Shown: one piece after another, positions 1 through 64,000 of the stretch
How the letters are laid out: each line of letters begins with the position of its first letter
How positions within the stretch are numbered: the stretch's first letter is position 1
DNA from: Acidobacterium sp.
Lineage (GTDB): Bacteria > Acidobacteriota > Terriglobia > Terriglobales > Acidobacteriaceae
Assembly (NCBI GenBank): GCA_003166955.1
Contig: PMUI01000050.1
Location: 44,718-108,717 of the forward strand
Direction: 5' to 3'
DNA: 64,000 bases
Made by a program: the position numbers and the translations under genes
Notes under the pieces: generated by a model
Told to the model about the DNA's origin: nothing
The model's input: the letters and a program-made list of their open reading frames with translations, nothing else
Database searches by the model: none

Positions 1-947
1 TCCTCGCGGCACGGCACCTTGTCGAGATTGAGCGTGACGCCGAGATCGCCCTTGGCGCCCATCTCGACCGCCGAGCAGGTCAGCCCGGCCGCGCCCATGT
101 CCTGGATGGCGATTACGCAGCCCTTGTGCATGATTTCCAGACACGCCTCGAGCAGCAGCTTTTCCGCAAAGGGATCGCCGACCTGCACGGTCGGGCGCTT
201 GGCCTCGCTATCCTCGCCGAACTCGGCCGAGGCCATCGAGGCGCCGTGGATGCCGTCGCGGCCGGTGCGCGCGCCGACGTAGATGACCGGGTTGCCGATG
301 CCCGAGGCCTTGGCGTAGAAAATTTCATTGCGACGGACGAGGCCCAGCGCGAAGGCATTGACCAACGGGTTCCCGGAATAGCACGCCTCAAACTTCGTCT
401 CGCCACCGAGATTCGGCACGCCGAAACAATTGCCGTAGCCCGCGACCCCGCTGACCACGCCCTCGACGATGGAGTGATTGCGGCGAATCAGCTCTTCCGG
501 CGTCTGGCCGTCCGCCTCGAGCGGTCCGAACCGGAGCGAATCCATCACCGCCAGCGGTCGCGCACCCATGGTGAAAATGTCGCGCAGGATGCCGCCCACG
601 CCCGTGGCCGCGCCCTGGTACGGCTCGATGTACGAGGGGTGATTGTGCGACTCAATCTTGAAGGCGCAGGCCCAGCCATCGCCCACGTCGATGATGCCCG
701 CGTTCTCGCCCGGTCCCTGCACGACTAGCTTGCTGCGCGTCGGCAGCCGCCGCAGATGCACCTTCGACGACTTGTAGGAGCAGTGCTCGCTCCACATCAC
801 GCTGTAGATGCCCAGCTCGGTCAGGCTCGGCGTGCGGCCCAACGCATCTACGATACGGCGATATTCATCCGGGGTGATGCCGTGCTGCGCCAGGATCACT
901 GGCGTAATGGTCGCTGGCGGGGGCGCCACTGCGGCTGAAGAATTCAT
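1..947 (-). CDS. purL: Phosphoribosylformylglycinamidine synthase subunit PurL (3' end off the window)
   Basis: This is the N-terminal ~315 residues of the large FGAM synthase subunit, which uses ATP and glutamine-derived ammonia in the fourth step of purine synthesis in the cytoplasm. The frame runs off the window edge without a stop, so the C-terminal half is missing here. Visible family motifs include [11 protein letters not shown] near residue 50, [14 protein letters not shown], the histidine-containing [10 protein letters not shown] segment and the [12 protein letters not shown] nucleotide-binding loop, followed by [14 protein letters not shown] and [11 protein letters not shown]. The start is the ATG whose first residues read [16 protein letters not shown]. 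The gene stands alone on its strand at this edge; a divergent methyltransferase begins 126 bp away. The identification is secure from motif content. Confidence 0.96.
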
Positions 948-1073
948 GTCGTTTTCAAGGTTATTGTCGCACGGGTGGGATGAGGATTTGGAAGCGCGTA
1001 GTAGGATGGCAGCGAGTATTCTGGACGACTCTTCTCAGGCGGCGCCCAGGATGCAGCCTGCGAGGCAAATCGT

Positions 1074-1631
1074 ATGTCAGAACGGGTTTGTCCGTGGTGG
1101 ATGGGCCCTCTGCTGCTTAATCCACTGCGCCGATGGACGGTGAAGCCGGACCGGTTGCTGGCCCCTTACGTCCGGGAGGGCATGACGGTCCTCGAACCGG
1201 GTCCAGGCATGGGCTTTTTCACCACTGTGCTCGCGAGTCTGGTTGGCCCCAGCGGCAAGGTAATCGCCGTCGACATCCAGCCGAAGATGATGGACGGGCT
1301 CAGGCAGCGTGCGGTGCAATCGGGCTTCGCCGATCGTGTCGAGACCCGGCTAGCCACTCGTGACTCGCTGCAGATCGCCGATCTGGTCGACAGCGTCGAC
1401 TTAGTTCTGGCTTTCGCTATGGTTCACGAAACGCCATCGCCGGAGCGGTTCTTTCGCGAAGTTGCGGCAACGATGAAATCCGGCGCCTCGCTGCTGCTGG
1501 TGGAACCGGCCGGCCATGTGCGCAGCGAAAAGTTCGCCGCCGAGCTGGAATTCGCGCTCTCTGCGGGCCTCGCGATTGCCGCATCGCCAGCCATTCGCAG
1601 AAGCCACGCCGCCCTGCTGAAGAAGCCTTAG
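1074..1631 (+). CDS. Class I SAM-dependent methyltransferase
   Basis: A 185-residue protein with a Rossmann-type methyltransferase core. Motif I reads VLEPGPGMGFFT (about residues 39-50), the acidic end of strand 2 reads VIAVDIQPKM, and motif IV lies near DLVLAFAMVHET. A GAGG sequence about 8 bases before the ATG supports the start. It is shorter than many class I enzymes and the end (HAALLKKP) looks natural, so it is probably complete. The substrate cannot be read from sequence; small proteins of this sort are often annotated as UbiE-like or generic type 11 methyltransferases. It is transcribed divergently from purL and convergently with kdsA, so context gives no pathway. Confidence 0.85.
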   Translation: MSERVCPWWMGPLLLNPLRRWTVKPDRLLAPYVREGMTVLEPGPGMGFFTTVLASLVGPSGKVIAVDIQPKMMDGLRQRAVQSGFADRVETRLATRDSLQIADLVDSVDLVLAFAMVHETPSPERFFREVAATMKSGASLLLVEPAGHVRSEKFAAELEFALSAGLAIAASPAIRRSHAALLKKP

Positions 1632-1664
1632 CCCAGCTTCTCGCTGCGGATCAGTCCCGCTCAG

Positions 1665-2492
1665 CTACGCCGTCACGGGTACGCCCGCAGCCTGGTGGAT
1701 CGCCAGCAGCGTCTCGAGCAGCGGCTTCAGATTGTTCAGTTCGAGCGCGTTGGCGCCGTCGGACTTCGCTTCCGCGGGATTGTCGTGCACCTCGATGAAG
1801 ATCCCATCCACGCCGGCAGCTACCGCCGCGCGCGCCAGCAGCGGAATGAACTCCGGCTGCCCGCCGGAAACTCCATCTGCCCCGGACGGAATCTGCACGG
1901 AATGCGTCGCGTCGAACACCACCGGCGCAAAGCCGCGCATGATGGCCAGCGATCGCATGTCCACGACGAGGTTGTTGTAGCCGAAGGCCGCGCCGCGCTC
2001 GGTGAGAAAGATACGCGTGTTGCCCGTAGTCGCGACTTTCTCGACCGCGTGCCGCATATCCCACGGCGCCACAAACTGCCCCTTCTTGACGTTGATCGCG
2101 CGGCCCGTCTGTCCCGCCGCGACCAGCAGGTCCGTCTGCCGGCACAGGAACGCGGGAATCTGCAGCACGTCCGCGCCCTCCGCGGCAATTTCGCAATGCG
2201 CCGGCTCGTGCACATCGGTCAGCACCGGCAGGCCTGTTGCTTCACCCAGACGCCGCAGGATCGCTGTACCCTCCACCAACCCCGGCCCGCGAAAGCTCTT
2301 CACCGACGTCCGATTCGCCTTGTCGTACGACGCTTTGAAAATGTAGGGCAGCTTCAGGTCCGACGTGATCCGCTGGATCGCGTCCGCCATGGTGCGCACA
2401 TGCGCCTCGCTCTCGATGACGCACGGCCCGGCGACAAGAAACAGCCGGCCGCCGCCGACCCGCACCGGGCCAATTTCGAATTCGGCGCTCAC
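1665..2492 (-). CDS. kdsA: 3-deoxy-8-phosphooctulonate synthase (KDO-8-P synthase)
   Basis: KdsA condenses phosphoenolpyruvate with D-arabinose 5-phosphate to give KDO 8-phosphate, the first committed step toward the inner-core sugar of lipopolysaccharide. The 275-residue length is normal. Motifs include LFLVAGPCVIES at the N-terminus, FKASYDKANRTS with the substrate-binding lysines, GLPVLTDVHEP, DVLQIPAFLCRQTDL, and the C-terminal DGIFIEVHDNP segment. The apparent start is GTG (reading MSAEFEIG), and I see no Shine-Dalgarno sequence because a short repeat occupies that position. It lies 48 bp downstream of the DUF4230 gene on the same strand, so the two may be cotranscribed. kdsD, which supplies arabinose 5-phosphate, is 25 kb away in this window. 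Confidence 0.96.
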   Translation of the reverse strand: MSAEFEIGPVRVGGGRLFLVAGPCVIESEAHVRTMADAIQRITSDLKLPYIFKASYDKANRTSVKSFRGPGLVEGTAILRRLGEATGLPVLTDVHEPAHCEIAAEGADVLQIPAFLCRQTDLLVAAGQTGRAINVKKGQFVAPWDMRHAVEKVATTGNTRIFLTERGAAFGYNNLVVDMRSLAIMRGFAPVVFDATHSVQIPSGADGVSGGQPEFIPLLARAAVAAGVDGIFIEVHDNPAEAKSDGANALELNNLKPLLETLLAIHQAAGVPVTA

Positions 2493-2499
2493 AGAAATA

Positions 2500-2528
2500 G
2501 GGTACAGGGTGCAGGGAACCGGGTACAG
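2500..2528 (-). repeat. Short intergenic repeat between the DUF4230 gene and kdsA
   Basis: The + strand shows GGGTACAGGGTGCAGGG followed by AACCGGGTACAG, a degenerate tandem of a 7-8 base unit. It sits in the short gap after the DUF4230 stop codon and occupies the place where a kdsA ribosome-binding site would be expected. It resembles, with different bases, the GGTAGC/GGAAGC runs after other genes in this window. Confidence 0.5.
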
Positions 2529-2540
2529 AAAAGGAGCAAC

Positions 2541-3200
2541 TCAGTCGCACTGGGCCTGGTCGAAGCCCAGCCCCAGCAGCAGTTTCGTCACCGTCGCACA
2601 GGCGTTTTGTTGAGCTTTGCCCAGAATCCCCGCGGCCAGCGCGGACTGGCGCAGGTTTTCGACCGCCTGCTCGCGCACCTCGCCTTCGAGGGCGGGATCG
2701 ACGGGAACCAGAATCCCCGTGGCGCGCGAGTAGACGTGCGTCTTCTGATCGTCGAGTGCGACCGTGAAGATCTGCGCCGGCGGCAGATGAATCCTCACGG
2801 TGTGCCCGTTGACCTGAACGTCGTCCGCCCCAAGCTGGCCCAGGTCGACGCCGGCGATCGCCTCGCCATGAACCTCCAGCAAAATTCGATCGCCGGTGAG
2901 AAACGGCGGCAGAATGCGGCCCTCGCGGTCGCCCGAGACCAGCTTGTCCATGGTGAACGACACCGACTCCAGCCGCGACAGCCGCCGCACCTCCATCACC
3001 ACCGTCGGCTGCGAGGTGTCGATGCTGAGCGTCCGCCCGCTCACCACGCTGGCTACGCGATCCCAAATCCCGCGCTTTGCCTCATGCAGAAAGAGCGCGA
3101 GCACCGCCGCGCCGCACAGTACTCCCAGCAGCAGCGTGATAAGAATCACCGCCATCAGGCGGGATCGAGTGCGGGCGGGCTGTGAGGAGGCGGTCGGCAT
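2541..3200 (-). CDS. DUF4230 membrane-anchored protein
   Basis: A 219-residue protein with one transmembrane segment near the N-terminus (about residues 15-37, LMAVILITLLLGVLCG onward) and a soluble, probably extracytoplasmic remainder. The segment VVMEVRRLSRLESVSFTMDK matches the start of the DUF4230 family, whose members carry a conserved arginine/leucine-rich pattern after a single membrane anchor. Its biochemical role is unknown. It precedes kdsA on the same strand by 48 bp, so it may share a transcript with the KDO pathway gene, but a repeat lies between them. No clear ribosome-binding site is visible before the ATG. The family assignment is from pattern recognition and is moderately secure. 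Confidence 0.75.
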   Translation of the reverse strand: MPTASSQPARTRSRLMAVILITLLLGVLCGAAVLALFLHEAKRGIWDRVASVVSGRTLSIDTSQPTVVMEVRRLSRLESVSFTMDKLVSGDREGRILPPFLTGDRILLEVHGEAIAGVDLGQLGADDVQVNGHTVRIHLPPAQIFTVALDDQKTHVYSRATGILVPVDPALEGEVREQAVENLRQSALAAGILGKAQQNACATVTKLLLGLGFDQAQCD

Positions 3201-3349
3201 GCGGGATTAGATGATCATCCCGCAAAGAACGGCATCGGGCAAAATTACGCCATTCAAATTTCGAGTAGCTGGACCGCAATCGCATATGATCCAGACCAGG
3301 ACGCCCGCGCGGTCGAAACCGATTTCGCTGCAGTCCACAAAGGTTGCCG

Positions 3350-4441
3350 ATGTTCCAGCTTATCTTCGCCATTGTTTTCCTGTTCATCGCCTGGGCCGCG
3401 TGGCGGCGCAATCCGCTGTACTCCCGCCGCTCCACGCTGCGTACTATTTTCGTCGTTCTGCTGGCGATTGCGGGAGCGATCGCCCTCATCATCGCGGCGG
3501 TCAACCTTACCGCGGGCAGGTCCGCGGCCGTCACTTTCTCCGCCATGGGCGTGGTCATCGTGGTGGATACGCTCGCCCTCATCTTTGTCATTCAGACCTT
3601 CACCGTGCCCAGGGAATCGAAGCCCACGTCGCTTCCGCACGCGACCAAGCTTGTCACCACCAACCGTAAGAAGGTCTACAAGTGGGTCAAGGTTTTCGCG
3701 ATCATTATTCTCGTCTTCGCGATTCCTGGCCTGCTGATTCCCTGGGATATTCGATACGCCTTCCTGAGCATCGCGGGCATCACAGCGTTTCTTGCGGTGA
3801 TCCTTCTGCCTGTTCTGTACTGGACGAACCGCGGCTTCGATCAGTCGCTGACCGCAGTCGAACTCGACCCCTGGGTTCACTGGCAATACACGCCCGAGCA
3901 ATGGACAGCGTGGAGCAACGTCCAGGCCGAGCGCCTCAGGGTGACGCCGCCGAGTTTCGTTCTTTCGCGCGACTGGCACCGCCTTGTGTGGCCGGTGGGC
4001 GCGATTATCGTTGGCGTTTATGTGTTCTGCCCCGGCTCCTGGACCTGGAAGACGCTGTACATCGTCGGAGTCTGCGGAGCCATCGTCGCACTGGTCGTCC
4101 TCAGCGGACGTGGCGGCGCCCACGGCGCCGATAAGCTGCGCGCCAAACTTCTGCGCGCCGATCCTCAAGCTTACTTCGGCCGAGACGGCATCTTCTGCGA
4201 CGGCGTTTTCACGCCCTGGGTCAACGTGAGCACGTTCCTGGTCTCGGCAGCTATCGACGAGCGCCAGCCACGCAGCGCGATGTTCAACTTCGAGCGCTCT
4301 GTCCCCAATCCCTACGGCCCGACCCAGGTCATTCCCATCCACCAGGCTGTGCTGATTCCCAGCGGCAGAGAGAGCGACCTCGCACGACTGCAGCAGGAAC
4401 TCGCCGCGCGCTGCCCTAACGTGCGGATCAGCCTGGCATAA
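3350..4441 (+). CDS. Polytopic membrane protein of unknown function
   Basis: A 363-residue protein that I do not recognise. It has about seven hydrophobic segments: near residues 2-15, 28-50, 60-80, 108-130, 135-155, 210-230 and 235-253. A soluble C-terminal part of about 110 residues follows and includes YFGRDGIFCDGVFTPW. The layout of helices then a compact C-terminal domain recalls YcxB-like membrane proteins, but I cannot confirm homology. The ATG is chosen because AAAGG lies 6 bases upstream; a TTG two codons earlier is a weaker alternative. The gene stands alone between divergent and convergent neighbours, so context does not suggest a role. Confidence 0.7.
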   Translation: MFQLIFAIVFLFIAWAAWRRNPLYSRRSTLRTIFVVLLAIAGAIALIIAAVNLTAGRSAAVTFSAMGVVIVVDTLALIFVIQTFTVPRESKPTSLPHATKLVTTNRKKVYKWVKVFAIIILVFAIPGLLIPWDIRYAFLSIAGITAFLAVILLPVLYWTNRGFDQSLTAVELDPWVHWQYTPEQWTAWSNVQAERLRVTPPSFVLSRDWHRLVWPVGAIIVGVYVFCPGSWTWKTLYIVGVCGAIVALVVLSGRGGAHGADKLRAKLLRADPQAYFGRDGIFCDGVFTPWVNVSTFLVSAAIDERQPRSAMFNFERSVPNPYGPTQVIPIHQAVLIPSGRESDLARLQQELAARCPNVRISLA

Positions 4442-4474
4442 AAGCGCTGAGAAGGCGAATCGCCGGCGCGATTT

Positions 4475-5206
4475 TCAGGCCGCTTCGTGAATGCGGAATC
4501 CGTCCGGATCCTTGCCGCGCACCTTCCGCCACCACACCTGGAAGCTGGGCACGTTGACCGTCACGATGAACAGCTTCCGCAGCTTGCCGGTCGGGCATTG
4601 CAGCGGCCGCACGCCATGCCACGAGTGCGGCGTCCGCTGGAAGAGCAAGCTGCCATTGCCGCTTGGCCTGAGCGACGCAGCTACCTTGAGGTCGGCAAAC
4701 GAAGGCCCGGAGTGCGCCTTGAACCGCCGCTCGCTGTCGAGGATCAGAATCTCCCCGCCCCAGCTCGGGTCCCAGTCCGCCTCAGTATTGAAGTAGAAGA
4801 TGTGCGTGGCCAGCTTGCGCACCGCGTCGCAATGCGGCGAGACCGCGCAGCCCTCCCACGCGTAGTACCACTCGAAGGTCGGGATGAATGTGCGCGGTCC
4901 GAGCACCCGCTTCAGGAAATCCTGATAGACCGGTCCCTGCAGCTCGGCCAGAAATTCCTTCCACGGCTGCGCGACCTCGACGCCCGGACGATAGTGCAGA
5001 AGAAATCGATCATGCGGGCCCTGCCCGTAGGCGCGCTTGATGCCAACCTGGCGATCGGCCTGCGAAGTGTCGGGCATGCTTTGGCGCAGCGCTTCGTAGC
5101 CCTCCGGAGTCAGTGGGTTTTCGAGATTCGTCCAGGGATACGGCTGCGTGCTGCGAAATGCTTCTGCGGGCACAGCCTCAAGAACGGCGCGATTCAGATA
5201 TTCCAT
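4475..5206 (-). CDS. 2-oxoglutarate/Fe(II)-dependent oxygenase (prolyl-hydroxylase-like)
   Basis: A 243-residue soluble protein with the double-stranded beta-helix signature of 2OG-Fe(II) oxygenases. The metal pair H-x-D is visible in SPHCDAVRK, the distal histidine is in TPHSWHGV, and a basic residue for 2-oxoglutarate follows in TGKLRKLF. The fold segment HIFYFNTEADWDPSWGGEI fits the P4Hc/2OG-FeII_Oxy_3 group. The ATG at the 5' end is preferred because GAGGAG lies just upstream; an in-frame extension of 50 residues is possible but looks non-coding. The substrate is unknown. Such enzymes hydroxylate proteins or small molecules, and nothing nearby suggests which. Confidence 0.8.
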   Translation of the reverse strand: MEYLNRAVLEAVPAEAFRSTQPYPWTNLENPLTPEGYEALRQSMPDTSQADRQVGIKRAYGQGPHDRFLLHYRPGVEVAQPWKEFLAELQGPVYQDFLKRVLGPRTFIPTFEWYYAWEGCAVSPHCDAVRKLATHIFYFNTEADWDPSWGGEILILDSERRFKAHSGPSFADLKVAASLRPSGNGSLLFQRTPHSWHGVRPLQCPTGKLRKLFIVTVNVPSFQVWWRKVRGKDPDGFRIHEAA

Positions 5207-5451
5207 GCGCTCCTCTCCGTCGCGACTTGCGAGCCCGGGTGCCCCCTTCGCGGTTGTCTTCAGGAGCCGTCTCGCCCGATAAAAAGAGGCCGGACAACGC
5301 ATCGGGCGAGACGGCGGCGCGTGCATTGGGAACAGACGAGCGGGCGCACGCGACACTATTGCCCTGATACGCCCTCGATCCGTGCGCGTCAGTGACCGCG
5401 GTCACAGGAAGCTCTGCGCGAGCCGCCGCAACATACTGCAGGAGCAAAGCT

Positions 5452-5856
5452 ATGGAAGTTACGGTCGAACATCTCGGCGCAGTCCAGTTCGAAATCAAAG
5501 CGCGGCAGCACACCATCGTCTGCGATCAACCGCCGGAGAACGCCGGCTTCGACGAGGGCATGACGCCGCCCGAGCTGTTCCTGGCTTCGCTTGGTTCCTG
5601 CGCGGCGTATTACGCGGCGGAGTATCTCCGCCAGAAGGGTCTGGCCACCGAAGGCACGCGCGTGACGGTGATCGCGGAGAAGGTCATGAACCCGCCTCGC
5701 GTCGACAACATCCACATCGAAGTGGAGCTGCCGCTGGCTTGCGAGGAGCGCGACCGCGCCGGCGTCGAGCGCGCCGTGCATCGCTGCCTCATCCACAACA
5801 CGCTGATGAACCCGCCGAAGGTGGGGATTGCGATTCACGCGCCCGCGGCTGTGTGA
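5452..5856 (+). CDS. OsmC/Ohr family peroxide-reducing protein
   Basis: A 134-residue protein of the OsmC family, which reduces organic peroxides through two cysteines. The first is in LASLGSCAAYY (about residue 51) and the second in VERAVHRCLIHNTL near residue 113; both are present, so the protein should be active. The start is set by AGGAG placed 7 bases before the ATG, giving MEVTVEHLGAVQFE; a longer in-frame start exists but lacks support. It belongs to the broader OsmC group rather than clearly to Ohr. It is convergent with pyrG, with 7 bp between stop codons. No peroxide regulator is next to it. Confidence 0.88.
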   Translation: MEVTVEHLGAVQFEIKARQHTIVCDQPPENAGFDEGMTPPELFLASLGSCAAYYAAEYLRQKGLATEGTRVTVIAEKVMNPPRVDNIHIEVELPLACEERDRAGVERAVHRCLIHNTLMNPPKVGIAIHAPAAV

Positions 5857-5863
5857 ACAATCT

Positions 5864-7702
<1,839 letters not shown>

Positions 7703-7780
7703 TCAAAAGAGGAGGTAGGTTTTTGCGTCCTGCTTCCCGTTCGCCGTTGGCTCGAAGTAGGCTCGCAGTCCGTGCTTTTG

Positions 7781-7816
7781 GCTCGCCACCGGCTACTGGC
7801 TACAGGCTACCGGCTG
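7781..7816 (-). repeat. GGTAGC-type repeat directly after a stop codon
   Basis: Read on the minus strand, the run starts two bases after the TGA of the gene that ends at 7819 and consists of CCGGTAGC, CTGTAGC, CAGTAGC and CCGGTGGC units in tandem. The same unit recurs after other stop codons in this window (see 9735-9866, 45591-45690 and 63267-63295). Confidence 0.65.
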
Positions 7817-7818
7817 CT

Positions 7819-8961
7819 TCACTCCGGCTTGTAACTGCCTTCGCCCCAGTGAAAACTCACCGCCGGCGCGCAATCCGGGTCCGGCTGCGCTGCTTCTTTT
7901 GGCGTGTCGAGCGTCGGCTGCCTGTTCAGCCCCGCAAAACGCACCGTCGTGTCGCCGGAGGTCTGCCCCTTCGTGCCCACCAGCAGAGGAACCAGAATCC
8001 GGCCCTCCGCGTTCGTCCTCGGATGCAGCGGCCGCGTCGTGCCGCCCGTGACTGCATCGAGCTTCAGCGGCGTATTCGGCGGGAAACCCGTCCCATCAAT
8101 CAGCACAAGGGATCCATCTTTGACGCCCAGAATCACTTGCAGCCTGCATCCCTTGTCCGAGTTCGCCACGGGGAAGGGAATGGTGCTCACCGCGGCGATG
8201 CGTTTCCGATCCGTGCTCATGAATGCCACACGAATCGCCTCCCCCGGCGCGGCCGTGGTCTGAATCTCAACGGGCTGGTTCTGCTGCATGGTTGTGGCGC
8301 ACGTGGGCGGCGGCGTGAAGGTTGGCGGCGCACTCTTCACCGCATTCGGTGCGGGCGCCGCACTCAGTCCCGACGCCGGGGCAGCGGCCTGCGATGACGC
8401 GTCGGGCGAGCCGGCCGCAGCGGGCGTTGCAGCCTGGGCCGGCGCCTCGCCGCACACCGCGACTCCCTTCGCGTCAAAACTAATCCCGCCCATCGTCGCC
8501 TGCGCCTCGGAGTTCAGCGGCCACCGCACCAGCATCAGCCGGTCATCCGGCGCAAACCCCGAGCCTGTGATCCGGTATGTGATGCTCGTGCCCTCCGCCG
8601 TCTTTGCGCGCCGAAGCTCCCTGAGCGCCATCGATAGCCCCGGCGTACCCAGCTCCGGACCCCAGTGCGCCTGCATTGCCACCAGCCGCACAGCCGCGTT
8701 CAGCACCGCCTGCTGGTGCTGCTGCTCAGCCTCTTCCGGAGTTGGCGTGCGCGGTTCGGGAGGCAAATCCTGGAACTGCAGCTTCGGCTGATCCTGCGGT
8801 GCCGGCTGCGATGGCGCGGGCTGCTGAGGAGCCGAAGGCTGCGGTTGCGAGGAGGTCGACTGGGCCGGGGAGCACAGAGAAAAACAAGCTGCCAGACTGC
8901 AGGCAGCGAGCGCAGATCGGAAAACCATACCACTGAGGATATTCCAAACCAACCGGCGCAC
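7819..8961 (-). CDS. Secreted proline/glutamine-rich protein of unknown function
   Basis: A 380-residue protein with an N-terminal hydrophobic signal segment (SALAACSLAACFSLCSPAQS, about residues 16-35), followed by a Pro/Gln/Ser-rich linker to about residue 62. The mature part contains segments such as YRITGSGFAPDDRLML and VLIDGTGFPPNTPLKLDAV, which resemble each other and suggest two IPT/TIG-like or beta-sandwich modules. A second low-complexity Ala/Pro stretch lies near residues 175-210. The GTG start is preferred because GGAGG sits 5 bases upstream; the alternative ATG 33 bp downstream has no clear ribosome-binding site. The protein is probably periplasmic or surface-exposed. I recognise no named family. 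Confidence 0.65.
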   Translation of the reverse strand: MRRLVWNILSGMVFRSALAACSLAACFSLCSPAQSTSSQPQPSAPQQPAPSQPAPQDQPKLQFQDLPPEPRTPTPEEAEQQHQQAVLNAAVRLVAMQAHWGPELGTPGLSMALRELRRAKTAEGTSITYRITGSGFAPDDRLMLVRWPLNSEAQATMGGISFDAKGVAVCGEAPAQAATPAAAGSPDASSQAAAPASGLSAAPAPNAVKSAPPTFTPPPTCATTMQQNQPVEIQTTAAPGEAIRVAFMSTDRKRIAAVSTIPFPVANSDKGCRLQVILGVKDGSLVLIDGTGFPPNTPLKLDAVTGGTTRPLHPRTNAEGRILVPLLVGTKGQTSGDTTVRFAGLNRQPTLDTPKEAAQPDPDCAPAVSFHWGEGSYKPE

Positions 8962-9047
8962 GCAGACCTCCGCGCTTCATCGTGCGGCCCCGTTCGCTGT
9001 GATACCTTGGCATGCATCCGGCCCGCACGCCGCCGCCATCACGCCCC

Positions 9048-9734
9048 ATGTCCCTTCAGATCGAACAACGCTTTCTGGGAAACGTCTTCATCCTCCAGTG
9101 CACCGGCCGCATCGTCCTCGGCGAAGAGCTAACCTCGCTGGAATCCGCGCTGCAAACCGTGGTCCGCGAATTCCATCGCATCGTGCTGAATGTCGCCGGC
9201 GTTACCCGTGTGGACAGCTCCGGCGTCGGCCTCTTCGTTCGTTACGTTGCCAACCTGCGCAAACGCGGCGGCGACCTCCGGCTCGCCTGCCCGCCGAAAT
9301 TCATCACGGAGATCCTCGAGATCACGCTGCTTTCCAAAGTGATCGATTCCTACGCCACCGAGCAGGACGCCATCCTGTCCTTCCTGCGCCAGCCAGCAGC
9401 GCCCGGCGAAGGCGACTACTCCGGCCATCACGTGCTCGTGGTCGACCGCTCTCCGGACCTCGGCGCCTTCGTCCGCGCAGTCCTCGGCCGCCGCGGCTAC
9501 GACGTCCGGCTCGCGAGCCTCGTCAGCGACGCGAAAATCCTGCTCCAGGTCCAGCCGGTCGAGTACATCCTTGTCGGCCCGGGCACTCCGCAGTTGCCCG
9601 CCGCCACTATCCTGGCCTCACTTAAAAACATCGCGCCCAAAGCCATCGCTCTCCAGCTCACGCCGGAGTTCCGCACCTTCGACGCACATCAGGCTGCCGA
9701 GCTTCTGATTGAAATGTTCCAGCAGGGCGAGTGA
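9048..9734 (+). CDS. STAS-domain protein with a degenerate receiver-like C-terminal domain
   Basis: About 228 residues. The N-terminal half (about residues 5-110) is a STAS domain of the anti-sigma-factor-antagonist type. It contains the expected phosphorylatable serine in VTRVDSSGVGLF and the LRLACPPKFITEILEI segment. From about residue 125 the chain reads HHVLVVDRSPDLGAFVRAVL and continues like a CheY receiver, but the position of the phospho-acceptor aspartate reads YILVGPG, so phosphotransfer is unlikely. Such a protein would bind an anti-sigma factor or similar partner and be switched by serine phosphorylation. No partner kinase or sigma gene is adjacent. An ATG at 9012 would add 12 Pro-rich residues; I prefer 9048. 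A GGAAGC repeat begins immediately after the stop. Confidence 0.75.
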   Translation: MSLQIEQRFLGNVFILQCTGRIVLGEELTSLESALQTVVREFHRIVLNVAGVTRVDSSGVGLFVRYVANLRKRGGDLRLACPPKFITEILEITLLSKVIDSYATEQDAILSFLRQPAAPGEGDYSGHHVLVVDRSPDLGAFVRAVLGRRGYDVRLASLVSDAKILLQVQPVEYILVGPGTPQLPAATILASLKNIAPKAIALQLTPEFRTFDAHQAAELLIEMFQQGE

Positions 9735-9866
9735 GTAGCTGGAAGCCGCAGGCTATCAGCTCGGATTTCGCTCGATTTTTACTCTACCCGCCTTACTCGC
9801 AGTTCGCTCGGGTTATGCTCACCTCTCGCTCGCTTCCTGCTTCCAGCTACCGGCTTCCAGCTGTTC
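9735..9866. repeat. Paired GGAAGC/GGTAGC repeats between convergent genes
   Basis: Two runs face each other. The first starts one base after the TGA of the STAS gene and reads GTAGCTGGAAGCCGCAGG on the + strand. The second, at about 9828-9866, reads CAGCTGGAAGCCGGTAGC on the minus strand. It overlaps the end of the ThuA-like gene, so that gene's TAG stop is the TAG inside a GGTAGC unit. Between them lies about 65 bp with no recognisable element. Confidence 0.65.
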
Positions 9867-10809
9867 TCACCGGATCCGACGCCCCATTCAGAAACGCCGG
9901 ATCCATCTCCTCGATGTCCACGCGCATACTCGTCGATCTGGCCGTCGGAAAATCCCCGGGCGCCTTCTGCGTGACTTTGCCCGTCGCCGCCCACTCCGTC
10001 CCGCGCTGAAACGTCGCAATGAAACCCACGCAGCTCAGCGCTGCCACATCGTGCCCCATCGTCGTGTGAAAGACGCGGCCCTTCCCATACGCGACCGTCA
10101 TCAGCATCGGCTCGTCGTGTCCCGTGCCTTTGTTCAGCGGATCGGAATGCGCCGTCGCCAGCACCGTCATGTTCTTCCCCGGCCCGCGCAGCGTCCCATA
10201 CAGCTCATCGGCGGCGTGCATCCACACCGGCGGCAGCCCCTTCATGATCGGGTGCTGGGGCGCGCGCGTCTCCACCTGGAACGGCAGCCGCCCTCCGTGA
10301 TGCCCCGCCGTTCCTGGCGTCGTCTTGTCCTCGACCAGCTTGTCGTCAGCGAAGTACCACATCGGCCCCGCGCTCTCGTCGCGGTTGCGCCATCCGCCAA
10401 TCCCGATCATCTCGTTGTAGGCGGCCCAGTGCGGAAAGGCATTGTCCGCAGCATGCACAATCACCAGCCCGCCGCCGCCCCGCACGTACTCCTCGAACTG
10501 TGTGCGCAGCGCCTCCGGCCAGTCCGGCGTATCGAGGTTCGACACAATGACGCGATACTTCGCAAACTCCGGCCTGAACTGGCTGAAATCCTCGCCCGAA
10601 TGCGGCGCAGTCACCACCGTCACCTCGAACAGCCCCGTCTCCTCCAGCTCCTTCTTCAAAACCGGCGTGGTCAGCCGCCAGTTGTGATACGTCCCGCCAC
10701 TCTCTCCATCGAGCAGCATCACCTTCATCGGTTTCGCCTGCGCACCCGCACTCACCGCACTCATTGCCAACCCGCACGTTCCCAACAAAAGAACGATGGC
10801 CCTCTTCAT
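9847..10809 (-). CDS. Secreted ThuA-like (trehalose-utilisation) domain protein
   Basis: A 320-residue protein with a Sec signal peptide (MKRAIVLLLGTCGLAMSAVSAGA). A ThuA-like domain of the glutamine-amidotransferase-like fold follows: VMLLDGESGGTYHNW, YRVIVSNLDTPDWP, GGGLVIVHAADNAFP, HPIMKGLPPVW and a C-terminal GKGRVFHTTMGHD. This family is tied to polysaccharide and trehalose metabolism, but its reaction is poorly defined. The ATG is supported by AAAGGGA upstream. It lies 28 bp downstream of the GH39 gene on the same strand, so the two form a likely operon devoted to sugar use in the periplasm. The last residues (TAGSR) are encoded by an intergenic repeat that also supplies the stop codon, so the true ancestral end may have differed. 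Confidence 0.87.
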   Translation of the reverse strand: MKRAIVLLLGTCGLAMSAVSAGAQAKPMKVMLLDGESGGTYHNWRLTTPVLKKELEETGLFEVTVVTAPHSGEDFSQFRPEFAKYRVIVSNLDTPDWPEALRTQFEEYVRGGGGLVIVHAADNAFPHWAAYNEMIGIGGWRNRDESAGPMWYFADDKLVEDKTTPGTAGHHGGRLPFQVETRAPQHPIMKGLPPVWMHAADELYGTLRGPGKNMTVLATAHSDPLNKGTGHDEPMLMTVAYGKGRVFHTTMGHDVAALSCVGFIATFQRGTEWAATGKVTQKAPGDFPTARSTSMRVDIEEMDPAFLNGASDPVRTAGSR

Positions 10810-10837
10810 CACGTCCCTTTCTGTCGCCAACAGCCGG

Positions 10838-12379
10838 CTACTTAATCTCCGCCACCGCCAGCCCCATCGGCGGCAGCGTCAGCGTCAGCCGATGATCCCG
10901 AATCGTAATCTCCTCTGCAGGCCCCGGCTCCGCCGCTTTCCGCAGCGCTTCAATCTGTTCCGCGGTCGGATACTTCGGGCTTCCCATCTTCTTCCAGGCA
11001 TCCAGCGTGTCGCCATGCGCCGCATCCACGCGCCGCACTTCGGCCTTCGTCCCCATCAGACCCGTGACGGTGTGCAGTCCCAGCCCGCTACCCAGGTTCT
11101 TCAGCTCGAACGTCACCGTCTTCTCCGTCCCACTGGCACCCGGCTCCACCAGGTTCCACGCCGCAATCACAATCGTCCCGTCCTTGCGCCGAGTGACGAG
11201 CGCATCATCCACCGGCGCAGGCAGCCGCTCCTCGCCCAGAGTGTGCAGCAGCATAAACACGTCATACGCCGGCTTCGGAATCCCGCGCTCCGCCACAATT
11301 CCGTAGCCGCCATAGAACGGCGTCTTCACCACGCCCTGCTCCTCAAACACATCCGAGAAGCTCCAGTACGCCATCATCAGCGTCTTCCCATCGCACTTCG
11401 AAATGGTGTCAGCCAGCCATGGTCCCATGTAGATCGAGTCGGTGATCGGCTGCTCGTTCATGTAGGTCGCATTGAACTCGCTCCAGATCAGCGGCAGCTT
11501 CGGCCGCGCCGACTTCGCAATCTCCTCATGCACCTTGTCCACCGCGGGGCACACCATCTGGTGCGGCGCCATCTCCCTGTGGTCGTGGAACACATCCATC
11601 GTCGAGTCGTTCCCGTAGACGTGCGTCGACACAAAATCCAGCGGCACCTCCTCCTGCGTGGCGTGCGCGATCAAATCCCCCACCCACGCCGCCTGCGCCG
11701 TCGCCGGGCCGCCTATGCGGATCTTCTCGTTCACTGCCTTCAGCGCCCGCGCCGTGTGGTCGTAGAGCTCGAAATACGTCTCCTGCGCCGGCCGCCCGAT
11801 CCAGAAATCGATGTTCGGCTCGTTCCACACTTCGAAATACCACTGCGCAACCTCTTCGATACCGTACCGCTGCACCAGATGTTGCCCAAACGCGGTGATC
11901 AGAGCGTCCCACTTCGCGTAGTTGTCTGGCGGAGAAGGAATTGGCTTGTACCAAAACGCGTGATAGGGAGCCTTTGGCGCCAGCGCTTTCGGCATGAAGC
12001 TGATCTCGACGAATGGCCGCACGGAGTGCGCCAGCAGCCCATCGTAAATCTGGTCCACATACGACCAGTTGTAGACCACGTTTCCCTGCGCATCCTCGCT
12101 GTAGACGCCGTTCTCATCGTCGAGAATCGCGTGGAAGCGCACATACCGGAAGTCCGCGGCCTTCCGCACGCGATCGAGATCCTCGCGATAGCTCTCCCGC
12201 ATCGACAGATTTGCGCGCCCCGACCCAAACATCTGCTCCCAGAAATGCGGAAACGGCGTCCCCGGCGCGTGTGCATCCACGATAATCGTCTTCCGCGCAC
12301 TCGACTGCTGCGCAACCGCGCTACCCCACGCCCCGCTCAGCAGACACGCCGCAACCGCAAAACTCCACATCTGTTTCAT
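10838..12379 (-). CDS. Secreted glycoside hydrolase family 39 (beta-xylosidase/iduronidase-like)
   Basis: A 513-residue enzyme with a signal peptide (MKQMWSFAVAACLLSGAWGSAVAQ). It has a TIM-barrel like that of GH39, where retaining hydrolysis uses two glutamates. The acid/base is Glu187 in WNEPN and the nucleophile is Glu301 in WSEFNATY. The segment VRFHAILDDENGVY near residue 80 and the C-terminal beta-sandwich fit beta-xylosidases. The substrate is probably a xylan-derived or related oligosaccharide in the periplasm, but alpha-L-iduronidase-type activity cannot be excluded. The ThuA-like gene follows 28 bp downstream, and a large Oar-like receptor lies upstream behind a terminator, which together look like a polysaccharide-use locus. 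Confidence 0.9.
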   Translation of the reverse strand: MKQMWSFAVAACLLSGAWGSAVAQQSSARKTIIVDAHAPGTPFPHFWEQMFGSGRANLSMRESYREDLDRVRKAADFRYVRFHAILDDENGVYSEDAQGNVVYNWSYVDQIYDGLLAHSVRPFVEISFMPKALAPKAPYHAFWYKPIPSPPDNYAKWDALITAFGQHLVQRYGIEEVAQWYFEVWNEPNIDFWIGRPAQETYFELYDHTARALKAVNEKIRIGGPATAQAAWVGDLIAHATQEEVPLDFVSTHVYGNDSTMDVFHDHREMAPHQMVCPAVDKVHEEIAKSARPKLPLIWSEFNATYMNEQPITDSIYMGPWLADTISKCDGKTLMMAYWSFSDVFEEQGVVKTPFYGGYGIVAERGIPKPAYDVFMLLHTLGEERLPAPVDDALVTRRKDGTIVIAAWNLVEPGASGTEKTVTFELKNLGSGLGLHTVTGLMGTKAEVRRVDAAHGDTLDAWKKMGSPKYPTAEQIEALRKAAEPGPAEEITIRDHRLTLTLPPMGLAVAEIK

Positions 12380-12454
12380 CGCAAGTCTCCGCAGAGAATT
12401 ATCGTCTACGCGCCCACCCCGCGCGCATCAACTCACTGGATTCCGCAAAAGAAA

Positions 12455-12482
12455 GGAGGATGCTCCGATCGGAACATCCTCC
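12455..12482 (-). terminator. Intrinsic terminator after the Oar-like receptor gene
   Basis: Read on the minus strand, GGAGGATG pairs with CATCCTCC around an inner TCCGATCGGA palindrome, and the hairpin is followed by TTTCTTTT. It lies 40 bp past the receptor stop codon and before the GH39 start, so it should separate the two transcripts. Confidence 0.75.
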
Positions 12483-12486
12483 ATGG

Positions 12487-12522
12487 TTCTGTGCTCTGCG
12501 CTCTGAGCCCTGTGCTCTGTCC
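12487..12522 (-). repeat. Low-complexity run directly after the receptor stop codon
   Basis: On the minus strand the TGA is followed at once by GGACAGAGCACAGGGCTCAG and AGCGCAGAGCACAG, a degenerate 7-8 base tandem (CAGAGCA-like). It has the same position relative to a stop codon as the GGTAGC runs elsewhere, but a different unit. Confidence 0.55.
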
Positions 12523-15500
12523 TCAGAACTGGATTCTCCCGAAGAACTCCACCACCCTCCCGCTGTCAGATCCCGGCGACAACCCGAACAGTGGATTGAT
12601 GACGTGCGTGCCCGGGCCGGAATTCGTCGAAACAAGTGCCTCAATCGACCCAAACCCGATCGGCTGCAGGTTCGTCAGGTTGAGAATGTTGAAGAAGTTG
12701 GCCTGGAACCGGAACAGCGTCGGGTGATCGTGGATGCTGAACGTCGCCTGCTTCGCGAAGCTCATGTCGAGGTCGTGATAGCAGGGCCCGTTGAAGGAGT
12801 TCCTGCCAACCCCCGGAGGCCCCGGCGTTCCGTACACGAAGTAGTTCGCCCCGCCCTGCGGGAAATTTCCGCCGTGAATGAAATTGCTGTTCCCGCAGCC
12901 ATTCAGCGCCGGACCTGCAGACGCTCCCGCCGTCGGCCCGTAGCCGGTGGGCCGCGTCGGCGCAATCGTCGAGGCGCCGTTCACGATTGCCACCGACGGC
13001 ACGCCGATCACCGGCGTCCACGGATAGCCCGTGTGCCACGTGTACACGCCGTTCATCTGCCAGTTGCCCAGCACATTCCGCATCAGCCCATTCTTTTCGG
13101 GTGTGGGCAGAGTCCATGTCCCGATCGCGTTGAACCGGTGCCGCACATCGAAATCCGAAGGCCCGTACTCCGCCCGCGGATTCGCAGGATCCGTCTGGTT
13201 GCTCTGAAAGCCCGGACCCTCTTCGGAGGCGTTATCCATGCTCTTCGACCACGTGTACACCGCGCTGAAGTCCAGCCCGTGTTGCAGCCGCTTCTCCAGA
13301 TGTCCATTCAGCGCGTGATAGTTGGTATGCACGTCCGAGGTGGGAACATACGCCGCGTAAAACGGCGTCTGGTTCACGCCCGGAGTGCACGTTCCTCCGG
13401 TTGCGCAGGTACCGTTCGACTGCGGATACAGAAAGTTCTGATCCACCAGCCGCAGAAAATGAAATCCCGAAGCTCCCTGATAGCCCAGGGTTGCCGCCAT
13501 CTGCCACGGCAGCGCCCACTCGTTATCCAGCGAGAAGGAATAGAGCGTCGGCTGCCGCATTCCGGGCAAAATGCTGTACGTCTCCACCTGCGGCGTCGAC
13601 GGCGTTCCGCCCGGCGGCGTGAATGCATTCGGCGTGCCCGTGGTCGGATTCGTTCCTACCGCAAGGTTCGGATTCGGAGCGTAACTGAAAGGCGAATCGC
13701 TCGTCCCGTACTCGAAAACGATTCCCGTCCCCGTTGAGTTGGGATTGGTCGCCTGCAGTCCGCCGCAGCACAAACCGTAGTCGAAATATCCCGGCCCGTT
13801 TTCGTACGCCGGCGAAATCGGCTCTTCGTCCAGATTGTCGAACGAAACCCCGGCGCCGCCGTGCACCACCACCTTCCCGTTCAGGAACATGGGCGACCAC
13901 GCGAAGCCGAGCTTCGGCGCGATGGCATCGCCGGTCCGCGGATACAGCGTGTCGGTTAGCGCCAGCTTCGAATTGATGATCTGATCGCCCAGCGTCTTCG
14001 ACAGCACCATGTTGTTGATCGAGAACGCCTTGTTCGTCAGCCCGCCGTACCACTCGTACCGCACTCCCACGTTCAGCGTCAGATTGGGCCGCGCCTTCCA
14101 GTCGTCCTGCACATACCCGGCATAGTAATCGCGCCTGAAATACCGCTGCACATTCCCCACACCGCCGGTGTTCGGATTGGCCCCGATCCCCTCATACAGC
14201 GGCGCATCGTTGGCCAGATCCCATAATCCCTGGAACGCGTAGTTCGGCCGTGCCAGGCCCGAGTCGTTATCGTTGTCCTGCTCTTGGCGAATCACCACGC
14301 CCATGCGCAGCGACATCGGCCCCATCACCTTGGTCGCTAGGTCGCGGATCTCGTACGTATTTTCCGCCGCGATATACGGCGTCGTCGGCGCGGCCAGCTG
14401 GCTGAACTGGAACGTCCCGAACCCGTAGTTCTGCGCGTAGATTCCCGGAACACCCCAGTTCACCTGCCCCGCCGTGTCACTGATCTGGTTATCCGCAAAT
14501 CGCGTGTAGTTCGCCCGCAGCTCGTTGATCAGCGTCGGCGTGAAAGTGTGAATCCACACCGGCGTCGCCGATTGGTTGAACGGCCGGAACGGCAGATTCG
14601 AATCCGGGGCAGCCCCCGCTGCCGAATCGAACGACGACTGGTCCAGCTTCTGCGTAAAGAACCCGGCATAAATCTGGTCCCGGTGTCCGATGTACCAGTC
14701 CCCGCGCCCGTGGAATTGTGTCCCGCGAAACTGGCTCGGCGTCTGGATCTGCGCGAACTCCACATCGGCCACGCCATCCAATCCCGCGCCCGTGTACAAA
14801 TTCGGATTCGCCGCCGTCCCATTCGCGTTCACGTTGGGCAAATACTGCCCGTCGGCGCCGCCGAACGATCCGATGTCGAACCCGGTGCCCACCGGCGCGC
14901 ATTGCGTCTGCAGCGCGCTGCACGCACCTGGCAATACGGCGCGCACCACCGCCCGTCCCGATGGCTTTGTAACCGTCCCTGCTACTAATCCGCTCGGCCT
15001 CGCCGCCGCCAGCGCCGCATACCATGCCGGCGTCGGCACGTACGTCTCGCTGAACGACTGCTGCGTGCTCTTCACCGCCTCATAGCTGCCAAACCAGAAC
15101 AGCTTGTCGCGAATGATGCGCCCGCCCAGGCTCGCCGCCCAGCTCCGCTGCGCCAAATCGTCGCGGATCGCAGGCGCAAATACCCCCGGCGTGCTCGTGG
15201 GCCCGCCATACGGCTGGTACGCATTCAGCCCCGGCTCGTCGTACTGGAAAAACGCGCTTCCGTGATACGTATTCGAGCCGGCTTTTGTCACCGTCAGGAT
15301 ATGCCCGCCGACATCGCGCCCCAGGGTCGCATCGTAATTCGCCGCCAGGATCGTGATCTGGTCCACCGCCTCGATACTCGGCGTCACGATCGTCGAACCG
15401 CCATGCAGCAGGCTGTCCACCGTCACGCCGTCAATCTCGTAGGTGTTCGAGGTCACGCGCTGCCCCGACGCCGAAATCTGAATCTGGTTCTCCGTCTGAA

Positions 15501-16152
15501 AAATCCCCACGTTCGACTGGTTCTGGCTCGTGTTGTTGGGCAGCGCGATCGCGCCCCCGCTCCCCGACCGCGCGCTGTCTCCGGTGATGCCCACGCCCGT
15601 CCGCAGCAACTCGTAGGGATCGCGTCCGAACGCCGGCAGCCGCGTCACATCGTCCGCGCTGATCGTGCTCGAGGTCGACGCATCCGAGGTATTCAGAACC
15701 GGCGTCTCACTCCCGTTTACCGTCACCGTCTCAGACGCTCCGCCCGCCGTCAGCTTCATATCCAGCCCGCGCGGCTGCTCCGCCGTGATGGCAACATCGG
15801 TGTAATCCTGTTCCTTGAATCCCTTCGCCGTGACCTTCACCGCATAATTTCCCGGCGCCAGCTCGGTGAAGGTATAGAACCCGCTATCGTTGCTCGTCGC
15901 CGTCTTCGTCACCTGCGTCGCAGGATTGGTCAGCGTGATCGTCGCTCCCGGAATCACCGCGCCGCTGGTGTCGGTCACCGTGCCATTCAGGCTGCCGCCA
16001 AACTGCGCGTGCAGCGCGGGCGCGAGAATCAGTAACAGTGTTGCGAACAAAAACGCCAGCTTTTGGCTGGCGCTGCCGGTAAGAATCACTGGATGAAAAA
16101 CGCTGTCTGCACTCCGCGCTTCGCGGAGCAGTGCTGTTGGAGCAAGATGCAT
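12523..16152 (-). CDS. Oar-like TonB-dependent receptor with carboxypeptidase-regulatory-like domain
   Basis: A 1209-residue outer-membrane protein. After a signal segment (KLAFLFATLLLILAPALHA) comes a CarboxypepD_reg-like domain (GGSLNGTVTDTSGAVIPGAT, then GFYTFTELAPGNYAVKV). A plug domain (LPAFGRDPYELLRTGVG, YEIDGVTVDS) and a long beta-barrel follow, ending in an aromatic residue (VVEFFGRIQF) as expected for BAM-inserted barrels. These proteins are common and numerous in Acidobacteriota and are thought to import or bind large glycans; the substrate here is unknown. The ATG is chosen for the AGGGAGA 6 bases upstream; an in-frame extension of 47 residues has no signal character. It lies upstream of the GH39 and ThuA-like genes with a terminator between, consistent with a shared role in polysaccharide use. 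Confidence 0.93.
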   Translation of the reverse strand: MHLAPTALLREARSADSVFHPVILTGSASQKLAFLFATLLLILAPALHAQFGGSLNGTVTDTSGAVIPGATITLTNPATQVTKTATSNDSGFYTFTELAPGNYAVKVTAKGFKEQDYTDVAITAEQPRGLDMKLTAGGASETVTVNGSETPVLNTSDASTSSTISADDVTRLPAFGRDPYELLRTGVGITGDSARSGSGGAIALPNNTSQNQSNVGIFQTENQIQISASGQRVTSNTYEIDGVTVDSLLHGGSTIVTPSIEAVDQITILAANYDATLGRDVGGHILTVTKAGSNTYHGSAFFQYDEPGLNAYQPYGGPTSTPGVFAPAIRDDLAQRSWAASLGGRIIRDKLFWFGSYEAVKSTQQSFSETYVPTPAWYAALAAARPSGLVAGTVTKPSGRAVVRAVLPGACSALQTQCAPVGTGFDIGSFGGADGQYLPNVNANGTAANPNLYTGAGLDGVADVEFAQIQTPSQFRGTQFHGRGDWYIGHRDQIYAGFFTQKLDQSSFDSAAGAAPDSNLPFRPFNQSATPVWIHTFTPTLINELRANYTRFADNQISDTAGQVNWGVPGIYAQNYGFGTFQFSQLAAPTTPYIAAENTYEIRDLATKVMGPMSLRMGVVIRQEQDNDNDSGLARPNYAFQGLWDLANDAPLYEGIGANPNTGGVGNVQRYFRRDYYAGYVQDDWKARPNLTLNVGVRYEWYGGLTNKAFSINNMVLSKTLGDQIINSKLALTDTLYPRTGDAIAPKLGFAWSPMFLNGKVVVHGGAGVSFDNLDEEPISPAYENGPGYFDYGLCCGGLQATNPNSTGTGIVFEYGTSDSPFSYAPNPNLAVGTNPTTGTPNAFTPPGGTPSTPQVETYSILPGMRQPTLYSFSLDNEWALPWQMAATLGYQGASGFHFLRLVDQNFLYPQSNGTCATGGTCTPGVNQTPFYAAYVPTSDVHTNYHALNGHLEKRLQHGLDFSAVYTWSKSMDNASEEGPGFQSNQTDPANPRAEYGPSDFDVRHRFNAIGTWTLPTPEKNGLMRNVLGNWQMNGVYTWHTGYPWTPVIGVPSVAIVNGASTIAPTRPTGYGPTAGASAGPALNGCGNSNFIHGGNFPQGGANYFVYGTPGPPGVGRNSFNGPCYHDLDMSFAKQATFSIHDHPTLFRFQANFFNILNLTNLQPIGFGSIEALVSTNSGPGTHVINPLFGLSPGSDSGRVVEFFGRIQF

Positions 16153-16386
16153 ACTGGCTCTCCCTGAAATAAGTGCAACGTACCCGTGATGTTCCCTGGC
16201 CTTGCAGGGATGCCCGCTTTTCCATAATCGAGACCCAGGTCCCGCCCCCACAGGCGGTCCGTGCCCACAAAACTGCGTGATTCTCCCCGGCACACTCGTC
16301 CCGAAGTGGAGATCAGCCAGCGGTTATAGTGCAGAAAGAGAGAATCACCTCCCTGTGACCCTGCACCACGTCCGAGGCGATCAAAT

Positions 16387-19038
16387 TTGACCATCTCCGC
16401 CGGTGCGCGCCCCATTCTGTTGTTGCGAGTCGTGCTCATGGCCACCCTGGGACTTACCGCCGCCTACGCCGCCGAGATTCCCGACGGCATCCCGCGCGCT
16501 CTCGCCCAGGAACGCGCCACCCGCGTCTCCGACCTGCACTACCAGCTCAGCTACGACCTGGTGCCGCGCGCGCCCACTACCGACGCCACCGAAACCATCC
16601 GCTTTAACCTGATCGTTGCATCAACCCCGCTCCTTCTCGACTTCCGCGACGGCCAGGTTTCCGACCTCCGCATCAACGGCGCGTCCCTTCCCGTCGAAAT
16701 TCAGCACGGCCACCTCATCCTTCCCGCCGCATCGCTGCGCTCCGGTGAAAATACCGTCGAGACAAAGTTCACCGCCAACATCGGAGCCGCCGGCAAAGCC
16801 ATCACCCGCTTCGAAGATCACGATGACGGCAGCGAATACCTCTACACGCTCTTCGTCCCCATGGACGCCAGCATGGCCTTCCCCTGCTTCGACCAGCCAG
16901 ATCTGAAAGGTCGCTTCAAACTCCAGATCACAGTCCCCAGCGGCTGGACCGTCATCTCCAACGAGGCCCGGGTTGGCACGGGCTTCGCTGGATTCGCGGA
17001 GTATGGCTTCTCCGAAACCGAACCCATCCCCACCTACCTGTTCGCCTTCGCCGCCGGACCCTCCGTCAACGTGCATCCGCAGGCAGGCATGCCGAACGTC
17101 TGGGTCCGCGCCTCTAAAGCCAAGTCCGCAGAATCCGAAATCCCCACCGTCCAGACCACCGCCGCCGATGGTATCCGCTACCTCTCCGACTACTTCGCGC
17201 AGCCTTTCCCCTTCCCGAAATACGAAATGGTCCTCATCCCCGGCTTTGCCTACGGCGGCATGGAGCACGCCGGCTGCACCTTCCTCCGCGAAGAGTCGGT
17301 CATCTTCCGCACCGCGCCCACGGCCAACAACCGCTTCGCCCGCGACACACTCGTGCTGCACGAACTCACGCACCAGTGGTTCGGCGACTTCACCACCATG
17401 CGCTGGTTCGACGACCTCTGGCTCAAGGAGGGCTTTGCGCAGTACATGGCCTACAAAACCCTCGCCGACCTGCGCCCCAACGAGCCCGTGTGGCAGCGCT
17501 TCTATCAATCCATCAAGCCCGCCGCGTACGGGATCGACGAGACCCAGGGGACGACGCCGATTTACCAGGACATCGCGAATCTGAACTCCGCGAAGTCCGC
17601 CTACGGCGCCATCGTCTACTCCAAAGCCCCCGGCGTCCTCCGCCAGCTCAACTATGTGATCGGTGACGACGCCTTTCGCAGGGGCCTCCAGCTCTACCTC
17701 GCTCAACACAAGTACGGCAACGCGACGTGGAGCGACCTCATCGCCGCTTTCCAGTCCGCTTCCGGCCGCAATCTCGATACCTGGGCTGAGATGTGGATTC
17801 GCCATCGCGGCATGCCGCGCGTCGATGCTGCCTTCACCTGCGACAGTTCCCACTCCGTCGCAATCACCCTGACCGAGACTCCGATCCTCGGCGGGAACGA
17901 TGTTTGGCCTCTCGCCACTGAGATTCTCCTCGTGAACCCCGACGGCTTCAGCCATACAGCCCGTGCCGAATTCGATGGGCGTTCCAGATCCGTGCACATC
18001 CACATGGGCGGCCCCGGCGCAACGTGTCCTGCATGGATCTTCGCCAACAACAACGACCACGCCTACGGCCTCTTCCCCCTCGATGCCAAATCGCGCGACG
18101 CCATCATGGATCAGCTCGCCGCCTCCGGCCCCGCCGTATCCGACCTCTTCCGCCGCACGCTCCTCTGGGGCTCGCTCTGGGATTCTGTTCGTCAGGTGGA
18201 ACTCGATCCCGTCCTCTACGTCCACAACGCCCTCGCTGCTCTCCCGCATGAGCGCGATGAATCGCTCGCCGCCTCGATCCTCGCGCGTACCCAGACCGCC
18301 ATCCATCACTACGTCCGCGCATCGCTTCAGCCCGAATTCCTCGCCCAGGGCGCAGCCCTCGCCGCCTCTGGCATGACCCACGAACGCGACCACGACCTCC
18401 GCATTGTCTGGTTCCGCTCGCTCGCCGGATTCGCCGCGCAACCGGCCGGCGCCGCCGTCATGAAGGACCTGCTCCGCGGCACGCAGACCATTCCCGGGGT
18501 CGAGTTGCGCCAGCAGGATCGCTGGTCCCTCGTTACCGCCCTGATCGCCTACAACGACCCCGAAGCCGATGCCGTCTTTGAAGCGGAGAAGAAGCGTGAC
18601 CCCTCCGGCGACGGGCTCAAATACGCCTGGGTCGCGCAGGCCGCTCGTCCCGAAGCCGCCACCAAGCAGCGCTACTTCGCCGATTTCACCCGCGACCCCG
18701 CGGCCCCGGAATCGAGCCAGGCCCCCAAAATCAGCGAAGACTGGATCCAGTCCTCGCTCGGCGCCTTCAATTACTGGGACCAGTCACAGTTAACGGCACA
18801 ATATCTCGAGCCCGCGCTCGCAGCCCTCCCCGACGTCAAGCGCGAGCGCAAAATCTTCTTCCTCGTCGCCTGGCTCGACGCCTTCATGGACGGCCAACAG
18901 TCCCACGCCTCCCTCGATGTCGTGAAGCACTACTTAGAAACCGCGAACCCCGATCCCGACCTCCGGCTCAAGATCCTCGAAGCGATGGACGAACTCGACC
19001 GCACCGTCCGCATCCGCGCGCAATTCGCCAAGCCCTGA
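16387..19038 (+). CDS. M1 family metallo-aminopeptidase
   Basis: An 883-residue zinc aminopeptidase. A hydrophobic leader (ILLLRVVLMATLGLTAAYA) suggests export to the periplasm. The exopeptidase motif appears as GGMEHAG (a variant of GAMEN) and the zinc motif is HELTHQW at residues 325-331, with the third ligand glutamate in LWLKEGFAQYM. The C-terminal helical ERAP1_C-like region runs to the end, so the protein is full length. The TTG used here has GAGG about 9 bases upstream; later ATG or GTG codons inside the leader are possible. It cleaves N-terminal residues from peptides, probably for nutrition. It is divergent from the Oar-like receptor gene, so the two may share regulation through the 230-bp region between them. 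A TATAGT box lies at about 16325. Confidence 0.93.
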   Translation: MTISAGARPILLLRVVLMATLGLTAAYAAEIPDGIPRALAQERATRVSDLHYQLSYDLVPRAPTTDATETIRFNLIVASTPLLLDFRDGQVSDLRINGASLPVEIQHGHLILPAASLRSGENTVETKFTANIGAAGKAITRFEDHDDGSEYLYTLFVPMDASMAFPCFDQPDLKGRFKLQITVPSGWTVISNEARVGTGFAGFAEYGFSETEPIPTYLFAFAAGPSVNVHPQAGMPNVWVRASKAKSAESEIPTVQTTAADGIRYLSDYFAQPFPFPKYEMVLIPGFAYGGMEHAGCTFLREESVIFRTAPTANNRFARDTLVLHELTHQWFGDFTTMRWFDDLWLKEGFAQYMAYKTLADLRPNEPVWQRFYQSIKPAAYGIDETQGTTPIYQDIANLNSAKSAYGAIVYSKAPGVLRQLNYVIGDDAFRRGLQLYLAQHKYGNATWSDLIAAFQSASGRNLDTWAEMWIRHRGMPRVDAAFTCDSSHSVAITLTETPILGGNDVWPLATEILLVNPDGFSHTARAEFDGRSRSVHIHMGGPGATCPAWIFANNNDHAYGLFPLDAKSRDAIMDQLAASGPAVSDLFRRTLLWGSLWDSVRQVELDPVLYVHNALAALPHERDESLAASILARTQTAIHHYVRASLQPEFLAQGAALAASGMTHERDHDLRIVWFRSLAGFAAQPAGAAVMKDLLRGTQTIPGVELRQQDRWSLVTALIAYNDPEADAVFEAEKKRDPSGDGLKYAWVAQAARPEAATKQRYFADFTRDPAAPESSQAPKISEDWIQSSLGAFNYWDQSQLTAQYLEPALAALPDVKRERKIFFLVAWLDAFMDGQQSHASLDVVKHYLETANPDPDLRLKILEAMDELDRTVRIRAQFAKP

Positions 19039-19061
19039 CGAAGAACCCGCAGCAAAAACAA

Positions 19062-19083
19062 ACGACGCCCAGGCGGGCGTCGT
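19062..19083. terminator. Bidirectional terminator hairpin
   Basis: ACGACGCCC pairs with GGGCGTCGT around a four-base loop (AGGC), a perfect 9-bp stem. On the minus strand it is followed by TTTGTTTTT, which makes it a strong intrinsic terminator for the small gene ending at 19128. It also lies 24 bp past the M1 peptidase stop on the + strand, where the trailing tract is weaker. Confidence 0.8.
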
Positions 19084-19127
19084 CATCTCGGGAAAAGCCG
19101 TAGCTCAGTTGCGGGTTTGCCTCACAC

Positions 19128-19358
19128 TCATGCCGCGGTGGCGATCAACAACGGCTCAATGGCGGGTAGCGGGACGATCTCCGGCAGCTTCGACTCTACG
19201 TAGCGCCCCTGCCCCACGTCCGCCAACACCTTGTTGGTCGTGTCTTCGGTCCTCGTCGAGTTGATGTGCAGCTTCCGCACCGCGCGCATGACAGTGGTGG
19301 CCAGCAGAAATCGATTCTCGATTTGGAGTCCCGCGCTAAACACCAGTTCAGTTCGCAT
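19128..19358 (-). CDS. Small omega-like protein (possible RNA polymerase subunit omega paralogue)
   Basis: A 76-residue protein that begins MRTELVFSAGLQIENRFLLA and contains TTVMRAVRKLHINSTRTEDTTNKVL. The pattern of an early NRF-L motif, a following helix with basic A/RA-RKLH residues and a downstream TN-VL helix resembles the omega subunit (RpoZ) of RNA polymerase as it appears in Acidobacteriota. I cannot confirm this without a profile search, so no symbol is given. GAGGGG lies just before the ATG and a strong terminator follows, so this is a real monocistronic gene. It has no rpoZ-like neighbours (gmk, spoT), so it could be a second copy or a distinct small protein. Confidence 0.55.
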   Translation of the reverse strand: MRTELVFSAGLQIENRFLLATTVMRAVRKLHINSTRTEDTTNKVLADVGQGRYVESKLPEIVPLPAIEPLLIATAA

Positions 19359-19618
19359 TTTCCCCTCATTTCCCGGTTATGGCGCGTTGGCAACGGAAGC
19401 CTTACCCGAAGCCAGGGCCGCTCAGTACGGGCTCTCCCTTGGCGGAAATGCTGTCGTTCCGTGGGGACTTCGGTGCAGAACGATCAAGGGCGGGGCCAGT
19501 GACTACAAAACAGATGCGAAGCGATCTTCGCTTCTCTCAGCATACCTTGTCCGCCCCGACTTTCCTAATCGTTTCCTTCTGTCCCTGGGCACCATTCACC
19601 GTTGTCCCTGGCGACGCA
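19359..19618. other. Non-coding gap upstream of the cold-shock gene
   Basis: About 260 bp between the divergent omega-like gene and the cold-shock promoter. A 7-bp hairpin (GAAGCGA-TCT-TCGCTTC) lies at 19518-19534. I see no convincing gene or known RNA here. Confidence 0.4.
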
Positions 19619-19627
19619 TGCTATAGT
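19619..19627 (+). promoter_or_regulatory. Extended -10 promoter of the cold-shock gene
   Basis: TGCTATAGT is an extended -10 element (TG-N-TATAGT). A possible TTGTCC -35 lies 14 bases upstream, which is short, as tolerated by extended -10 promoters. It would give a 5' leader of about 100 bases before the cold-shock ATG, the length typical of csp mRNAs whose leaders regulate translation by temperature. Confidence 0.45.
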
Positions 19628-19737
19628 CAACCTGATCGTCGAATCCGACATGGTGTTCTTGCCTGTTCCTGCGCTTCGCTTGACCTGCAAAATTCCACAT
19701 TGAGTTCAGCGATACACCACGATTAAGGAACATGGTT

Positions 19738-19941
19738 ATGGAACAGGGAACAGTGAAGTGGTTTAACGACGCCAAGGGCTTCGGCTTTCTGAGCCGCACC
19801 AACGGCGAAGATGTCTTCGTGCACTACTCGGCAATTCAGACCAACGGCGGATTCCGCTCGCTGCAGGAAGGCCAGGCGGTCCAGTTTAACGTGGTCAAGG
19901 GGCCCAAGGGCCTGCAGGCCGAGAACGTCACGGCCGTCTAA
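19738..19941 (+). CDS. Cold-shock domain protein (CspA family)
   Basis: A 67-residue single-stranded RNA/DNA-binding protein. Both RNP motifs are present: KGFGFL (RNP1) and DVFVHYSAI (RNP2), within the usual opening [14 protein letters not shown]. Members melt RNA secondary structure and act as chaperones or antiterminators. AAGGAA sits 7 bases before the ATG used; an ATG six bases earlier would leave only one base of spacing, so the shorter form is preferred. A promoter about 110 bp upstream and a hairpin terminator downstream make it a single-gene transcription unit. Confidence 0.95.
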
Positions 19942-19958
19942 GTTCTGATCGGCAATCG

Positions 19959-19995
19959 ACGGGAAGACACTTGGCCCCAGGGCCGCTCTTCCCGT
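19959..19995 (+). terminator. Hairpin after the cold-shock gene
   Basis: ACGGGAAGA pairs with TCTTCCCGT across a 19-base loop that itself can fold (GGCCC/GGGCC). It lies 17 bp past the stop codon and is followed by TCCTT. The T-tract is poor, so it may be a weak terminator or an mRNA-stabilising end. Confidence 0.55.
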
Positions 19996-20081
19996 TCCTT
20001 CGCTGCAGCAGCATACCGCTTCGAGCTCGGAACACCTTCCCACACGAAGGCCGAACGTGGTCCGCGGCCCCGTGCTCGCAG

Positions 20082-20366
20082 TTATCCCTGCTTCTTCCCC
20101 TTCTTCCTCGCCGCCTGCCTTACCCAGTACTGAAACTCATCCGCGTACAGCTCGCCATCCAGATCCGCCACCCGCTGCTGCATTCGCGCCTGCGCATCCC
20201 CAATGGCCTGGTTGTAGATGGCCGGCCCAATGTCCTCAAGGAAAAAATCCAGCAGCAATGCCGCGCGTAAATCCCCGATCGGCTCTCGAATCTCCTCCTC
20301 GAAGTACTTTTTGATCGACGCAATTGCCTCCGCGCGTTTCTCCTTCGACAGCTCTATCGTCACCAT
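20082..20366 (-). CDS. DUF2164 family protein
   Basis: A 94-residue cytoplasmic protein of the DUF2164 type, recognised from the opening IELSKEKRAEAIASIKKYFEEE followed by LRAALLLDFFLEDIGPAIYNQAI and a C-terminal helix ending in a lysine-rich tail. The family has no established function; it is helical and usually 80-95 residues, which supports this ATG over an in-frame start 37 codons earlier. A GGAGG lies 11 bases upstream, which is far. It is divergent from the DUF3857 gene; nothing in the context suggests a role. Confidence 0.75.
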   Translation of the reverse strand: MVTIELSKEKRAEAIASIKKYFEEEIREPIGDLRAALLLDFFLEDIGPAIYNQAIGDAQARMQQRVADLDGELYADEFQYWVRQAARKKGKKQG

Positions 20367-20523
20367 GGCCCCGCACGCCTCCGGTCCGAGCTTACATCGC
20401 GCCGGCCTCCCCGCAGCCTCACCTTCACCACGCTCCAGCGCCCACTTACCCGCCGCTGGTAACTCCTTCCTTAACACCGAAAGGGACTGGTAATCCTGGC
20501 TGATCGTATTAAGCTACCCGGTT

Positions 20524-23500
20524 ATGTTCCGCTCGACTGTTCTCACGGCCCTGGCCGCACTGCTTCTGCCACTCGCCTGCCCCGCACAAACGCCCGCCAA
20601 AGCCGCGACGCCCAGCTCCTTCCCCGACGAAGCCCTCGTCTTCGAGCGCTCGGAAACAACGTATCGCATGCACGCCGATGGCACCGGCGAACGCGACATC
20701 CACGTCCTCCTCCGGGTTCAGTCCCAGGGTGCGGCGCAGCGGTTCGGCGTTCTCTCCTTCGGCTACGCCTCCGCTAATGAAACGCCCGTTATCAAGCTCG
20801 TCCGCGTACACAAGCCCGACGGCGCCACTGTGGACACGCCCGCCTCCGACGCCATCGAAATGCCGGCTGCCGTCACCCGCGAAGCGCCCCTCTACAGCGA
20901 TCTCAAAGAGAAGCACCTGCCCGTCCGCTCACTCTCGGCCGGCGATACCCTCGAGTACGAAGTCCAGATCTCCATCGACAAGGCGGAAGCCCCTGGCCAG
21001 TTCTGGGGCGCGCAGCACTTTACCGCGCCTGGATCCATCATCGTCCTCGCGGAAATCCTGAACCTCGAGGTGCCCGACGGCAAATACATCCAGGTCTGGA
21101 GCCCCAACCACAAGCCCGTCATCTCCGAGCACGACGGCCTCCGCACCTACACCTGGAATGTTCCGCAGCTCGTCACTGCCCCGAAGAGCAACGGCGAAGA
21201 CGCCACTGCGCCCAAAGCTCCCAAAGACCCCGACGAAGACGCCGACGGCCGCAAACTGCCCTCCGTCGCCTGGACCACTTTCCATAGCTGGGCCGAAGTC
21301 GGCGACTGGTACCGCGGCCTTGCGCTCAGCCAGGCGCAGCCCACCGACGCTCTCCGCGCCCGCGCCGCCGACCTGACCAAAGACGCAAAGACTCCCGAAG
21401 ACCAGGTCCGTGCCCTCTATCAGTTTGTCTCCACCAAAACCCGCTATGTCGGCATCGACTTCGGCGTTGGCCGCTATCAGCCGCACTCCGCAGCCGAAGT
21501 GCTCGCCAACCAATACGGCGACTGCAAGGACAAGGACACGCTCCTCGAAGCTCTGCTGCGCGCCAAAGGATTCACCACCGCGCCCGCACTCATAGGCACC
21601 GGCATCGCGCCCGTCCCCGAGGTGCCCTCGCCCGCCGTCTTCAATCACGTCATCACCACCGTCAACCTGCCCGACCGCCGCATCTGGCTCGACAGCACAC
21701 CCACCGTCGCGCCTTACCGCTATCTCAGCGCCGTGATTCGCGACCAGAAAGCCCTCGTCATCCCCGCCAACGCGCCCGCGGAACTGGCCTCTACACCAGC
21801 CGACGCGCCCTATCCCTTCAGCGCCCACTTCACCGCTGACGCCACCCTTGACGCCGAAGGCAAGCTCACCGGCCGCGTCGTCGCCAGCTATCGCGATGAC
21901 GACGAGATCCTTGTCCGCGCTATCGCTGCCACCGTCGCCCCCGCCGACCTCGACAAAGCCTCGCAGTATCTCGCCGCCAGCAACGGCTTCGGCGGGACCA
22001 CCAGCGCGACACACTTCACCAACGCCGGTGACGATTCCGTGCCCATGGTCATTTCCTATGACTACGCCAAACACCCCTATGGCGACTGGGACGGCCTCCG
22101 GATCGTGCCCCTGTTTCCCGCGCTCGAATTCCCCACACTCGCGAGCGATTCCGCCGAGCCCGAGGAGGACATTCAGCTCGGCGCCCCCCGCACCCTCGTC
22201 GCGACCTCTACCATCAAGCTGCCCGATGGCTATCGCGCTGACCCGCCCGATCCCATCCACGTCAAAACCGACTTCGCCACCTTCGACAAGACCTACCGCT
22301 TCGACGGCAAACAGCTCATCGCCGATCGCACCGTCGTCATTCTCAAAAGCAAGCTCCCCAAGGCCGACTGGAAGCGCTACCAGACCTTCACCAAAGACGC
22401 CAGTCTCGAAGACGAAAACTGGATCCAGCTCATCCAGCCGCAGAAAATCTCCATCGCCGTCTCCAAATCGCCATCGGGCGCGACTCCGCCGCCCCCGTCC
22501 GCACCCTCCGCTTCAACCGCCGCCACCGGATCTAAAACCGTAACCGTTCATAACCTGCCGCTCACATCCCCCAGTGCGGCCCCGCCTGAATCCACTGCCC
22601 CCGACAACGCCTCCGTTGCCGACCTCATGAAGCTCGCACAGGATCGCCTGCGCGCCGGAGACTTAGGCGGCGCGAAAGAAACCCTCGACAAGGTGAAGGC
22701 CAAAGATCCGAATCAGGAATATCTGTGGAGTATGTATGGCAGCATTGCCATGATGGAGCGCAACGATACCGAGGCCAAAGCCGACCTCCGCAAGGAGCTC
22801 ACCGCCCACCCCGATAACTCGTTCGCCGCCGGCGCCCTCGCCGCCGCTCAGGCCACGGGCGGCGACACCGTCGGTGCTCGCCAGACCCTCCAGCAATTTC
22901 TTGACCAACATTCCGACCTGCGCCTCTCCCTCTATCTCGCCTCGCTGCAGAACGCCGCACACGACTACAACGCCGCGCTCAAAACCCTCCAGGCGGCCGC
23001 AGCCCAGAATCCCGGCGACCGCCACATCCAGGTTCAGATCGGCAGTACCCTCCTGCTCCTCAATCGCAAAGAAGAAGCGGCCGCCGTCGCCAAAGGTGTT
23101 CTCGACGGCACGGACGACCCCGAGCTGCTGAACAATGCCGCGTATTCGCTCAGCGAAACCGGCCTCGATCTCCCCATGGCGGAAGACGCCTCGCGCCGCG
23201 CCGTTGCCAGCCTCGAGCAGAAGAGCACCACCATGGCCGCTGCGGAAACCAACAGCAAATCCTTCGCCGAAGCCAACCTCCTCATCGCTTCATGGGACAC
23301 CCTGGGCTGGATCCTTTTTCGTGAACACAAATACGAAATGGCCCGGCAGTTCATCGAGCCCGCCTGGCGCGCCGGTCTGCACGCCGAGGTCGGCGATCAT
23401 CTCGGTCGGGTCGACGAAGCCCTTGGCCTGAAACGCGAGGCACTCACCGCCTACGCCTTTGCCGCCGACGCCCTCACCCGCAACGACACGCCCGACGTCC

Positions 23501-23865
23501 GCGGCCAGATCAACGACAGCGTCGACCGCCTCAGGGCCGCCGACGTAAGAGAGTTGCCGCTGGCCGGAGCCCTTAATCTCCAGGATCTGCGGACTTATAA
23601 AGTTCCTCGCCCCGCGGACGAAAAAGGCTGGGGCACCTTCCGTCTCGAAATCACCACTGCAGGTGTGATCGACTCGCAGCAGATGACCGGCGAGCACCCG
23701 CTCACCGCCGTCAAGAAAACCGTCGACGCCATGAAGTTTCCCGAACTGCTGCCGCCCGACTCCAAAGCCCACCTGCTCCGCAGCGCCGTAGTCAGCTGCT
23801 CCGTCGGCAACACCTGCGAGGTCGTCCTCGTCCCCGACGGCGGCCTCCAAACCGAACAGCAATAG
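20524..23865 (+). CDS. Secreted DUF3857 / transglutaminase-like / TPR protein
   Basis: A 1113-residue exported protein (signal peptide MFRSTVLTALAALLLPLACPA). Residues about 45-230 form a DUF3857 domain (YEVQISIDKAEAPGQF). A transglutaminase-like core follows with a complete catalytic triad: Cys334 in YGDCKDKDT, His375 in FNHVI and Asp390 in WLDST. A proline/serine-rich linker (about residues 650-690) leads to a TPR-like helical region (about 700-1010). The C-terminal 80 residues (GTFRLEITTAGVIDSQQM onward) look like a compact TonB_C-like fold. Related DUF3857 proteins are common in Acidobacteriota and Bacteroidota, and their substrates are unknown. The intact triad suggests protease or cross-linking activity in the periplasm. 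It stands alone, with the next gene 155 bp away. Confidence 0.85.
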   Translation: MFRSTVLTALAALLLPLACPAQTPAKAATPSSFPDEALVFERSETTYRMHADGTGERDIHVLLRVQSQGAAQRFGVLSFGYASANETPVIKLVRVHKPDGATVDTPASDAIEMPAAVTREAPLYSDLKEKHLPVRSLSAGDTLEYEVQISIDKAEAPGQFWGAQHFTAPGSIIVLAEILNLEVPDGKYIQVWSPNHKPVISEHDGLRTYTWNVPQLVTAPKSNGEDATAPKAPKDPDEDADGRKLPSVAWTTFHSWAEVGDWYRGLALSQAQPTDALRARAADLTKDAKTPEDQVRALYQFVSTKTRYVGIDFGVGRYQPHSAAEVLANQYGDCKDKDTLLEALLRAKGFTTAPALIGTGIAPVPEVPSPAVFNHVITTVNLPDRRIWLDSTPTVAPYRYLSAVIRDQKALVIPANAPAELASTPADAPYPFSAHFTADATLDAEGKLTGRVVASYRDDDEILVRAIAATVAPADLDKASQYLAASNGFGGTTSATHFTNAGDDSVPMVISYDYAKHPYGDWDGLRIVPLFPALEFPTLASDSAEPEEDIQLGAPRTLVATSTIKLPDGYRADPPDPIHVKTDFATFDKTYRFDGKQLIADRTVVILKSKLPKADWKRYQTFTKDASLEDENWIQLIQPQKISIAVSKSPSGATPPPPSAPSASTAATGSKTVTVHNLPLTSPSAAPPESTAPDNASVADLMKLAQDRLRAGDLGGAKETLDKVKAKDPNQEYLWSMYGSIAMMERNDTEAKADLRKELTAHPDNSFAAGALAAAQATGGDTVGARQTLQQFLDQHSDLRLSLYLASLQNAAHDYNAALKTLQAAAAQNPGDRHIQVQIGSTLLLLNRKEEAAAVAKGVLDGTDDPELLNNAAYSLSETGLDLPMAEDASRRAVASLEQKSTTMAAAETNSKSFAEANLLIASWDTLGWILFREHKYEMARQFIEPAWRAGLHAEVGDHLGRVDEALGLKREALTAYAFAADALTRNDTPDVRGQINDSVDRLRAADVRELPLAGALNLQDLRTYKVPRPADEKGWGTFRLEITTAGVIDSQQMTGEHPLTAVKKTVDAMKFPELLPPDSKAHLLRSAVVSCSVGNTCEVVLVPDGGLQTEQQ

Positions 23866-24020
23866 CCAGCCACCCAAAAACAGCGGTGACCTGCGGCACA
23901 CCCCCCAACCCCGGCCCAACCTTATAGTGAACCTGACAGTGAACCGGGACCTCGCCGTCTGCCCGGCGAGGGCTCCGCCGTTCGATCCGGAACGGCTCGC
24001 CCGGCACGAAGGCCCGCGCC

Positions 24021-26465
24021 ATGCTCCACCTGTTCCAGGAAATTCGCTACGCTCTGCGCCAGCTGCTGCGCAACCCTGGTTTCGCTGTGCTCGCCGTCGT
24101 TACTCTCGCCCTCGCCATCGGCGCCAACAGCACCATCTTCAGCTGGATTCGCGCCACCCTCCTCAACCCCGTCCCCGGCGGCAGCGACACCGGCCGCATG
24201 ATCACCATCACCCGCGGCGAGCGCAACGAACATCCCACCCCGCCCTTCTCGTACCCCGACTACGCCGACCTCCGCGACAACACCAAAACTCTCTCCGGCC
24301 TCCTCGGCTATCACGACGACTACATGGCCATCACCGGCATCGGCAAGCCGGAGCGCATCTATGGCGCGCTGGTCTCCGCGAATTACTTCGATGTCCTCGG
24401 AGTGCATCCGCATCTCGGCCGTCTGCTGCTCTCGTCGAAGGAAACGGAGCAGGGGGGCCAGGCCGAAGTCGTCCTCAACTACGACCTCTGGCGCAACCAC
24501 TTCGGCGGCGATCGCTCCATCCTCGGCCGCATCGTGCAGATCAATCTCCACCCCTACACCATCGTCGGCGTCGCCCCCAAAGGCTTTCATGGATGCAAGA
24601 CCGGCCTCCGCGCCGACGTCTGGATCCCCCTTGGCATGACGCATCAGGTCTGGGGCTGGCCCGCCCTCGACGATCGCAGCGCCTCCTGGCTCAACGTGCT
24701 CGGCACCCTCGCCCCCGGCGTCGATCGGCGCCAGGCCGACAACGAGCTCAACGTCCTCATGCAGCGCATCGTCAGCGAGTACGCCACCTCGCATCAGGGC
24801 AACAACAACCTCTCCACCGATCCGCTGTGGCGCTCGCCCTTCGGCGCCAACGTCTACTTCGCCGGAACCCTGCCCATCCTCCTGGCGCTGGCCGCCGTGC
24901 TCCTCATCCTCGCCTGCGCTAACGTCGCGAACCTCCTCCTTGTCCGCGCCGTCTCGCGCCGCCGCGAGTTCGCCATCCGCCTCTCCATGGGCTGCGGCCG
25001 CGTTCGTCTCGTCCGCCAGCTCATGATCGAAAGCCTCCTCATCTCCCTTGCCGGCGCCGGCGTTGCCGTCCTCGTCACCCTCTGGACCGCGCGGACCATG
25101 TCGGCCTTCCTGCCGCCCACCACGCTGCCCCTCGACCTCGACGGCCGCGTCGATGCCTCCGTCCTCCTCATCACCGTCGTGGTCTCCCTCGTCACTGCCG
25201 TCGTCTCGGGTCTCATTCCCGCCCTGCGCGCCTCGCGTCTCTCGCCCATGGACGTCCTGAAAGACGAAGCCCTCTCGACCTCTGCCGGCCTCGGTCGCTC
25301 GCGCCTCGCTGCCGCGCTCGTCATCGCGCAGATCGCACTCTCCACCGTGTTGCTCACCTGCGCCGGCCTCTTCGTCCGCAGCCTCAACCAGGCCCAGCTC
25401 GGTGACCCCGGTTTCGACCCGGCCCACACCCTGCTCGCCACCTTCGACCTCGACCCCATGGGCTACTCTGCCGCCAATGGCATCGAGTTCCAGCGCCAGC
25501 TGCTCACCAAACTCCAGGCCCTCCCCGGCGTTCGCTCCGCCACCCTCGCCGACTTCTCCCCGCTCAGCTTCACCATCCACTCCAACGGAGTCCGGCCTGA
25601 AGGCTACGTCCCGCAGCCGCATGAAAACATCGAGCCCGACCGCGGCAACGTTGGACCCGGCTACCTCACCACGCTCCGCACACCGCTCCTTGCCGGCCGC
25701 GACTTCACCGGTGAGGACCGCGACAACACCCAGCCCGTCATCATCGTCAACCAGGCCTTCGTCGACCGCTACTGGAGCGTCCCGGACAAGGATGCCCTCG
25801 GCAAGCAGGTCCAGATGTGGGGAAAGTGGCGCACCGTCACCGGAGTCGCTGCCAACGGCAGATACCGACGCCTCGTTTACGATCCCACGCCGTTGGTCCT
25901 CGTGCCGCTCTGGCAGAGCTATCGCAGCGAAGTCATCATCCACCTGCGCGTCGCCGGTGACCCGCTCGCGTACACCACCGCCGTCCAGCAGACCCTCGCC
26001 GCCCTCAACCCCGACCTGCCGCTTTACAACATCACCACGCTGCAGGGCAACATGAAAATGGGCAACGTCTTTGAGCGCATCGTCGTCGCCTTCGCCGGAT
26101 CCTTCGGCATCCTCGCGCTCCTGCTCGCCACCGTCGGCCTTTACGGCGTCGTCGCCTACACCACCAAACAGCGCACCCACGAAATCGGCATCCGCATCGC
26201 CCTCGGCGCCGAAAAGTCCACCATCTTCCGCCAGGTCCTCACCCAGGGACTCCGCCTCACCCTCGCCGGCGTCGTTGCAGGTCTCGCCATCTCGCTGCTC
26301 CTCACTCGATTCCTGCGCAGCCTCCTCTACGGCATCGACGTGACCGACTGGCCCACCCTCGCCACGGTCGTTCTCGTCCTCTCCCTCGTCGCCCTGCTCG
26401 CCAGCTATCTCCCCGCCTGGCGCGCCACCCGCGTTCTGCCCATGGTCGCGTTGCGGCACGAGTAA
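24021..26465 (+). CDS. ADOP-family MacB-like permease (ABC transporter permease, no N-terminal helical domain)
   Basis: An 814-residue membrane protein with the duplicated FtsX/MacB permease layout characteristic of Acidobacterial duplicated orphan permeases. The opening IRYALRQLLRNPGFAVLAVV and first helix (LALAIGANSTIFSW) are followed by a MacB periplasmic domain, three helices near residues 285-410, a second periplasmic domain and a last helix trio ending YLPAWRATRVLPMVALRHE. No ATPase gene is adjacent, as usual for these orphan permeases. Unlike two other copies here, it lacks the N-terminal ~80-residue domain. AAGG lies 8 bases before the ATG. Two direct copies of AGTGAACC occur at 23926 and 23938 upstream. 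Export or stress-related roles are proposed for the family but unproven. Confidence 0.9.
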   Translation: MLHLFQEIRYALRQLLRNPGFAVLAVVTLALAIGANSTIFSWIRATLLNPVPGGSDTGRMITITRGERNEHPTPPFSYPDYADLRDNTKTLSGLLGYHDDYMAITGIGKPERIYGALVSANYFDVLGVHPHLGRLLLSSKETEQGGQAEVVLNYDLWRNHFGGDRSILGRIVQINLHPYTIVGVAPKGFHGCKTGLRADVWIPLGMTHQVWGWPALDDRSASWLNVLGTLAPGVDRRQADNELNVLMQRIVSEYATSHQGNNNLSTDPLWRSPFGANVYFAGTLPILLALAAVLLILACANVANLLLVRAVSRRREFAIRLSMGCGRVRLVRQLMIESLLISLAGAGVAVLVTLWTARTMSAFLPPTTLPLDLDGRVDASVLLITVVVSLVTAVVSGLIPALRASRLSPMDVLKDEALSTSAGLGRSRLAAALVIAQIALSTVLLTCAGLFVRSLNQAQLGDPGFDPAHTLLATFDLDPMGYSAANGIEFQRQLLTKLQALPGVRSATLADFSPLSFTIHSNGVRPEGYVPQPHENIEPDRGNVGPGYLTTLRTPLLAGRDFTGEDRDNTQPVIIVNQAFVDRYWSVPDKDALGKQVQMWGKWRTVTGVAANGRYRRLVYDPTPLVLVPLWQSYRSEVIIHLRVAGDPLAYTTAVQQTLAALNPDLPLYNITTLQGNMKMGNVFERIVVAFAGSFGILALLLATVGLYGVVAYTTKQRTHEIGIRIALGAEKSTIFRQVLTQGLRLTLAGVVAGLAISLLLTRFLRSLLYGIDVTDWPTLATVVLVLSLVALLASYLPAWRATRVLPMVALRHE

Positions 26466-26789
26466 ACGGCCAAGAGGAGAGATTTCCGCGCGGAGTCCGA
26501 GCCGAAACCACAAGGTCGCCTTCGTTGTTACTTCTGTTTTCTCGTGGCGTTTCTTGGCCGCATCCGGATTCCGCCCTCCGCGCTAACCTGGACTCAACCC
26601 ACGTCTCGCTTGCGCCGCGGCGTATCGAACGGTTCGTGGGGCCTCGAGGCTCCGCCCAGCCGGGGTCCCATCGTGCCCGGTTTTGGCACGATGGGGTGGC
26701 AGCGCGGAGCCTCACTAATTTGCCTGTATGTTTCCGGGGTGCCCGGTCTGAGCTATCCGCTGTTCGCAATCCGCTAACCGCGTGATCCG
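26466..26789. other. Gap between convergent genes holding a long hairpin
   Basis: 324 bp without a convincing gene between the ADOP permease and the DsbD-alpha-like gene. The only clear structure is the 11-bp stem described at 26667-26695. Confidence 0.45.
26667..26695. repeat. 11-bp-stem hairpin between convergent genes
   Basis: CCCATCGTGCC pairs perfectly with GGCACGATGGG around a seven-base loop (CGGTTTT), with a T-G wobble extending the stem. There is no T-tract on either side, so it is not a typical intrinsic terminator. It could block convergent transcription or be a REP-like palindromic unit. Confidence 0.55.
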
Positions 26790-27287
26790 TCACTGTTCGA
26801 TGACGTCAATTTCCACGGGCAGAGTGCGCGGCGGAAAGCACGTGTTCGTGTCGCACGCCTGATAGCGCAGCCCACCCTCCAGCAGATGGTCCCCGCGCGC
26901 CGCTGTCAGGTGCATCTTCAGCACAAATTCGCCGTTGTACACGCTCAGCTTCTGCGCCGGATCCGCCGGAAACGCGTAATCCACGCCTTCCGGAAAATCG
27001 ACCGAAGCAATCTTCACGCCCGCAGGCTCGGCCTCCACCAGGTCCGTCCGGATCAGGCTCTTCTGCCGCGGCACATGCGAGTTGATGTGCAGCCCTTCGT
27101 TGATGCGGAAGTGCATCTCGATGGTCTGCGGCTTTCCCGCCTGCAGCGTTACCTGCTGCGGATAGAGAAAATGCACCAGCTGCGGCGGATTGCCGCCCTC
27201 GCTGCCCGGCGTCTGCCACGGCAGTTTCTGTGCCGCGCCGCTCAACAGCGCCGCCACAAAAGCCACCGCCGCAGTTACAAATTTCAC
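26790..27287 (-). CDS. Secreted DsbD N-terminal (alpha) domain-like protein
   Basis: A 165-residue exported protein made only of a domain like the periplasmic N-terminal domain of DsbD. That domain passes electrons from the membrane part of DsbD to periplasmic thiol partners. The diagnostic motif is YQACDTNTCFPPRTLPVEI near the C-terminus, with two cysteines six residues apart. The signal segment is VTAAVAFVAALLSG. The GTG start overlaps the TGA of the upstream tlpA-like gene as GTGA, and GGAG lies 7 bases upstream, so translation is coupled. There is no DsbD membrane domain here, so its electron donor must be encoded elsewhere or be the upstream thioredoxin-like protein. Confidence 0.8.
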   Translation of the reverse strand: MKFVTAAVAFVAALLSGAAQKLPWQTPGSEGGNPPQLVHFLYPQQVTLQAGKPQTIEMHFRINEGLHINSHVPRQKSLIRTDLVEAEPAGVKIASVDFPEGVDYAFPADPAQKLSVYNGEFVLKMHLTAARGDHLLEGGLRYQACDTNTCFPPRTLPVEIDVIEQ

Positions 27288-27985
27288 GAAGCCGCTCCAC
27301 TGCCAATGGCCTTTTTGATGTCCGCCTCGATCACCTCGCGCGGAGCCAGGCCGTAGGTCGACGCGACAATCTTCCCGTTCCGGTCGATGAAGAACGTCGT
27401 CGGCATCGCGTCGATGCCCCATTTGTCCTCCACCGCATCCTCACCCAGCACGATCGGGTAATTCATGTGCATCTTCGCCACAAAATCCGCGATGTCCCGC
27501 TTCTGCGTGAACAGTTTCGCCGGGTCCTCCTTGTCCAGATCGTCCGTCGAGACGCCGATGATCTCCAGCCCCTGGCTCGCGTACTGATCGTGCAGCTTCT
27601 CGAACCAGGGAATCTCCACTTTGCACGGCCCGCACCACGTCGCCCAGAAATCGACCACCAGCGGCCGACCCTTGTAGCTCGCCAGCGAGACCTTGTTGCC
27701 CTGCAGATCGGGCAGCGTGAATCCGGGAGCAATCTTTCCGTTGAGCGCCGTTGAATTCTCCCCGTCGCCCGCTGTCGCGCTAGCGTCGGGCGCCTCAGGG
27801 CTCGCCCCCGCCGCGGCGTTGTCCGGCACCAGCGTCATCTGCAGCGCCTGCTGCCGGGCCCGCTCCGCCTTCCGGCGATGCTCATAATTGATCACTCCCG
27901 CTGCAATCATCAGCGCCAGAGCCGTCACCATCGCCGTCAGAACTAAAATGTTGCGCCGCAAATTCGCTGTTCCTCGTTCCCTCAT
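27284..27985 (-). CDS. TlpA/ResA-like membrane-anchored thioredoxin
   Basis: A 233-residue protein with one N-terminal membrane anchor (about residues 12-32, NILVLTAMVTALALMIAAG) and a thioredoxin-fold domain from about residue 85. The active site is FWATWCGPCK, with Cys118 and Cys121, and the cis-proline region AMPTTFFID follows. TlpA/ResA proteins reduce disulfides in exported proteins, classically during cytochrome c maturation. The next gene starts inside its stop codon (GTGA) and encodes a DsbD-alpha-like protein, so the pair probably forms one periplasmic thiol-exchange unit. It is divergent from kdsD, with a 90-bp shared upstream region. Confidence 0.92.
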   Translation of the reverse strand: MRERGTANLRRNILVLTAMVTALALMIAAGVINYEHRRKAERARQQALQMTLVPDNAAAGASPEAPDASATAGDGENSTALNGKIAPGFTLPDLQGNKVSLASYKGRPLVVDFWATWCGPCKVEIPWFEKLHDQYASQGLEIIGVSTDDLDKEDPAKLFTQKRDIADFVAKMHMNYPIVLGEDAVEDKWGIDAMPTTFFIDRNGKIVASTYGLAPREVIEADIKKAIGSGAAS

Positions 27986-28074
27986 TCTACAAGCGGCCCC
28001 GCGCTTCTCGCAGCGGTGCGAACCGGCCGCCGTGTGGTGGTAGCATCAGGAGTTTCAGAGCCCCGAGCGAGTCA

Positions 28075-29055
28075 ATGAGCGATTTCCGCAATCCGTCCCA
28101 GCTGGTCCGCATCGAAGCCGAAGCTCTGCTCGCGCTTGCCGCGCGGCTCGACGGCCCTATGGCCGCCGACTTCGACCGCGCCGTCGCCCGCATCTTCGAT
28201 TGCGGCCAGTCCCGCGGGCGCGTCGTCGTCACCGGCATGGGCAAGAGCGGCATCATCGCGCAGAAGGTCGCCGCCACCCTCAGCTCCACCGGCAGCCCCG
28301 CGCTCTTCATGCACCCCGCCGAGGCCCTCCACGGCGACCTCGGCATGATCGCCGAAGGCGACGTCGTCATCGCGCTCTCCGCCAGCGGCGAAACCGAGGA
28401 GATCCTCCGCCTGCTCGCCACGCTGCAGCGGATGGGCAACGCGCTCATCTCCTTCGTCTGCGAGACAAAGTCCACCCTCGCCCAGGCCAGCGACGTCGCC
28501 CTCGATTGCTCCGTCCCCGCCGAAGCCTGCGGCCTCGGCCTCGCCCCCACCGCGTCGACTACCGCGATGCTCGCCCTCGGTGACGCCCTCGCCATCGCCG
28601 TCTCCTTGCGCCGCGGCTTTCGCGTCGAGGATTTCGCCGCCCTGCATCCCGGCGGCAAACTCGGCAAACGCCTCGCCACCGTGCGCCAGCTCATGCACAC
28701 CGGCGACGCGGTGCCAAGGGTCAAAATCGAAACGCCCATGACCGACGTGATCTATGAAATGTCTCGCAAAAAACTCGGCATGACCACCGTCGAGCAGGCC
28801 GGCAAACTGGCCGGCATCATCAGCGACGGCGATCTCCGCCGTCTTCTCGAGCGCGACGGCCCCGAAGGCCTGCGCAAAACCGCCGGCGAAGTCATGAACC
28901 CGTCCCCCCAAACCATCTCCGCCGGGGAGATGGCCGTGCGCGCCCTCCACACCATGGAGGAGAAGAAAATTACCTCGCTCATCGTCGTCGATTCGGAGAA
29001 ACACATCGAAGGCGTCCTCCATCTGCATGATTTGTGGGGAACGGAACTCATGTGA
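28075..29055 (+). CDS. kdsD: Arabinose-5-phosphate isomerase (KpsF/GutQ family)
   Basis: KdsD converts ribulose 5-phosphate to arabinose 5-phosphate, the KdsA substrate in KDO synthesis. The 326 residues show an N-terminal SIS domain (VVVTGMGKSGIIAQKVAATLSS, then MIAEGDVVIALSASGETEE) and two C-terminal CBS repeats, the second ending SLIVVDSEKHIEGVLHLHDLW. The central RGFRVEDFAALHPGGKLGKR motif is characteristic. Length and order are normal. The ATG is preceded by GAGCGAG. kdsA is 25 kb away in this window, so the pathway genes are not clustered. Confidence 0.95.
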   Translation: MSDFRNPSQLVRIEAEALLALAARLDGPMAADFDRAVARIFDCGQSRGRVVVTGMGKSGIIAQKVAATLSSTGSPALFMHPAEALHGDLGMIAEGDVVIALSASGETEEILRLLATLQRMGNALISFVCETKSTLAQASDVALDCSVPAEACGLGLAPTASTTAMLALGDALAIAVSLRRGFRVEDFAALHPGGKLGKRLATVRQLMHTGDAVPRVKIETPMTDVIYEMSRKKLGMTTVEQAGKLAGIISDGDLRRLLERDGPEGLRKTAGEVMNPSPQTISAGEMAVRALHTMEEKKITSLIVVDSEKHIEGVLHLHDLWGTELM

Positions 29056-29111
29056 TGCAATTCCCTGGATCCGGCGTGCTCTTCGAGCGTCTAATAAGCA
29101 GAGGTGCTCCC

Positions 29112-29939
29112 ATGCGGCGGTCGTTTTCAGTCGCGTTCCTCTCGGCTCTCTTGTTGGGCGTCCCCTCGGCCTTCGCGCAGCGTGGCGGCCACGTAAGCGG
29201 CGGCGTCAGCGGCGGACATGCTGGTGGCAGCTTCGGCGGTGGTCACATCAGCGCACCCGCCGGTCGCAGTTTTGGCGGCAGCTTTTCAGGCGGCGCGTTC
29301 AGCCGCCCATCCGGAGTCGCCCCTCGCATCGCGCCTCCGCTCTTCACTTCCCCCAGCGCTCCGCGCAGCTTCGCCACGGCTCCGCAGTTCACGTCGACCG
29401 CGCCCAGCCGCGCCTTCGTCCCCGGCTATCGCATTCCTTACCGCGGACCCACGCCTGCGCGCCGTCCGGAACAGCGCAACGACGGCCACCACCGCCCGCC
29501 CTATCGCGGCGGCATCGCGTATCCCTACGCCAATTCCTGGGAAGTGCTCCCCTGGGACCTGGGCGATCCCGAGTTCACCGGCTACAACGGCTACGGCTCT
29601 GGCTCTGACTCCGCGTCGGACGCCGCACAGCAACCAGCCGCGCCCTCCGACGATGCCTATGGCCCTGGCAATCAGGAGCCCGCGTATCAGAATTACCAGC
29701 CCGCCTATAACCAGCCGACCGGCGCGAATTCCATCGCCGGCGAACCGGAACTCACCCTGATCTTCAACGACGGCCATCGCGAGGCGATTCACAACTACGT
29801 CCTTACCGCCCAGGCCGTCATCGTCCTCGATCAGGCCGCCTCGGGACACCAGCAACGCATCCCGCTCGCCTCCCTCGACCTGACCGCAACCCAGCAGGCC
29901 GCGCAGCAGGCGGGCCTCGACTTCACTCCTCCGGCATAG
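29112..29939 (+). CDS. Secreted glycine-rich protein
   Basis: A 275-residue protein with a signal peptide (MRRSFSVAFLSALLLGVPSAFAQ). A Gly/Ser/His-rich segment follows (about residues 24-65, repeats of GGHVSGG/GGSFGGG type), then a Pro/Arg-rich middle with YRIPYRGPTPARRPEQR, and a Gln/Tyr/Pro-rich stretch. It ends in a compact C-terminal domain (LTLIFNDGHREAIHNYVLT onward, about 65 residues) that is probably a small beta fold. The ATG is backed by AGAGG 7 bases upstream. I recognise no named family. The position right after kdsD suggests an envelope role, but cotranscription is uncertain. Confidence 0.75.
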   Translation: MRRSFSVAFLSALLLGVPSAFAQRGGHVSGGVSGGHAGGSFGGGHISAPAGRSFGGSFSGGAFSRPSGVAPRIAPPLFTSPSAPRSFATAPQFTSTAPSRAFVPGYRIPYRGPTPARRPEQRNDGHHRPPYRGGIAYPYANSWEVLPWDLGDPEFTGYNGYGSGSDSASDAAQQPAAPSDDAYGPGNQEPAYQNYQPAYNQPTGANSIAGEPELTLIFNDGHREAIHNYVLTAQAVIVLDQAASGHQQRIPLASLDLTATQQAAQQAGLDFTPPA

Positions 29940-29987
29940 ATTTTCTCTGATCGTGATCGACGCGGCCGCCAGCCCGACCGCCAGCCC

Positions 29988-31166
29988 CTACGCCGCATTC
30001 ATCGCCGATAGCAATACCGCCTCATACGCCGCGTACACGCCCTCAAACACCGCGTCCCAGGATGCCCCCAGCGCATAACGCCGCGCCTGCGCGCGCATTT
30101 TCCCATGCAGAACCGGATTCTCCACGATCCGCCGAATCGCCGCGGAAAACTCCGCATCCTCCGCGATGAATCCTGTGCACCCTTCCTGCACCAACGACCG
30201 AGGCCCTCCATCCGGCGTCACCACCGCGGGAACCCCCGACGCCAGCGCCTCCAGCACCACGTTGCCGAACGTATCGGTATGCGATGGAAACACGAAGACG
30301 TCCATCCCCGCGTACGCGCGCGCCAGTGCCTCGCCGCGCAGCACCCCCGTGAACTCCGCCCGAGGCAGATGCTGCCGCAGCCATTCCTCCTCCGCTCCCT
30401 GCCCCACAATCCGAAAGCGAAAATTCCGCAGCCCGCCCTCCTCCAGTTCTCGCTGCACCCGCGCCAACAGCGCGACATTCTTCTCCACGCTCAGACGCCC
30501 CACAAATCCCAGCACCAAACCCCGATCCCCTTCATCCCGATCCCGCCGGTTCGGACAAAACAACTCAGCATCGATGCCGCGCTGCATCAGGTGGCACGGC
30601 CGCCCGGTCCTGGCTTCGAGCAGGCGGCACAGGCCGAGATTCGGCGCGAACAGGACACCGGCGCTGCTGTAGAACCACGCCAAAATACGGAGTGCCGTTT
30701 CTTCAATACCATGCGCCGCCCCCAGAGCGCTCGCCGCTGGAAGCCCTTCGAAGAGCCAGTGCGAACGTGTGGCGGCGTACTCGTGCACATTGGTGTGCCA
30801 CGAAGCGGCCAGGGGAACGCGCAGAAGACCCGCGAGCGACGCTCCGAGTATTCCCAGTTCGCTGGGCCCGGTGATGTGAATAACGTCCGGGCGAAAACCC
30901 TTTACGATGCGGGCGATGATCGGAATGTGGCGCACCCAGGCCGGATCGAATTTGAGATCCTTATCCAGCGGAATGCTGAGGATGCCGCGGGGAAGCTCGA
31001 GTGTCGTGAGATTTCCGTCGGTCGCCAGCGGCTCGCGCCGGTCCCCGGCGCGCACGCATAAAAACGGCAAATTCCGCCGCCGTGCGAAATCCTCAAAGTG
31101 GCGTGACGTGTGCGCCACGCCGTTGACCTCGTGGAACGAATCGGGAAAGTAGGCGACTCGAGTCAA
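29988..31166 (-). CDS. Family GT4 glycosyltransferase
   Basis: A 392-residue GT-B fold glycosyltransferase. The N-terminal acceptor domain opens VAYFPDSFHEVNGVAHTSRH, with the GPSELGILG and SWHTNVHEYA segments. The C-terminal donor domain has LGFVGRLSVEKNVALL, the E-x7-E region FPSHTDTFGNVVLEALASGVPAVV and VTPDGGPRSLV. This pattern matches GT4 enzymes such as those that add mannose or glucose to lipids or glycans; the exact donor and acceptor cannot be read. The start is TTG, which fits the expected N-terminus, but its ribosome-binding site is poor. It lies 66 bp downstream of the PHP-domain gene on the same strand, so the two may be cotranscribed. Confidence 0.9.
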   Translation of the reverse strand: MTRVAYFPDSFHEVNGVAHTSRHFEDFARRRNLPFLCVRAGDRREPLATDGNLTTLELPRGILSIPLDKDLKFDPAWVRHIPIIARIVKGFRPDVIHITGPSELGILGASLAGLLRVPLAASWHTNVHEYAATRSHWLFEGLPAASALGAAHGIEETALRILAWFYSSAGVLFAPNLGLCRLLEARTGRPCHLMQRGIDAELFCPNRRDRDEGDRGLVLGFVGRLSVEKNVALLARVQRELEEGGLRNFRFRIVGQGAEEEWLRQHLPRAEFTGVLRGEALARAYAGMDVFVFPSHTDTFGNVVLEALASGVPAVVTPDGGPRSLVQEGCTGFIAEDAEFSAAIRRIVENPVLHGKMRAQARRYALGASWDAVFEGVYAAYEAVLLSAMNAA

Positions 31167-31232
31167 GGGATCGAAGCATACCCGAAAATTGCTACAACTC
31201 GATGAGCGGAACCGCCGGCCTGGGTGTGTGCG

Positions 31233-32399
31233 TTAAACCCGATCATCGCCCAACGCAAACCGCAGTTCGTGCGACTCGCTCCAGGCCATGCGCAGTCCGC
31301 CCGAGACCGGACTGCTTCCCATCAGCCGCACCGCCCTGATCGTCAGCGTCATCCATGCCGGCGCCGATCCATCCGGCCACAGCTCGCGCAGCGGCCGGGC
31401 CACGCCATTCCGGTCCGGGTGCCATACCCGCTCGTCCCAGGTGCGCGAACCCTGCGGGAAATCCGGATAGTCGCGAATCACATCCAGCGTCGACTCCAGA
31501 ATCCGGTGCTTCCACGGCTGCGCGTACTGCGGCATGAACAGCACGTGGCTGCGATCCTCATACCGCACCTCGTGCACAAACTCCGTGAAGCTCGCCGCCT
31601 GCGACAGATTCACATTCGCGTTCGGCTCCAACCCATGCCGGTCGCCGCCCGAGATCAGCAGCTTGTTCCACTTCTGCGCCAGCCGCTTCACGCTGCGGTT
31701 TTCTTCCCAGTGCCGCAGGCCGTTCAGCTCGAAGGCGTGCATGAATTCGTGATTCGCCGTCAGGAAGTCCTGCACCCGCTGCGCCGCCTTCTCCGCGCCG
31801 ATCAGGTACAGGTCCCACATCGGATGGTTGAACACGATCAGCACGTTCGGCAGCTCATGCAGAGCGGCCAGAATCTCCGTCAGCTTCTTTTCGTCCGGAT
31901 GCGCCGTGTATTTCGCAAACGTCTTCATCCACGCGGCGCCCGAATCGCTGGGCAGGTTGTGGATGCCAAGATGAAACGCCTGATCCCCGCCGAACGGCGC
32001 GCTCCACTCCACCGAGACCGGGATGTGCCGCGCCGCAGCCACCGTGCGCAGCAGCATCGGAGCAGCGATCGTGTCGTGGTCCGTGATCGAAACCAGCGGC
32101 ATCAGGTGCAGTTTCTTCTCGATCTGCCCGCTCTCCACGTCGAACGCAATACGCGGCGTCAGCGGAGGGGTCCAGTGCGCTGCAGCATAATTAACCGGGA
32201 TGCTGTGCTGCTCGCGCGACTTCCGCTCGCTGCGGGCAAGAATCGGCCGCAGCAACGGATACTGGTTTCCCAGATTGGCCAGGAAATCCAGTGTCTCTTT
32301 GGACTGGTTGGTGTGACTGTGCAGCGAAACCGCCGTCGAATAGCTTTCAGCGGCGTCAGGTTCCTTCCAGAGATAGGATATGCGGCGCAGACTGGCCAT
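31233..32399 (-). CDS. PHP-domain metal-dependent phosphoesterase-like protein
   Basis: A 388-residue soluble protein with the metal-binding motifs of the PHP superfamily: LHSHTN near residue 26, SITDHDT near residue 103, FNHPMW near residue 195 and SGGDRHG near residue 250. PHP proteins hydrolyse phosphoester bonds using two or three metals; the substrate is unknown. The insert between motifs and the C-terminal third (RTWDERVWHPDRNGVARP) are not typical of small YciV-like enzymes. GGAGG lies 6 bases before the ATG. The GT4 gene follows 66 bp downstream. This gene pair could act in synthesis of a cell-envelope glycan, which is inference only. Confidence 0.8.
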   Translation of the reverse strand: MASLRRISYLWKEPDAAESYSTAVSLHSHTNQSKETLDFLANLGNQYPLLRPILARSERKSREQHSIPVNYAAAHWTPPLTPRIAFDVESGQIEKKLHLMPLVSITDHDTIAAPMLLRTVAAARHIPVSVEWSAPFGGDQAFHLGIHNLPSDSGAAWMKTFAKYTAHPDEKKLTEILAALHELPNVLIVFNHPMWDLYLIGAEKAAQRVQDFLTANHEFMHAFELNGLRHWEENRSVKRLAQKWNKLLISGGDRHGLEPNANVNLSQAASFTEFVHEVRYEDRSHVLFMPQYAQPWKHRILESTLDVIRDYPDFPQGSRTWDERVWHPDRNGVARPLRELWPDGSAPAWMTLTIRAVRLMGSSPVSGGLRMAWSESHELRFALGDDRV

Positions 32400-32635
32400 G
32401 GAAAACCTCCCGAGGTCGTCTTACTTGCATCAGTATCCGTTGTGCACCATGAATGAGGCATTACGGGCTCAAAAATGATGGGTCAAATGATCGTGAGAAT
32501 CAGCAAAGGTAACGTTACTTACGCGAAACTCCGCTCCCCGCAAATCCTTGAAAGCCGGGCATTTCCATGGTTAGTCCCCTGGGACGTCCTGTGGTAACTG
32601 ACTGACAAATACCCTGCCGCAATGGTTACATTTTC

Positions 32636-33568
32636 TCAACGCCGCGTCTGCGCAATGTCCGGCAGGTCCGCCTCCTGCGTCGACTCCGGCTCCAGATGAT
32701 TCCTCATCAGCCCGTCGCGCAGCATCTCGAACGCCTGATCCGTCGTGTCGGCCACCTGAAACAGCTCACGGTCCCGCGGCGAAATCGTCCCCTTGTCCAC
32801 CAGAACGTCGAGATTGATCACCTGCTCCCAGTAGCTCGAGCCGTAGAGAATCACCGTGATTTTTTTCGCGAGCTTCTGCGTTTGGGAGAGGGTGAGAATC
32901 TCGAACATCTCGTCGAGCGTCCCGAATCCTCCAGGAAAAACCACCAGCGCCTTGGCCAGATACGCGAACCAGTACTTGCGCATGAAGAAGTAATGGAACT
33001 CGAAATTCAGCGCCGGCGTGATGAAGCGGTTTGGCATCTGCTCAAACGGCAGCCGGATGTTCAGCCCGATGGTCTTGCCCCCGGCTTCCCACGCCCCGCG
33101 ATTCGCAGCCTCCATAATTCCCGGCCCGCCGCCGGAGGTGACCACGAAACGATTCCGCCGCGACTTCAGCTCTTTGGCCCATTGCGTCAGCTGGAACGCC
33201 AGCGTCCGTGCCGCCTCGTAGTAGTGCGCCATCTCCACTGCGGCTTCGGCCCGGCTGAGCCGCAGCTCGCTCGACGTGCCCTGCTCGATGTCCCCCTGCC
33301 GCGCTGGCTGCTCCTCTTCGGGCGCCGCCTGGCGCGATCCAGTGTTTTCCAGCAGCTCAAGGTCCGCGCTGGCTTCGTCCAGGGCGCGAAAGCGCGCCGA
33401 TCCAAAGAACACCACCGTGTCCTGAATCCGCTCGCGCCGGAATCGCGCCAGCGGCTCCGAGTACTCCGCCAGAATGCGCAGAATGCGCCCGTCCGGGCTG
33501 TTCAGGAAACCAACGTTCTCGTAGGCCAGAGCAGCCTTTTCCAGCGGATTAGGAAGCTTGCGCGGCAT
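32636..33568 (-). CDS. LOG-family protein (TIGR00730-like nucleotide hydrolase)
   Basis: A 310-residue cytoplasmic protein of the Lonely Guy family, once annotated as lysine decarboxylase. These enzymes cleave nucleoside 5'-monophosphates to free base and ribose 5-phosphate. The diagnostic motifs are SGGGPGIMEAANRGAWEAG and PGGFGTLDEMFE. A segment of about 40 residues (near 70-115, with Glu/Gln-rich ENTGSRQAAPEEEQPARQ) is inserted before the Rossmann core, making it longer than minimal LOG proteins (~190 residues) and closer to the larger bacterial type. The start is the ATG reading MPRKLPNPLEKAAL. A small membrane-protein gene lies just upstream, 17 bp away, on the same strand. Confidence 0.88.
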   Translation of the reverse strand: MPRKLPNPLEKAALAYENVGFLNSPDGRILRILAEYSEPLARFRRERIQDTVVFFGSARFRALDEASADLELLENTGSRQAAPEEEQPARQGDIEQGTSSELRLSRAEAAVEMAHYYEAARTLAFQLTQWAKELKSRRNRFVVTSGGGPGIMEAANRGAWEAGGKTIGLNIRLPFEQMPNRFITPALNFEFHYFFMRKYWFAYLAKALVVFPGGFGTLDEMFEILTLSQTQKLAKKITVILYGSSYWEQVINLDVLVDKGTISPRDRELFQVADTTDQAFEMLRDGLMRNHLEPESTQEADLPDIAQTRR

Positions 33569-33585
33569 CTCAGCTTTCTTTGTGC

Positions 33586-33924
33586 TCAGCCTTCTTTGTA
33601 ATGGATCGCCTCGGAAATAGCGATCCACAAATTCAGCAGCCCCAGTCCGGAGACCAGCCCGCGGGTCGCGCCGCTCTCCATCAGGCGCGAAACCGGCGCG
33701 TAGTAAAGGAAGAAGCGGTTGAAGGCCCACACATGCGTCCACGGAATGAAGACCAGGATCAGCCCGATGTAGAGCCGGACGATCACCCGCAGAAACAGAT
33801 CGGCCCTGCGCAGCCAGTGCGCCGCGTGGTGCTGCTCCGCAGGAGCCGGCGCCGCTGCTGAACTGGGTGGCGAAGACGGTGGAGCGGGGGAAATCAGGTT
33901 GGGTGGAGACGGCATAGAGGGCAT
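33586..33924 (-). CDS. Small membrane protein
   Basis: A 112-residue protein with a Pro/Ala-rich cytoplasmic N-terminus (about residues 1-30). Two hydrophobic segments follow (about 45-65, LRVIVRLYIGLILVFIPW, and 85-105, GLVSGLGLLNLWIAISEAI). I recognise no family, although the central RFFLYYAPVSRLMESGATRG portion looks conserved and well folded. Its stop lies 17 bp before the LOG gene start on the same strand, so the two are probably one operon. The role is unknown. Confidence 0.65.
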   Translation of the reverse strand: MPSMPSPPNLISPAPPSSPPSSAAAPAPAEQHHAAHWLRRADLFLRVIVRLYIGLILVFIPWTHVWAFNRFFLYYAPVSRLMESGATRGLVSGLGLLNLWIAISEAIHYKEG

Positions 33925-34178
33925 GAGCGCGGGGACGCGCGCACACGCCCCGATACGGCCTTACCCTCACACTAACACACAGCGTTCGGCGTCCGGGCGC
34001 TGCGGTTTGGGCGAGCGGGCAGATCCGCCTGGACCCTGTTTTGCCTAAGGCAAAGGTACCCGCCCGGTTTGCGTACCGGGAATGAGAGGTCGAGGCGGCA
34101 GAGGGCTCAATTCGGCAGAGAGCGAGGGTGACGCCGGTACCGAAGCCGCGGGTTTATGATTAGCCTTCGGTCTATGAA

Positions 34179-34194
34179 TTGGACTATAGTCCAA
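34179..34194. promoter_or_regulatory. Perfect 16-bp palindrome, likely TetR operator
   Basis: TTGGACTATAGTCCAA is its own reverse complement over all 16 bases and contains a TATAGT -10-like hexamer in its centre. It lies at the 5' edge of the tetR gene that heads the export operon, where a TetR repressor would block transcription of itself and the downstream transporter genes. Confidence 0.7.
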
Positions 34195-34197
34195 CTT

Positions 34198-34794
34198 GTG
34201 GACACTCATACAACGTCTCTTCACGGGCGGCGGAGACAGCAAACGCGCGGGGAGATTATTCGCGCGGCCTTTGAGTTGTTCGGGCGGCACGGCTATGAAG
34301 AAGTCTCGATGGACAGCGTGGCGGAGGCGGCCGGTGTGTCGCGGGCCACGCTGTTCAACTACTTCCCGCAAAAAGAGCTGATCCTGCGCGAAATTGCGGC
34401 GGCGCGGGTGGCGAAGCTGAAGAGCATCCTCGCGGAGTTTACGGCGAGCGGGAAGACTCCGCGTTTTGAGGACATCGTGGAGCTGATTCTGCGGCTTTCC
34501 GAAGAAAATGCGCGCATCAGCGGGAAATCGAAGAAGCTGCTGCTGGAGACGATTTTCCGCCAGGCATCGCAGGGCGTGCTGCTCGTGGCACGCGCGCAGG
34601 CCGTTGAAGCGCTGGCCGCGTCGATCGCGAAATTCATGCGGCGGAAGAAAAAAGCAAAGCTGGTGGCGGAGACGGTGTTCGCCGTGTACATCGCGACCAT
34701 GCTGGAGTGGCTCATGCGCGAGGGGGTTCCACAGAAATGGCTGATGGAGACGATGCGGGAGCGGCTGCTGGTGCTGCGGGAGGGGGTGGCATGA
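34198..34794 (+). CDS. TetR-family transcriptional regulator
   Basis: About 198 residues. The N-terminal helix-turn-helix is clear: TRGEIIRAAFELFGRHGYEE, then VSMDSVAEAAGVSRATLFNYFPQKELIL. The C-terminal ligand-binding helices follow to the end. It is the first gene of a four-gene export operon and overlaps the next gene as ATGA. The start is uncertain. In-frame ATGs at 34156 and 34174 lie before or at the palindrome, while a GTG at 34198 lies just after it; if TATAGT at 34185 is the -10, the transcript would begin at about the GTG (leaderless). By context it should repress the exporter until a substrate binds. Confidence 0.9.
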   Translation: MDTHTTSLHGRRRQQTRGEIIRAAFELFGRHGYEEVSMDSVAEAAGVSRATLFNYFPQKELILREIAAARVAKLKSILAEFTASGKTPRFEDIVELILRLSEENARISGKSKKLLLETIFRQASQGVLLVARAQAVEALAASIAKFMRRKKKAKLVAETVFAVYIATMLEWLMREGVPQKWLMETMRERLLVLREGVA

Positions 34795-35921
34795 AGCGGC
34801 GTTTGATAGTCGGCGGTGCGATTGCGGTGGTCGTGATTGCGGTGATCTGGATCGCGTTTGCGTGGGCGGGCTGGCAGAGCCGGAACGAGTACTCGGGGAC
34901 GGTGGAGACGCGCGAGATTCAGATTGGATCGAAAGTGGGCGGGCGAGTCACCGAGGTCGGCGTCGAGGAAGGCCAGGTCGTGAAGGCCGGGACGGTGCTG
35001 GTGCGGTTCGAATGCGATGAGCTGAAGGCGCAGCGCGTGCAGGCCCAGGCCGCGGCTGAGCAGGCACTGGCGGACATGGACAAGATGCTGCGCGGCAATC
35101 GCCCGGAGGAGATTGAGCAGGCCGAAGCGACAGCGCGGGCGGAAGGCGCGGCGCTGGAAGCCGCGCGCAATGGGCCGCGGCAGCAGGAGGTCGATCAGGC
35201 GAAGGCCGATTACGCCGCGGCGGCAGCCGATGCGACAAACGCCGAGATCTTTTATCAGCGCATGAAGGTGCTGGTGGAAAGCGACACGATTTCAAAGCAG
35301 CAGTTCGACGATGCGCGAGACAAACGCGATGCGGCGGCGCAGCGAGCGGAGAGTGCGCGGCAACGGATGACGATGCTGGAGGAAGGGACGCGCGTGGAGG
35401 ATTTGCGCGCGGCGGATGCCCGGTACAAGCAGGCGGAGGCCGCGGCAGTGCTGGCTCGGAAGGGATTTCGCAGAGAGGACATTGAGGCGGCGCGGGGAAA
35501 GTTGGCGGAGGCGCAGGGTCACGTGGCGGAGCTGGATGCGCGGCTGCGTGAGGCGGAGCTGACGGCGCCGGCGGATGCGGTGGTGGAAGTGGTGAGCGTG
35601 CGGCCGGGGGATCTGGTTCCCGCGGGGCGCATCGTCATGACGATGCTCGAGAGCTCGCAGCTGTGGGTGAAAGTGTATGTGCCGGAGACGGAGCTGGCGC
35701 GTGTCCGGCTGGGGCAGCGGGCCGCGGTGCGCGTGGACAGCTTCGGCGAGCGAGCCTTCGCGGGACACGTAGGCCAGATTGCGTCGGAGGCGGAGTTCCT
35801 GCCGCGCAACGTGCAGACGAAGACCGATCGCGAGCACGAAGTCTTCGGCGTGAAGGTGTACGTCGACAACGCGCAGCAGGTGCTGAAGTCGGGGATGTCG
35901 GCGACGGTGAGGCTCGAATGA
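34791..35921 (+). CDS. HlyD-family periplasmic adaptor (YbhG-like)
   Basis: A 376-residue membrane-fusion protein. It has one N-terminal membrane anchor ([21 protein letters not shown]), a first biotinyl-lipoyl half ([20 protein letters not shown]), and a long Ala/Glu/Gln-rich coiled coil (about residues 75-260). The second lipoyl half ([19 protein letters not shown]) and a C-terminal beta-barrel ([15 protein letters not shown]) complete it. It joins the inner-membrane ABC exporter to an outer-membrane channel. Its ATG overlaps the tetR TGA and its own TGA overlaps the next ATG, so translation is coupled on both sides. The order matches the E. coli ybhG-ybhF-ybhS-ybhR type of operon, where this protein is the adaptor of a drug exporter. 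Confidence 0.92.
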
Positions 35922-36847
35922 CGGCCATTATCGAGGCCGACCACCTGACCATTCGCTTCGGGCAGGTCACGGCGGTGAAAGACGTTAGCTTCGCGATTGC
36001 GAAGGGGGAGATCTTTGGATTTCTCGGGCCGAATGGGTCGGGGAAGACGACCATCATCAAGGCGCTGTGCGGGCTGCTGACGCCGACCGAGGGCACCGGC
36101 AGGATTCTGGGCATGGATATTCGCAGAGACGCGGCGGAAATTCGTCGCCATGTCGGTTACATGTCGCAGAAATTCGGTTTGTACGAAGACCTGACGGTCG
36201 CGGAGAACATCGCGTTTTATGCGGGCGTGTATGGGCTGGACGGAAAGCACGCGGAGGAGCGGACACGCGATGTGCAGAAGCTGACCGGGATCGAGCCCTA
36301 TATGAAGCGGCGTGCGGGACAGCTGTCGGGCGGGTGGAAGCAGCGCCTGGCGCTGGCATGCGCGATTATTCATTCGCCGGAGGTGATGTTTCTGGATGAG
36401 CCGACGGCGGGGATCGATCCGGTGGCGCGGCGAGCGCTGTGGGATTTGCTGTTTCAGCTGTCGGGCCAGGGTGTGACATTCTTCGTGACGACGCACTATA
36501 TGGATGAGGCGGAGCGTTGCGGCCGCGTGGGCTATATCTATTTGTCGAAGCTCATCGCGATTGGGACGGTGGCTGAGCTGCAGCGCCTGCCGGAGGCGAA
36601 TCCAGCGGGGACGACGAGGGTGCAGATTGACACGGCGAACCCGTCGGCAGTGCTGGACCTGGTGCGGGCGATGGAGGGGGTGCGGGAGGCGACGATCTTC
36701 GGGCACACCATCCACGCGCTGGTGGAGACCGAGCGGCTAAGCGCATTGAGGGCGCAGTTGCCGCAAGCGAAGGTGGAGACGATCCAGCCTTCCCTCGAGG
36801 ACGTATTTGTAACACTGACGTATCAAATTATGGAGGCCGCGCGATGA
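35918..36847 (+). CDS. ABC exporter ATP-binding protein (YbhF-like)
   Basis: A 309-residue ATPase with all nucleotide-binding motifs: Walker [11 protein letters not shown]-loop in [14 protein letters not shown], signature [12 protein letters not shown], Walker [13 protein letters not shown] and the H-loop in [12 protein letters not shown]. The C-terminal ~80 residues match the extension of type-2 exporter ATPases (DrrA/CcmA type). It powers the permease encoded next, with which it overlaps as ATGA. Only one ATPase and one permease gene are present; E. coli ybhF encodes a double ATPase, so this is the simpler form of the system. Confidence 0.94.
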
Positions 36848-37959
36848 GGCAGCTTTTTCGCGGCCTGATTCCCGTCTGCCGCAAGGAATTTCTGCACATC
36901 GTACGCGATCCGGGGACGCTTTTCTTCGCACTTTTAATCCCGATTCTGCAGCTATTTCTATTTGGATTCGCCGTTGATACAAATATCCGCCAGATTGCGA
37001 CGGTAGTGCTGGATGAGAGCCAGACGCAGGAGAGCCGAAGGCTGCTGGAAAGCTTTGCGGGGTCGGATGTGTTCGCCCTGCGCATCTACGCAACGTCGCA
37101 GGACGGGATGTACGAGGCGATCCGCTCCGGCAAAGCGCGCGCCGGCATCCGCATCCCATACGACTACGCGCGCCGCCTGCAGGACGGCACCGGGGCCACG
37201 GTGCTGGTGCTGGTCGACGGATCGGATTCGACGGTGGCCGGGCAGGCGATCAGCACAGCTACGGGCGTGGCGCTGCAGGAATCGCTGGTGCGCGTGCTGC
37301 CGAATGGCACGATGCCAGTTGAGGTGCGGCCGTCGGTGCTGTACAACCCGGCCACGCGGTCGGCGAATTTCTTTGTACCGGGACTGATCGCGATCCTGCT
37401 GCAGGTGATGACGATTCTGCTGATCGCGCTAAGCCTGGTGCGCGAGCGCGAGCGCGGCACGCTGGAGCAGCTGACGATGACGCCGGTGGCTCCGCTGGGG
37501 CTGATGGTGGGCAAGATGATCCCCTATGGAGTGCTGGCGTTCGGCGAACTGTGCGCGATCCTCGCGGTGATGCGGGTGGTGTTTCTGGTGCCGGTGCACG
37601 GCAGCGTCTTTTTGCTGCTGGCGCTCTCGCTGCCGTTTTTGTTGACGGTGCTTGGAATCGGACTGGTGATTTCAACCAAAGCGAAGACGCAGGCGGAGGC
37701 GTTTCAGCTGTCGATGGGGACGATTCTGCCGTCGGTGTTTTTATCCGGCTACATTTTCCTGATCGAGAATATGCCGCTGTTCTTTCGTGGCGTTAGCCAG
37801 CTGATTCCGGCGACCTACTACATCCGCATTTTGCGCGGGATTATTCTGCGGGGCGCGGGATTGGGGGAGTTGTGGATTCCGGCGCTGGTGCTGACGGCGA
37901 TGGGTTGCGCGGCGATCCTGGTGGCGGCGCGGCTGTTTGTGAAACAAGGCGCGGCGTGA
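36844..37959 (+). CDS. ABC-2 type exporter permease (YbhS/YbhR-like)
   Basis: A 371-residue inner-membrane protein with the ABC-2 permease layout. It has an N-terminal membrane helix ([19 protein letters not shown]), a periplasmic domain of about 130 residues and five C-terminal helices, including [20 protein letters not shown] and the conserved [15 protein letters not shown] segment. Only one permease gene is present, so it probably works as a homodimer. It ends the tetR-hlyD-ATPase-permease operon. The substrate is unknown; the arrangement fits export of toxic hydrophobic compounds. A convergent ADOP gene ends 27 bp away. Confidence 0.93.
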
Positions 37960-37986
37960 TAGGCAGGCGGCCGTCGGGACGCGGCG

Positions 37987-40530
37987 CTACTCCGTTCTTA
38001 GGGCCACTGCGGGGTCGATGGAGGCGGCACGGCGGGCGGGGATGAGTCCTGCGAAGAAGGCGGCCACAACCAGGGTAGCGATGGCGATGGCGAGGATTGC
38101 TGGATTCACGCCCTTGATCTGGTAAAGCTGCGCCTCGACGTAGCGCACACAGAACAGCGCCGTCGGAATCCCGATCGCGAGGCCGAGGATCGTCTGCAGC
38201 ATCGCGCCGCGCATCACCATGGCAATCACGCGCGACCTCTCCGCCCCAAGCGCCATGCGAATGCCGATCTCGCTGGTCTGGCGGGCTACGGTCCATGCGG
38301 TGACGCCGTAGAGGCCGATGGTGGCGAGCAGGAGCGCGAGTGTGCCGAAGAGAGTGGTGAGGCGGGCGGTCATGCGCTCTTCCGTGAAGCGGTCGGCGAT
38401 CTGCTCGTCGAAGGTCTGGAATTTCACGATGGCGAGATTGGGATTGATGCCGGCCAGGGTTTGGCGGGCGATGGATTCCATGTCGGGCACGGGGTGCGCG
38501 GTCTGGATGACGAGGGCGCCTGCGTATTCGGAGGTGTCTTCGTCGACGGGGCCTTTCCAGCGTTTGGGCCGCTGCAGCATCGGCGTGAAGTACATGCAGT
38601 GGTCGTGCCACTGGACGGCGGTGTAGGTGGTGTCGTCGACGACGCCGACGATTTCATAGTCCATGCCGGAATTGGAACCGCCGGAGCTGAAGTGCTGGCC
38701 GATGGGATTCATTCCTTTGGGCATTAAATCCTTCACGAAGGTTTGGTTGACGATAGCGACGATGGGGGCGGTGGCGGTGTCGTTGCGGGTGAAGGCGCGG
38801 CCGAGGAGAACGCGGGTGCCGACGGAGTCGAAGTATTCGGCGGAGGCGCGGACCCAGGAGGAGCCGCGGTGGGGATCGGGCAGGCCGTTGATGAAGACGC
38901 CGGTGCCCGAGTTGTTGTCTTCCATGGGGGTGTAGGAGGCGATGCCGACTCTGACGACGCCGGGAATGGCGTGGAAGCGGTCTTCAAAGGCTTGATAGAC
39001 GGGGGCGAGGTTGGACGGCAGATAGCCGGCGGCCTGGGGATTGATGTGGACGATGTAGCGGTTCGTCGAATCGAGCTTGAGATCGGTGCTCTGGAGTTTG
39101 TTGAGGCTTTGCGCGAAGAGTCCGGCACCGATGAGGAGGACGAGCGAGAGCGCGGCCTGCAAGACGACGAGGGAGCGCTGGAGGAGAGAGGCTTTGGACG
39201 CGGTGGTGCGCGCGCCGGTGCGGAGCGCGTCGGCGGGCTGCGTCTGAGCGGCGATCCATGCGGGCGCGACGCCGAAGAGGATGCCGGTGACGAGGCAGAG
39301 AGAGCAGGCAAAGGCGAGCACGGGCAGCGAGGGGCTGGCGTGGATGGGGACGTTTTGTTCGCCGGGGAAAGCCATGGCGAGGAGCGCGTGCGTGCCGGCG
39401 CAGGCGACGATGAGTCCAGCGATGCCGCTGATCACGGCGAGGACGATGCTCTCCGTCAGGAGCTGGCGGATGATGCGCATGCGGGCTGCGCCGAGCGCGG
39501 TGCGGAGAGACATTTCCGCTTTGCGGCCCATGCCGCGGACGAGGAGAAGGTTGGCGATGTTGGCGCACGCGATGAGGAGGACGAGGCCGGAGATCCACAT
39601 GAGCATGTGGAGGTTGGATTTGTACTGCTCCTGCAGGTTCTGGATGCCGCCGCCGGCGGGAGAGAGAACGATGTGCGCCCGGGCAAGGGCCTTTTTTCCC
39701 TGGTCACTGGAGTAGGCGGGATCGGTGGTGATGATCTGGCGGAAGAGGCCGCCGATTTTGGTTTGGAGTGGGCCAAGCGCGGTGCCGGGTTTGACGCGGC
39801 CGATGATGTAGGCCCACTGCGTCGTGGGATCGTGAACGTAAGAGACGTTGAGGAGGGAGCCCATGGATTCGATGGGGAAGTAGTAGTCGGGCGGCGCGCT
39901 GGCGAGACGGTCGCCGTAGAAGCCCTGGGGCGCGACGCCGGCGATGAGGACGGGTTTTGTGTTGACCCAGAACGTACTGCCAACGGCGGAGGGATCGGCG
40001 GCGTAGTTATGCTGCCAGTTTTCGTAGCTGATGACGGCGACCATGGGCGCGCCGGCGACGTCGTCAGAGTCGGTGATGAAGCGGCCTGCGGCCGGGCGGA
40101 GTCCGAAGGTGCGGAAATAATTGCCGGAGACGAATTCGCCCATCGAGGAGCGGGCGGCTTCCTGGGTGCCTTCGCGGCGGACGGTGACGGGGCGGTAGCT
40201 GAAGCCGGACTCCATGGCGGCGAGGTCCTGGAACTCGGGGAGTTGCTTGCGGAGCTGCTGCCAGGTGTTGGTGGAGAAGAGGGAGTAGGCATCGTTGTCG
40301 GGATAGCCGCCGGAGTTGACGCAGCAGTTGTCGTCGTTGCCGAGACGGATGAGGGTGGCAGGGTCGGCAACCGGAAGGTTGCGCATGAGGACGGCGTTGA
40401 CGAGGGTGAAGATGGCGGCGTTGGCGCCGATGCCGAGAGCCAGGGTGAGAATGGCGGTGGTCGTGAAGCCCGGGGTTTTCTTCAACTGCCGCACGGCATA
40501 GCGAACATCCTGGACCAGGGTTGTGACCAT
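37987..40530 (-). CDS. ADOP-family MacB-like permease (no N-terminal helical domain)
   Basis: An 847-residue orphan permease of the ADOP family. It opens VRYAVRQLKKTPGFTTTAIL with the first helix LALGIGANAAIFTLVN, then a MacB-like periplasmic domain and helices near residues 310-440 (LVLLIACANIANLLLVRGMG is diagnostic). A second periplasmic domain and a terminal helix trio end at AASIDPAVALRTE. No ATPase or PadR gene is beside it. It is convergent with the ABC export operon. Codon use follows its neighbours, so recent transfer is not indicated. The role is unproven; the family is thought to move or sense periplasmic compounds. Confidence 0.9.
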   Translation of the reverse strand: MVTTLVQDVRYAVRQLKKTPGFTTTAILTLALGIGANAAIFTLVNAVLMRNLPVADPATLIRLGNDDNCCVNSGGYPDNDAYSLFSTNTWQQLRKQLPEFQDLAAMESGFSYRPVTVRREGTQEAARSSMGEFVSGNYFRTFGLRPAAGRFITDSDDVAGAPMVAVISYENWQHNYAADPSAVGSTFWVNTKPVLIAGVAPQGFYGDRLASAPPDYYFPIESMGSLLNVSYVHDPTTQWAYIIGRVKPGTALGPLQTKIGGLFRQIITTDPAYSSDQGKKALARAHIVLSPAGGGIQNLQEQYKSNLHMLMWISGLVLLIACANIANLLLVRGMGRKAEMSLRTALGAARMRIIRQLLTESIVLAVISGIAGLIVACAGTHALLAMAFPGEQNVPIHASPSLPVLAFACSLCLVTGILFGVAPAWIAAQTQPADALRTGARTTASKASLLQRSLVVLQAALSLVLLIGAGLFAQSLNKLQSTDLKLDSTNRYIVHINPQAAGYLPSNLAPVYQAFEDRFHAIPGVVRVGIASYTPMEDNNSGTGVFINGLPDPHRGSSWVRASAEYFDSVGTRVLLGRAFTRNDTATAPIVAIVNQTFVKDLMPKGMNPIGQHFSSGGSNSGMDYEIVGVVDDTTYTAVQWHDHCMYFTPMLQRPKRWKGPVDEDTSEYAGALVIQTAHPVPDMESIARQTLAGINPNLAIVKFQTFDEQIADRFTEERMTARLTTLFGTLALLLATIGLYGVTAWTVARQTSEIGIRMALGAERSRVIAMVMRGAMLQTILGLAIGIPTALFCVRYVEAQLYQIKGVNPAILAIAIATLVVAAFFAGLIPARRAASIDPAVALRTE

Positions 40531-40801
40531 GGGCTCTCTCCTTGACGTAACTGGATGGTAAATGGGGATCGCTGCGAACAGTTCATACCCGCAAGTTCAA
40601 TTCCAAACCGGCGCCCCGCCAAACTGCTGAATCCCCGGCACGCTGCCAGGTTCGAGCAGAGAAGGAGTGTTCACGAATGGGCCGAGGTGTCCGGAACAGG
40701 ACACCGCATGCGCGTGCCTGGAGTCCGCCGGAATGACGCCGCCGGCGAAGCTCCGTGTTGTGCTGTGCGACGAGCGCCGAAGCCAGGCGGAATCTTTCCT
40801 G

Positions 40802-41611
40802 TCAGGCGCGTTTCTTCGAACGCCCGGTGCCGCTGGAACGTGACGGAACTGCGCGCTCGGGCGGTCGTGCCGTCTCCGCAAGCGCCGCCTCGGGGTAGTG
40901 CACCGCCGGGAACGCCTCGAACGCGGGCTTCGCAAACAGATATCCCTGAAACAACCGGACCCTCTGGCCGGCAAGAAAACGGTATTCCGCAATCGTCTCG
41001 ACGCCCGTTGCGATCACGTCGATCTTCAGGTCGTAACACGCGCGGCGGATGGCGCGCAGAATCGCCTGGCGCGCCCCAGACCGATCGGCGCTGCGGATCA
41101 GCCGCATGTCCAGCTTGATCTGATCCGGCTCCAGATCGTCCAGAATCGTCAGGCTCGCATAGGTTGCGCCGAAGTTGTCGATGGCCAGCTGAATGCCGCG
41201 CGCCCGCACATCCCGCATTAGCGCCGCAAAATGCGTCCGGTCCTCGATGACCTCGGATTCCGGCACCTCCAGCACAATGCGGTCCGGAGACAGCCCCGCC
41301 GCCAGCGCCGCTTCGATCGTCGTCAGCACCGTCTTCGGATAGGAGTCCAGACTTTGTTGCAGAAAATTCAGGTGCAGTGCGCCGTCAATGCCGAGGCGAC
41401 CCGCCAGACCAACCGCGGCAGCACGCGCGTTCTGATCGAACAGGTGCAGCCGCAGCGGCGAAACCTGATTCAAAACCTGCCACGCTGGCTCGTCCCATGT
41501 GCCGCGAATCAGCGCTTCCCACCCCACCACCTCGCGCGCCACTGTGTCCACGATGGGCTGGAACGCGAAGGTGAACGCGGGGTCGGCGGCATTATGCGGA
41601 TCCGCGCTCAT
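40802..41611 (-). CDS. Stand-alone EAL-domain protein, possibly inactive
   Basis: A 269-residue protein that is almost entirely an EAL domain, the fold of c-di-GMP phosphodiesterases. Retained residues include the signature glutamate in GWEALIRG, the asparagine in LHLNFLQ, the ELTE-like EVPESE, the lysine in QIKLDMRLI and the glutamine in FQGYLF. Two metal/catalytic loops deviate: the usual DDFG reads IDNFGATY and the usual EGVE reads ATGVET. The enzyme may therefore be slow or serve as a c-di-GMP receptor. The C-terminal 20 residues are Arg/Ser/Lys-rich. There is no sensor domain and no partner gene nearby. Confidence 0.85.
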   Translation of the reverse strand: MSADPHNAADPAFTFAFQPIVDTVAREVVGWEALIRGTWDEPAWQVLNQVSPLRLHLFDQNARAAAVGLAGRLGIDGALHLNFLQQSLDSYPKTVLTTIEAALAAGLSPDRIVLEVPESEVIEDRTHFAALMRDVRARGIQLAIDNFGATYASLTILDDLEPDQIKLDMRLIRSADRSGARQAILRAIRRACYDLKIDVIATGVETIAEYRFLAGQRVRLFQGYLFAKPAFEAFPAVHYPEAALAETARPPERAVPSRSSGTGRSKKRA

Positions 41612-41964
41612 CGTGCGCCCGCATCTGCGAGTTGAGTTGGCGATGGCATACCGGGATCGAGACGCCGCTTGAGCGACGGGAGAAAATTTGCGGCGGTAAG
41701 CTCATCGTCGCGCGCCGCCCACCCTCAACCACTCCCACGAAAGGGCCAGAGTCAACCCGCGAAAGCGCTACAACCTCACGCCGAGATCTCTCATCCTGGA
41801 ATCCTCCGTGCCCTTATCTCGAATATCGGCTCAAGTCGATTTCTTATTCAGCCAATAAAGCCGCCGAATAGCTACGAATTCCTTACAGACCTTTTGCGTG
41901 AGCCATATGCCTTCCGGGTTCTGCTGGGAAGTGACCGGGTGTCTTCCGGCGGAGGCATGTTTCG
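41612..41964. other. Upstream region of the second Oar-like receptor
   Basis: About 350 bp between divergent genes (EAL protein and receptor). It is less GC-rich near 41820-41920. I see no hairpin terminator, repeat or recognised operator, and no convincing short gene. Confidence 0.35.
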
Positions 41965-44900
41965 ATGGTCACGTCTGCAAAAACGTTTTACTCATCTTCA
42001 TCCATAGCAGCTCATACCGCGATGTGCGTGCAGCTCGAAGGCCTGCTGCTGCGCGATGAATCGACTGGGCCGGCGGTCGTATCGAAAACCAGGCGCCGCG
42101 TTCTTCGCTACCTTGCATTGCTCGCCGCCGTCCTGATCGCCGCCGTGTGGAGCGCGCGAGCCCAGTCGACATTCGGCAGCGTCCGCGGCACCGTCGCCGA
42201 TATTTCCGGCGCAGTCGTCCCCGGCGCCACCGTCACGGTGCACTCGCTCGAACAGAACTTCAACCGCCAGGCCACCACCAACAGCGCTGGCGAATTCGTC
42301 ATCGAGAACCTGCAGCCCGGCCACTACTCCGTCACGGTGGAGCACCCAGGCTTCGCGAAAGCCGTCGTCCCCAGCACGCAACTCGACGCGCGCCAGGACC
42401 TCCGCATTCCCGTTACGCTCAATATCGCCGCCAACGCGACCACCGTTGAAGTCAACGCGGAAGCCGCTGCCCTCAACACCGAGAACGGAACCGTCAGCGA
42501 CAATCTCGCCGAGCAGGAAGTCACGCAGCTCCCCATGAACTCGCGTGCCGTCTCCTCCAGCCCGCTGGCCTCGCTGGCCATCCTGCCCAGCGTCGTCACC
42601 GACAGCCAGGGCAATATCGCCGTTGGCGGAGCGACCGCCGCGCAGGTGGGCTTCTCCGTGGACGGCGTCTCCACCGCCAACGTCCGCTCCAATGGCGCCC
42701 TGCATGACGCCTATCCGTCTTCGGAAGGAATCTCCGAAACGAAGGTGACCGCGTTCAACAACAACGCCGAGTTTGCCCAGATCGGCGACGTCACTTTCAC
42801 CACCAAAAGCGGGGCCAACCAGTTCCATGGCAGCGCCTTCGAGTACTTCCAGAACGACGCGCTCGACGCCACCATCTTCGACTTCAGCTTCAAGGCCCCG
42901 AAAAATTTCAACGCATTCGGCGGCAGCCTCGGCGGCCCGGTCGAACTGCCCCATCTTCACGCGCTAAAAGACCGCACCTTCTTCTTCTTCGACTACGAAG
43001 GCAATCGCAAAACGCAGTCCTATCCGGAACAGCTGCTGGTTCCCACTGCGGCGGAGCGTGCGGGCGATCTCAGCGCGCTGGTGAACGCGCAGGGCGCGCC
43101 CGTGAACAATCCGTTCACTGGCACGGCTTACACGAATAACAAAATCACGACCATCAGTCCCGTCGCGACCGCGCTGCTCGCTCACTATCCGCTGCCCAAC
43201 GCCAGCGGCAATGGCTACAACTACCAGGCGCTGGTGCCGATTCCGTCGAACACCGACGGTTTTGACGTACGCGTCGACGAAACCCTTACATCAAAGCAGA
43301 GCGTCTACGCGCGCTTTAGCTGGAAAGATTTACAGCTCAGCGAGGGCGGCAGCGGCCTCACCGCGAACCAGTTTCTGCCAAATGTAACAGCGCATGATCG
43401 GAATCGCAGCCTGCTCGCCTCGTACAACTACGTAATGCGTAACAATCTCGTGAACGAATTCCGCTTCGGCTTCACGAATTTCACTGAAAACGATGGCTTC
43501 CCCATCCAGGGCAGCTCCGCCATCACAAGCCTCGGCCTCCAGGGCGTCAACATCAGCGCGCATCCCACCGGCGACGCCTTCCCGACCTTCTCCTTCAGCG
43601 ACGGCAGCTTCTCGAACATCGGCCAGGACCGCGTCGGCACCACCATCTCCCAAACCACCGAGTTCACCGACAACCTGACGTGGATGCACGGCAAACACTC
43701 GCTCAAGTTCGGGGTCGATGCGCGCAACGTCCGTTACAACGCGCTCATGTTCTTCCAGCCGTCGGACGATTACGGCGACTTCATCTTTCAGCCAGGCCTC
43801 TTCACCAACTACGCGCTCGGCGATTTGCTCCTCGGCCTCCCGCAGGAGTCCTTCTTCGCCATCACCAGCCCGCAGATCAACGCCACCTCGACGCAGTGGG
43901 GCGTCTACGGTCAGGACGAGTGGCAACTCAGCAGCCGCCTCACGCTGAACTTCGGTCTCCGCTGGGAGCTGTTGCCGGCGTTCGACGAGAGTCAGGGCGA
44001 CCTCGGCAGCTTCGATCCAAAAACCAACAGCGTTCTCGTTCCCGACAAGTTTCTGAAGACCGGCAGCACCACCGTCACCGCCAATCCAGCCTTTCAGGGC
44101 GTGTACACAGGCTTTCTCGACACCTTCAATGCGTGCGCGCTGAATAACACAGCACTGCAATGCTCCGGCGTCGAGACGGCGAGCCAGGATCACATCACGC
44201 AGGGTCTACGCCAACTCTACAAAGGCGACTTCGACCCGCGCATCAGCCTCGCGTATCGCCCCTTCAACAACGACAAGACCGTCATCCGCGCCGGCTTCGG
44301 TATCTTCACGCAAACCACGCTCGGCCCGATGTCCTTCAACAACGCGGGCAACCCCACGTCGAACCTGCTCACCAATGTCAACGCGGTGTCGGGCGCGAAC
44401 GGCGGCCTCGCCATGGTGCAGCCCGCCTTCCAGTTCCCGCAAACCTCGCCCTCAAGCTCGTCCGCCACGCTCGGGGGCGGCAGCCTCGAGCAGGCCAACG
44501 ATCCGCGCTTTCGCGATCCGCAGGCCGCGCAGTGGAACCTTACCGTCGAACATCAGGTCACGCCCAGCGACGTCGCCCGCGTCAGCTACGTCGGCATGTC
44601 GAACTACCGCCTGCCCGTCACCATCGATCTCAACCAGATCGCGCCCAGCTCCATTCCCTGGGACACCGGCGCGACTGCCGGCGCCTTTGTCGACACCCGC
44701 GCGCCTTACCAGAACTGGACGCTGCTGATGTCTTCGGAGAACATTGGCCAGGCCAGCTATCAGGCCGCCATCGGCGAGTGGGAGCACCGCACCAGCCACG
44801 GGCTGATGCTGCACGCAAACTACACCTGGGCCAGGAACCTGAGCGACGCGCAGGGCAGTGACGCGCCCACCGTCTTCTCCGGCGAAGAAGCCTATGCCGT

Positions 44901-45534
44901 CGAAATTGCGAATCGCTTCAACCTGAAATCCGATCGCGGCAATGTGGTCGCGACGCCTCGCCATCGCGCCCTCATCAGCGGCACGTATCAGCTCCCCTTC
45001 GGCCAGGGCCGCGCGTGGAACGGCCCGCGCGCCGTCAACGCTGTCCTCGGCGGATGGGACATCAGCACCGTCTCCACCCTGCAGACCGGCGACTGGCTCA
45101 CTCCCACTACCAGCCCCGCCTTCGATCAGTCCAACACCGGCATGGCCGTGCGCTCCGGCGGCGGTGCGATTCTTCGACCCGACTGTGGCGCTGGCGATCG
45201 TTATAAGAGCACCGCCCCCGGCGCCTTCTTCAACCTCGGCGCGTTTACCGAAACACCGGCGGGCGCGGGCCGCTTCGGCAGCTGCGGCGTTGGCCTTCTT
45301 GAAGGCCCGAACCTCATCAACGTCAACTCCGGCCTCGCGAAGAGCGTCAGCTTCCACGAGCACTACAAAATGCGCTTCGAGGCGACCTTTACCAACGTCC
45401 TCAACCGCTCCAACTTTGCGCCGCCGCAAACGAATATCAGCAATACGTCGACCTTCGGCGCGCTCACCGCAGTCCTGCCCCAGGGCCTCGGCGGCAACCG
45501 CACCGGCCAGCTCGCCATGCGCTTCGACTTCTGA
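41965..45534 (+). CDS. Oar-like TonB-dependent receptor with carboxypeptidase-regulatory-like domain
   Basis: A 1189-residue outer-membrane receptor. A signal helix (LRYLALLAAVLIAAVWSARA) sits unusually far from the proposed start (about residue 47), so initiation at a later ATG (42022) is possible. A CarboxypepD_reg-like domain follows (FGSVRGTVADISGAVVPGAT), then a plug (VGFSVDGVSTANVRSNGA) and a large barrel ending NRTGQLAMRFDF with the terminal phenylalanine expected for barrel insertion. GGAGG lies about 12 bases before the ATG used. The ligand is unknown. No glycosidase lies alongside, in contrast to the copy at 12.5-16.2 kb. A long tandem repeat follows the stop codon. Confidence 0.92.
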   Translation: MVTSAKTFYSSSSIAAHTAMCVQLEGLLLRDESTGPAVVSKTRRRVLRYLALLAAVLIAAVWSARAQSTFGSVRGTVADISGAVVPGATVTVHSLEQNFNRQATTNSAGEFVIENLQPGHYSVTVEHPGFAKAVVPSTQLDARQDLRIPVTLNIAANATTVEVNAEAAALNTENGTVSDNLAEQEVTQLPMNSRAVSSSPLASLAILPSVVTDSQGNIAVGGATAAQVGFSVDGVSTANVRSNGALHDAYPSSEGISETKVTAFNNNAEFAQIGDVTFTTKSGANQFHGSAFEYFQNDALDATIFDFSFKAPKNFNAFGGSLGGPVELPHLHALKDRTFFFFDYEGNRKTQSYPEQLLVPTAAERAGDLSALVNAQGAPVNNPFTGTAYTNNKITTISPVATALLAHYPLPNASGNGYNYQALVPIPSNTDGFDVRVDETLTSKQSVYARFSWKDLQLSEGGSGLTANQFLPNVTAHDRNRSLLASYNYVMRNNLVNEFRFGFTNFTENDGFPIQGSSAITSLGLQGVNISAHPTGDAFPTFSFSDGSFSNIGQDRVGTTISQTTEFTDNLTWMHGKHSLKFGVDARNVRYNALMFFQPSDDYGDFIFQPGLFTNYALGDLLLGLPQESFFAITSPQINATSTQWGVYGQDEWQLSSRLTLNFGLRWELLPAFDESQGDLGSFDPKTNSVLVPDKFLKTGSTTVTANPAFQGVYTGFLDTFNACALNNTALQCSGVETASQDHITQGLRQLYKGDFDPRISLAYRPFNNDKTVIRAGFGIFTQTTLGPMSFNNAGNPTSNLLTNVNAVSGANGGLAMVQPAFQFPQTSPSSSSATLGGGSLEQANDPRFRDPQAAQWNLTVEHQVTPSDVARVSYVGMSNYRLPVTIDLNQIAPSSIPWDTGATAGAFVDTRAPYQNWTLLMSSENIGQASYQAAIGEWEHRTSHGLMLHANYTWARNLSDAQGSDAPTVFSGEEAYAVEIANRFNLKSDRGNVVATPRHRALISGTYQLPFGQGRAWNGPRAVNAVLGGWDISTVSTLQTGDWLTPTTSPAFDQSNTGMAVRSGGGAILRPDCGAGDRYKSTAPGAFFNLGAFTETPAGAGRFGSCGVGLLEGPNLINVNSGLAKSVSFHEHYKMRFEATFTNVLNRSNFAPPQTNISNTSTFGALTAVLPQGLGGNRTGQLAMRFDF

Positions 45535-45590
45535 GGGGCGTGTCCCGGGCTCGCAACAAAAAAGAAGGGGCGGCTCATCCCGCCCCTTCC

Positions 45591-45690
45591 CACTTCCCAC
45601 TTCCCACTTCCGGCTTCCGGCTTCCGGCTTCCGGCTTCCGGCTTCGCGCTTCCAGCTTCGCGCTTCCAGCTTCGCGCTTCCAGCTACTCC
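45591..45690 (-). repeat. Longest GGAAGC-type tandem repeat, touching an ADOP stop codon
   Basis: On the + strand the unit CTTCCCA occurs three times, then CTTCCGG about five times, then CTTCGCGCTTCCAG (14 bases) three times. On the minus strand this is TAGCTGGAAGC and related units, and the TAG that stops the ADOP gene at 45684 is the first TAG of the run. It fills nearly the whole 149-bp gap between the convergent receptor and ADOP genes. Confidence 0.8.
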
Positions 45691-48353
45691 CGCAGAGCCT
45701 TCATCGGCTCCACATACATCGCGCGCCGCGCGGGAACATAGCACGCCAGCATCGCAATCGCCGCCAGCGCGTCCGATACACCGAGATACGTCGCCGGATC
45801 CCCCGGGCTCACCACAATCAAACTGTGCAGCAGATGCGCGATGCCAAAGCTCGCCGCCAGTCCCACCGCCAGCCCGATCCCCACAATCCACATGCCCTGC
45901 TTGTAAACAATCCTCAGAATGTCACCACGTCCAGCGCCCAGCGCCATCCGCACGCCAATCTCGCTGGTCCGCTGGCTCACCACATACGACAGCACGCCGT
46001 ACACGCCCACAATCGCCAGCACCAGCCCCAGTGTCCCCATGATCCCCGCCAGCGTCGCGATGATCTGGAACAGCAGCAGCCCGTTCGGCGTGTAGAGCGC
46101 CTGATGCAGCGTCTTCACGTCGAACACCGGCAGGTTCGGCGCCATGTCGTTAATCGAGCGCTCCAGCACCGGCAACGTCGTCCCCGGTTCACCCACCGTC
46201 CGCACCTCCAGCGTCTCCAGCGAATTCGTCGCGTAGTGCTGCAGGAACGGCACGTAGAAATACGGAGCGGGCGCCTGGCGGAACCCTTGGTACCGTGCAT
46301 CCCGCGCTACGCCCACTACCTGCAGCGGATGCGCCGGATCGCTGTTCATCGTGAACTCCCGTCCGATCGCGTCCTGATGCGGCCAGTATTGCTTCGCCAT
46401 CGCCTCGCTCACGATCGCGACATAAAGATGATTCTCATCGTCCGCATCGCTGAAGTTGCGCCCCGTGTCCAACGGAATCTGCAGCGTCGCAAAATAATCT
46501 GTCGCGATCAGGTTGTAGGCGATCACCAGCGCACTCTGCCCCGCCGGCGGCTGATATCCGTTCACCGTGATCGTGTCGCCGCCATTGCCCACCAGCCCCA
46601 TCGGAACCATCAGCGCCGTCGTCGCCGACTTTACGCCCGGCAGCGCGCGCACCCTCTGCAGAAGATCCTTATAGAAGTCCCGCGCCCTCGGATCGTTGTA
46701 GCCAATCTCCCCCGGGTCCATCATCATCGTCATCACGTTCGCCGGATTGAACCCCAGCTCCGCGTGTTCACTCTGCGTCAGGCTCCGCGTAAACAGCCCC
46801 GCAATAATCAGCAGGATCATCGCACTCCCCACCTGCACCGTCACCAGCGCATCGCGGAACCGGTGCCCGCCGCCCGCAACGCCGCGTCCGCCCTCCCGCA
46901 AAACCATGTTCAGATTCGCGCGCGCCAGGCGCAGCGCCGGCACGATTCCCACCAGCGCGCCCGCAGCCACAGCCACCGCCATCGAAAACGCCAGCACGTG
47001 CCAGTCAAATCCAAAATCGAAGTGCAGCGGCAAATCCGTTCCGAGATTGATCGAGCTCAGCAGATGGCTCCCCCACAATCCCAGCCCGATCCCCGCCACA
47101 CCGCCGCACACCGCCAGCAAAATGCTCTCCGTCAGCATTTGCCGGATCAGCCGCGTCCGCGCCGCGCCCAGCGCCGACCGGATCACCATCTCCCGCTCCC
47201 GCACCGTCGCCCGCACCAGCAGCAGGTTCGCGACGTTCACGCATGCCAGCAGCAACACCACGCCCGCCAGCCCCAGGAAGAACCACGCCACCTCGCCGAT
47301 CGCATTCTGCGGATCGAACCCCGCGTTTCTCCCCACCCACATCGGAAACGACGCCAGTTCCACATTCTTGTCCGCAACCGGCTGCTCCGCCGCAAGCCGC
47401 CGAGCCACGACTGCCAGGGTCGCGGTCGCCTGCTGCCTCGCCACTCCGGGCCTCAGCCGTCCGTAGAGTCGCAGGTTGCGGTTCGTCGGTTTGCGATACT
47501 CGCTCAGCGGCGTGCTCTCGATGGGCACAATCATCGCCAGCGGCAAGTACGCCTCGACCGAAAGCGCCGTGTTCACTCCGCGATAATCCTTCGCCGTCAC
47601 GCCGACCACGGTCATCGGATGGCCGTCCAGCAGCACATGCTTCCCCACTACATTGGGGTCCGCTGCGAAATGCCGCTTCCAGTACGCATAGCTCAGCACC
47701 ACCACCGGATCGGCGCCCGGCGTCACGCCCTCGCCCGCATGGAACAGCCGCCCCAGATACGGCTCGACGCCCAGCGCATCGAAGAAATCCCCCGTCACAT
47801 AATCCGTGAACGCGCGATCCGGCTTGTTGCCCTCCATGCTCAGCCCATCCAGCCCATACGCGTCGCCCACCACGCCGCTGAACACGTCGCTCGTCTGGCC
47901 GTGCATGGCCTCGTACTCCGCCAGCGAAAACTGCGGCTGCCACGGCGTCCCCTGCTGCCGCGATCCAATTTCCTGCAGCCGGTTCTCCTCCCGGACGTGC
48001 AGGGAGCTGAACAGCAGCCCGTTCACCATGCTGAAAATCGCCGTGTTCACGCCGATCCCCAGCGCCAGCGTCACAATCGCGATCGCCGCAAACCCTGGGC
48101 TCCGCCGCAGCTGGCGCAACGCGTAGCGTACATCGCGCCCCAGATCCTCCACCGAAACCAAACTGTTCATCTTCCAGATCTCCTCACGAATCATCGTTGG
48201 ATTCCCGAGCTTCATGTACGCCCGCCGCCTCGCCTCGCCCGCCGTCATCCCGCGCGCGACGTTGTCCGCGGTCTCCTGCTCGAGGTGCGCTTCCAGCTCG
48301 CGCGCTCGCTCCTCGTCCCACTCCCGTCGTCGCAGATATCGGCGCAGGCTCAT
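45684..48353 (-). CDS. ADOP-family MacB-like permease with N-terminal helical domain
   Basis: An 889-residue orphan permease. The first ~75 residues (MSLRRYLRRREWDEERAREL, then GMTAGEARRRAYMKLGN) form the soluble helical domain found in the longer ADOP subtype. The standard opening DVRYALRQLRRSPGFAAIAI and two MacB-like permease halves follow, including LLACVNVANLLLVRATVRE. The C-terminus is YVEPMKALRE, and its stop codon lies at the edge of a tandem repeat. The PadR gene is 31 bp upstream on the same strand, and PadR repressors commonly regulate linked ADOP genes, so this pair is probably an autoregulated operon. Confidence 0.92.
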   Translation of the reverse strand: MSLRRYLRRREWDEERARELEAHLEQETADNVARGMTAGEARRRAYMKLGNPTMIREEIWKMNSLVSVEDLGRDVRYALRQLRRSPGFAAIAIVTLALGIGVNTAIFSMVNGLLFSSLHVREENRLQEIGSRQQGTPWQPQFSLAEYEAMHGQTSDVFSGVVGDAYGLDGLSMEGNKPDRAFTDYVTGDFFDALGVEPYLGRLFHAGEGVTPGADPVVVLSYAYWKRHFAADPNVVGKHVLLDGHPMTVVGVTAKDYRGVNTALSVEAYLPLAMIVPIESTPLSEYRKPTNRNLRLYGRLRPGVARQQATATLAVVARRLAAEQPVADKNVELASFPMWVGRNAGFDPQNAIGEVAWFFLGLAGVVLLLACVNVANLLLVRATVREREMVIRSALGAARTRLIRQMLTESILLAVCGGVAGIGLGLWGSHLLSSINLGTDLPLHFDFGFDWHVLAFSMAVAVAAGALVGIVPALRLARANLNMVLREGGRGVAGGGHRFRDALVTVQVGSAMILLIIAGLFTRSLTQSEHAELGFNPANVMTMMMDPGEIGYNDPRARDFYKDLLQRVRALPGVKSATTALMVPMGLVGNGGDTITVNGYQPPAGQSALVIAYNLIATDYFATLQIPLDTGRNFSDADDENHLYVAIVSEAMAKQYWPHQDAIGREFTMNSDPAHPLQVVGVARDARYQGFRQAPAPYFYVPFLQHYATNSLETLEVRTVGEPGTTLPVLERSINDMAPNLPVFDVKTLHQALYTPNGLLLFQIIATLAGIMGTLGLVLAIVGVYGVLSYVVSQRTSEIGVRMALGAGRGDILRIVYKQGMWIVGIGLAVGLAASFGIAHLLHSLIVVSPGDPATYLGVSDALAAIAMLACYVPARRAMYVEPMKALRE

Positions 48354-48384
48354 CGCCCGTTCCTCCCCGTGCCGCTCTCGCGGC

Positions 48385-48735
48385 TCACTCCACTACGCGG
48401 CCCGCATTGCCCAAAACCCGCCCGATGGCTTCCACCATCGACTCCCAACGGTGCGTCTCCGCCCGCAGCTGTTTGCGTCCCGCCGCCGTCAGCTTGTAGA
48501 ATCGGGCCTTCCGGTTGTTCTCGCTCGGGCCCCAGTACGAAGAAACCCACTCGCGATCCTCCAGCCGATGCAGCGCCGGATACAGTGACCCTTGCTCGAT
48601 CTGCAGCACGTCGTCCGACGTGTGCTCGATCACGTGCGCAATCGTGTGCCCGTGCGCCGGACCCATCACCAGCGTCTGCAGGATCAGCATGTCCAGCGTT
48701 CCCAGCAGCAACTCCTGCTCTTTCTTCGAACCCAC
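48385..48735 (-). CDS. PadR-family transcriptional regulator
   Basis: A 116-residue winged-helix repressor of the short PadR type. Diagnostic segments are ELLLGTLDMLILQTLVMGPAHG, then QIEQGSLYPALHRLEDREWV and ARFYKLTAAGRKQL. PadR proteins repress neighbouring genes and release DNA on binding a small molecule or protein signal. The ADOP permease gene begins 31 bp downstream on the same strand, so it is the likely target along with padR itself. The promoter should lie between 48735 and 48850, a region that shows no perfect palindrome to my eye. Confidence 0.93.
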   Translation of the reverse strand: MGSKKEQELLLGTLDMLILQTLVMGPAHGHTIAHVIEHTSDDVLQIEQGSLYPALHRLEDREWVSSYWGPSENNRKARFYKLTAAGRKQLRAETHRWESMVEAIGRVLGNAGRVVE

Positions 48736-48855
48736 CCGATGGCCTCCAGTAGAACGTCTCGGTAGAACCTCTATGGGAGATCACAATACACCACTCGACC
48801 TTCTAGGGGAAAGAGAAAAGTACGCAGCCCCTCGCGGTTTAGTTCCCTCAAAACT

Positions 48856-48915
48856 GCTTCCCAGCTCCCAGCTCCAGGATCCAAGCTACGAGTTACCGGC
48901 TACAGGCCACCGGCT
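48856..48915. repeat. GGTAGC/GCTCCC-type repeat between divergent genes
   Basis: The + strand shows GCTTCCCAGCTCCCAGCTCC, then CCAAGCTACGAGTTACCGG and CTACAGGCCACCGGCT. It is the same family as the runs after stop codons, but here it lies between the divergent padR and HipA-like genes, ending 15 bp before the HipA-like ATG. Confidence 0.6.
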
Positions 48916-48930
48916 AAACTAATCCCTTCC

Positions 48931-49713
48931 ATGCTCCGCACCGTCTACGCCACCCGCTACGTGCTCCCGCTCCGCGAAGGCGGCTCTCTGCCCGCCATCG
49001 TCGAAGCCGACGACCTCGGCCTCTACGTCGTCAAATTCCGCGGAGCCGGCCAGGGCATCCTCGCCCTCATTGCCGAGCTCATCGCCGGCGAAATCGGCCG
49101 CGCCCTCGGCCTCCGTGTCCCCGAACTCGTCTTCATCGACATCGACCCCGCTCTGGGCCGCAACGAGCCCGACCCCGAGATCCGCCAGCTCCTCCGCGCC
49201 AGCGGCAGCCTCAACATCGCCCTCGACTACCTCCCCGGTTCCACCATGTTCGACCCCGCCGCGCGCGATGCCGCCGCCTCGCCCGAAGCCTCGCTCCTGG
49301 TCTGGTTCGACGCCTTCGTCCTCAACGTCGACCGCACCCCCCGCAATGCCAATCTCCTCGTCTGGCACCGCAAGCTCTATCCCATCGATCACGGCGCCGC
49401 GCTCTTCTTCCACCACAACTGGCCTGCGCGCGAGAGCAAGATAGAATCGCCCTTCATGGAAATCGAGCACCACATCCTGATGCCCTGGGCCAACGAAATC
49501 CAGGAAGCCGCCCGCGCCGCGCGCAGCTGCCTCACCCCGCCGCTTCTCGCCAACATCGTCCGCCAGGTCCCCGACTCCTGGCTCACGAGCATCCCCGGCG
49601 GCATCGACCCCGCCGAGCGCCGCGCCGGCTACGTCGATTTCCTCGTCCGCCGCCTCGCGGCCGCACCCATCTTCGAAGAGGAGGCCATCCGTGCCCGCAC
49701 CCGCCTCCTTTGA
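48931..49713 (+). CDS. HipA-like kinase-fold protein
   Basis: A 260-residue protein resembling the kinase core of HipA-type proteins (HipA_2 group). A lysine in DLGLYVVKFRG fits the ATP-binding position. The catalytic aspartate and asparagine lie in DAFVLNVDRTPRNANLL, and the metal-binding aspartate is in LYPIDHGAALFF. Classical HipA phosphorylates glutamyl-tRNA synthetase as a toxin; this group lacks the N-terminal half of HipA and has no HipB gene beside it. The next gene, a DUF3037 protein, overlaps it by 23 bp, a pairing that recurs in other genomes. The ATG has no clear ribosome-binding site. Confidence 0.8.
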   Translation: MLRTVYATRYVLPLREGGSLPAIVEADDLGLYVVKFRGAGQGILALIAELIAGEIGRALGLRVPELVFIDIDPALGRNEPDPEIRQLLRASGSLNIALDYLPGSTMFDPAARDAAASPEASLLVWFDAFVLNVDRTPRNANLLVWHRKLYPIDHGAALFFHHNWPARESKIESPFMEIEHHILMPWANEIQEAARAARSCLTPPLLANIVRQVPDSWLTSIPGGIDPAERRAGYVDFLVRRLAAAPIFEEEAIRARTRLL

Positions 49714-50077
49714 CTACACCATCCTCCGCGTCGTCCCCCGCGTCGATCGCCAGGAGTTCATCAACGCCGCCGTCATCGTCTTCTGCCTCGAAAAGCGCTA
49801 CCTGGACGCGCGCGTGCACTTAGACCCCGCCCGCCTCCTCGCCCTCTGGCGCGACGCCGACATCGAACTCATCCGCGACCACCTCAACGCCATCCCTCGC
49901 ATCTGCGCCGGCGACCCCACCGCCGGACCCATCGCCCGCCTCACCCAGCGCGAGCGCTTCCACTGGCTCAGCTCCCCGCGCTCGACCATCATCCAGCCCT
50001 CGCCCGTCCACACCGGCGTCTGCGACACAACCGACGACCTCCTCGACCACCTCGCAAAACAATTCCTCCTCCCCTGA
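49691..50077 (+). CDS. DUF3037 family protein
   Basis: A 128-residue cytoplasmic protein of the DUF3037 family, recognised from FDYTILRVVPRVDRQEFINAA, then VIVFCLEKRYLDARV and the C-terminal RSTIIQPSPVHTGVC. The GTG start overlaps the end of the HipA-like gene by 23 bp, and AGGAGG lies exactly 6 bases upstream, inside that gene's last codons. The function is unknown. Its strict coupling to a HipA-like kinase gene suggests a partner or modulator of that protein. Confidence 0.85.
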   Translation: MPAPASFDYTILRVVPRVDRQEFINAAVIVFCLEKRYLDARVHLDPARLLALWRDADIELIRDHLNAIPRICAGDPTAGPIARLTQRERFHWLSSPRSTIIQPSPVHTGVCDTTDDLLDHLAKQFLLP

Positions 50078-50164
50078 CCCCGACCCGCCCGCCCCCGCGC
50101 CGCGCCACCCAACGAACCCGTCACACTCCTATTGACATTCTGTAGGACCCCATCGCACACTCTC

Positions 50165-50185
50165 TCCTATAGTCAGTCGATAGGA
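50165..50185. promoter_or_regulatory. Inverted repeat before the fourth ADOP gene
   Basis: TCCTAT and ATAGGA are arranged as an inverted repeat separated by 9 bases, about 43 bp before the ADOP GTG start. TATAGT within it could serve as a -10. A TTGACA lies 30 bases farther upstream, too far to be its -35. It is a candidate operator only. Confidence 0.3.
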
Positions 50186-50227
50186 ACTCGACCGGCCAAC
50201 TCCATTCCCGCCTCAGGAGCGAAAATC

Positions 50228-52867
50228 GTGAGCCTTCGATCCTGGCTGCGCGCTGCCTTCCGCAACCTGCTGCACAAGCGCCAGGTCGAAGACCGCCTCG
50301 ACGACGAAGTCCGCTCCTGGGCCGACCTCCTCACCGACGAAAAGATCGCAGCGGGCCTGTCGCCCGCCGAAGCCCGCCGCCGCGCCCTCGCCGAATCCGG
50401 CGGCGTCGAGCAGGTCAAGCAAGCCGTCCGCGATCGCCGCGCCGGCATCGGCTTCGAAATCTTCGCGCAGGATCTTCGCTACGCCCTGCGCCAGCTCCGA
50501 CGCAGCCCCGGATTCGCCGCGCTCGCCATCCTCACCCTCGCCATCGGCATCGGCGCCAACACCGCCATCTTCAGCTTCGTCAACGCCGTCCTTCTGCGCC
50601 CGCTGCCGTATCCCAACGCCGATCGCCTCGCCATCCTCTGGTCCGGCCTCGGCTACTCCAACCGCGCTCCCTTCTCCTCCTTCGAGCTCTTCCGTATGCG
50701 CCAGCGCGCCACGCAGTTCGATCAGCTCGCCGGCATCTGGGTCACCAACGGCGCGCTCCCCGGCGACGGCGACGCCGAGCAGGTCAAGGTCGCCGACGTC
50801 ACCTCCAACTTCCTCCAGCTCCTCTGCCCCAGGCCCGCGCTCGGCCGCTTCTTCGGCCCGCAGGACGACCTCGAAAACGCGCCCGACACCATCATCCTCA
50901 CCCACGGAGTCTGGGCGCGCCGCTTCGGCTCCGATCCCGCGATCGTCGGCAAGTCCGTGCGCTACGGCCGCAACCGCGCCACGGTCATCGGCGTTCTCCC
51001 CGCCGACTTTCGCCTCATCTTTCCCGACGACGCCAGCGTCCCGCCCAACGTCGAAGTCTTCACCTCCCTTCCCGTCGGCCCGTGGGAGCCGCAGGGCTCC
51101 GGCTTTCTCCACGTCATCGGCCGCCTCCGCAGCGGCAGCAATCTCGCGCGCGCGCAGTCGGAAATGGACTCCGCCGCCGCCGAGATCAACAAGCTCGATG
51201 GCCGCGCTTCCATCGCCAACTTCCGCGTCTACCTGTACGCGCTCCAGTCCGACGACGTCCGCGAAGTCCGCACCACGCTGCTGTTCCTCTTCGGCGCCGT
51301 CGCGCTCGTCCTCCTCATTGGCTGCGCCAACATCGCCAACCTGCTCATGACCCGCGCCCGCCAGCGCCTTCGCGAAACCACCATCCGTGCCGCACTCGGA
51401 GCATCGCGCTCCCGCCTCGTCCGCCAGTTCCTCACCGAAAGCCTTCTCCTCGGCCTCCTCGGCAGCCTCGCCGCGCTCCTCCTCGGATACGCCGCCATCC
51501 ACGCCATCCTCGCCGCGCGCCCGCCTTCCTTCGCGAACTTCACCAGCATCGCCATCGACGGTCGCGTCCTCGCCTTCACCTTTGCCGTTGCCATCGGCAC
51601 CAGCGTGCTCTTCTCGCTAGCCCCGTTCACCACCGTCCGCCGCCTCGACCTCACGCGCGACCTCAAAGAATCCAGCCGCCACGCGGGCTTCCGCCGCCGC
51701 CAGTGGACCAGCGCCCTCGTCTCCGCCGAAGTCGCGCTCGCCTTCGTGCTCCTCCTCTCCACCGGCCTGCTCATGCGCACCTTCGTCAACATCCTCCACA
51801 CCGACCCCGGCTTCCGCGCGGACAATCTCTTCACCTTCCGCGTCTCCACGCCCGGCTACGTCCCGCTCCATCAAATCCAGCAGAGCCTCGCCACGCTCCC
51901 CGGCGTCCAGTCCGTCGCCGCCATCTCCCACCTGCCTCTCGACGACTCCGGCAACTGGTACGACTATTACTGGAAGGATGGCGCGCCCATCGACGAGCAG
52001 ACCACCGTCATGGCCGACCACCGCTCCATCCTGCCCGGATACTTCACCACCATCGGCGCCACCGTCCTCGAAGGCCGCGACTTCACCGACTCCGACGATG
52101 CAGCGCATCAGCACGTTGCTGTCGTCGACGACATCCTCGCTCGCCAGCTCTGGCCCAATGAAGACGCAATCGGCAAAAAACTCAACCTCTCCGACTCACC
52201 GAAAGGCTTCTATCAGTTCCAGCGCGACTGGGGTGTGGTCATCGGCGTCGTCCATCACGTCCAGTACCACCCCCTCACCGCCATCGTGCGCCCGCAGATC
52301 TACGTCCCCTACCCGCTCGCCCCGCGCCCCTCCATGTCCTTCGTCATCCACACCGCCGGCCCGCTGCCCACCCTCGCTGACGCGGTCCGCGCGCGCGTCG
52401 CCCAGGTCAGCCGCGACATGCCCATCACCCACCTCGAGCCCATGCAGCTCCTCGTCGACCGCGCCCACGCCGAAAGCCGCTTCGCCTCGCTGCTCGCCAC
52501 GCTGCTCTCCGGCCTCGCACTCGTCCTCGCGTCCATCGGCATCTACGGAGTCCTCTCTTACTCCGTCGCGCAGCGCACTACCGAGATCGGCATCCGCATG
52601 GCCATCGGCGCGCCCCGCGCCCAGGTCATGCAAATGATCCTCGCCGACGGCTTCGCCTGGGTCCTCCCCGGCCTCGCCGCAGGATTCTTCCTATCCTTAT
52701 TAGTGACGCCGCTCCTCGCCCGCCTGCTCTTCGGCGTCCGCCCCGGCAACCTCGCCAACTACGCCCTCATCTTCGCGGTCGTCCTCGCCGTCAGCGCCCT
52801 GGCAGCGTTTCTCCCCGCCCGCCGAGCCATGAACATCGATCCCCTAACCGCCCTCCGCTGCGAGTAG
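50228..52867 (+). CDS. ADOP-family MacB-like permease with N-terminal helical domain
   Basis: An 879-residue orphan permease of the long ADOP subtype. The N-terminal domain (residues about 1-75) opens VSLRSWLRAAFRNLLHKRQV and includes GLSPAEARRRALAESGG. The permease halves begin DLRYALRQLRRSPGFAALAI and contain LLIGCANIANLLMTRARQR. The C-terminus is NIDPLTALRCE. The GTG start is set by AGGAG 8 bases upstream; an in-frame extension to 50132 looks non-coding. No PadR gene is adjacent, unlike the copy at 45.7 kb. The fourth ADOP gene in this window shares the same order of domains but is not a recent duplicate at the residue level. Confidence 0.92.
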   Translation: MSLRSWLRAAFRNLLHKRQVEDRLDDEVRSWADLLTDEKIAAGLSPAEARRRALAESGGVEQVKQAVRDRRAGIGFEIFAQDLRYALRQLRRSPGFAALAILTLAIGIGANTAIFSFVNAVLLRPLPYPNADRLAILWSGLGYSNRAPFSSFELFRMRQRATQFDQLAGIWVTNGALPGDGDAEQVKVADVTSNFLQLLCPRPALGRFFGPQDDLENAPDTIILTHGVWARRFGSDPAIVGKSVRYGRNRATVIGVLPADFRLIFPDDASVPPNVEVFTSLPVGPWEPQGSGFLHVIGRLRSGSNLARAQSEMDSAAAEINKLDGRASIANFRVYLYALQSDDVREVRTTLLFLFGAVALVLLIGCANIANLLMTRARQRLRETTIRAALGASRSRLVRQFLTESLLLGLLGSLAALLLGYAAIHAILAARPPSFANFTSIAIDGRVLAFTFAVAIGTSVLFSLAPFTTVRRLDLTRDLKESSRHAGFRRRQWTSALVSAEVALAFVLLLSTGLLMRTFVNILHTDPGFRADNLFTFRVSTPGYVPLHQIQQSLATLPGVQSVAAISHLPLDDSGNWYDYYWKDGAPIDEQTTVMADHRSILPGYFTTIGATVLEGRDFTDSDDAAHQHVAVVDDILARQLWPNEDAIGKKLNLSDSPKGFYQFQRDWGVVIGVVHHVQYHPLTAIVRPQIYVPYPLAPRPSMSFVIHTAGPLPTLADAVRARVAQVSRDMPITHLEPMQLLVDRAHAESRFASLLATLLSGLALVLASIGIYGVLSYSVAQRTTEIGIRMAIGAPRAQVMQMILADGFAWVLPGLAAGFFLSLLVTPLLARLLFGVRPGNLANYALIFAVVLAVSALAAFLPARRAMNIDPLTALRCE

Positions 52868-52941
52868 ACAAACCCCCGCCAGCGGCGATCGATGAGCACA
52901 TCGGCGATTGAGCACACGTTGGTAGAAATAATGCTTCACCA

Positions 52942-54192
52942 TCAATGCGGCGCGGGCAGTCCGATCCGGCGGCGGAGTTCATCAAAACGCGGGTCGGCGT
53001 GCAGGCTGTCCAAACGTGCGTCCGTCGGAAGATAGACGGCCAGCATGTAGGAGCGGTCGTCGTAGGCGCGATTGAGCCATGCGAATGTCTCGTCCTTTTC
53101 TCCCAGTCCCGCATAAATCAAGGCGACATTGTAGGGCGCAATGTAGCTATGCGCCGATAGTTCTTTCAGATGGTCGAGGACTTGTTGCGCTTCGTCCCGC
53201 TTCCCGGACACAGCGTAGCTATGTCCGAGGCCTGCCCAGAGCTCCGTATTGCCGTCCATCCTAAGCCCGCGTTGAAACGCGTCGATCGCCTCGGGTAATC
53301 TTCCCTTTTGCTCGTACGCCCGACCAAGAAAACAATAGTCGAACCAATAGTTCGGATCCAGATCGATGGCACTGCGCAATTGCTCAATTGCCTTGTCCCA
53401 CTGGTGCGTGAAGACCAGAACCGATCCCAGGTTTCCGTTGCCTCCCGTCGAAAGTGGATCGATTTGCAAAACCCGTCGCGCTTCCGCGACAGCCTCGTCA
53501 TTGCGCCCCATTGACGGCAGGAACCACGAATAGTATCCGTGAGCATCGCCATCGTCGGGATCCAGTTCAATGGCTCGTTTGAATTCCCGTTGCGCGGCCG
53601 CCCAGTCCCACTCGTACCATTGGGACTCGATGGCCAGAGCAACATGAGCTTCCGCGTCGCTCTCGTCCAGCGCTAACGCCTTCCTGGCCGCATCTCTGGC
53701 TTTGGGCCCGGCTTCCCTCGGCGCCATAAACCAATCGTCCTGGTTGATGTAGTTATAGGCCAGAGCGCTATAAGCCAATGCATAGTTCGGATCCAGCGCG
53801 ACGGCCTGGTTGAGATAGTCGATCCCTTTGTCGAAACCATCTTTGGTGAACTTATCCGTGTAGTGCTTGCCTCTGAGATAGAGTTGATACGCCTCAGGAT
53901 TTCCCGTTGAGCCCAATGTCAGTTTTTGCTGATCCGTCGCCGAAAGTTGCGAGCGCAGCCGCTGAGATACCTCCCTGGCGATGTCGTTTTCGACCATCAG
54001 CAGATCGGTCACCTTCCGCGTGTATTGCTGACCCCAAAGCTGCCTGCCGTTGTGAACGTCGTCGAGTTCGATGCCAATGGTCAGATCGTCGCCCCGCTGT
54101 GCAACGCGGCCCGTCAGCACTGTCTCAACGCCCAGGGCCTCGCCGGCCTTTTGGAAATCCACCGCCTTGCCCCTTGTAATGCAGAGCGACAC
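52942..54192 (-). CDS. C-terminal TolB-like/TPR part of a frameshifted kinase gene
   Basis: This frame continues the kinase encoded upstream after a one-base shift near 54170. The first ~60 residues (GVETVLTGRVAQRGDDLTIG, then LDDVHNGRQLWGQQY) complete a TolB-like/adenylate-cyclase-associated N-terminal domain that begins in the kinase frame. The rest, about residues 80-410, is a run of about nine TPR repeats (LNQAVALDPNYALAYSALAY is typical). The ATG at 54192 is merely the first in frame and is unlikely to be a true start. In intact relatives the kinase, membrane helix, this domain and the TPRs form one protein of about 860 residues. Confidence 0.75.
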   Translation of the reverse strand: MSLCITRGKAVDFQKAGEALGVETVLTGRVAQRGDDLTIGIELDDVHNGRQLWGQQYTRKVTDLLMVENDIAREVSQRLRSQLSATDQQKLTLGSTGNPEAYQLYLRGKHYTDKFTKDGFDKGIDYLNQAVALDPNYALAYSALAYNYINQDDWFMAPREAGPKARDAARKALALDESDAEAHVALAIESQWYEWDWAAAQREFKRAIELDPDDGDAHGYYSWFLPSMGRNDEAVAEARRVLQIDPLSTGGNGNLGSVLVFTHQWDKAIEQLRSAIDLDPNYWFDYCFLGRAYEQKGRLPEAIDAFQRGLRMDGNTELWAGLGHSYAVSGKRDEAQQVLDHLKELSAHSYIAPYNVALIYAGLGEKDETFAWLNRAYDDRSYMLAVYLPTDARLDSLHADPRFDELRRRIGLPAPH

Positions 54193-55516
54193 TGTGGGGA
54201 ACCACCTTCAAACCCGGCAACCGCGCCAGGCTGTTGTTGATGCTCTCCGCTATCCCGTCGGAAATGTAGTCGCCTTCCGGATCGTTGCTCCGCATATCGA
54301 GAGGGAGCACCGCGATGGAGTCAATCGGGCCTGTTTTCGAGCCTTTCAGATAAATGCCGAGGCTGACGCCGACCATTGCCAGCAGAACAGCCGCGATAGC
54401 CAAACCCAGCCTGTGTTGTTGCAGTCGATGGAAAACCGTGGAACCACTGCCGGTGGAGGCTCGTTCAAGCGCCGCCACTAGATCGGTCGCAGTCTGGAAA
54501 CGGTCGTCCGGAGATTTTGCCAGACACCTTGCCACAATCGCGCTCAGTGCAGGGGGCGCGTTGAGAGGAGCAGGATTCTTGTGAAGGATCGCGCCCAGAA
54601 TAGAAGCGGCGGACGCCCCAGCGAAGGCGCGGCACCCGGCCAGCATCTCGTAAAGTATCGTTCCGAACGAGAAGATGTCGGAGCGCGCGTCGGCGGACCT
54701 GCCCTCCGCTTGTTCCGGAGACATATAGGCCGGAGTGCCCAAAATCACTCCCGCCTGAGCGCTCATGGTTTGGGCTCCGCCCTCATGCAATCCGCTTCCC
54801 GGGCTTTGTTTGGCGAGTCCGAAATCGAGCAGCTTTACAACGCCACCCGCAGTCACGAGGATGTTCGCGGGTTTGAGGTCGCGATGAATGATGCCCTTGG
54901 CGTGCGCGGCTTCAATGGCAGAGGCGATTTGCGTGGCGAGCCGCAGCGCTTTGGCCGGTGGAATCGGCTCCTGCCCACGAGACACCACTGCCGATCCGTC
55001 AACCAACTCCATCACCAGATAATTTGGCCCGACGTCGTAAATCTGGCATATGTTGGGGTGGTTCAGCGCAGCGATGGCTTTGGCTTCGCGCTCAAAATGC
55101 TCGGTGAACTGCCCGGCGGACACTTTGATCGCGACGCTGCGATGCAAACGTGTATCTGTGGCTCGATACACTTCGCCCATGCCACCGGCGCCAATTTTGG
55201 CTTCCACACGATACGGACCGAGTTGCTCTCCCGGAGCGATTTCCGCGGCCTGCGAATCCGGCAAGCCGTTGGCCAGCTCCCATGCGGGGCGATCCAGCAG
55301 CCCCTCGCTGGAGTCTCCGTGGAAAAGCAAGGCTTCGACGGCGCGCCTCACCTCGGGATCGGATTGCGCCAACAACGCATCCCGCTCTTCGCCGGATTTC
55401 TCCAGCGCGGCGTGATAAAGCGCCTCCATTTTTTGCCAGTGTTCCGGATCCGTTGAAGCCACCCTCGGAGTAGGTGGCAATCTTACTACGCCCCTCTCGA
55501 AAAGCCCGACGCGCAA
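54125..55516 (-). CDS. Ser/Thr protein kinase (N-terminal part; frame broken near the 3' end)
   Basis: The Hanks-type kinase domain spans about residues 90-350. The glycine loop is IGAGGMGEVYRA, the lysine lies in SVAIKVSAG, the catalytic loop is IIHRDLKPANIL, the metal loop LLDFGLA and the activation-end GTPAYMSPEQ. A membrane helix follows (LAIAAVLLAMVGVSLGIYL, about 375-395), then the start of a TolB-like domain (IAVLPLDMRSNDPEGDYISD). The frame then shifts and ends in about 13 unrelated residues. The N-terminus is uncertain: TTG at 55516, or GTG at about 55462 reading VASTDPEHWQ. It lies downstream of a small secreted-protein gene and an ECF sigma gene. Confidence 0.85.
   Translation of the reverse strand: MRVGLFERGVVRLPPTPRVASTDPEHWQKMEALYHAALEKSGEERDALLAQSDPEVRRAVEALLFHGDSSEGLLDRPAWELANGLPDSQAAEIAPGEQLGPYRVEAKIGAGGMGEVYRATDTRLHRSVAIKVSAGQFTEHFEREAKAIAALNHPNICQIYDVGPNYLVMELVDGSAVVSRGQEPIPPAKALRLATQIASAIEAAHAKGIIHRDLKPANILVTAGGVVKLLDFGLAKQSPGSGLHEGGAQTMSAQAGVILGTPAYMSPEQAEGRSADARSDIFSFGTILYEMLAGCRAFAGASAASILGAILHKNPAPLNAPPALSAIVARCLAKSPDDRFQTATDLVAALERASTGSGSTVFHRLQQHRLGLAIAAVLLAMVGVSLGIYLKGSKTGPIDSIAVLPLDMRSNDPEGDYISDGIAESINNSLARLPGLKVVPHSVALHYKGQGGGFPKGRRGPGR
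54170..54173 (-). other. Frameshift site: GGGG run in the kinase-TPR gene
   Basis: The minus strand reads AAG-GGG-CAA-GGC where related proteins would read AAG-GGC-AAG-GCG. Removing one G joins LHYKG to KAVDFQKAGEALG without loss of any family residue. The run could be a sequencing or assembly error, a true null or phase-variable allele, or a slippage site. Confidence 0.75.
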
Positions 55517-55575
55517 CGGGAATGACGGCCATCAGGATTCACGCAGTGGCCCTGCATGTCGGCGAGAGAACGCAG

Positions 55576-55602
55576 AAAGGGCAGCCGCATGGGCTGCCCT
55601 TT
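55576..55602. terminator. Perfect 11-bp terminator hairpin
   Basis: AAAGGGCAGCC pairs with GGCTGCCCTTT around a five-base loop (GCATG). With A-rich and T-rich ends on both strands it is a good intrinsic terminator. It lies 27 bp past the stop of the small secreted-protein gene (minus strand) and before the kinase gene, so the two are probably separate transcripts. Confidence 0.85.
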
Positions 55603-55628
55603 CACTGCCGGCCTGCATTCTGTGAGTC

Positions 55629-56147
55629 TTACAGGTGCGAGGGCAGCGCGGAGCCGGCAACGATCCGTTTAGCCGTTATCGTAAAGCTGCCGGAGCCAAG
55701 ACCCGCACCGGTCTCGTCGTAGTACTCGTATATGCCGGAACCGCTGAACGTGTTTCCCCCACGACCCAGCGTTGCGGTCTGCCGGTATTCCAGCGTGCCT
55801 ATCTGGTCCCCGGTGGTGGGATCGTAGAGGAGGGTGAAAAACGTCAGCACCCATGTGTTCGATCCCGTGCACGCCCACCTCCCGATGCCGGTGGTCTGAA
55901 AGAGTCCGCCGATCACATCCGCCGTCACGTATCCTCCGTCTGGCGAATACGTATCCACCCCATGAACGGCCGGTGCGGTTCCCTGGGGAACCGTATATTG
56001 CCACGATCCGATCGGTCCCTGGCAGAACTGGAGGTTATCGAGCGGTCCAACGCTCTGGGAAAATGCGGTTGGAGTGCAAAGCGCTCCGAGGGCGAGGATC
56101 CCGGTCAGGACGGCGCCCCCATGGAATAGCCGAAGTTTGAATTTCAT
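55629..56147 (-). CDS. Small secreted protein, likely beta-barrel or lipocalin-like
   Basis: A 172-residue protein with a signal peptide (about residues 1-31, AVLTGILALGALCTPTAFSQ). A mature domain rich in glycine, threonine and aromatic residues in an alternating pattern (GSWQYTVPQGTAPAVHGVDT, IGTLEYRQTATLGRGGN, GSGIYEYYDETGAG) suggests a beta-barrel or beta-sandwich. Two cysteines (near residues 42 and 93) could form a disulfide. I recognise no family. It lies between an ECF sigma gene (divergent) and the kinase gene and has its own terminator, so it may be a target or signal component of that local system; this is inference. Confidence 0.7.
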   Translation of the reverse strand: MKFKLRLFHGGAVLTGILALGALCTPTAFSQSVGPLDNLQFCQGPIGSWQYTVPQGTAPAVHGVDTYSPDGGYVTADVIGGLFQTTGIGRWACTGSNTWVLTFFTLLYDPTTGDQIGTLEYRQTATLGRGGNTFSGSGIYEYYDETGAGLGSGSFTITAKRIVAGSALPSHL

Positions 56148-56376
56148 ATACAGTCTCCTTTGGGTCCGTGTTGGAGAGCGGAGCCGAAGCGGGCCCGCTC
56201 CGGGTTGACGGCCGCGGGAATCGTTTCTGATTCCCGTTGCTTCACCATCTCCAGGGCTTGCTTCGTTCTTGCTTCATCCTGGTAAGCGAGAACTGCGGCG
56301 CAAAACTACAACGGCTCAGAATTTTTCTTTTGCGCTAAGCGCGAGAAGAATGGGATTCGTTGCATCGGCTGGACTT

Positions 56377-56943
56377 ATGGACGAAGAACCAACCAACATC
56401 ACCCACCTTCTGAAGGCCTGGAGCGGCGGCGACCAGGCAGCTCTCAAGGAACTTACGCCGAAGGTGTATGTTGAATTGCGCCGAATGGCCGCCCGGTACA
56501 TGCGCAAGGAGAATGCCGGCAACACGCTGCAGACTACCGCCCTGGTCCACGAAGTTTTCCTGCGCCTGGTCGAGGTCGACAGCGTCAGCTGGCAGGATCG
56601 AGCGCATTTTTTCGCGGTTTCGGCGAACATGATGCGACGGATCCTCGTCGATCGAGCCCGCGCCAGCCGCATGGCCAAAAGGGGCGGCGCAGCACTACAC
56701 CTGAACCTGGACGACGTGCCCGAAATCGCCTCGCGCTCCAGGGACCGTGAGATCGTCGCTATCGACGAAGCCCTGGATGCATTGGCGCAGATCGACCCGC
56801 GCAAGGCAAAAGTCACCGAGTTGAGATTTTTCGGTGGGCTCAGCGTCGAGGAGACGGCAGAGGTGCTGAAGATTTCCCCGCAGAGCGTGATGCGTGACTG
56901 GAAGATGGCCCGGGCCTGGCTTCTTGCCGAACTCGCCCATTGA
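56377..56943 (+). CDS. ECF-type RNA polymerase sigma factor (Sigma70_ECF, TIGR02999-like)
   Basis: A 188-residue sigma factor of the group found beside kinase-TPR genes in Acidobacteriota and Planctomycetes. Region 2 spans LLKAWSGGDQAALKELTPKV to ILVDRARASRMAKRGG, and region 4 is the C-terminal KVTELRFFGGLSVEETAEVL and SPQSVMRDWKMARAWL. There is no linked anti-sigma gene, consistent with control by phosphorylation or a partner kinase in this group. The ATG reading MDEEPTNITHLL is preferred; an ATG at 56350 would add nine residues. It is divergent from the secreted-protein gene, which with the kinase makes a plausible signalling module. Confidence 0.88.
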   Translation: MDEEPTNITHLLKAWSGGDQAALKELTPKVYVELRRMAARYMRKENAGNTLQTTALVHEVFLRLVEVDSVSWQDRAHFFAVSANMMRRILVDRARASRMAKRGGAALHLNLDDVPEIASRSRDREIVAIDEALDALAQIDPRKAKVTELRFFGGLSVEETAEVLKISPQSVMRDWKMARAWLLAELAH

Positions 56944-56969
56944 GAATTAACGGACTCGCGGTGCGCCGG

Positions 56970-57794
56970 TCAGCACGTAATCCCATACTTCTCTCCCAAA
57001 AACCTCCGCACCCGCAGCGGAATGCACGCCGCAATCTCCTGCCACGTCACCAACCCTAGCCGCGTCCGCAGCGAGCAGTCCTGCACCGCCCGCACCACCC
57101 CGAACCACGCCTCCATCAAATCCCCCCGCCGCCCATCGCACACCAACGCAAACGACCCACCCAGCGCATGCGCCGCCAGCACGCCGCGAATCACTTGCCA
57201 CGAATGCACAACCTCACCCCGCACCGGCAACGACGCCAAATCAAAAACCTCCGACACATCCCGATACCGCTCCAGCAGCCGCACCGGCGCCCGCTGGAAA
57301 TCCCCCTCCGTCAGCTTCGCCTCCACCAGCAGCCCGTCCAGCTTCATGTCGATCTCCGTTCGATCGACGCGCCCATTCTTCAGCGGAACCCGCGCCGCAA
57401 ACCCAAACTCCGGTCGCGTCCCCGCGTCGACCCCCAGCAGCCCGCACAGCCCCGCGCTCATCACCCGCGGATAACAAAACACATTCATCAACAGCGCATC
57501 CGAGCTGTTCGCGCACTCCAGCTCATACCGCTTCCGATCCCCGGCTCGCGGCACAAACCGGCTCGCCGTATAGCTCTTCCTCAGCCGCCGCCTCCACTCC
57601 GGACGCGCCACGATCCGCGCATACGACGCCGCCAAAAAATTCCCGTGCCCGCCGCCGTCCGCCTCTCGATAAATCACACTCGGCGCAGCACTCCACGAAA
57701 GCTCGTGTTCGAAATCCGCACCGCGCAAAACATTCCGCGCGCTGATCTCCTGCCGCAATTGCGCCGCGCTCAGCTCCCGCACTATCCTCACCAT
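56970..57794 (-). CDS. Putative PD-(D/E)XK nuclease (PGN_0703-like)
   Basis: A 274-residue soluble protein. The segment EIDMKLDGLLVEAKLTEGDF has the spacing of a PD-(D/E)XK nuclease core: acidic residue, then E-x-K on the next strand. The remainder (SSDALLMNVFCYPRVMSAGL, GFALVCDGRRGDLME-like region) fits the PGN_0703 family of putative restriction endonucleases. GGAGG lies 4-5 bases before the ATG. There is no methyltransferase or defence gene next to it, so a restriction role is unproven; DNA repair is an alternative. It is convergent with the ECF sigma gene and divergent from blaI. Confidence 0.65.
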   Translation of the reverse strand: MVRIVRELSAAQLRQEISARNVLRGADFEHELSWSAAPSVIYREADGGGHGNFLAASYARIVARPEWRRRLRKSYTASRFVPRAGDRKRYELECANSSDALLMNVFCYPRVMSAGLCGLLGVDAGTRPEFGFAARVPLKNGRVDRTEIDMKLDGLLVEAKLTEGDFQRAPVRLLERYRDVSEVFDLASLPVRGEVVHSWQVIRGVLAAHALGGSFALVCDGRRGDLMEAWFGVVRAVQDCSLRTRLGLVTWQEIAACIPLRVRRFLGEKYGITC

Positions 57795-57855
57795 GCGCCC
57801 TCCCGCACTACGAGAATAAAAAGCGAAACCACTCAAGCGCAAGCCTGCCTGTGTT

Positions 57856-57922
57856 CTGCTCCCTCCATGCTCCCCGCTCCCGGCTCCTGCCTACTCCCTA
57901 TTGGCTACTCCCGACTCCCTGC
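57856..57922. repeat. CTCCC/GGCTACT-type repeat between divergent genes
   Basis: The + strand shows CTGCTCCCTCCATGCTCC, then CCGCTCCCGGCTCCTGCC and CTATTGGCTACTCCCGAC, a degenerate tandem of the same general style as the other runs. It lies between the nuclease gene and blaI, 33 bp before the first BlaI operator. Confidence 0.55.
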
Positions 57923-57955
57923 CTTTCTGTCCCATTCGTCACAAAATCCCGCACC

Positions 57956-57997
57956 TACGAAGATCTTCGTTGACACCTACGAACACCTTCGTATATG
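57956..57997 (+). promoter_or_regulatory. blaI promoter with two BlaI-type operators
   Basis: Two copies of TACGAA-N4-TTCGTA lie 22 bp apart: TACGAAGATCTTCGTT (57956-57971) and TACGAACACCTTCGTA (57978-57993, perfect). TTGACA at 57970-57975 serves as -35 and TATATG at 57992-57997 as -10 with a 16-bp spacer, so each operator overlaps one promoter element. This is the usual layout for BlaI/MecI autorepression, and 22 bp places the two dimers on the same DNA face. Confidence 0.82.
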
Positions 57998-58006
57998 TTC
58001 CAGATC

Positions 58007-58396
58007 ATGAAGCGCCACCACCCACTCCCAAGGCCCACCGAAGGCGAGCTCGAACTCCTCCGCATCCTCTGGGACCGCGGTCCCTCCACCGTCCGCGACC
58101 TCCATCAGCAAATCAATACCACCCGCGCCCTCGGCTACACCTCGGTGCTCAAGCTCCTCCAGATCATGACCGAGAAAGGTCTCGTCGAGCGCGAAGAGTC
58201 CGCCAGGGCCCACGTCTACCACCCCGCCGCCACACAGAACGAAACCCAGGACCAGCTCGTCCGCGACATCAGCCAGCGCCTCTTCGCCGGATCCGCCGCA
58301 CAACTCGCCATGCACGCGCTCGCCCTCGAGCCGGTCAACGATCAGGAACTCGAAGCACTCCGCAATCTCATTGAGCTAAAGAGGCACCGTCTATGA
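58007..58396 (+). CDS. BlaI/MecI/CopY-family repressor
   Basis: A 129-residue winged-helix repressor: PRPTEGELELLRILWDRGPS, then the recognition helix region LGYTSVLKLLQIMTEKGLVE, followed by a C-terminal dimerisation helix pair. BlaI-type proteins bind two operators as dimers and are cleaved when the partner BlaR1 protease is activated. The ATG at 58007 is chosen because the ATG at 57995 lies inside the -10 element; transcription should begin at about 58004, so the mRNA is probably leaderless or nearly so. The stop overlaps the blaR1-like ATG as ATGA. No beta-lactamase gene is near. Confidence 0.93.
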   Translation: MKRHHPLPRPTEGELELLRILWDRGPSTVRDLHQQINTTRALGYTSVLKLLQIMTEKGLVEREESARAHVYHPAATQNETQDQLVRDISQRLFAGSAAQLAMHALALEPVNDQELEALRNLIELKRHRL

Positions 58397-60582
58397 CGCA
58401 CCACTGGGAAGCCCTCGGCTGGACCTTAGTCCATTTCCTCTGGCAGGGCGCCGCCATTGCCATCGTCTACCGCATCGCCGATCTCGCGCTCGCCCGCCGC
58501 TCCGCCAACGCCCGCTACGTGCTCGCTCTCGGCGCGCTCCTCGGCATGCTCGCCCTCTCCGTCGGCACCCTCGCGTACGAAGAGTCGGCCTTGGCCCCGC
58601 GGATTGACCGCACCGCCGCTGCCCGCTTCTTAGCTGACCGGCCCATAGCTGACCGCTTTTTAGCTGACCGGACTTTAGCTGACCGGCCCTCCGCTGACCG
58701 GCCCTCCGCTGACCGCCTTCTAGCTGACCGCTTCTTCCCCACCCACCTCATGCCCTGGCTCGACGCCCTCTGGCTCGCCGGCGTCCTCTTCCTCTCCACC
58801 CGCACCCTCGGCGGATGGTGGCTCATCCACCGTCTCCGCGCGCGTCTTCAGCAAGCCCCGCACACGCTCCTCCTCCGTCTCGACGTCCTCCGCCGCCAGA
58901 TGAACATCGCGCGCTTCGTCGACCTGCGCCTCTCCACGCGCATCACCAACCCGCTCACCGCAGGCGTCCTGCGCCCCTGGATCCTGCTCCCCATCACCGC
59001 GCTCACCAGCCTCAGCCCCGAGCAGCTTGAGGTCGTCCTCTCCCACGAGCTCGCGCACATCCGCCGCGCCGACTACCTCTGGAACCTCCTCCAGACCATC
59101 GTCGAGACCCTCTTCTTCTTCCACCCCGCCGTCTGGTGGATCAGCCGCCGCGTCCGCGAAGAGCGCGAGCTCTGCTGCGACGACGTCGCCCTTCGCGCCT
59201 GCTCCGATCCCACCGTCTACGCCTCCGCGCTCCTCCGTCTCGAAGAAGAGCGCCGCACCCGTCTGCATCTCGCTATGGCCCTCGACGGCCATCAGTCTCG
59301 CGCCGGCCTTCGCGCCCGCATCCTCCGTATTCTCGGTTCTGGTCAGGCCGCCAGCGAACCCACGCCCGCCGCCTTCCGCCCCATCTCGCTCGCCGGAATC
59401 GCCACCGCCCTCATCGTCTTCTGCTGCCCGCTGCCGAAGGTCTTCGCCAGCTTCCGCGCCGTACCCCAGGTCCCCGCACGCATTGCCCCGGCTGCCAGCC
59501 AGGTCGCCCGTACCGTCGCGTTCAAAGCGACGCACCCCATGCAGGAAGCCGCGCCCGCGCCCAAACCCAGTGCCGCTCAGCCCGCGCCAACCGCAACGCC
59601 GGCCTCAACCCCCGACGAAGCCCAGAATCCCGAACCGGCTCCAGAGCCGCAGTCCTCCGAAGCTCCAACAACCGGCCGCTCCGACTACATCGACCAGATG
59701 CGTGCCGCAGGCTATAACGTCGACCTCGACAAATATATTGCGATGAAAGTCCAGGGCATCACCCCCGCTTACGCCGCGGCCATGTCCAAAGCCTTCGGCG
59801 AAAAACTCTCCGCCGACAAACTCATCGCGATGAAGGTCCAGGACATCACCGCCGACTACATCAACAAGATGCGCGCCGCAGGCTACGACGTCGACGCCGG
59901 CAAGTTCATTGCCATGCGCGTGCAGGACATCACGCCCGAGTACGCCGCCGAAATGGCCAAAGCCACCGGCGAAACCAAGCTATCCGCCGACAGGCTCATC
60001 GCGATGAAGGTCCAGGACCTGACTCCCGACTACATTGCCAAAATGCATGCCGCCGGTTATGACGCCGACACCGGCAAACTCATCGCGATGAAGGTCCAGG
60101 ACATCACGCCCGAGTACGCCGACCAGATGTCCAAACTCGGCTTCGGCAAGCCCACCCTCGACCAACTCATCTCCATGAAGGTCCAGGGCGTCACCCCCGA
60201 GTGGGCCGCCAAACTCCACTCCGATGGCATCGAGGCCTCCAGCTTCAGCGACCTCGTCACCTACCGCATCTTTGACGTCTCGCCCGATTTCGTCGCAGGC
60301 ATGAAAGCCGCCGGCTTCGGCGATATCCCGCCGAAGAAGCTCGTCGCGCTCCGCGTGCAGAACGTCACCCCCGACTTCGCGAAGAGCGTCAAAGCCCAGT
60401 TCCCCGACGTCACACTCGACGACCTCGTCCAGATGCGCATCTTCAACATCGATGCGGCCTTCATCGCCTCCGCCAAACGCCACGGCTTCGAGGGGCTCAC
60501 CATTCAGAAACTCGTCAAGCTCCGCATCTCCGGCATCCTCGACGACGCCGACAAGAACCAGGAGCCGATCAAGACAAATTAG
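58393..60582 (+). CDS. BlaR1/MecR1-like M56 metallopeptidase with C-terminal repeat array
   Basis: A 729-residue membrane protease. Helices lie near residues 8-28, 40-60, 118-140 and 334-352. The zinc motif is HELAHIRRADYLWN (His218-His222) with the later EERELCCDDVAL. The family activates by cleaving itself and then BlaI. Residues 78-112 are a pentapeptide array (xxADR type) inserted in the loop between helices 2 and 3. Instead of a penicillin-binding sensor domain, the exported C-terminus has a Pro/Ala-rich linker (about 380-425). About ten repeats of roughly 24-26 residues follow, of the form LIAMKVQDITPEYAAEM. The same repeat fills the next encoded protein, so that part is probably the sensor. 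Confidence 0.92.
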   Translation: MTHHWEALGWTLVHFLWQGAAIAIVYRIADLALARRSANARYVLALGALLGMLALSVGTLAYEESALAPRIDRTAAARFLADRPIADRFLADRTLADRPSADRPSADRLLADRFFPTHLMPWLDALWLAGVLFLSTRTLGGWWLIHRLRARLQQAPHTLLLRLDVLRRQMNIARFVDLRLSTRITNPLTAGVLRPWILLPITALTSLSPEQLEVVLSHELAHIRRADYLWNLLQTIVETLFFFHPAVWWISRRVREERELCCDDVALRACSDPTVYASALLRLEEERRTRLHLAMALDGHQSRAGLRARILRILGSGQAASEPTPAAFRPISLAGIATALIVFCCPLPKVFASFRAVPQVPARIAPAASQVARTVAFKATHPMQEAAPAPKPSAAQPAPTATPASTPDEAQNPEPAPEPQSSEAPTTGRSDYIDQMRAAGYNVDLDKYIAMKVQGITPAYAAAMSKAFGEKLSADKLIAMKVQDITADYINKMRAAGYDVDAGKFIAMRVQDITPEYAAEMAKATGETKLSADRLIAMKVQDLTPDYIAKMHAAGYDADTGKLIAMKVQDITPEYADQMSKLGFGKPTLDQLISMKVQGVTPEWAAKLHSDGIEASSFSDLVTYRIFDVSPDFVAGMKAAGFGDIPPKKLVALRVQNVTPDFAKSVKAQFPDVTLDDLVQMRIFNIDAAFIASAKRHGFEGLTIQKLVKLRISGILDDADKNQEPIKTN
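58624..58731 (+). repeat. 15-bp in-frame minisatellite in the blaR1-like gene
   Basis: Seven 15-base units such as CGCTTCTTAGCTGAC and CGGCCCTCCGCTGAC (two identical copies of the latter) encode RxxAD pentapeptides. They contain TTA and CTA leucine codons that are rare in the surrounding GC-rich genes. The AGCTGACCGG core resembles the AGCTACCGG of the intergenic repeats. Confidence 0.85.
59680..60560 (+). repeat. Coding repeat array at the BlaR1-like C-terminus
   Basis: About ten degenerate repeats of 24-26 residues, each with a core such as LIAMKVQDITPEYAAEM followed by a G-rich turn. The first ones are nearly identical at the DNA level (ATGAAGGTCCAGGACATCAC recurs), the later ones diverged. 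Similar repeats make up residues ~95-264 of the next gene product. Confidence 0.8.
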
Positions 60583-60837
60583 GGAGTCGATCAAGCACAG
60601 CTTTGAAGGGGCACGGCTTCACAGCTTGCGGAAAAAAACCCCAACGCAGAGGCGGCCAGGTTCACCCCACAGCAAGAAGCAGACTCGCTGGTTACCCGAA
60701 AATCAACGCGAATCGATTCCGGGCTCACTCGAAAGTACTGTCTTAAACCATTTTGGGAAAAGCAAAGAGCTCCCTTAACCGGCAATTAGCGACATGCAAC
60801 AACCGGAAATACGCACCAGCAACAAGGAGCATCCGCC

Positions 60838-61632
60838 ATGAGCGTTCGCGCCGCGATTCTCACAGCCCTTCTCTGCCTCGCAGGCAGCCGCCTCTTCTCC
60901 GCGGAGGACCGGCTGCAGACCCTGCATGGCCACTGCAGCATCGCCCCCTCCACCATGCACGACCGCGTCCGGCTTGAGCTCGAAAGCGGCGACTGCGAGG
61001 GCGCGAGCCGAGACTGCCACAATCACGACGACGACGAGATGCCGCTCAGCAACTTCCAGGGCCTCGCTCTCGCCGACTTCGAGCGCGAGGGCGCGCACAT
61101 CGAAGCCAAAATTGTCGCTGAGGCAGGCACAATTTCCTGCTCCGGCGACATCCACGGCGCCACCCTCTCCGGCGACTTCACCTTTACGCCCGACTCCACC
61201 TTCGTCGATCGCATGGCGCATCTCGGCTTCACGGACTTCAGCTCGGGCAAGCTCGAAGCCTACACGCTCTTCCACATCGATACGGCCTGGGTGCAGGCCC
61301 TCCAGTCCGCGGGCGTCGCCGATATGGACTCCGGTAACCTCATCGCCCTCCACATCTTCAAAATCACCCCCGACTTCGTGCACAGCATGGCCGCCCTCGG
61401 CTACGCGAACCTGCCCGCAGGCAAGCTGATCGAGTTCGGCGTCCAACACGTCAATCCCGACGAGGTCAAAGAGTACCGCGCCCTCGGCTACAACCCCACC
61501 GCCGACGAGTTAGTCCAGATGCGCATCTTCAAAGTCACCCCCGACTTCATCCACCGCATGGAAGCCCGAGGCTTCAACAACCTCACCATCAGCAAGCTAG
61601 TCCAGATCCGCATCTTCAACCTCGCCGACTGA
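60838..61632 (+). CDS. Secreted protein made of BlaR1-type C-terminal repeats
   Basis: A 264-residue exported protein (signal peptide about MSVRAAILTALLCLAGSRLFSA). The first mature part (about residues 25-100) has paired cysteines (HGHCSIAPS, GDCEGASRDCHNH, TISCSGD) and an acidic His/Asp-rich stretch (NHDDDEMP) that could bind metal. The rest is about seven repeats like LVQMRIFKVTPDFIHRMEARG, clearly the same family as the C-terminus of the BlaR1-like protease. AAGGAG lies about 9 bases before the ATG. It lies 255 bp after blaR1, so it may have its own promoter or share the operon. It could be the ligand, decoy or partner that binds the protease's repeat domain; this is inference. Confidence 0.82.
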   Translation: MSVRAAILTALLCLAGSRLFSAEDRLQTLHGHCSIAPSTMHDRVRLELESGDCEGASRDCHNHDDDEMPLSNFQGLALADFEREGAHIEAKIVAEAGTISCSGDIHGATLSGDFTFTPDSTFVDRMAHLGFTDFSSGKLEAYTLFHIDTAWVQALQSAGVADMDSGNLIALHIFKITPDFVHSMAALGYANLPAGKLIEFGVQHVNPDEVKEYRALGYNPTADELVQMRIFKVTPDFIHRMEARGFNNLTISKLVQIRIFNLAD

Positions 61633-61657
61633 CACTTCTCCCTCTGGAGGCAGAGCT

Positions 61658-62470
61658 TCAGAGTTCAATCGAGCCCTGAAGGTACAAGCGCGCCTGGCCG
61701 GCGATCGTCACGCGATCCCCGCCGACTGTGCACTCCATCGACCCACCCCGCGCACTGAGTTGTCGCGCCCGCAACCTCTTCTTTCCCAGCCTCTCCGCCC
61801 ACCAGGGAGCCAGCGTGCAATGGATCGAGCCCGTCGCCGGGTCCTCGTTGATCCCGACCGACGGGACGAACAACCGGCACACGTAATCCACGTCGCCCTT
61901 GCCAGGAGCAGTGACGATCGTTCCGCCGGTCCCAACTCCCAGCCTGGCCAGAGCGGCAAAATCGGGCGTGATCGCGCGCACCTGCTCAGCCTCCTCCACC
62001 ACCACCACGTAGTCACGCGATCCCATCACCAGCGCCGCTTTCAAACCCAGCGCCGGCAGCAACTCGACGGGTGTCTCGCAAGGCTCGGGAGGCCTCGCGG
62101 GAAAGTCCATGGCAAAGCTGCCATGTTCCTGATCGGCGTTCTGCGTGACGGCCTGAGCGACACTCAACACGCCGCCGCGCGTGTGGAAGCGAACTGGCCA
62201 CACGTTGTGCTTCCGCAGCGCGAGCACATAGGCGGATGCGAGCGTCGCATCCCCGCACAGGTCGTCCTCGACCATCGGCGTAAACCATCGCAGGTCGAAA
62301 TCACCGTCGGTGCGAGCAACAACAAAAGCAGTCTCGCTGTGCCTGTTCTCCGCCGCAATTTTCTGCATCACGCTGTCCGCGGGAAAAGCAGAAAGGATGC
62401 AGACCCCCGCCGGGTTCCCCGCAAACAGCTCACTCGTGAACCAATCCACGTGGTAATACGGAATGGCCAA
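61658..62470 (-). CDS. PhzF-family isomerase
   Basis: A 270-residue protein of the PhzF/diaminopimelate-epimerase fold. Key features are YYHVDWFTSELFAGNPAGVC, the catalytic glutamate in ENRHSETAFV, LRWFTPMVEDDLCGDATLAS and the C-terminal GINEDPATGSIHCTL. PhzF itself works in phenazine synthesis, but most bacterial members isomerise other substrates. The TTG start is strongly set by AGGAGG exactly 6 bases upstream (62477-62482); a longer in-frame start has no such site. No phenazine genes are nearby. It is convergent with the repeat-protein gene. Confidence 0.9.
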   Translation of the reverse strand: MAIPYYHVDWFTSELFAGNPAGVCILSAFPADSVMQKIAAENRHSETAFVVARTDGDFDLRWFTPMVEDDLCGDATLASAYVLALRKHNVWPVRFHTRGGVLSVAQAVTQNADQEHGSFAMDFPARPPEPCETPVELLPALGLKAALVMGSRDYVVVVEEAEQVRAITPDFAALARLGVGTGGTIVTAPGKGDVDYVCRLFVPSVGINEDPATGSIHCTLAPWWAERLGKKRLRARQLSARGGSMECTVGGDRVTIAGQARLYLQGSIEL

Positions 62471-62758
62471 TGTCGTCCTCCTGTGTTTCCGGGGAGATTT
62501 AAAGATCGAAGTCAAGTGGGCTCTGCGACGCCCCGATCAGGGCCGTACCGTTCGATGCTTATGGCGCGCTCCTCACAAACGGGGTGTGAGGTCACTAACC
62601 GTTAAAGCCCGGCAAACTCGTTAACTCAATCGTTCTTGTCAACTATCCACCATTTACCCAAAGTAACTTCTGGTGATTCCACGTCACTTATCATCAAAAG
62701 AAATTTGGCAGGTTTCTAGCCCAAACTTGGTATTCTGATAATAGAGGATAAGAAAGAA
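62471..62758. other. AT-rich upstream region
   Basis: About 290 bp with no convincing gene. From 62640 to 62760 the base composition drops well below the rest of the window. A GATAAT hexamer lies at 62737. TTGGCAGGTTTCTAGC at 62705-62720 has the GG-N10-GC spacing of a sigma-54 promoter, but the match is partial. Confidence 0.35.
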
Positions 62759-62785
62759 AAAAGGCCGCCATTGAGGCGGCCTTTT
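62759..62785. terminator. Strong hairpin with A- and T-tracts on both sides
   Basis: AAAAGGCCGCC pairs with GGCGGCCTTTT around a five-base loop (ATTGA). It has the form of a bidirectional intrinsic terminator, yet no gene ends here on the + strand. It lies 22 bp before an ATG that has a very strong ribosome-binding site, so it may be an attenuator in a leader. Confidence 0.7.
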
Positions 62786-62950
62786 CCTTTGGAAAGGAGG
62801 AAGCCCATGCCCAGTCCGGAAGCCGACAGCGCCGCCGGAGCCAGCCCTCAGCAGGCTCGCGCAAACTGCTGCGTCGCCCATTGGGCTAACTGCCGACGGC
62901 TGACCGCCGACTCCTTACCTTTTCCTGCCCTTACGGCCGAGCCTGCATCA

Positions 62951-63133
62951 AACCCGGACGACCATGCTGTTAACTCAGCCGAGTCTGCTATTAACTCGGC
63001 CCAGTCCCCGTCAAACTCGTCCGGGATGACCTCATCCTCGGCCAAGCCCCAACTGACGTTGCGTGAATCACCTGCGCCAAACTCAGCCGAGTTTGCATCA
63101 AACTCGGCCGACTCTGCGTCAACTTCAACCAGG
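62951..63133. repeat. 21-bp degenerate tandem repeats with palindromic core
   Basis: Units start at 62951, 62972, 62993, 63014, 63080 and 63101, with 45 decayed bases between the fourth and fifth. A typical unit is AACTCAGCCGAGTTTGCATC, whose first half (AACTCGGCCGAGTT in consensus) is close to a palindrome. Both strands stay open through the array because the period is a multiple of three. Confidence 0.7.
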
Positions 63134-63266
63134 TACGGATCTGATAGGTCTCCGGTCACTTGCCCGGGTCATCGAGGCCGGTCGATCACGCAACGTGCTG
63201 AAAAGAAGTCACGAGCTAGTTTTTCGAAGGGCCAGTTTTTCCCCGCACCGCCTCGGATCGCGGAAC

Positions 63267-63295
63267 GAGCCACTGGCTACCAGCTACCGGCTGGG
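63267..63295 (-). repeat. GGTAGC-type repeat just after the glgC stop codon
   Basis: On the minus strand, a few bases past the glgC TAA, the sequence reads CCAGCCGGTAGCTGGTAGCC then AGTGGCTC, the same unit as at 7781-7816 and 9735-9866. Confidence 0.65.
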
Positions 63296-63298
63296 ACT

Positions 63299-64000
63299 TT
63301 ACTCTCTCCGCTCCTGCAGAAAATCCGCCGAAACCGGATTCTCGTAGAGCGAATAGTCCCGCGTCACCACCGTCAGCCCGCTCGGCGTCACGAAGTAGTT
63401 CTTCCGGTCGTCGCTCGGATCGTAGCCGATCACGGTTCCTTCCGGCAGATGCACATCGCGATCGATGATCGCCCGCCGAATCCGGCAGTGCCGCCCGATG
63501 TTCACGTGCGTGAACACAATGCTCGAGTCCACCTCCGAGTACGAGTTCACGCGCACGTCCTGCGAGAGCACGCTGTTCCGCACCACTGCACCAGAAACGA
63601 TGCAACCGCCCGATACCAGTGAGTTAATCGACATACCCGTCCGGCCCGGCTCGCCAAACACAAACTTCGCCGGCGGATACTGTCGCACCCGCGTCCGAAT
63701 CGGCCAGCTGTTGTCGTACAAATTGAATATCGGCGAAACCGAAGCCACGTCCATGTTCGCGTCGTAGTACGCTTCGAGCGTCCCAACGTCGCGCCAGTAA
63801 AGGGCTTCCTTGCGGTTCTCATCTACGAAGTTGTAGGCGAACATCTTGTACTTGCCCAGAATCGCCGGCAGAATGTTGTGCCCGAAGTCGTGCTGCGACT
63901 CCGGATCTTCGGCGTCCTTGATCAATGCCGGCAGCAAAACATCAGTATTGAAAAGGTAAACGCCCATCGAAGCGTCCACCATGGTCGGATTGAAAGGCGA
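63299..64000 (-). CDS. glgC: Glucose-1-phosphate adenylyltransferase (C-terminal part; start off the window)
   Basis: This is the C-terminal ~234 residues of ADP-glucose pyrophosphorylase, which makes ADP-glucose from ATP and glucose 1-phosphate for glycogen synthesis. The visible part includes the end of the nucleotidyltransferase domain (ASMGVYLFNTDVLLPAL, DFGHNILPAI, YWRDVGTLEAYYDANMDV) and the left-handed beta-helix (SGAVVRNSVLSQDVRVNSYS, CRIRRAIIDRDVHLPEG). The frame is open at the window edge, so the N-terminal half is missing here. A GGTAGC-type repeat follows the stop. The neighbours do not include other glycogen genes within the window. Confidence 0.94.
   Translation of the reverse strand, partial: SPFNPTMVDASMGVYLFNTDVLLPALIKDAEDPESQHDFGHNILPAILGKYKMFAYNFVDENRKEALYWRDVGTLEAYYDANMDVASVSPIFNLYDNSWPIRTRVRQYPPAKFVFGEPGRTGMSINSLVSGGCIVSGAVVRNSVLSQDVRVNSYSEVDSSIVFTHVNIGRHCRIRRAIIDRDVHLPEGTVIGYDPSDDRKNYFVTPSGLTVVTRDYSLYENPVSADFLQERRE

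Follow-up and report, generated by a model that had tools for sequence, protein, structure and literature searches.

Cyanobacterial heptanucleotide repeats are known as STRRs, and REP/BIME elements are built on a palindromic unit of some 20 to 40 nt that is linked to a RAYT transposase. The arrays described below are, like the former, heptanucleotide arrays in a bacterial genome (a likeness by description only) and differ from the latter in having a unit of 7 nt. Three heptanucleotides of Calothrix are cited among the cyanobacterial repeats by Rehm et al. (2015; PMC4692102). According to the excerpts of that paper available here, Xanthomonas and Nostoc carry G-rich heptameric repeats (GGGNATC and GGGGA(C/T)T) whose function was left open. 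The downstream arrays are intergenic and lie mostly less than 50 bp from a stop codon, on the coding strand, with some overlapping the stop; the 5' neighbour ORF is closer than the downstream ORF, whatever its direction. Some form inverted convergent pairs, the sequence and length of the unit vary between close species, and the Xanthomonas repeats are described as having no preference for the leading or lagging strand. The TAACTGA direct repeats of marine Beggiatoaceae (MacGregor 2015; PMC4679880, likewise in excerpts) have a fixed unit and are found mostly just upstream of starts. Through the same two papers, heptamers are reported to outnumber every other class of long repeat in most of the genomes surveyed, and slippage over a 7-nt polymerase contact has been proposed for bacterial long repeats. 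Among the top matches listed from openly available literature, we found no description of this system, whether under heptamer repeats of Acidobacteria or under repeats that follow stop codons.

In the Acidobacterium sp. studied here, a soil bacterium, and in its close relatives, many genes bear short seven-base arrays directly at their stop codons. Of the known kinds, the GGGNATC heptamer array comes closest: as described in the excerpts of PMC4692102, it is also intergenic, has a period of 7, lies near a stop on the coding strand and follows the 5'-neighbour rule. An unfixed unit and an unshared quadruplex potential set the present arrays apart, and their core is an in-phase AG instead of the G tract of the GGGNATC and GGGGAYT units. 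With the TAACTGA repeats, as far as the excerpts of PMC4679880 describe them, they share intergenic heptamers at gene edges and many genomic copies. The class of long heptanucleotide SSRs, as reported in the two papers, has length as its only defining feature, to which the present arrays add a strand, an AG core and a register to the stop.

The window, a stretch of 64,000 nucleotides, has its longest array at the end of a permease gene.

45586-45685, minus strand: heptamer array of 100 bp, the longest in the window, starting at the TAG stop of gene 45684-48353
45684-48353, minus strand: gene for a MacB/FtsX-domain (ADOP-type) permease by Pfam, its TAG stop in register with the array
45562-45591, minus strand: intrinsic terminator-like hairpin with a T tail, directly 3' of the array, on the strand of gene 45684-48353

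Read in sense order, the array consists of 14 heptamers: three pairs of xAGCTGG + AAGCGCG, five AAGCCGG and three AAGTGGG. The first x of xAGCTGG is the T of the TAG stop. Related features occur elsewhere in the window.

2496-2528, plus strand: GGGTACA/GGGTGCA array in a 48-bp gap between two minus-strand genes
7612-7653, plus strand: GGTAGCC-type array in the same gap as the 7781 array and inverted to it, with 12 shared inverted 7-mers
7781-7820, minus strand: GGTAGCC-type array starting at the TGA of gene 7819-8961
9735-9747, plus strand: two units, GTAGCT GGAAGCC, directly 3' of the TGA of the STAS-domain gene 9012-9734
9828-9863, minus strand: GGAAGC/GGTAGC array enclosing the TAG stop of the ThuA gene 9847-10830
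12455-12482, minus strand: hairpin followed by a T-rich run, 3' of the 12488 array (coordinates by eye)
12488-12524, minus strand: CAGAGCA-type array directly 3' of the TGA of gene 12523-16293
48856-48914, minus strand: degenerate heptamer array in a gap, passing from GGGAGC-type to GTAGC-type units
57859-57903, minus strand: degenerate GGGAGC-type heptamer array in a gap
63265-63292, minus strand: GGTAGC array 6-10 bp 3' of the TAA of gene 63299-63982

An earlier sequence-only reading had named degenerate tandems that begin near stop codons in this window. All were found again, the one at 9735 with two units only, which falls below the array threshold used; those at about 7781, 9828, 12488 and 63265 overlap the stop of a minus-strand gene or start within about 6-10 bp of it. 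The TAG stop that it saw in or at the edge of the unit in a ThuA-like and an ADOP gene is indeed there, lying inside the 9828 array in the first case and starting the array in the second. Further runs that it placed in gaps at 2500, 7622, 48856 and 57856 were recovered at 2496, 7612, 48856 and 57859. Pfam assigned 9847-10830 (minus strand) to ThuA and 9012-9734 to a STAS-domain protein, and a scan of the genome contigs with the latter protein found no relative. Twelve bases of 9735-9747 recur in inverted orientation in the 9828 array. At 2496, the AG-bearing strand is opposite to both flanking genes. A counterpart of the 7781 array was absent from the orthologs of the three relatives compared; a run similar to the 63265 array was seen by eye in the ortholog of one relative (G006), below the threshold of the ortholog comparison.

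Other tandem repeats lie in the window as well. A 15-base repeat at 58605-58736 is inside a predicted gene and keeps the reading frame, since 15 is a multiple of 3; its reverse complement is similar to the 15-base units (CGGTYAGCTAA...) with which several ribosomal-protein spacers of contig C54 are filled. A 174-bp tandem repeat of 2.6 copies spans 59681-60135 within the predicted gene 58393-60582, and the gap at 62965-63122 contains 21-base repeats of type CAAACTCAGCCGAGTCTGCAT, with similar 21-base repeats on contig C39 of the same genome.

Counts in the wider genome established that the stop-adjacent heptamer repeats are real and more extensive than first noted. The genome comprises 5.41 Mb in 142 contigs, 1.63 Mb of which were used for the array tests: a main set of 1,259,771 bases with 920 called genes, and later contigs of 372,439 bases. 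Genes were called by our own codon-usage script, without annotation, and their starts are rough. The contigs, later ones included, were picked mostly for repeat matches, which biases array density upward and has no obvious effect on the tests of position, strand and register. Arrays were detected independently of unit sequence, as intergenic self-similarity at a fixed spacing. At a threshold of 17/21, spacing 7 yielded 55 intergenic arrays, spacings 4, 5, 8, 10, 11 and 13 yielded 0, 0, 0, 1, 2 and 0, and spacings 14 and 15 yielded 28 and 9. At 15/21, there were 116 arrays at spacing 7; four without a flanking gene were dropped, and the 112 with called genes on both sides compare with 4 to 10 at spacings 5, 8, 10, 11 and 13 over 1.26 Mb. 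The later contigs contained 48 arrays at lag 7 versus 0 to 4 at control lags. In the whole genome, GGAAGCNGGAAGC had 165 matches and the three-unit pattern GGNAGCNGGNAGCNGGNAGC had 175, versus 0 for either pattern written backward, and this control rules out plain composition as the cause in the source genome.

The association with stop codons held throughout the 1.63 Mb counted. In the main set, 52 of 112 arrays overlapped a stop or lay within 15 bp of one, whereas random placement of arrays within gaps predicted 13.0 (standard deviation, 3.4; maximum, 27 in 1,000 permutations). The corresponding numbers for the later contigs were 29 of 48 and 6.5 (standard deviation, 2.4; maximum, 15 in 500). 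Start edges were occupied at the level of chance in the 112-array set (13 arrays versus 14.2 expected), so that these arrays of many units at stops differ from the TAACTGA repeats as described in PMC4679880. At stops, AG was on the sense strand in 44 arrays, on the antisense strand in 11 and unclear in 2. Counted from the genes, 71 of 651 post-stop stretches overlapped an array.

Tests of edges and strands used the 134 of 141 arrays that have a clear strand. The nearer ORF edge was on the 5' side of the AG strand in 102 of these. When this 5' edge was a stop, 60 of 84 arrays started within 15 bp of it; when it was a start, 29 of 50 lay within 50 bp. Against a control with placement in the same gap, the excess at start edges was seen within 50 bp (28 versus 19.5; p 0.0005) and was absent within 15 bp (10 versus 8.6). 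In tandem gaps where AG is antisense to both genes, 22 of 31 arrays were nearer to the start edge than to the stop edge.

It had also been proposed that the arrays can move stop codons. Small shifts were found in one gene: the ThuA C-end reads DPVRTAGSR in the source genome, with array-derived codons, DPIRSR in relative G010 and DPVRDTSASH in relative G011. Elsewhere the stop was mostly not made by the array. The comparison listed 14 ortholog rows in which at least one of the two genomes has an array; beyond the alignment, the stop of the relative came with no extra codon in 10, one in 3 and seven in 1, and with the exception of the ThuA gene we rejected arrays as general makers of stops on these counts.

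The unit itself varies. GGNAGCN, YAGGSAR, CAGAGCA, CAGCGTT, YAGCG and YAGAG families all occur, and in 64 stop-adjacent arrays (those adjoining two stops were left out), taken in coding-strand orientation, there are 46 consensus units, some of them mere phase variants. Because the units vary in this way, and because several orthologous spacers hold different units, the single common seed from which the sequence-only reading derived the repeats fails. Most arrays share the period of 7 and, in phase with it on the sense strand, an AG; this AG recurred in 44 of the 64, compared with 20 for GC, 14 for GG and 6 for CT. The phase of AG relative to the stop was non-uniform (p 8e-7; 83 stop-anchored sense arrays). 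The AG of TAG stops was itself in phase with the array in 18 of 31 cases (4.4 expected), and the first in-phase AG was at index 7 or 8 in 15 of 32 arrays after TGA and at index 6 or 7 in 14 of 20 after TAA.

Local expansion by slippage, the other half of that proposal, was borne out. Outside AG, the identity between units at distances 1 to 6 was 0.695, 0.639, 0.573, 0.519, 0.549 and 0.547, falling up to four units and then staying near 0.55, and the 45591 array is built as blocks of like units. Neighbour units more alike than distant ones fit the expectation from slippage, and copy number varies between relatives. Mismatch between neighbours was lowest at G (0.06-0.07 in two large families, a value partly biased by AG phasing). 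We rejected directional growth from the ORF edge: the two halves of 93 arrays were equally perfect (0.697 and 0.692), and perfection was not lower farther from the edge (Spearman 0.14, p 0.11). We likewise rejected the spread of a single larger element, as no shared flanks were seen by eye except for a threefold copy on contig C79. One gap of that contig (L044) contains, at about 31997-32428, three copies of a heptamer array, about 200 bp apart and sharing 18-21 7-mers.

Spacers without a detected array lacked AG periodicity in the source genome (lag-7 ratio 0.86; other lags 0.84), and the arrays are therefore largely discrete things. The same was true of G008 at lag 7 (10 versus 12.2); in G006, lag 7 was the top lag, with a small excess (54 versus 45.1). 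On these counts a diffuse AG periodicity of all 3' spacers was rejected.

The arrays are also strongly biased between the DNA strands, unlike the Xanthomonas arrays as reported in PMC4692102. Of 134 arrays, 118 had AG on the strand that is locally G-rich, presumably the leading one (Fisher p 1e-14); the genes split 686 to 607. In the later contigs, the numbers were 38 of 45 arrays and 184 to 114 genes. In gaps between two minus-strand genes of regions with a G-rich plus strand, all 13 clear-strand arrays off stops were on the plus strand. The ribosomal L2 gene was on the G-rich strand in both genomes examined, as were 6 of 9 tRNAs; rpoB, on a 13-kb contig, was not. The preference of AG for the G-rich strand (leading, as presumed) suggests a mutational asymmetry linked to replication. 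For 28 arrays from other bacteria, mostly Acidobacteriota, with short loci, the strand bore no relation to local GC skew (12 of 28 matched).

Where orthologous spacers both have arrays, their units usually differ, most clearly inside the ribosomal-protein operon. Downstream of the outer-membrane gene 12523-16293, CAGAGCA units in the source genome and TAGGGAT units in G006 occupy the same place, and related terminator-like hairpins lie 3' of both arrays. Gene 10838-12379 is followed by no array in the source genome and by TAGGGTN, CAGGTTR and TAGCTGT units in G006, G010 and G011, respectively (these units, like the other ortholog units named, were read by eye). The gene at 2541 has a long CAGGGTA array in G006 and about four units on the other strand in the source genome. 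Among 82 C-end orthologs shared with G006, arrays were found in 11 in the source genome and in 6 in G006, with 3 in both (8 and 3 single).

The operon on contig C54 encodes, by Pfam, L3, L4, L23, L2, S19, L22, S3, L16, L14, L24, L6 and L18. Thirteen of its spacers were at least 30 bp long and had a matched C-end in G006. Tandem repeats of any period from 5 to 16 within the first 130 nt were present in both species in 10 of these (one of which follows a mis-called gene end), in neither in 3 and in one species only in 0. This identical occupancy hints at a function or a strong local hot spot. Outside the cluster, 90 of 537 co-directional spacers hold a tandem repeat of period 5-16, and lag-7 arrays were found in 8 of 20 co-directional spacers of the cluster versus 56 of 537 elsewhere. 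Four ribosomal-protein spacers differ in period, with 11 or 15 in the source genome and 7 in G006. The S3-L16 spacer has YAGGGAA-type units in the source genome and CAGGTTA-type units in G006 between similar flanks, and the spacers 3' of L6 and L18 contain, by eye, inverted array pairs in both species, with different units. The long stem of the L6-L18 spacer, at 9613-9713 of contig C54 (L329), is built from its inverted heptamer arrays. That sister species can fill one ribosomal-protein spacer with unlike units is a further difference from the GGGNATC arrays as described in the excerpts of PMC4692102.

Within the genus, matches to the pattern GGNAGCNGGNAGCNGGNAGC were uneven, with 202 in G008, 247 in G010 and 0-4 in G001, G003, G004, G007 and G009. 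Stops were again preferred in G006 (14 of 23 arrays versus 1.9 expected) and G008 (5 of 6 versus 0.9); G003 had a single array in 188 kb. A wider sample came from a protein scan with window gene 5864-7519: of 582 loci the best 80 were used, which represent many bacteria (for the most part Acidobacteriota), with the best matches in Acidobacteriaceae. Here, 14 of 33 arrays were at stops versus 3.7 expected, and arrays were nearer to the 5'-side edge in 13 of 14 cases if it was a stop and in 7 of 14 if it was a start. The period was less specific, with 33 arrays at lag 7, 13 at lag 8 and 2-9 at lags 5, 10, 11 and 13. Identical runs in unrelated genera had been considered a possible sign of a simple compositional effect. 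Of 396 genomes from the phylum, 19, in several families, do have GGNAGCN arrays; composition as their source does not fit the backward control, which was 0 in 16 of the 19. In G131, G178 and G402, the backward GGNAGCN control had 14, 22 and 13 matches (with some in a few others), which may mark another heptamer family.

The most likely explanation, which we hold with moderate confidence, combines slippage-born heptamer arrays, tolerance just after the stop and an asymmetry between the replication strands. Each array would start from a short seed near a stop, where a TAG stop can supply the first AG, and its length would change in 7-base steps by replication slippage while the non-AG positions drift. 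Arrays would arise repeatedly in the untranslated spacer just 3' of the stop and survive there because a 7-base indel would harm no frame, promoter or ribosome-binding site; the same change shifts the frame in a gene and disturbs the ribosome-binding site near a start. The constancy of AG may, at a guess, reflect a two-base match needed for re-alignment. Slippage and tolerance do not fully explain AG, the register to the stop and the strand bias. In particular, an AG kept while the rest of the unit changes is not accounted for by plain slippage and tolerance alone, and simple tolerance does not predict the start-edge preference of AG-antisense arrays in tandem gaps. Also counted against slippage are the pairs of arrays in one gap, 17 of 20 of which keep the same strand although only 3 of the 17 share many 7-mers (the pairs are non-independent, one gap giving 5), the 12 of 28 matches to strand skew in other bacteria and the missing gradient of perfection from the ORF edge. 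The kept AG is what would be read if the arrays were a selected, sequence-flexible RNA element, with a protein or a post-termination ribosome recognizing AG every 7 nt after the stop. Units would then be replaceable as long as AG and spacing stay, selection keeping the place and slippage replacing the letters. This tentative and rather unlikely alternative is favoured by the in-phase recurrence of AG (44 of 64 arrays versus 6 for CT and 20 for the next dinucleotide), by the low mismatch at G, with its partial phasing bias, by the non-uniform register and by ribosomal-protein spacers occupied in both species with different units. It is at odds with the absence of AG periodicity from array-free spacers of the source genome and G008 (G006, with lag 7 on top, being the exception), with the small share of post-stop stretches that overlap an array, with the local-duplication signature of slippage and with an occupancy that is mostly not common among the 82 general orthologs.

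A role in transcript 3' ends, suggested by the sequence-only reading, found no support as a general rule. Arrays lie between co-directional ribosomal-protein genes and are probably not transcript 3' ends there; 5 of 83 stop-anchored arrays are in co-directional gaps of 60 bp or less. Our terminator finder, which is crude and overlooked at least the one at the 12488 array, placed a terminator downstream of only 10 of the 60 stop-anchored arrays, and the arrays themselves do not contain the hairpin with a U tract of an intrinsic terminator. Judging from sequence, arrays are thus unlikely to be transcript ends as a rule. Alone, they were hardly structured (mean z -0.42, median -0.17; 57 arrays), and RNA structure of the array itself was rejected as a common feature. 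As an alternative, a processing or protective stem could form if the post-stop AG array pairs with a CT array that lies inverted ahead of the next gene. The inverted pairs 3' of L6 and L18 in both species agree with such hairpin arms, as do the L6 spacer, which folds at -52 kcal/mol (z -5.8), and the arrays that pair with the rest of the gap at z < -3 (8 of 70 versus 2 of 70 in the control) or have an exact 11-base inverted partner in the gap (7 of 141 versus 10 of 639 control pieces). We nevertheless consider them improbable as the explanation, given that most arrays have no partner (62 of 70 were not below z -3), that same-gap pairs are mostly co-oriented and that single arrays fold so little. 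Expansion coupled to transcription, in which untranslated sense RNA after the stop (e.g., through R-loops) drives slippage in highly transcribed genes, would account for the density of lag-7 arrays in the ribosomal-protein cluster and for the 44-to-11 excess of sense AG at stops; it is hardly likely, as the strand follows GC skew also off stops and against both genes, in 13 of 13 arrays. Least probable of all is a quadruplex-forming array after the model of the Xanthomonas and Nostoc GGGNATC heptamers. Period, position and the 5'-neighbour rule are as in the excerpts of PMC4692102, and four GG tracts occur close together on the sense strand in 30 of 64 arrays (antisense, 12). Unlike in the GGGNATC arrays, four GGG tracts are rare (sense strand, 8 of 64 arrays; antisense, 2), which speaks against a quadruplex as a common feature, and the CAGAGCA, CAGCGTT and TAGAGTT units have no G tract.

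The prevalence of heptamers and their crowding at gene ends are without a tested explanation in the available parts of PMC4692102 and PMC4679880. Sister species that have different heptamers in the same ribosomal-protein spacers constitute a natural experiment in which position and period are separable from sequence, and the G-rich-strand bias and the AG register are testable handles on a mutational versus a selective cause. If a flexible post-stop element were the true explanation, it would mean a tuning of translation or mRNA processing between the genes of the ribosomal-protein operon.
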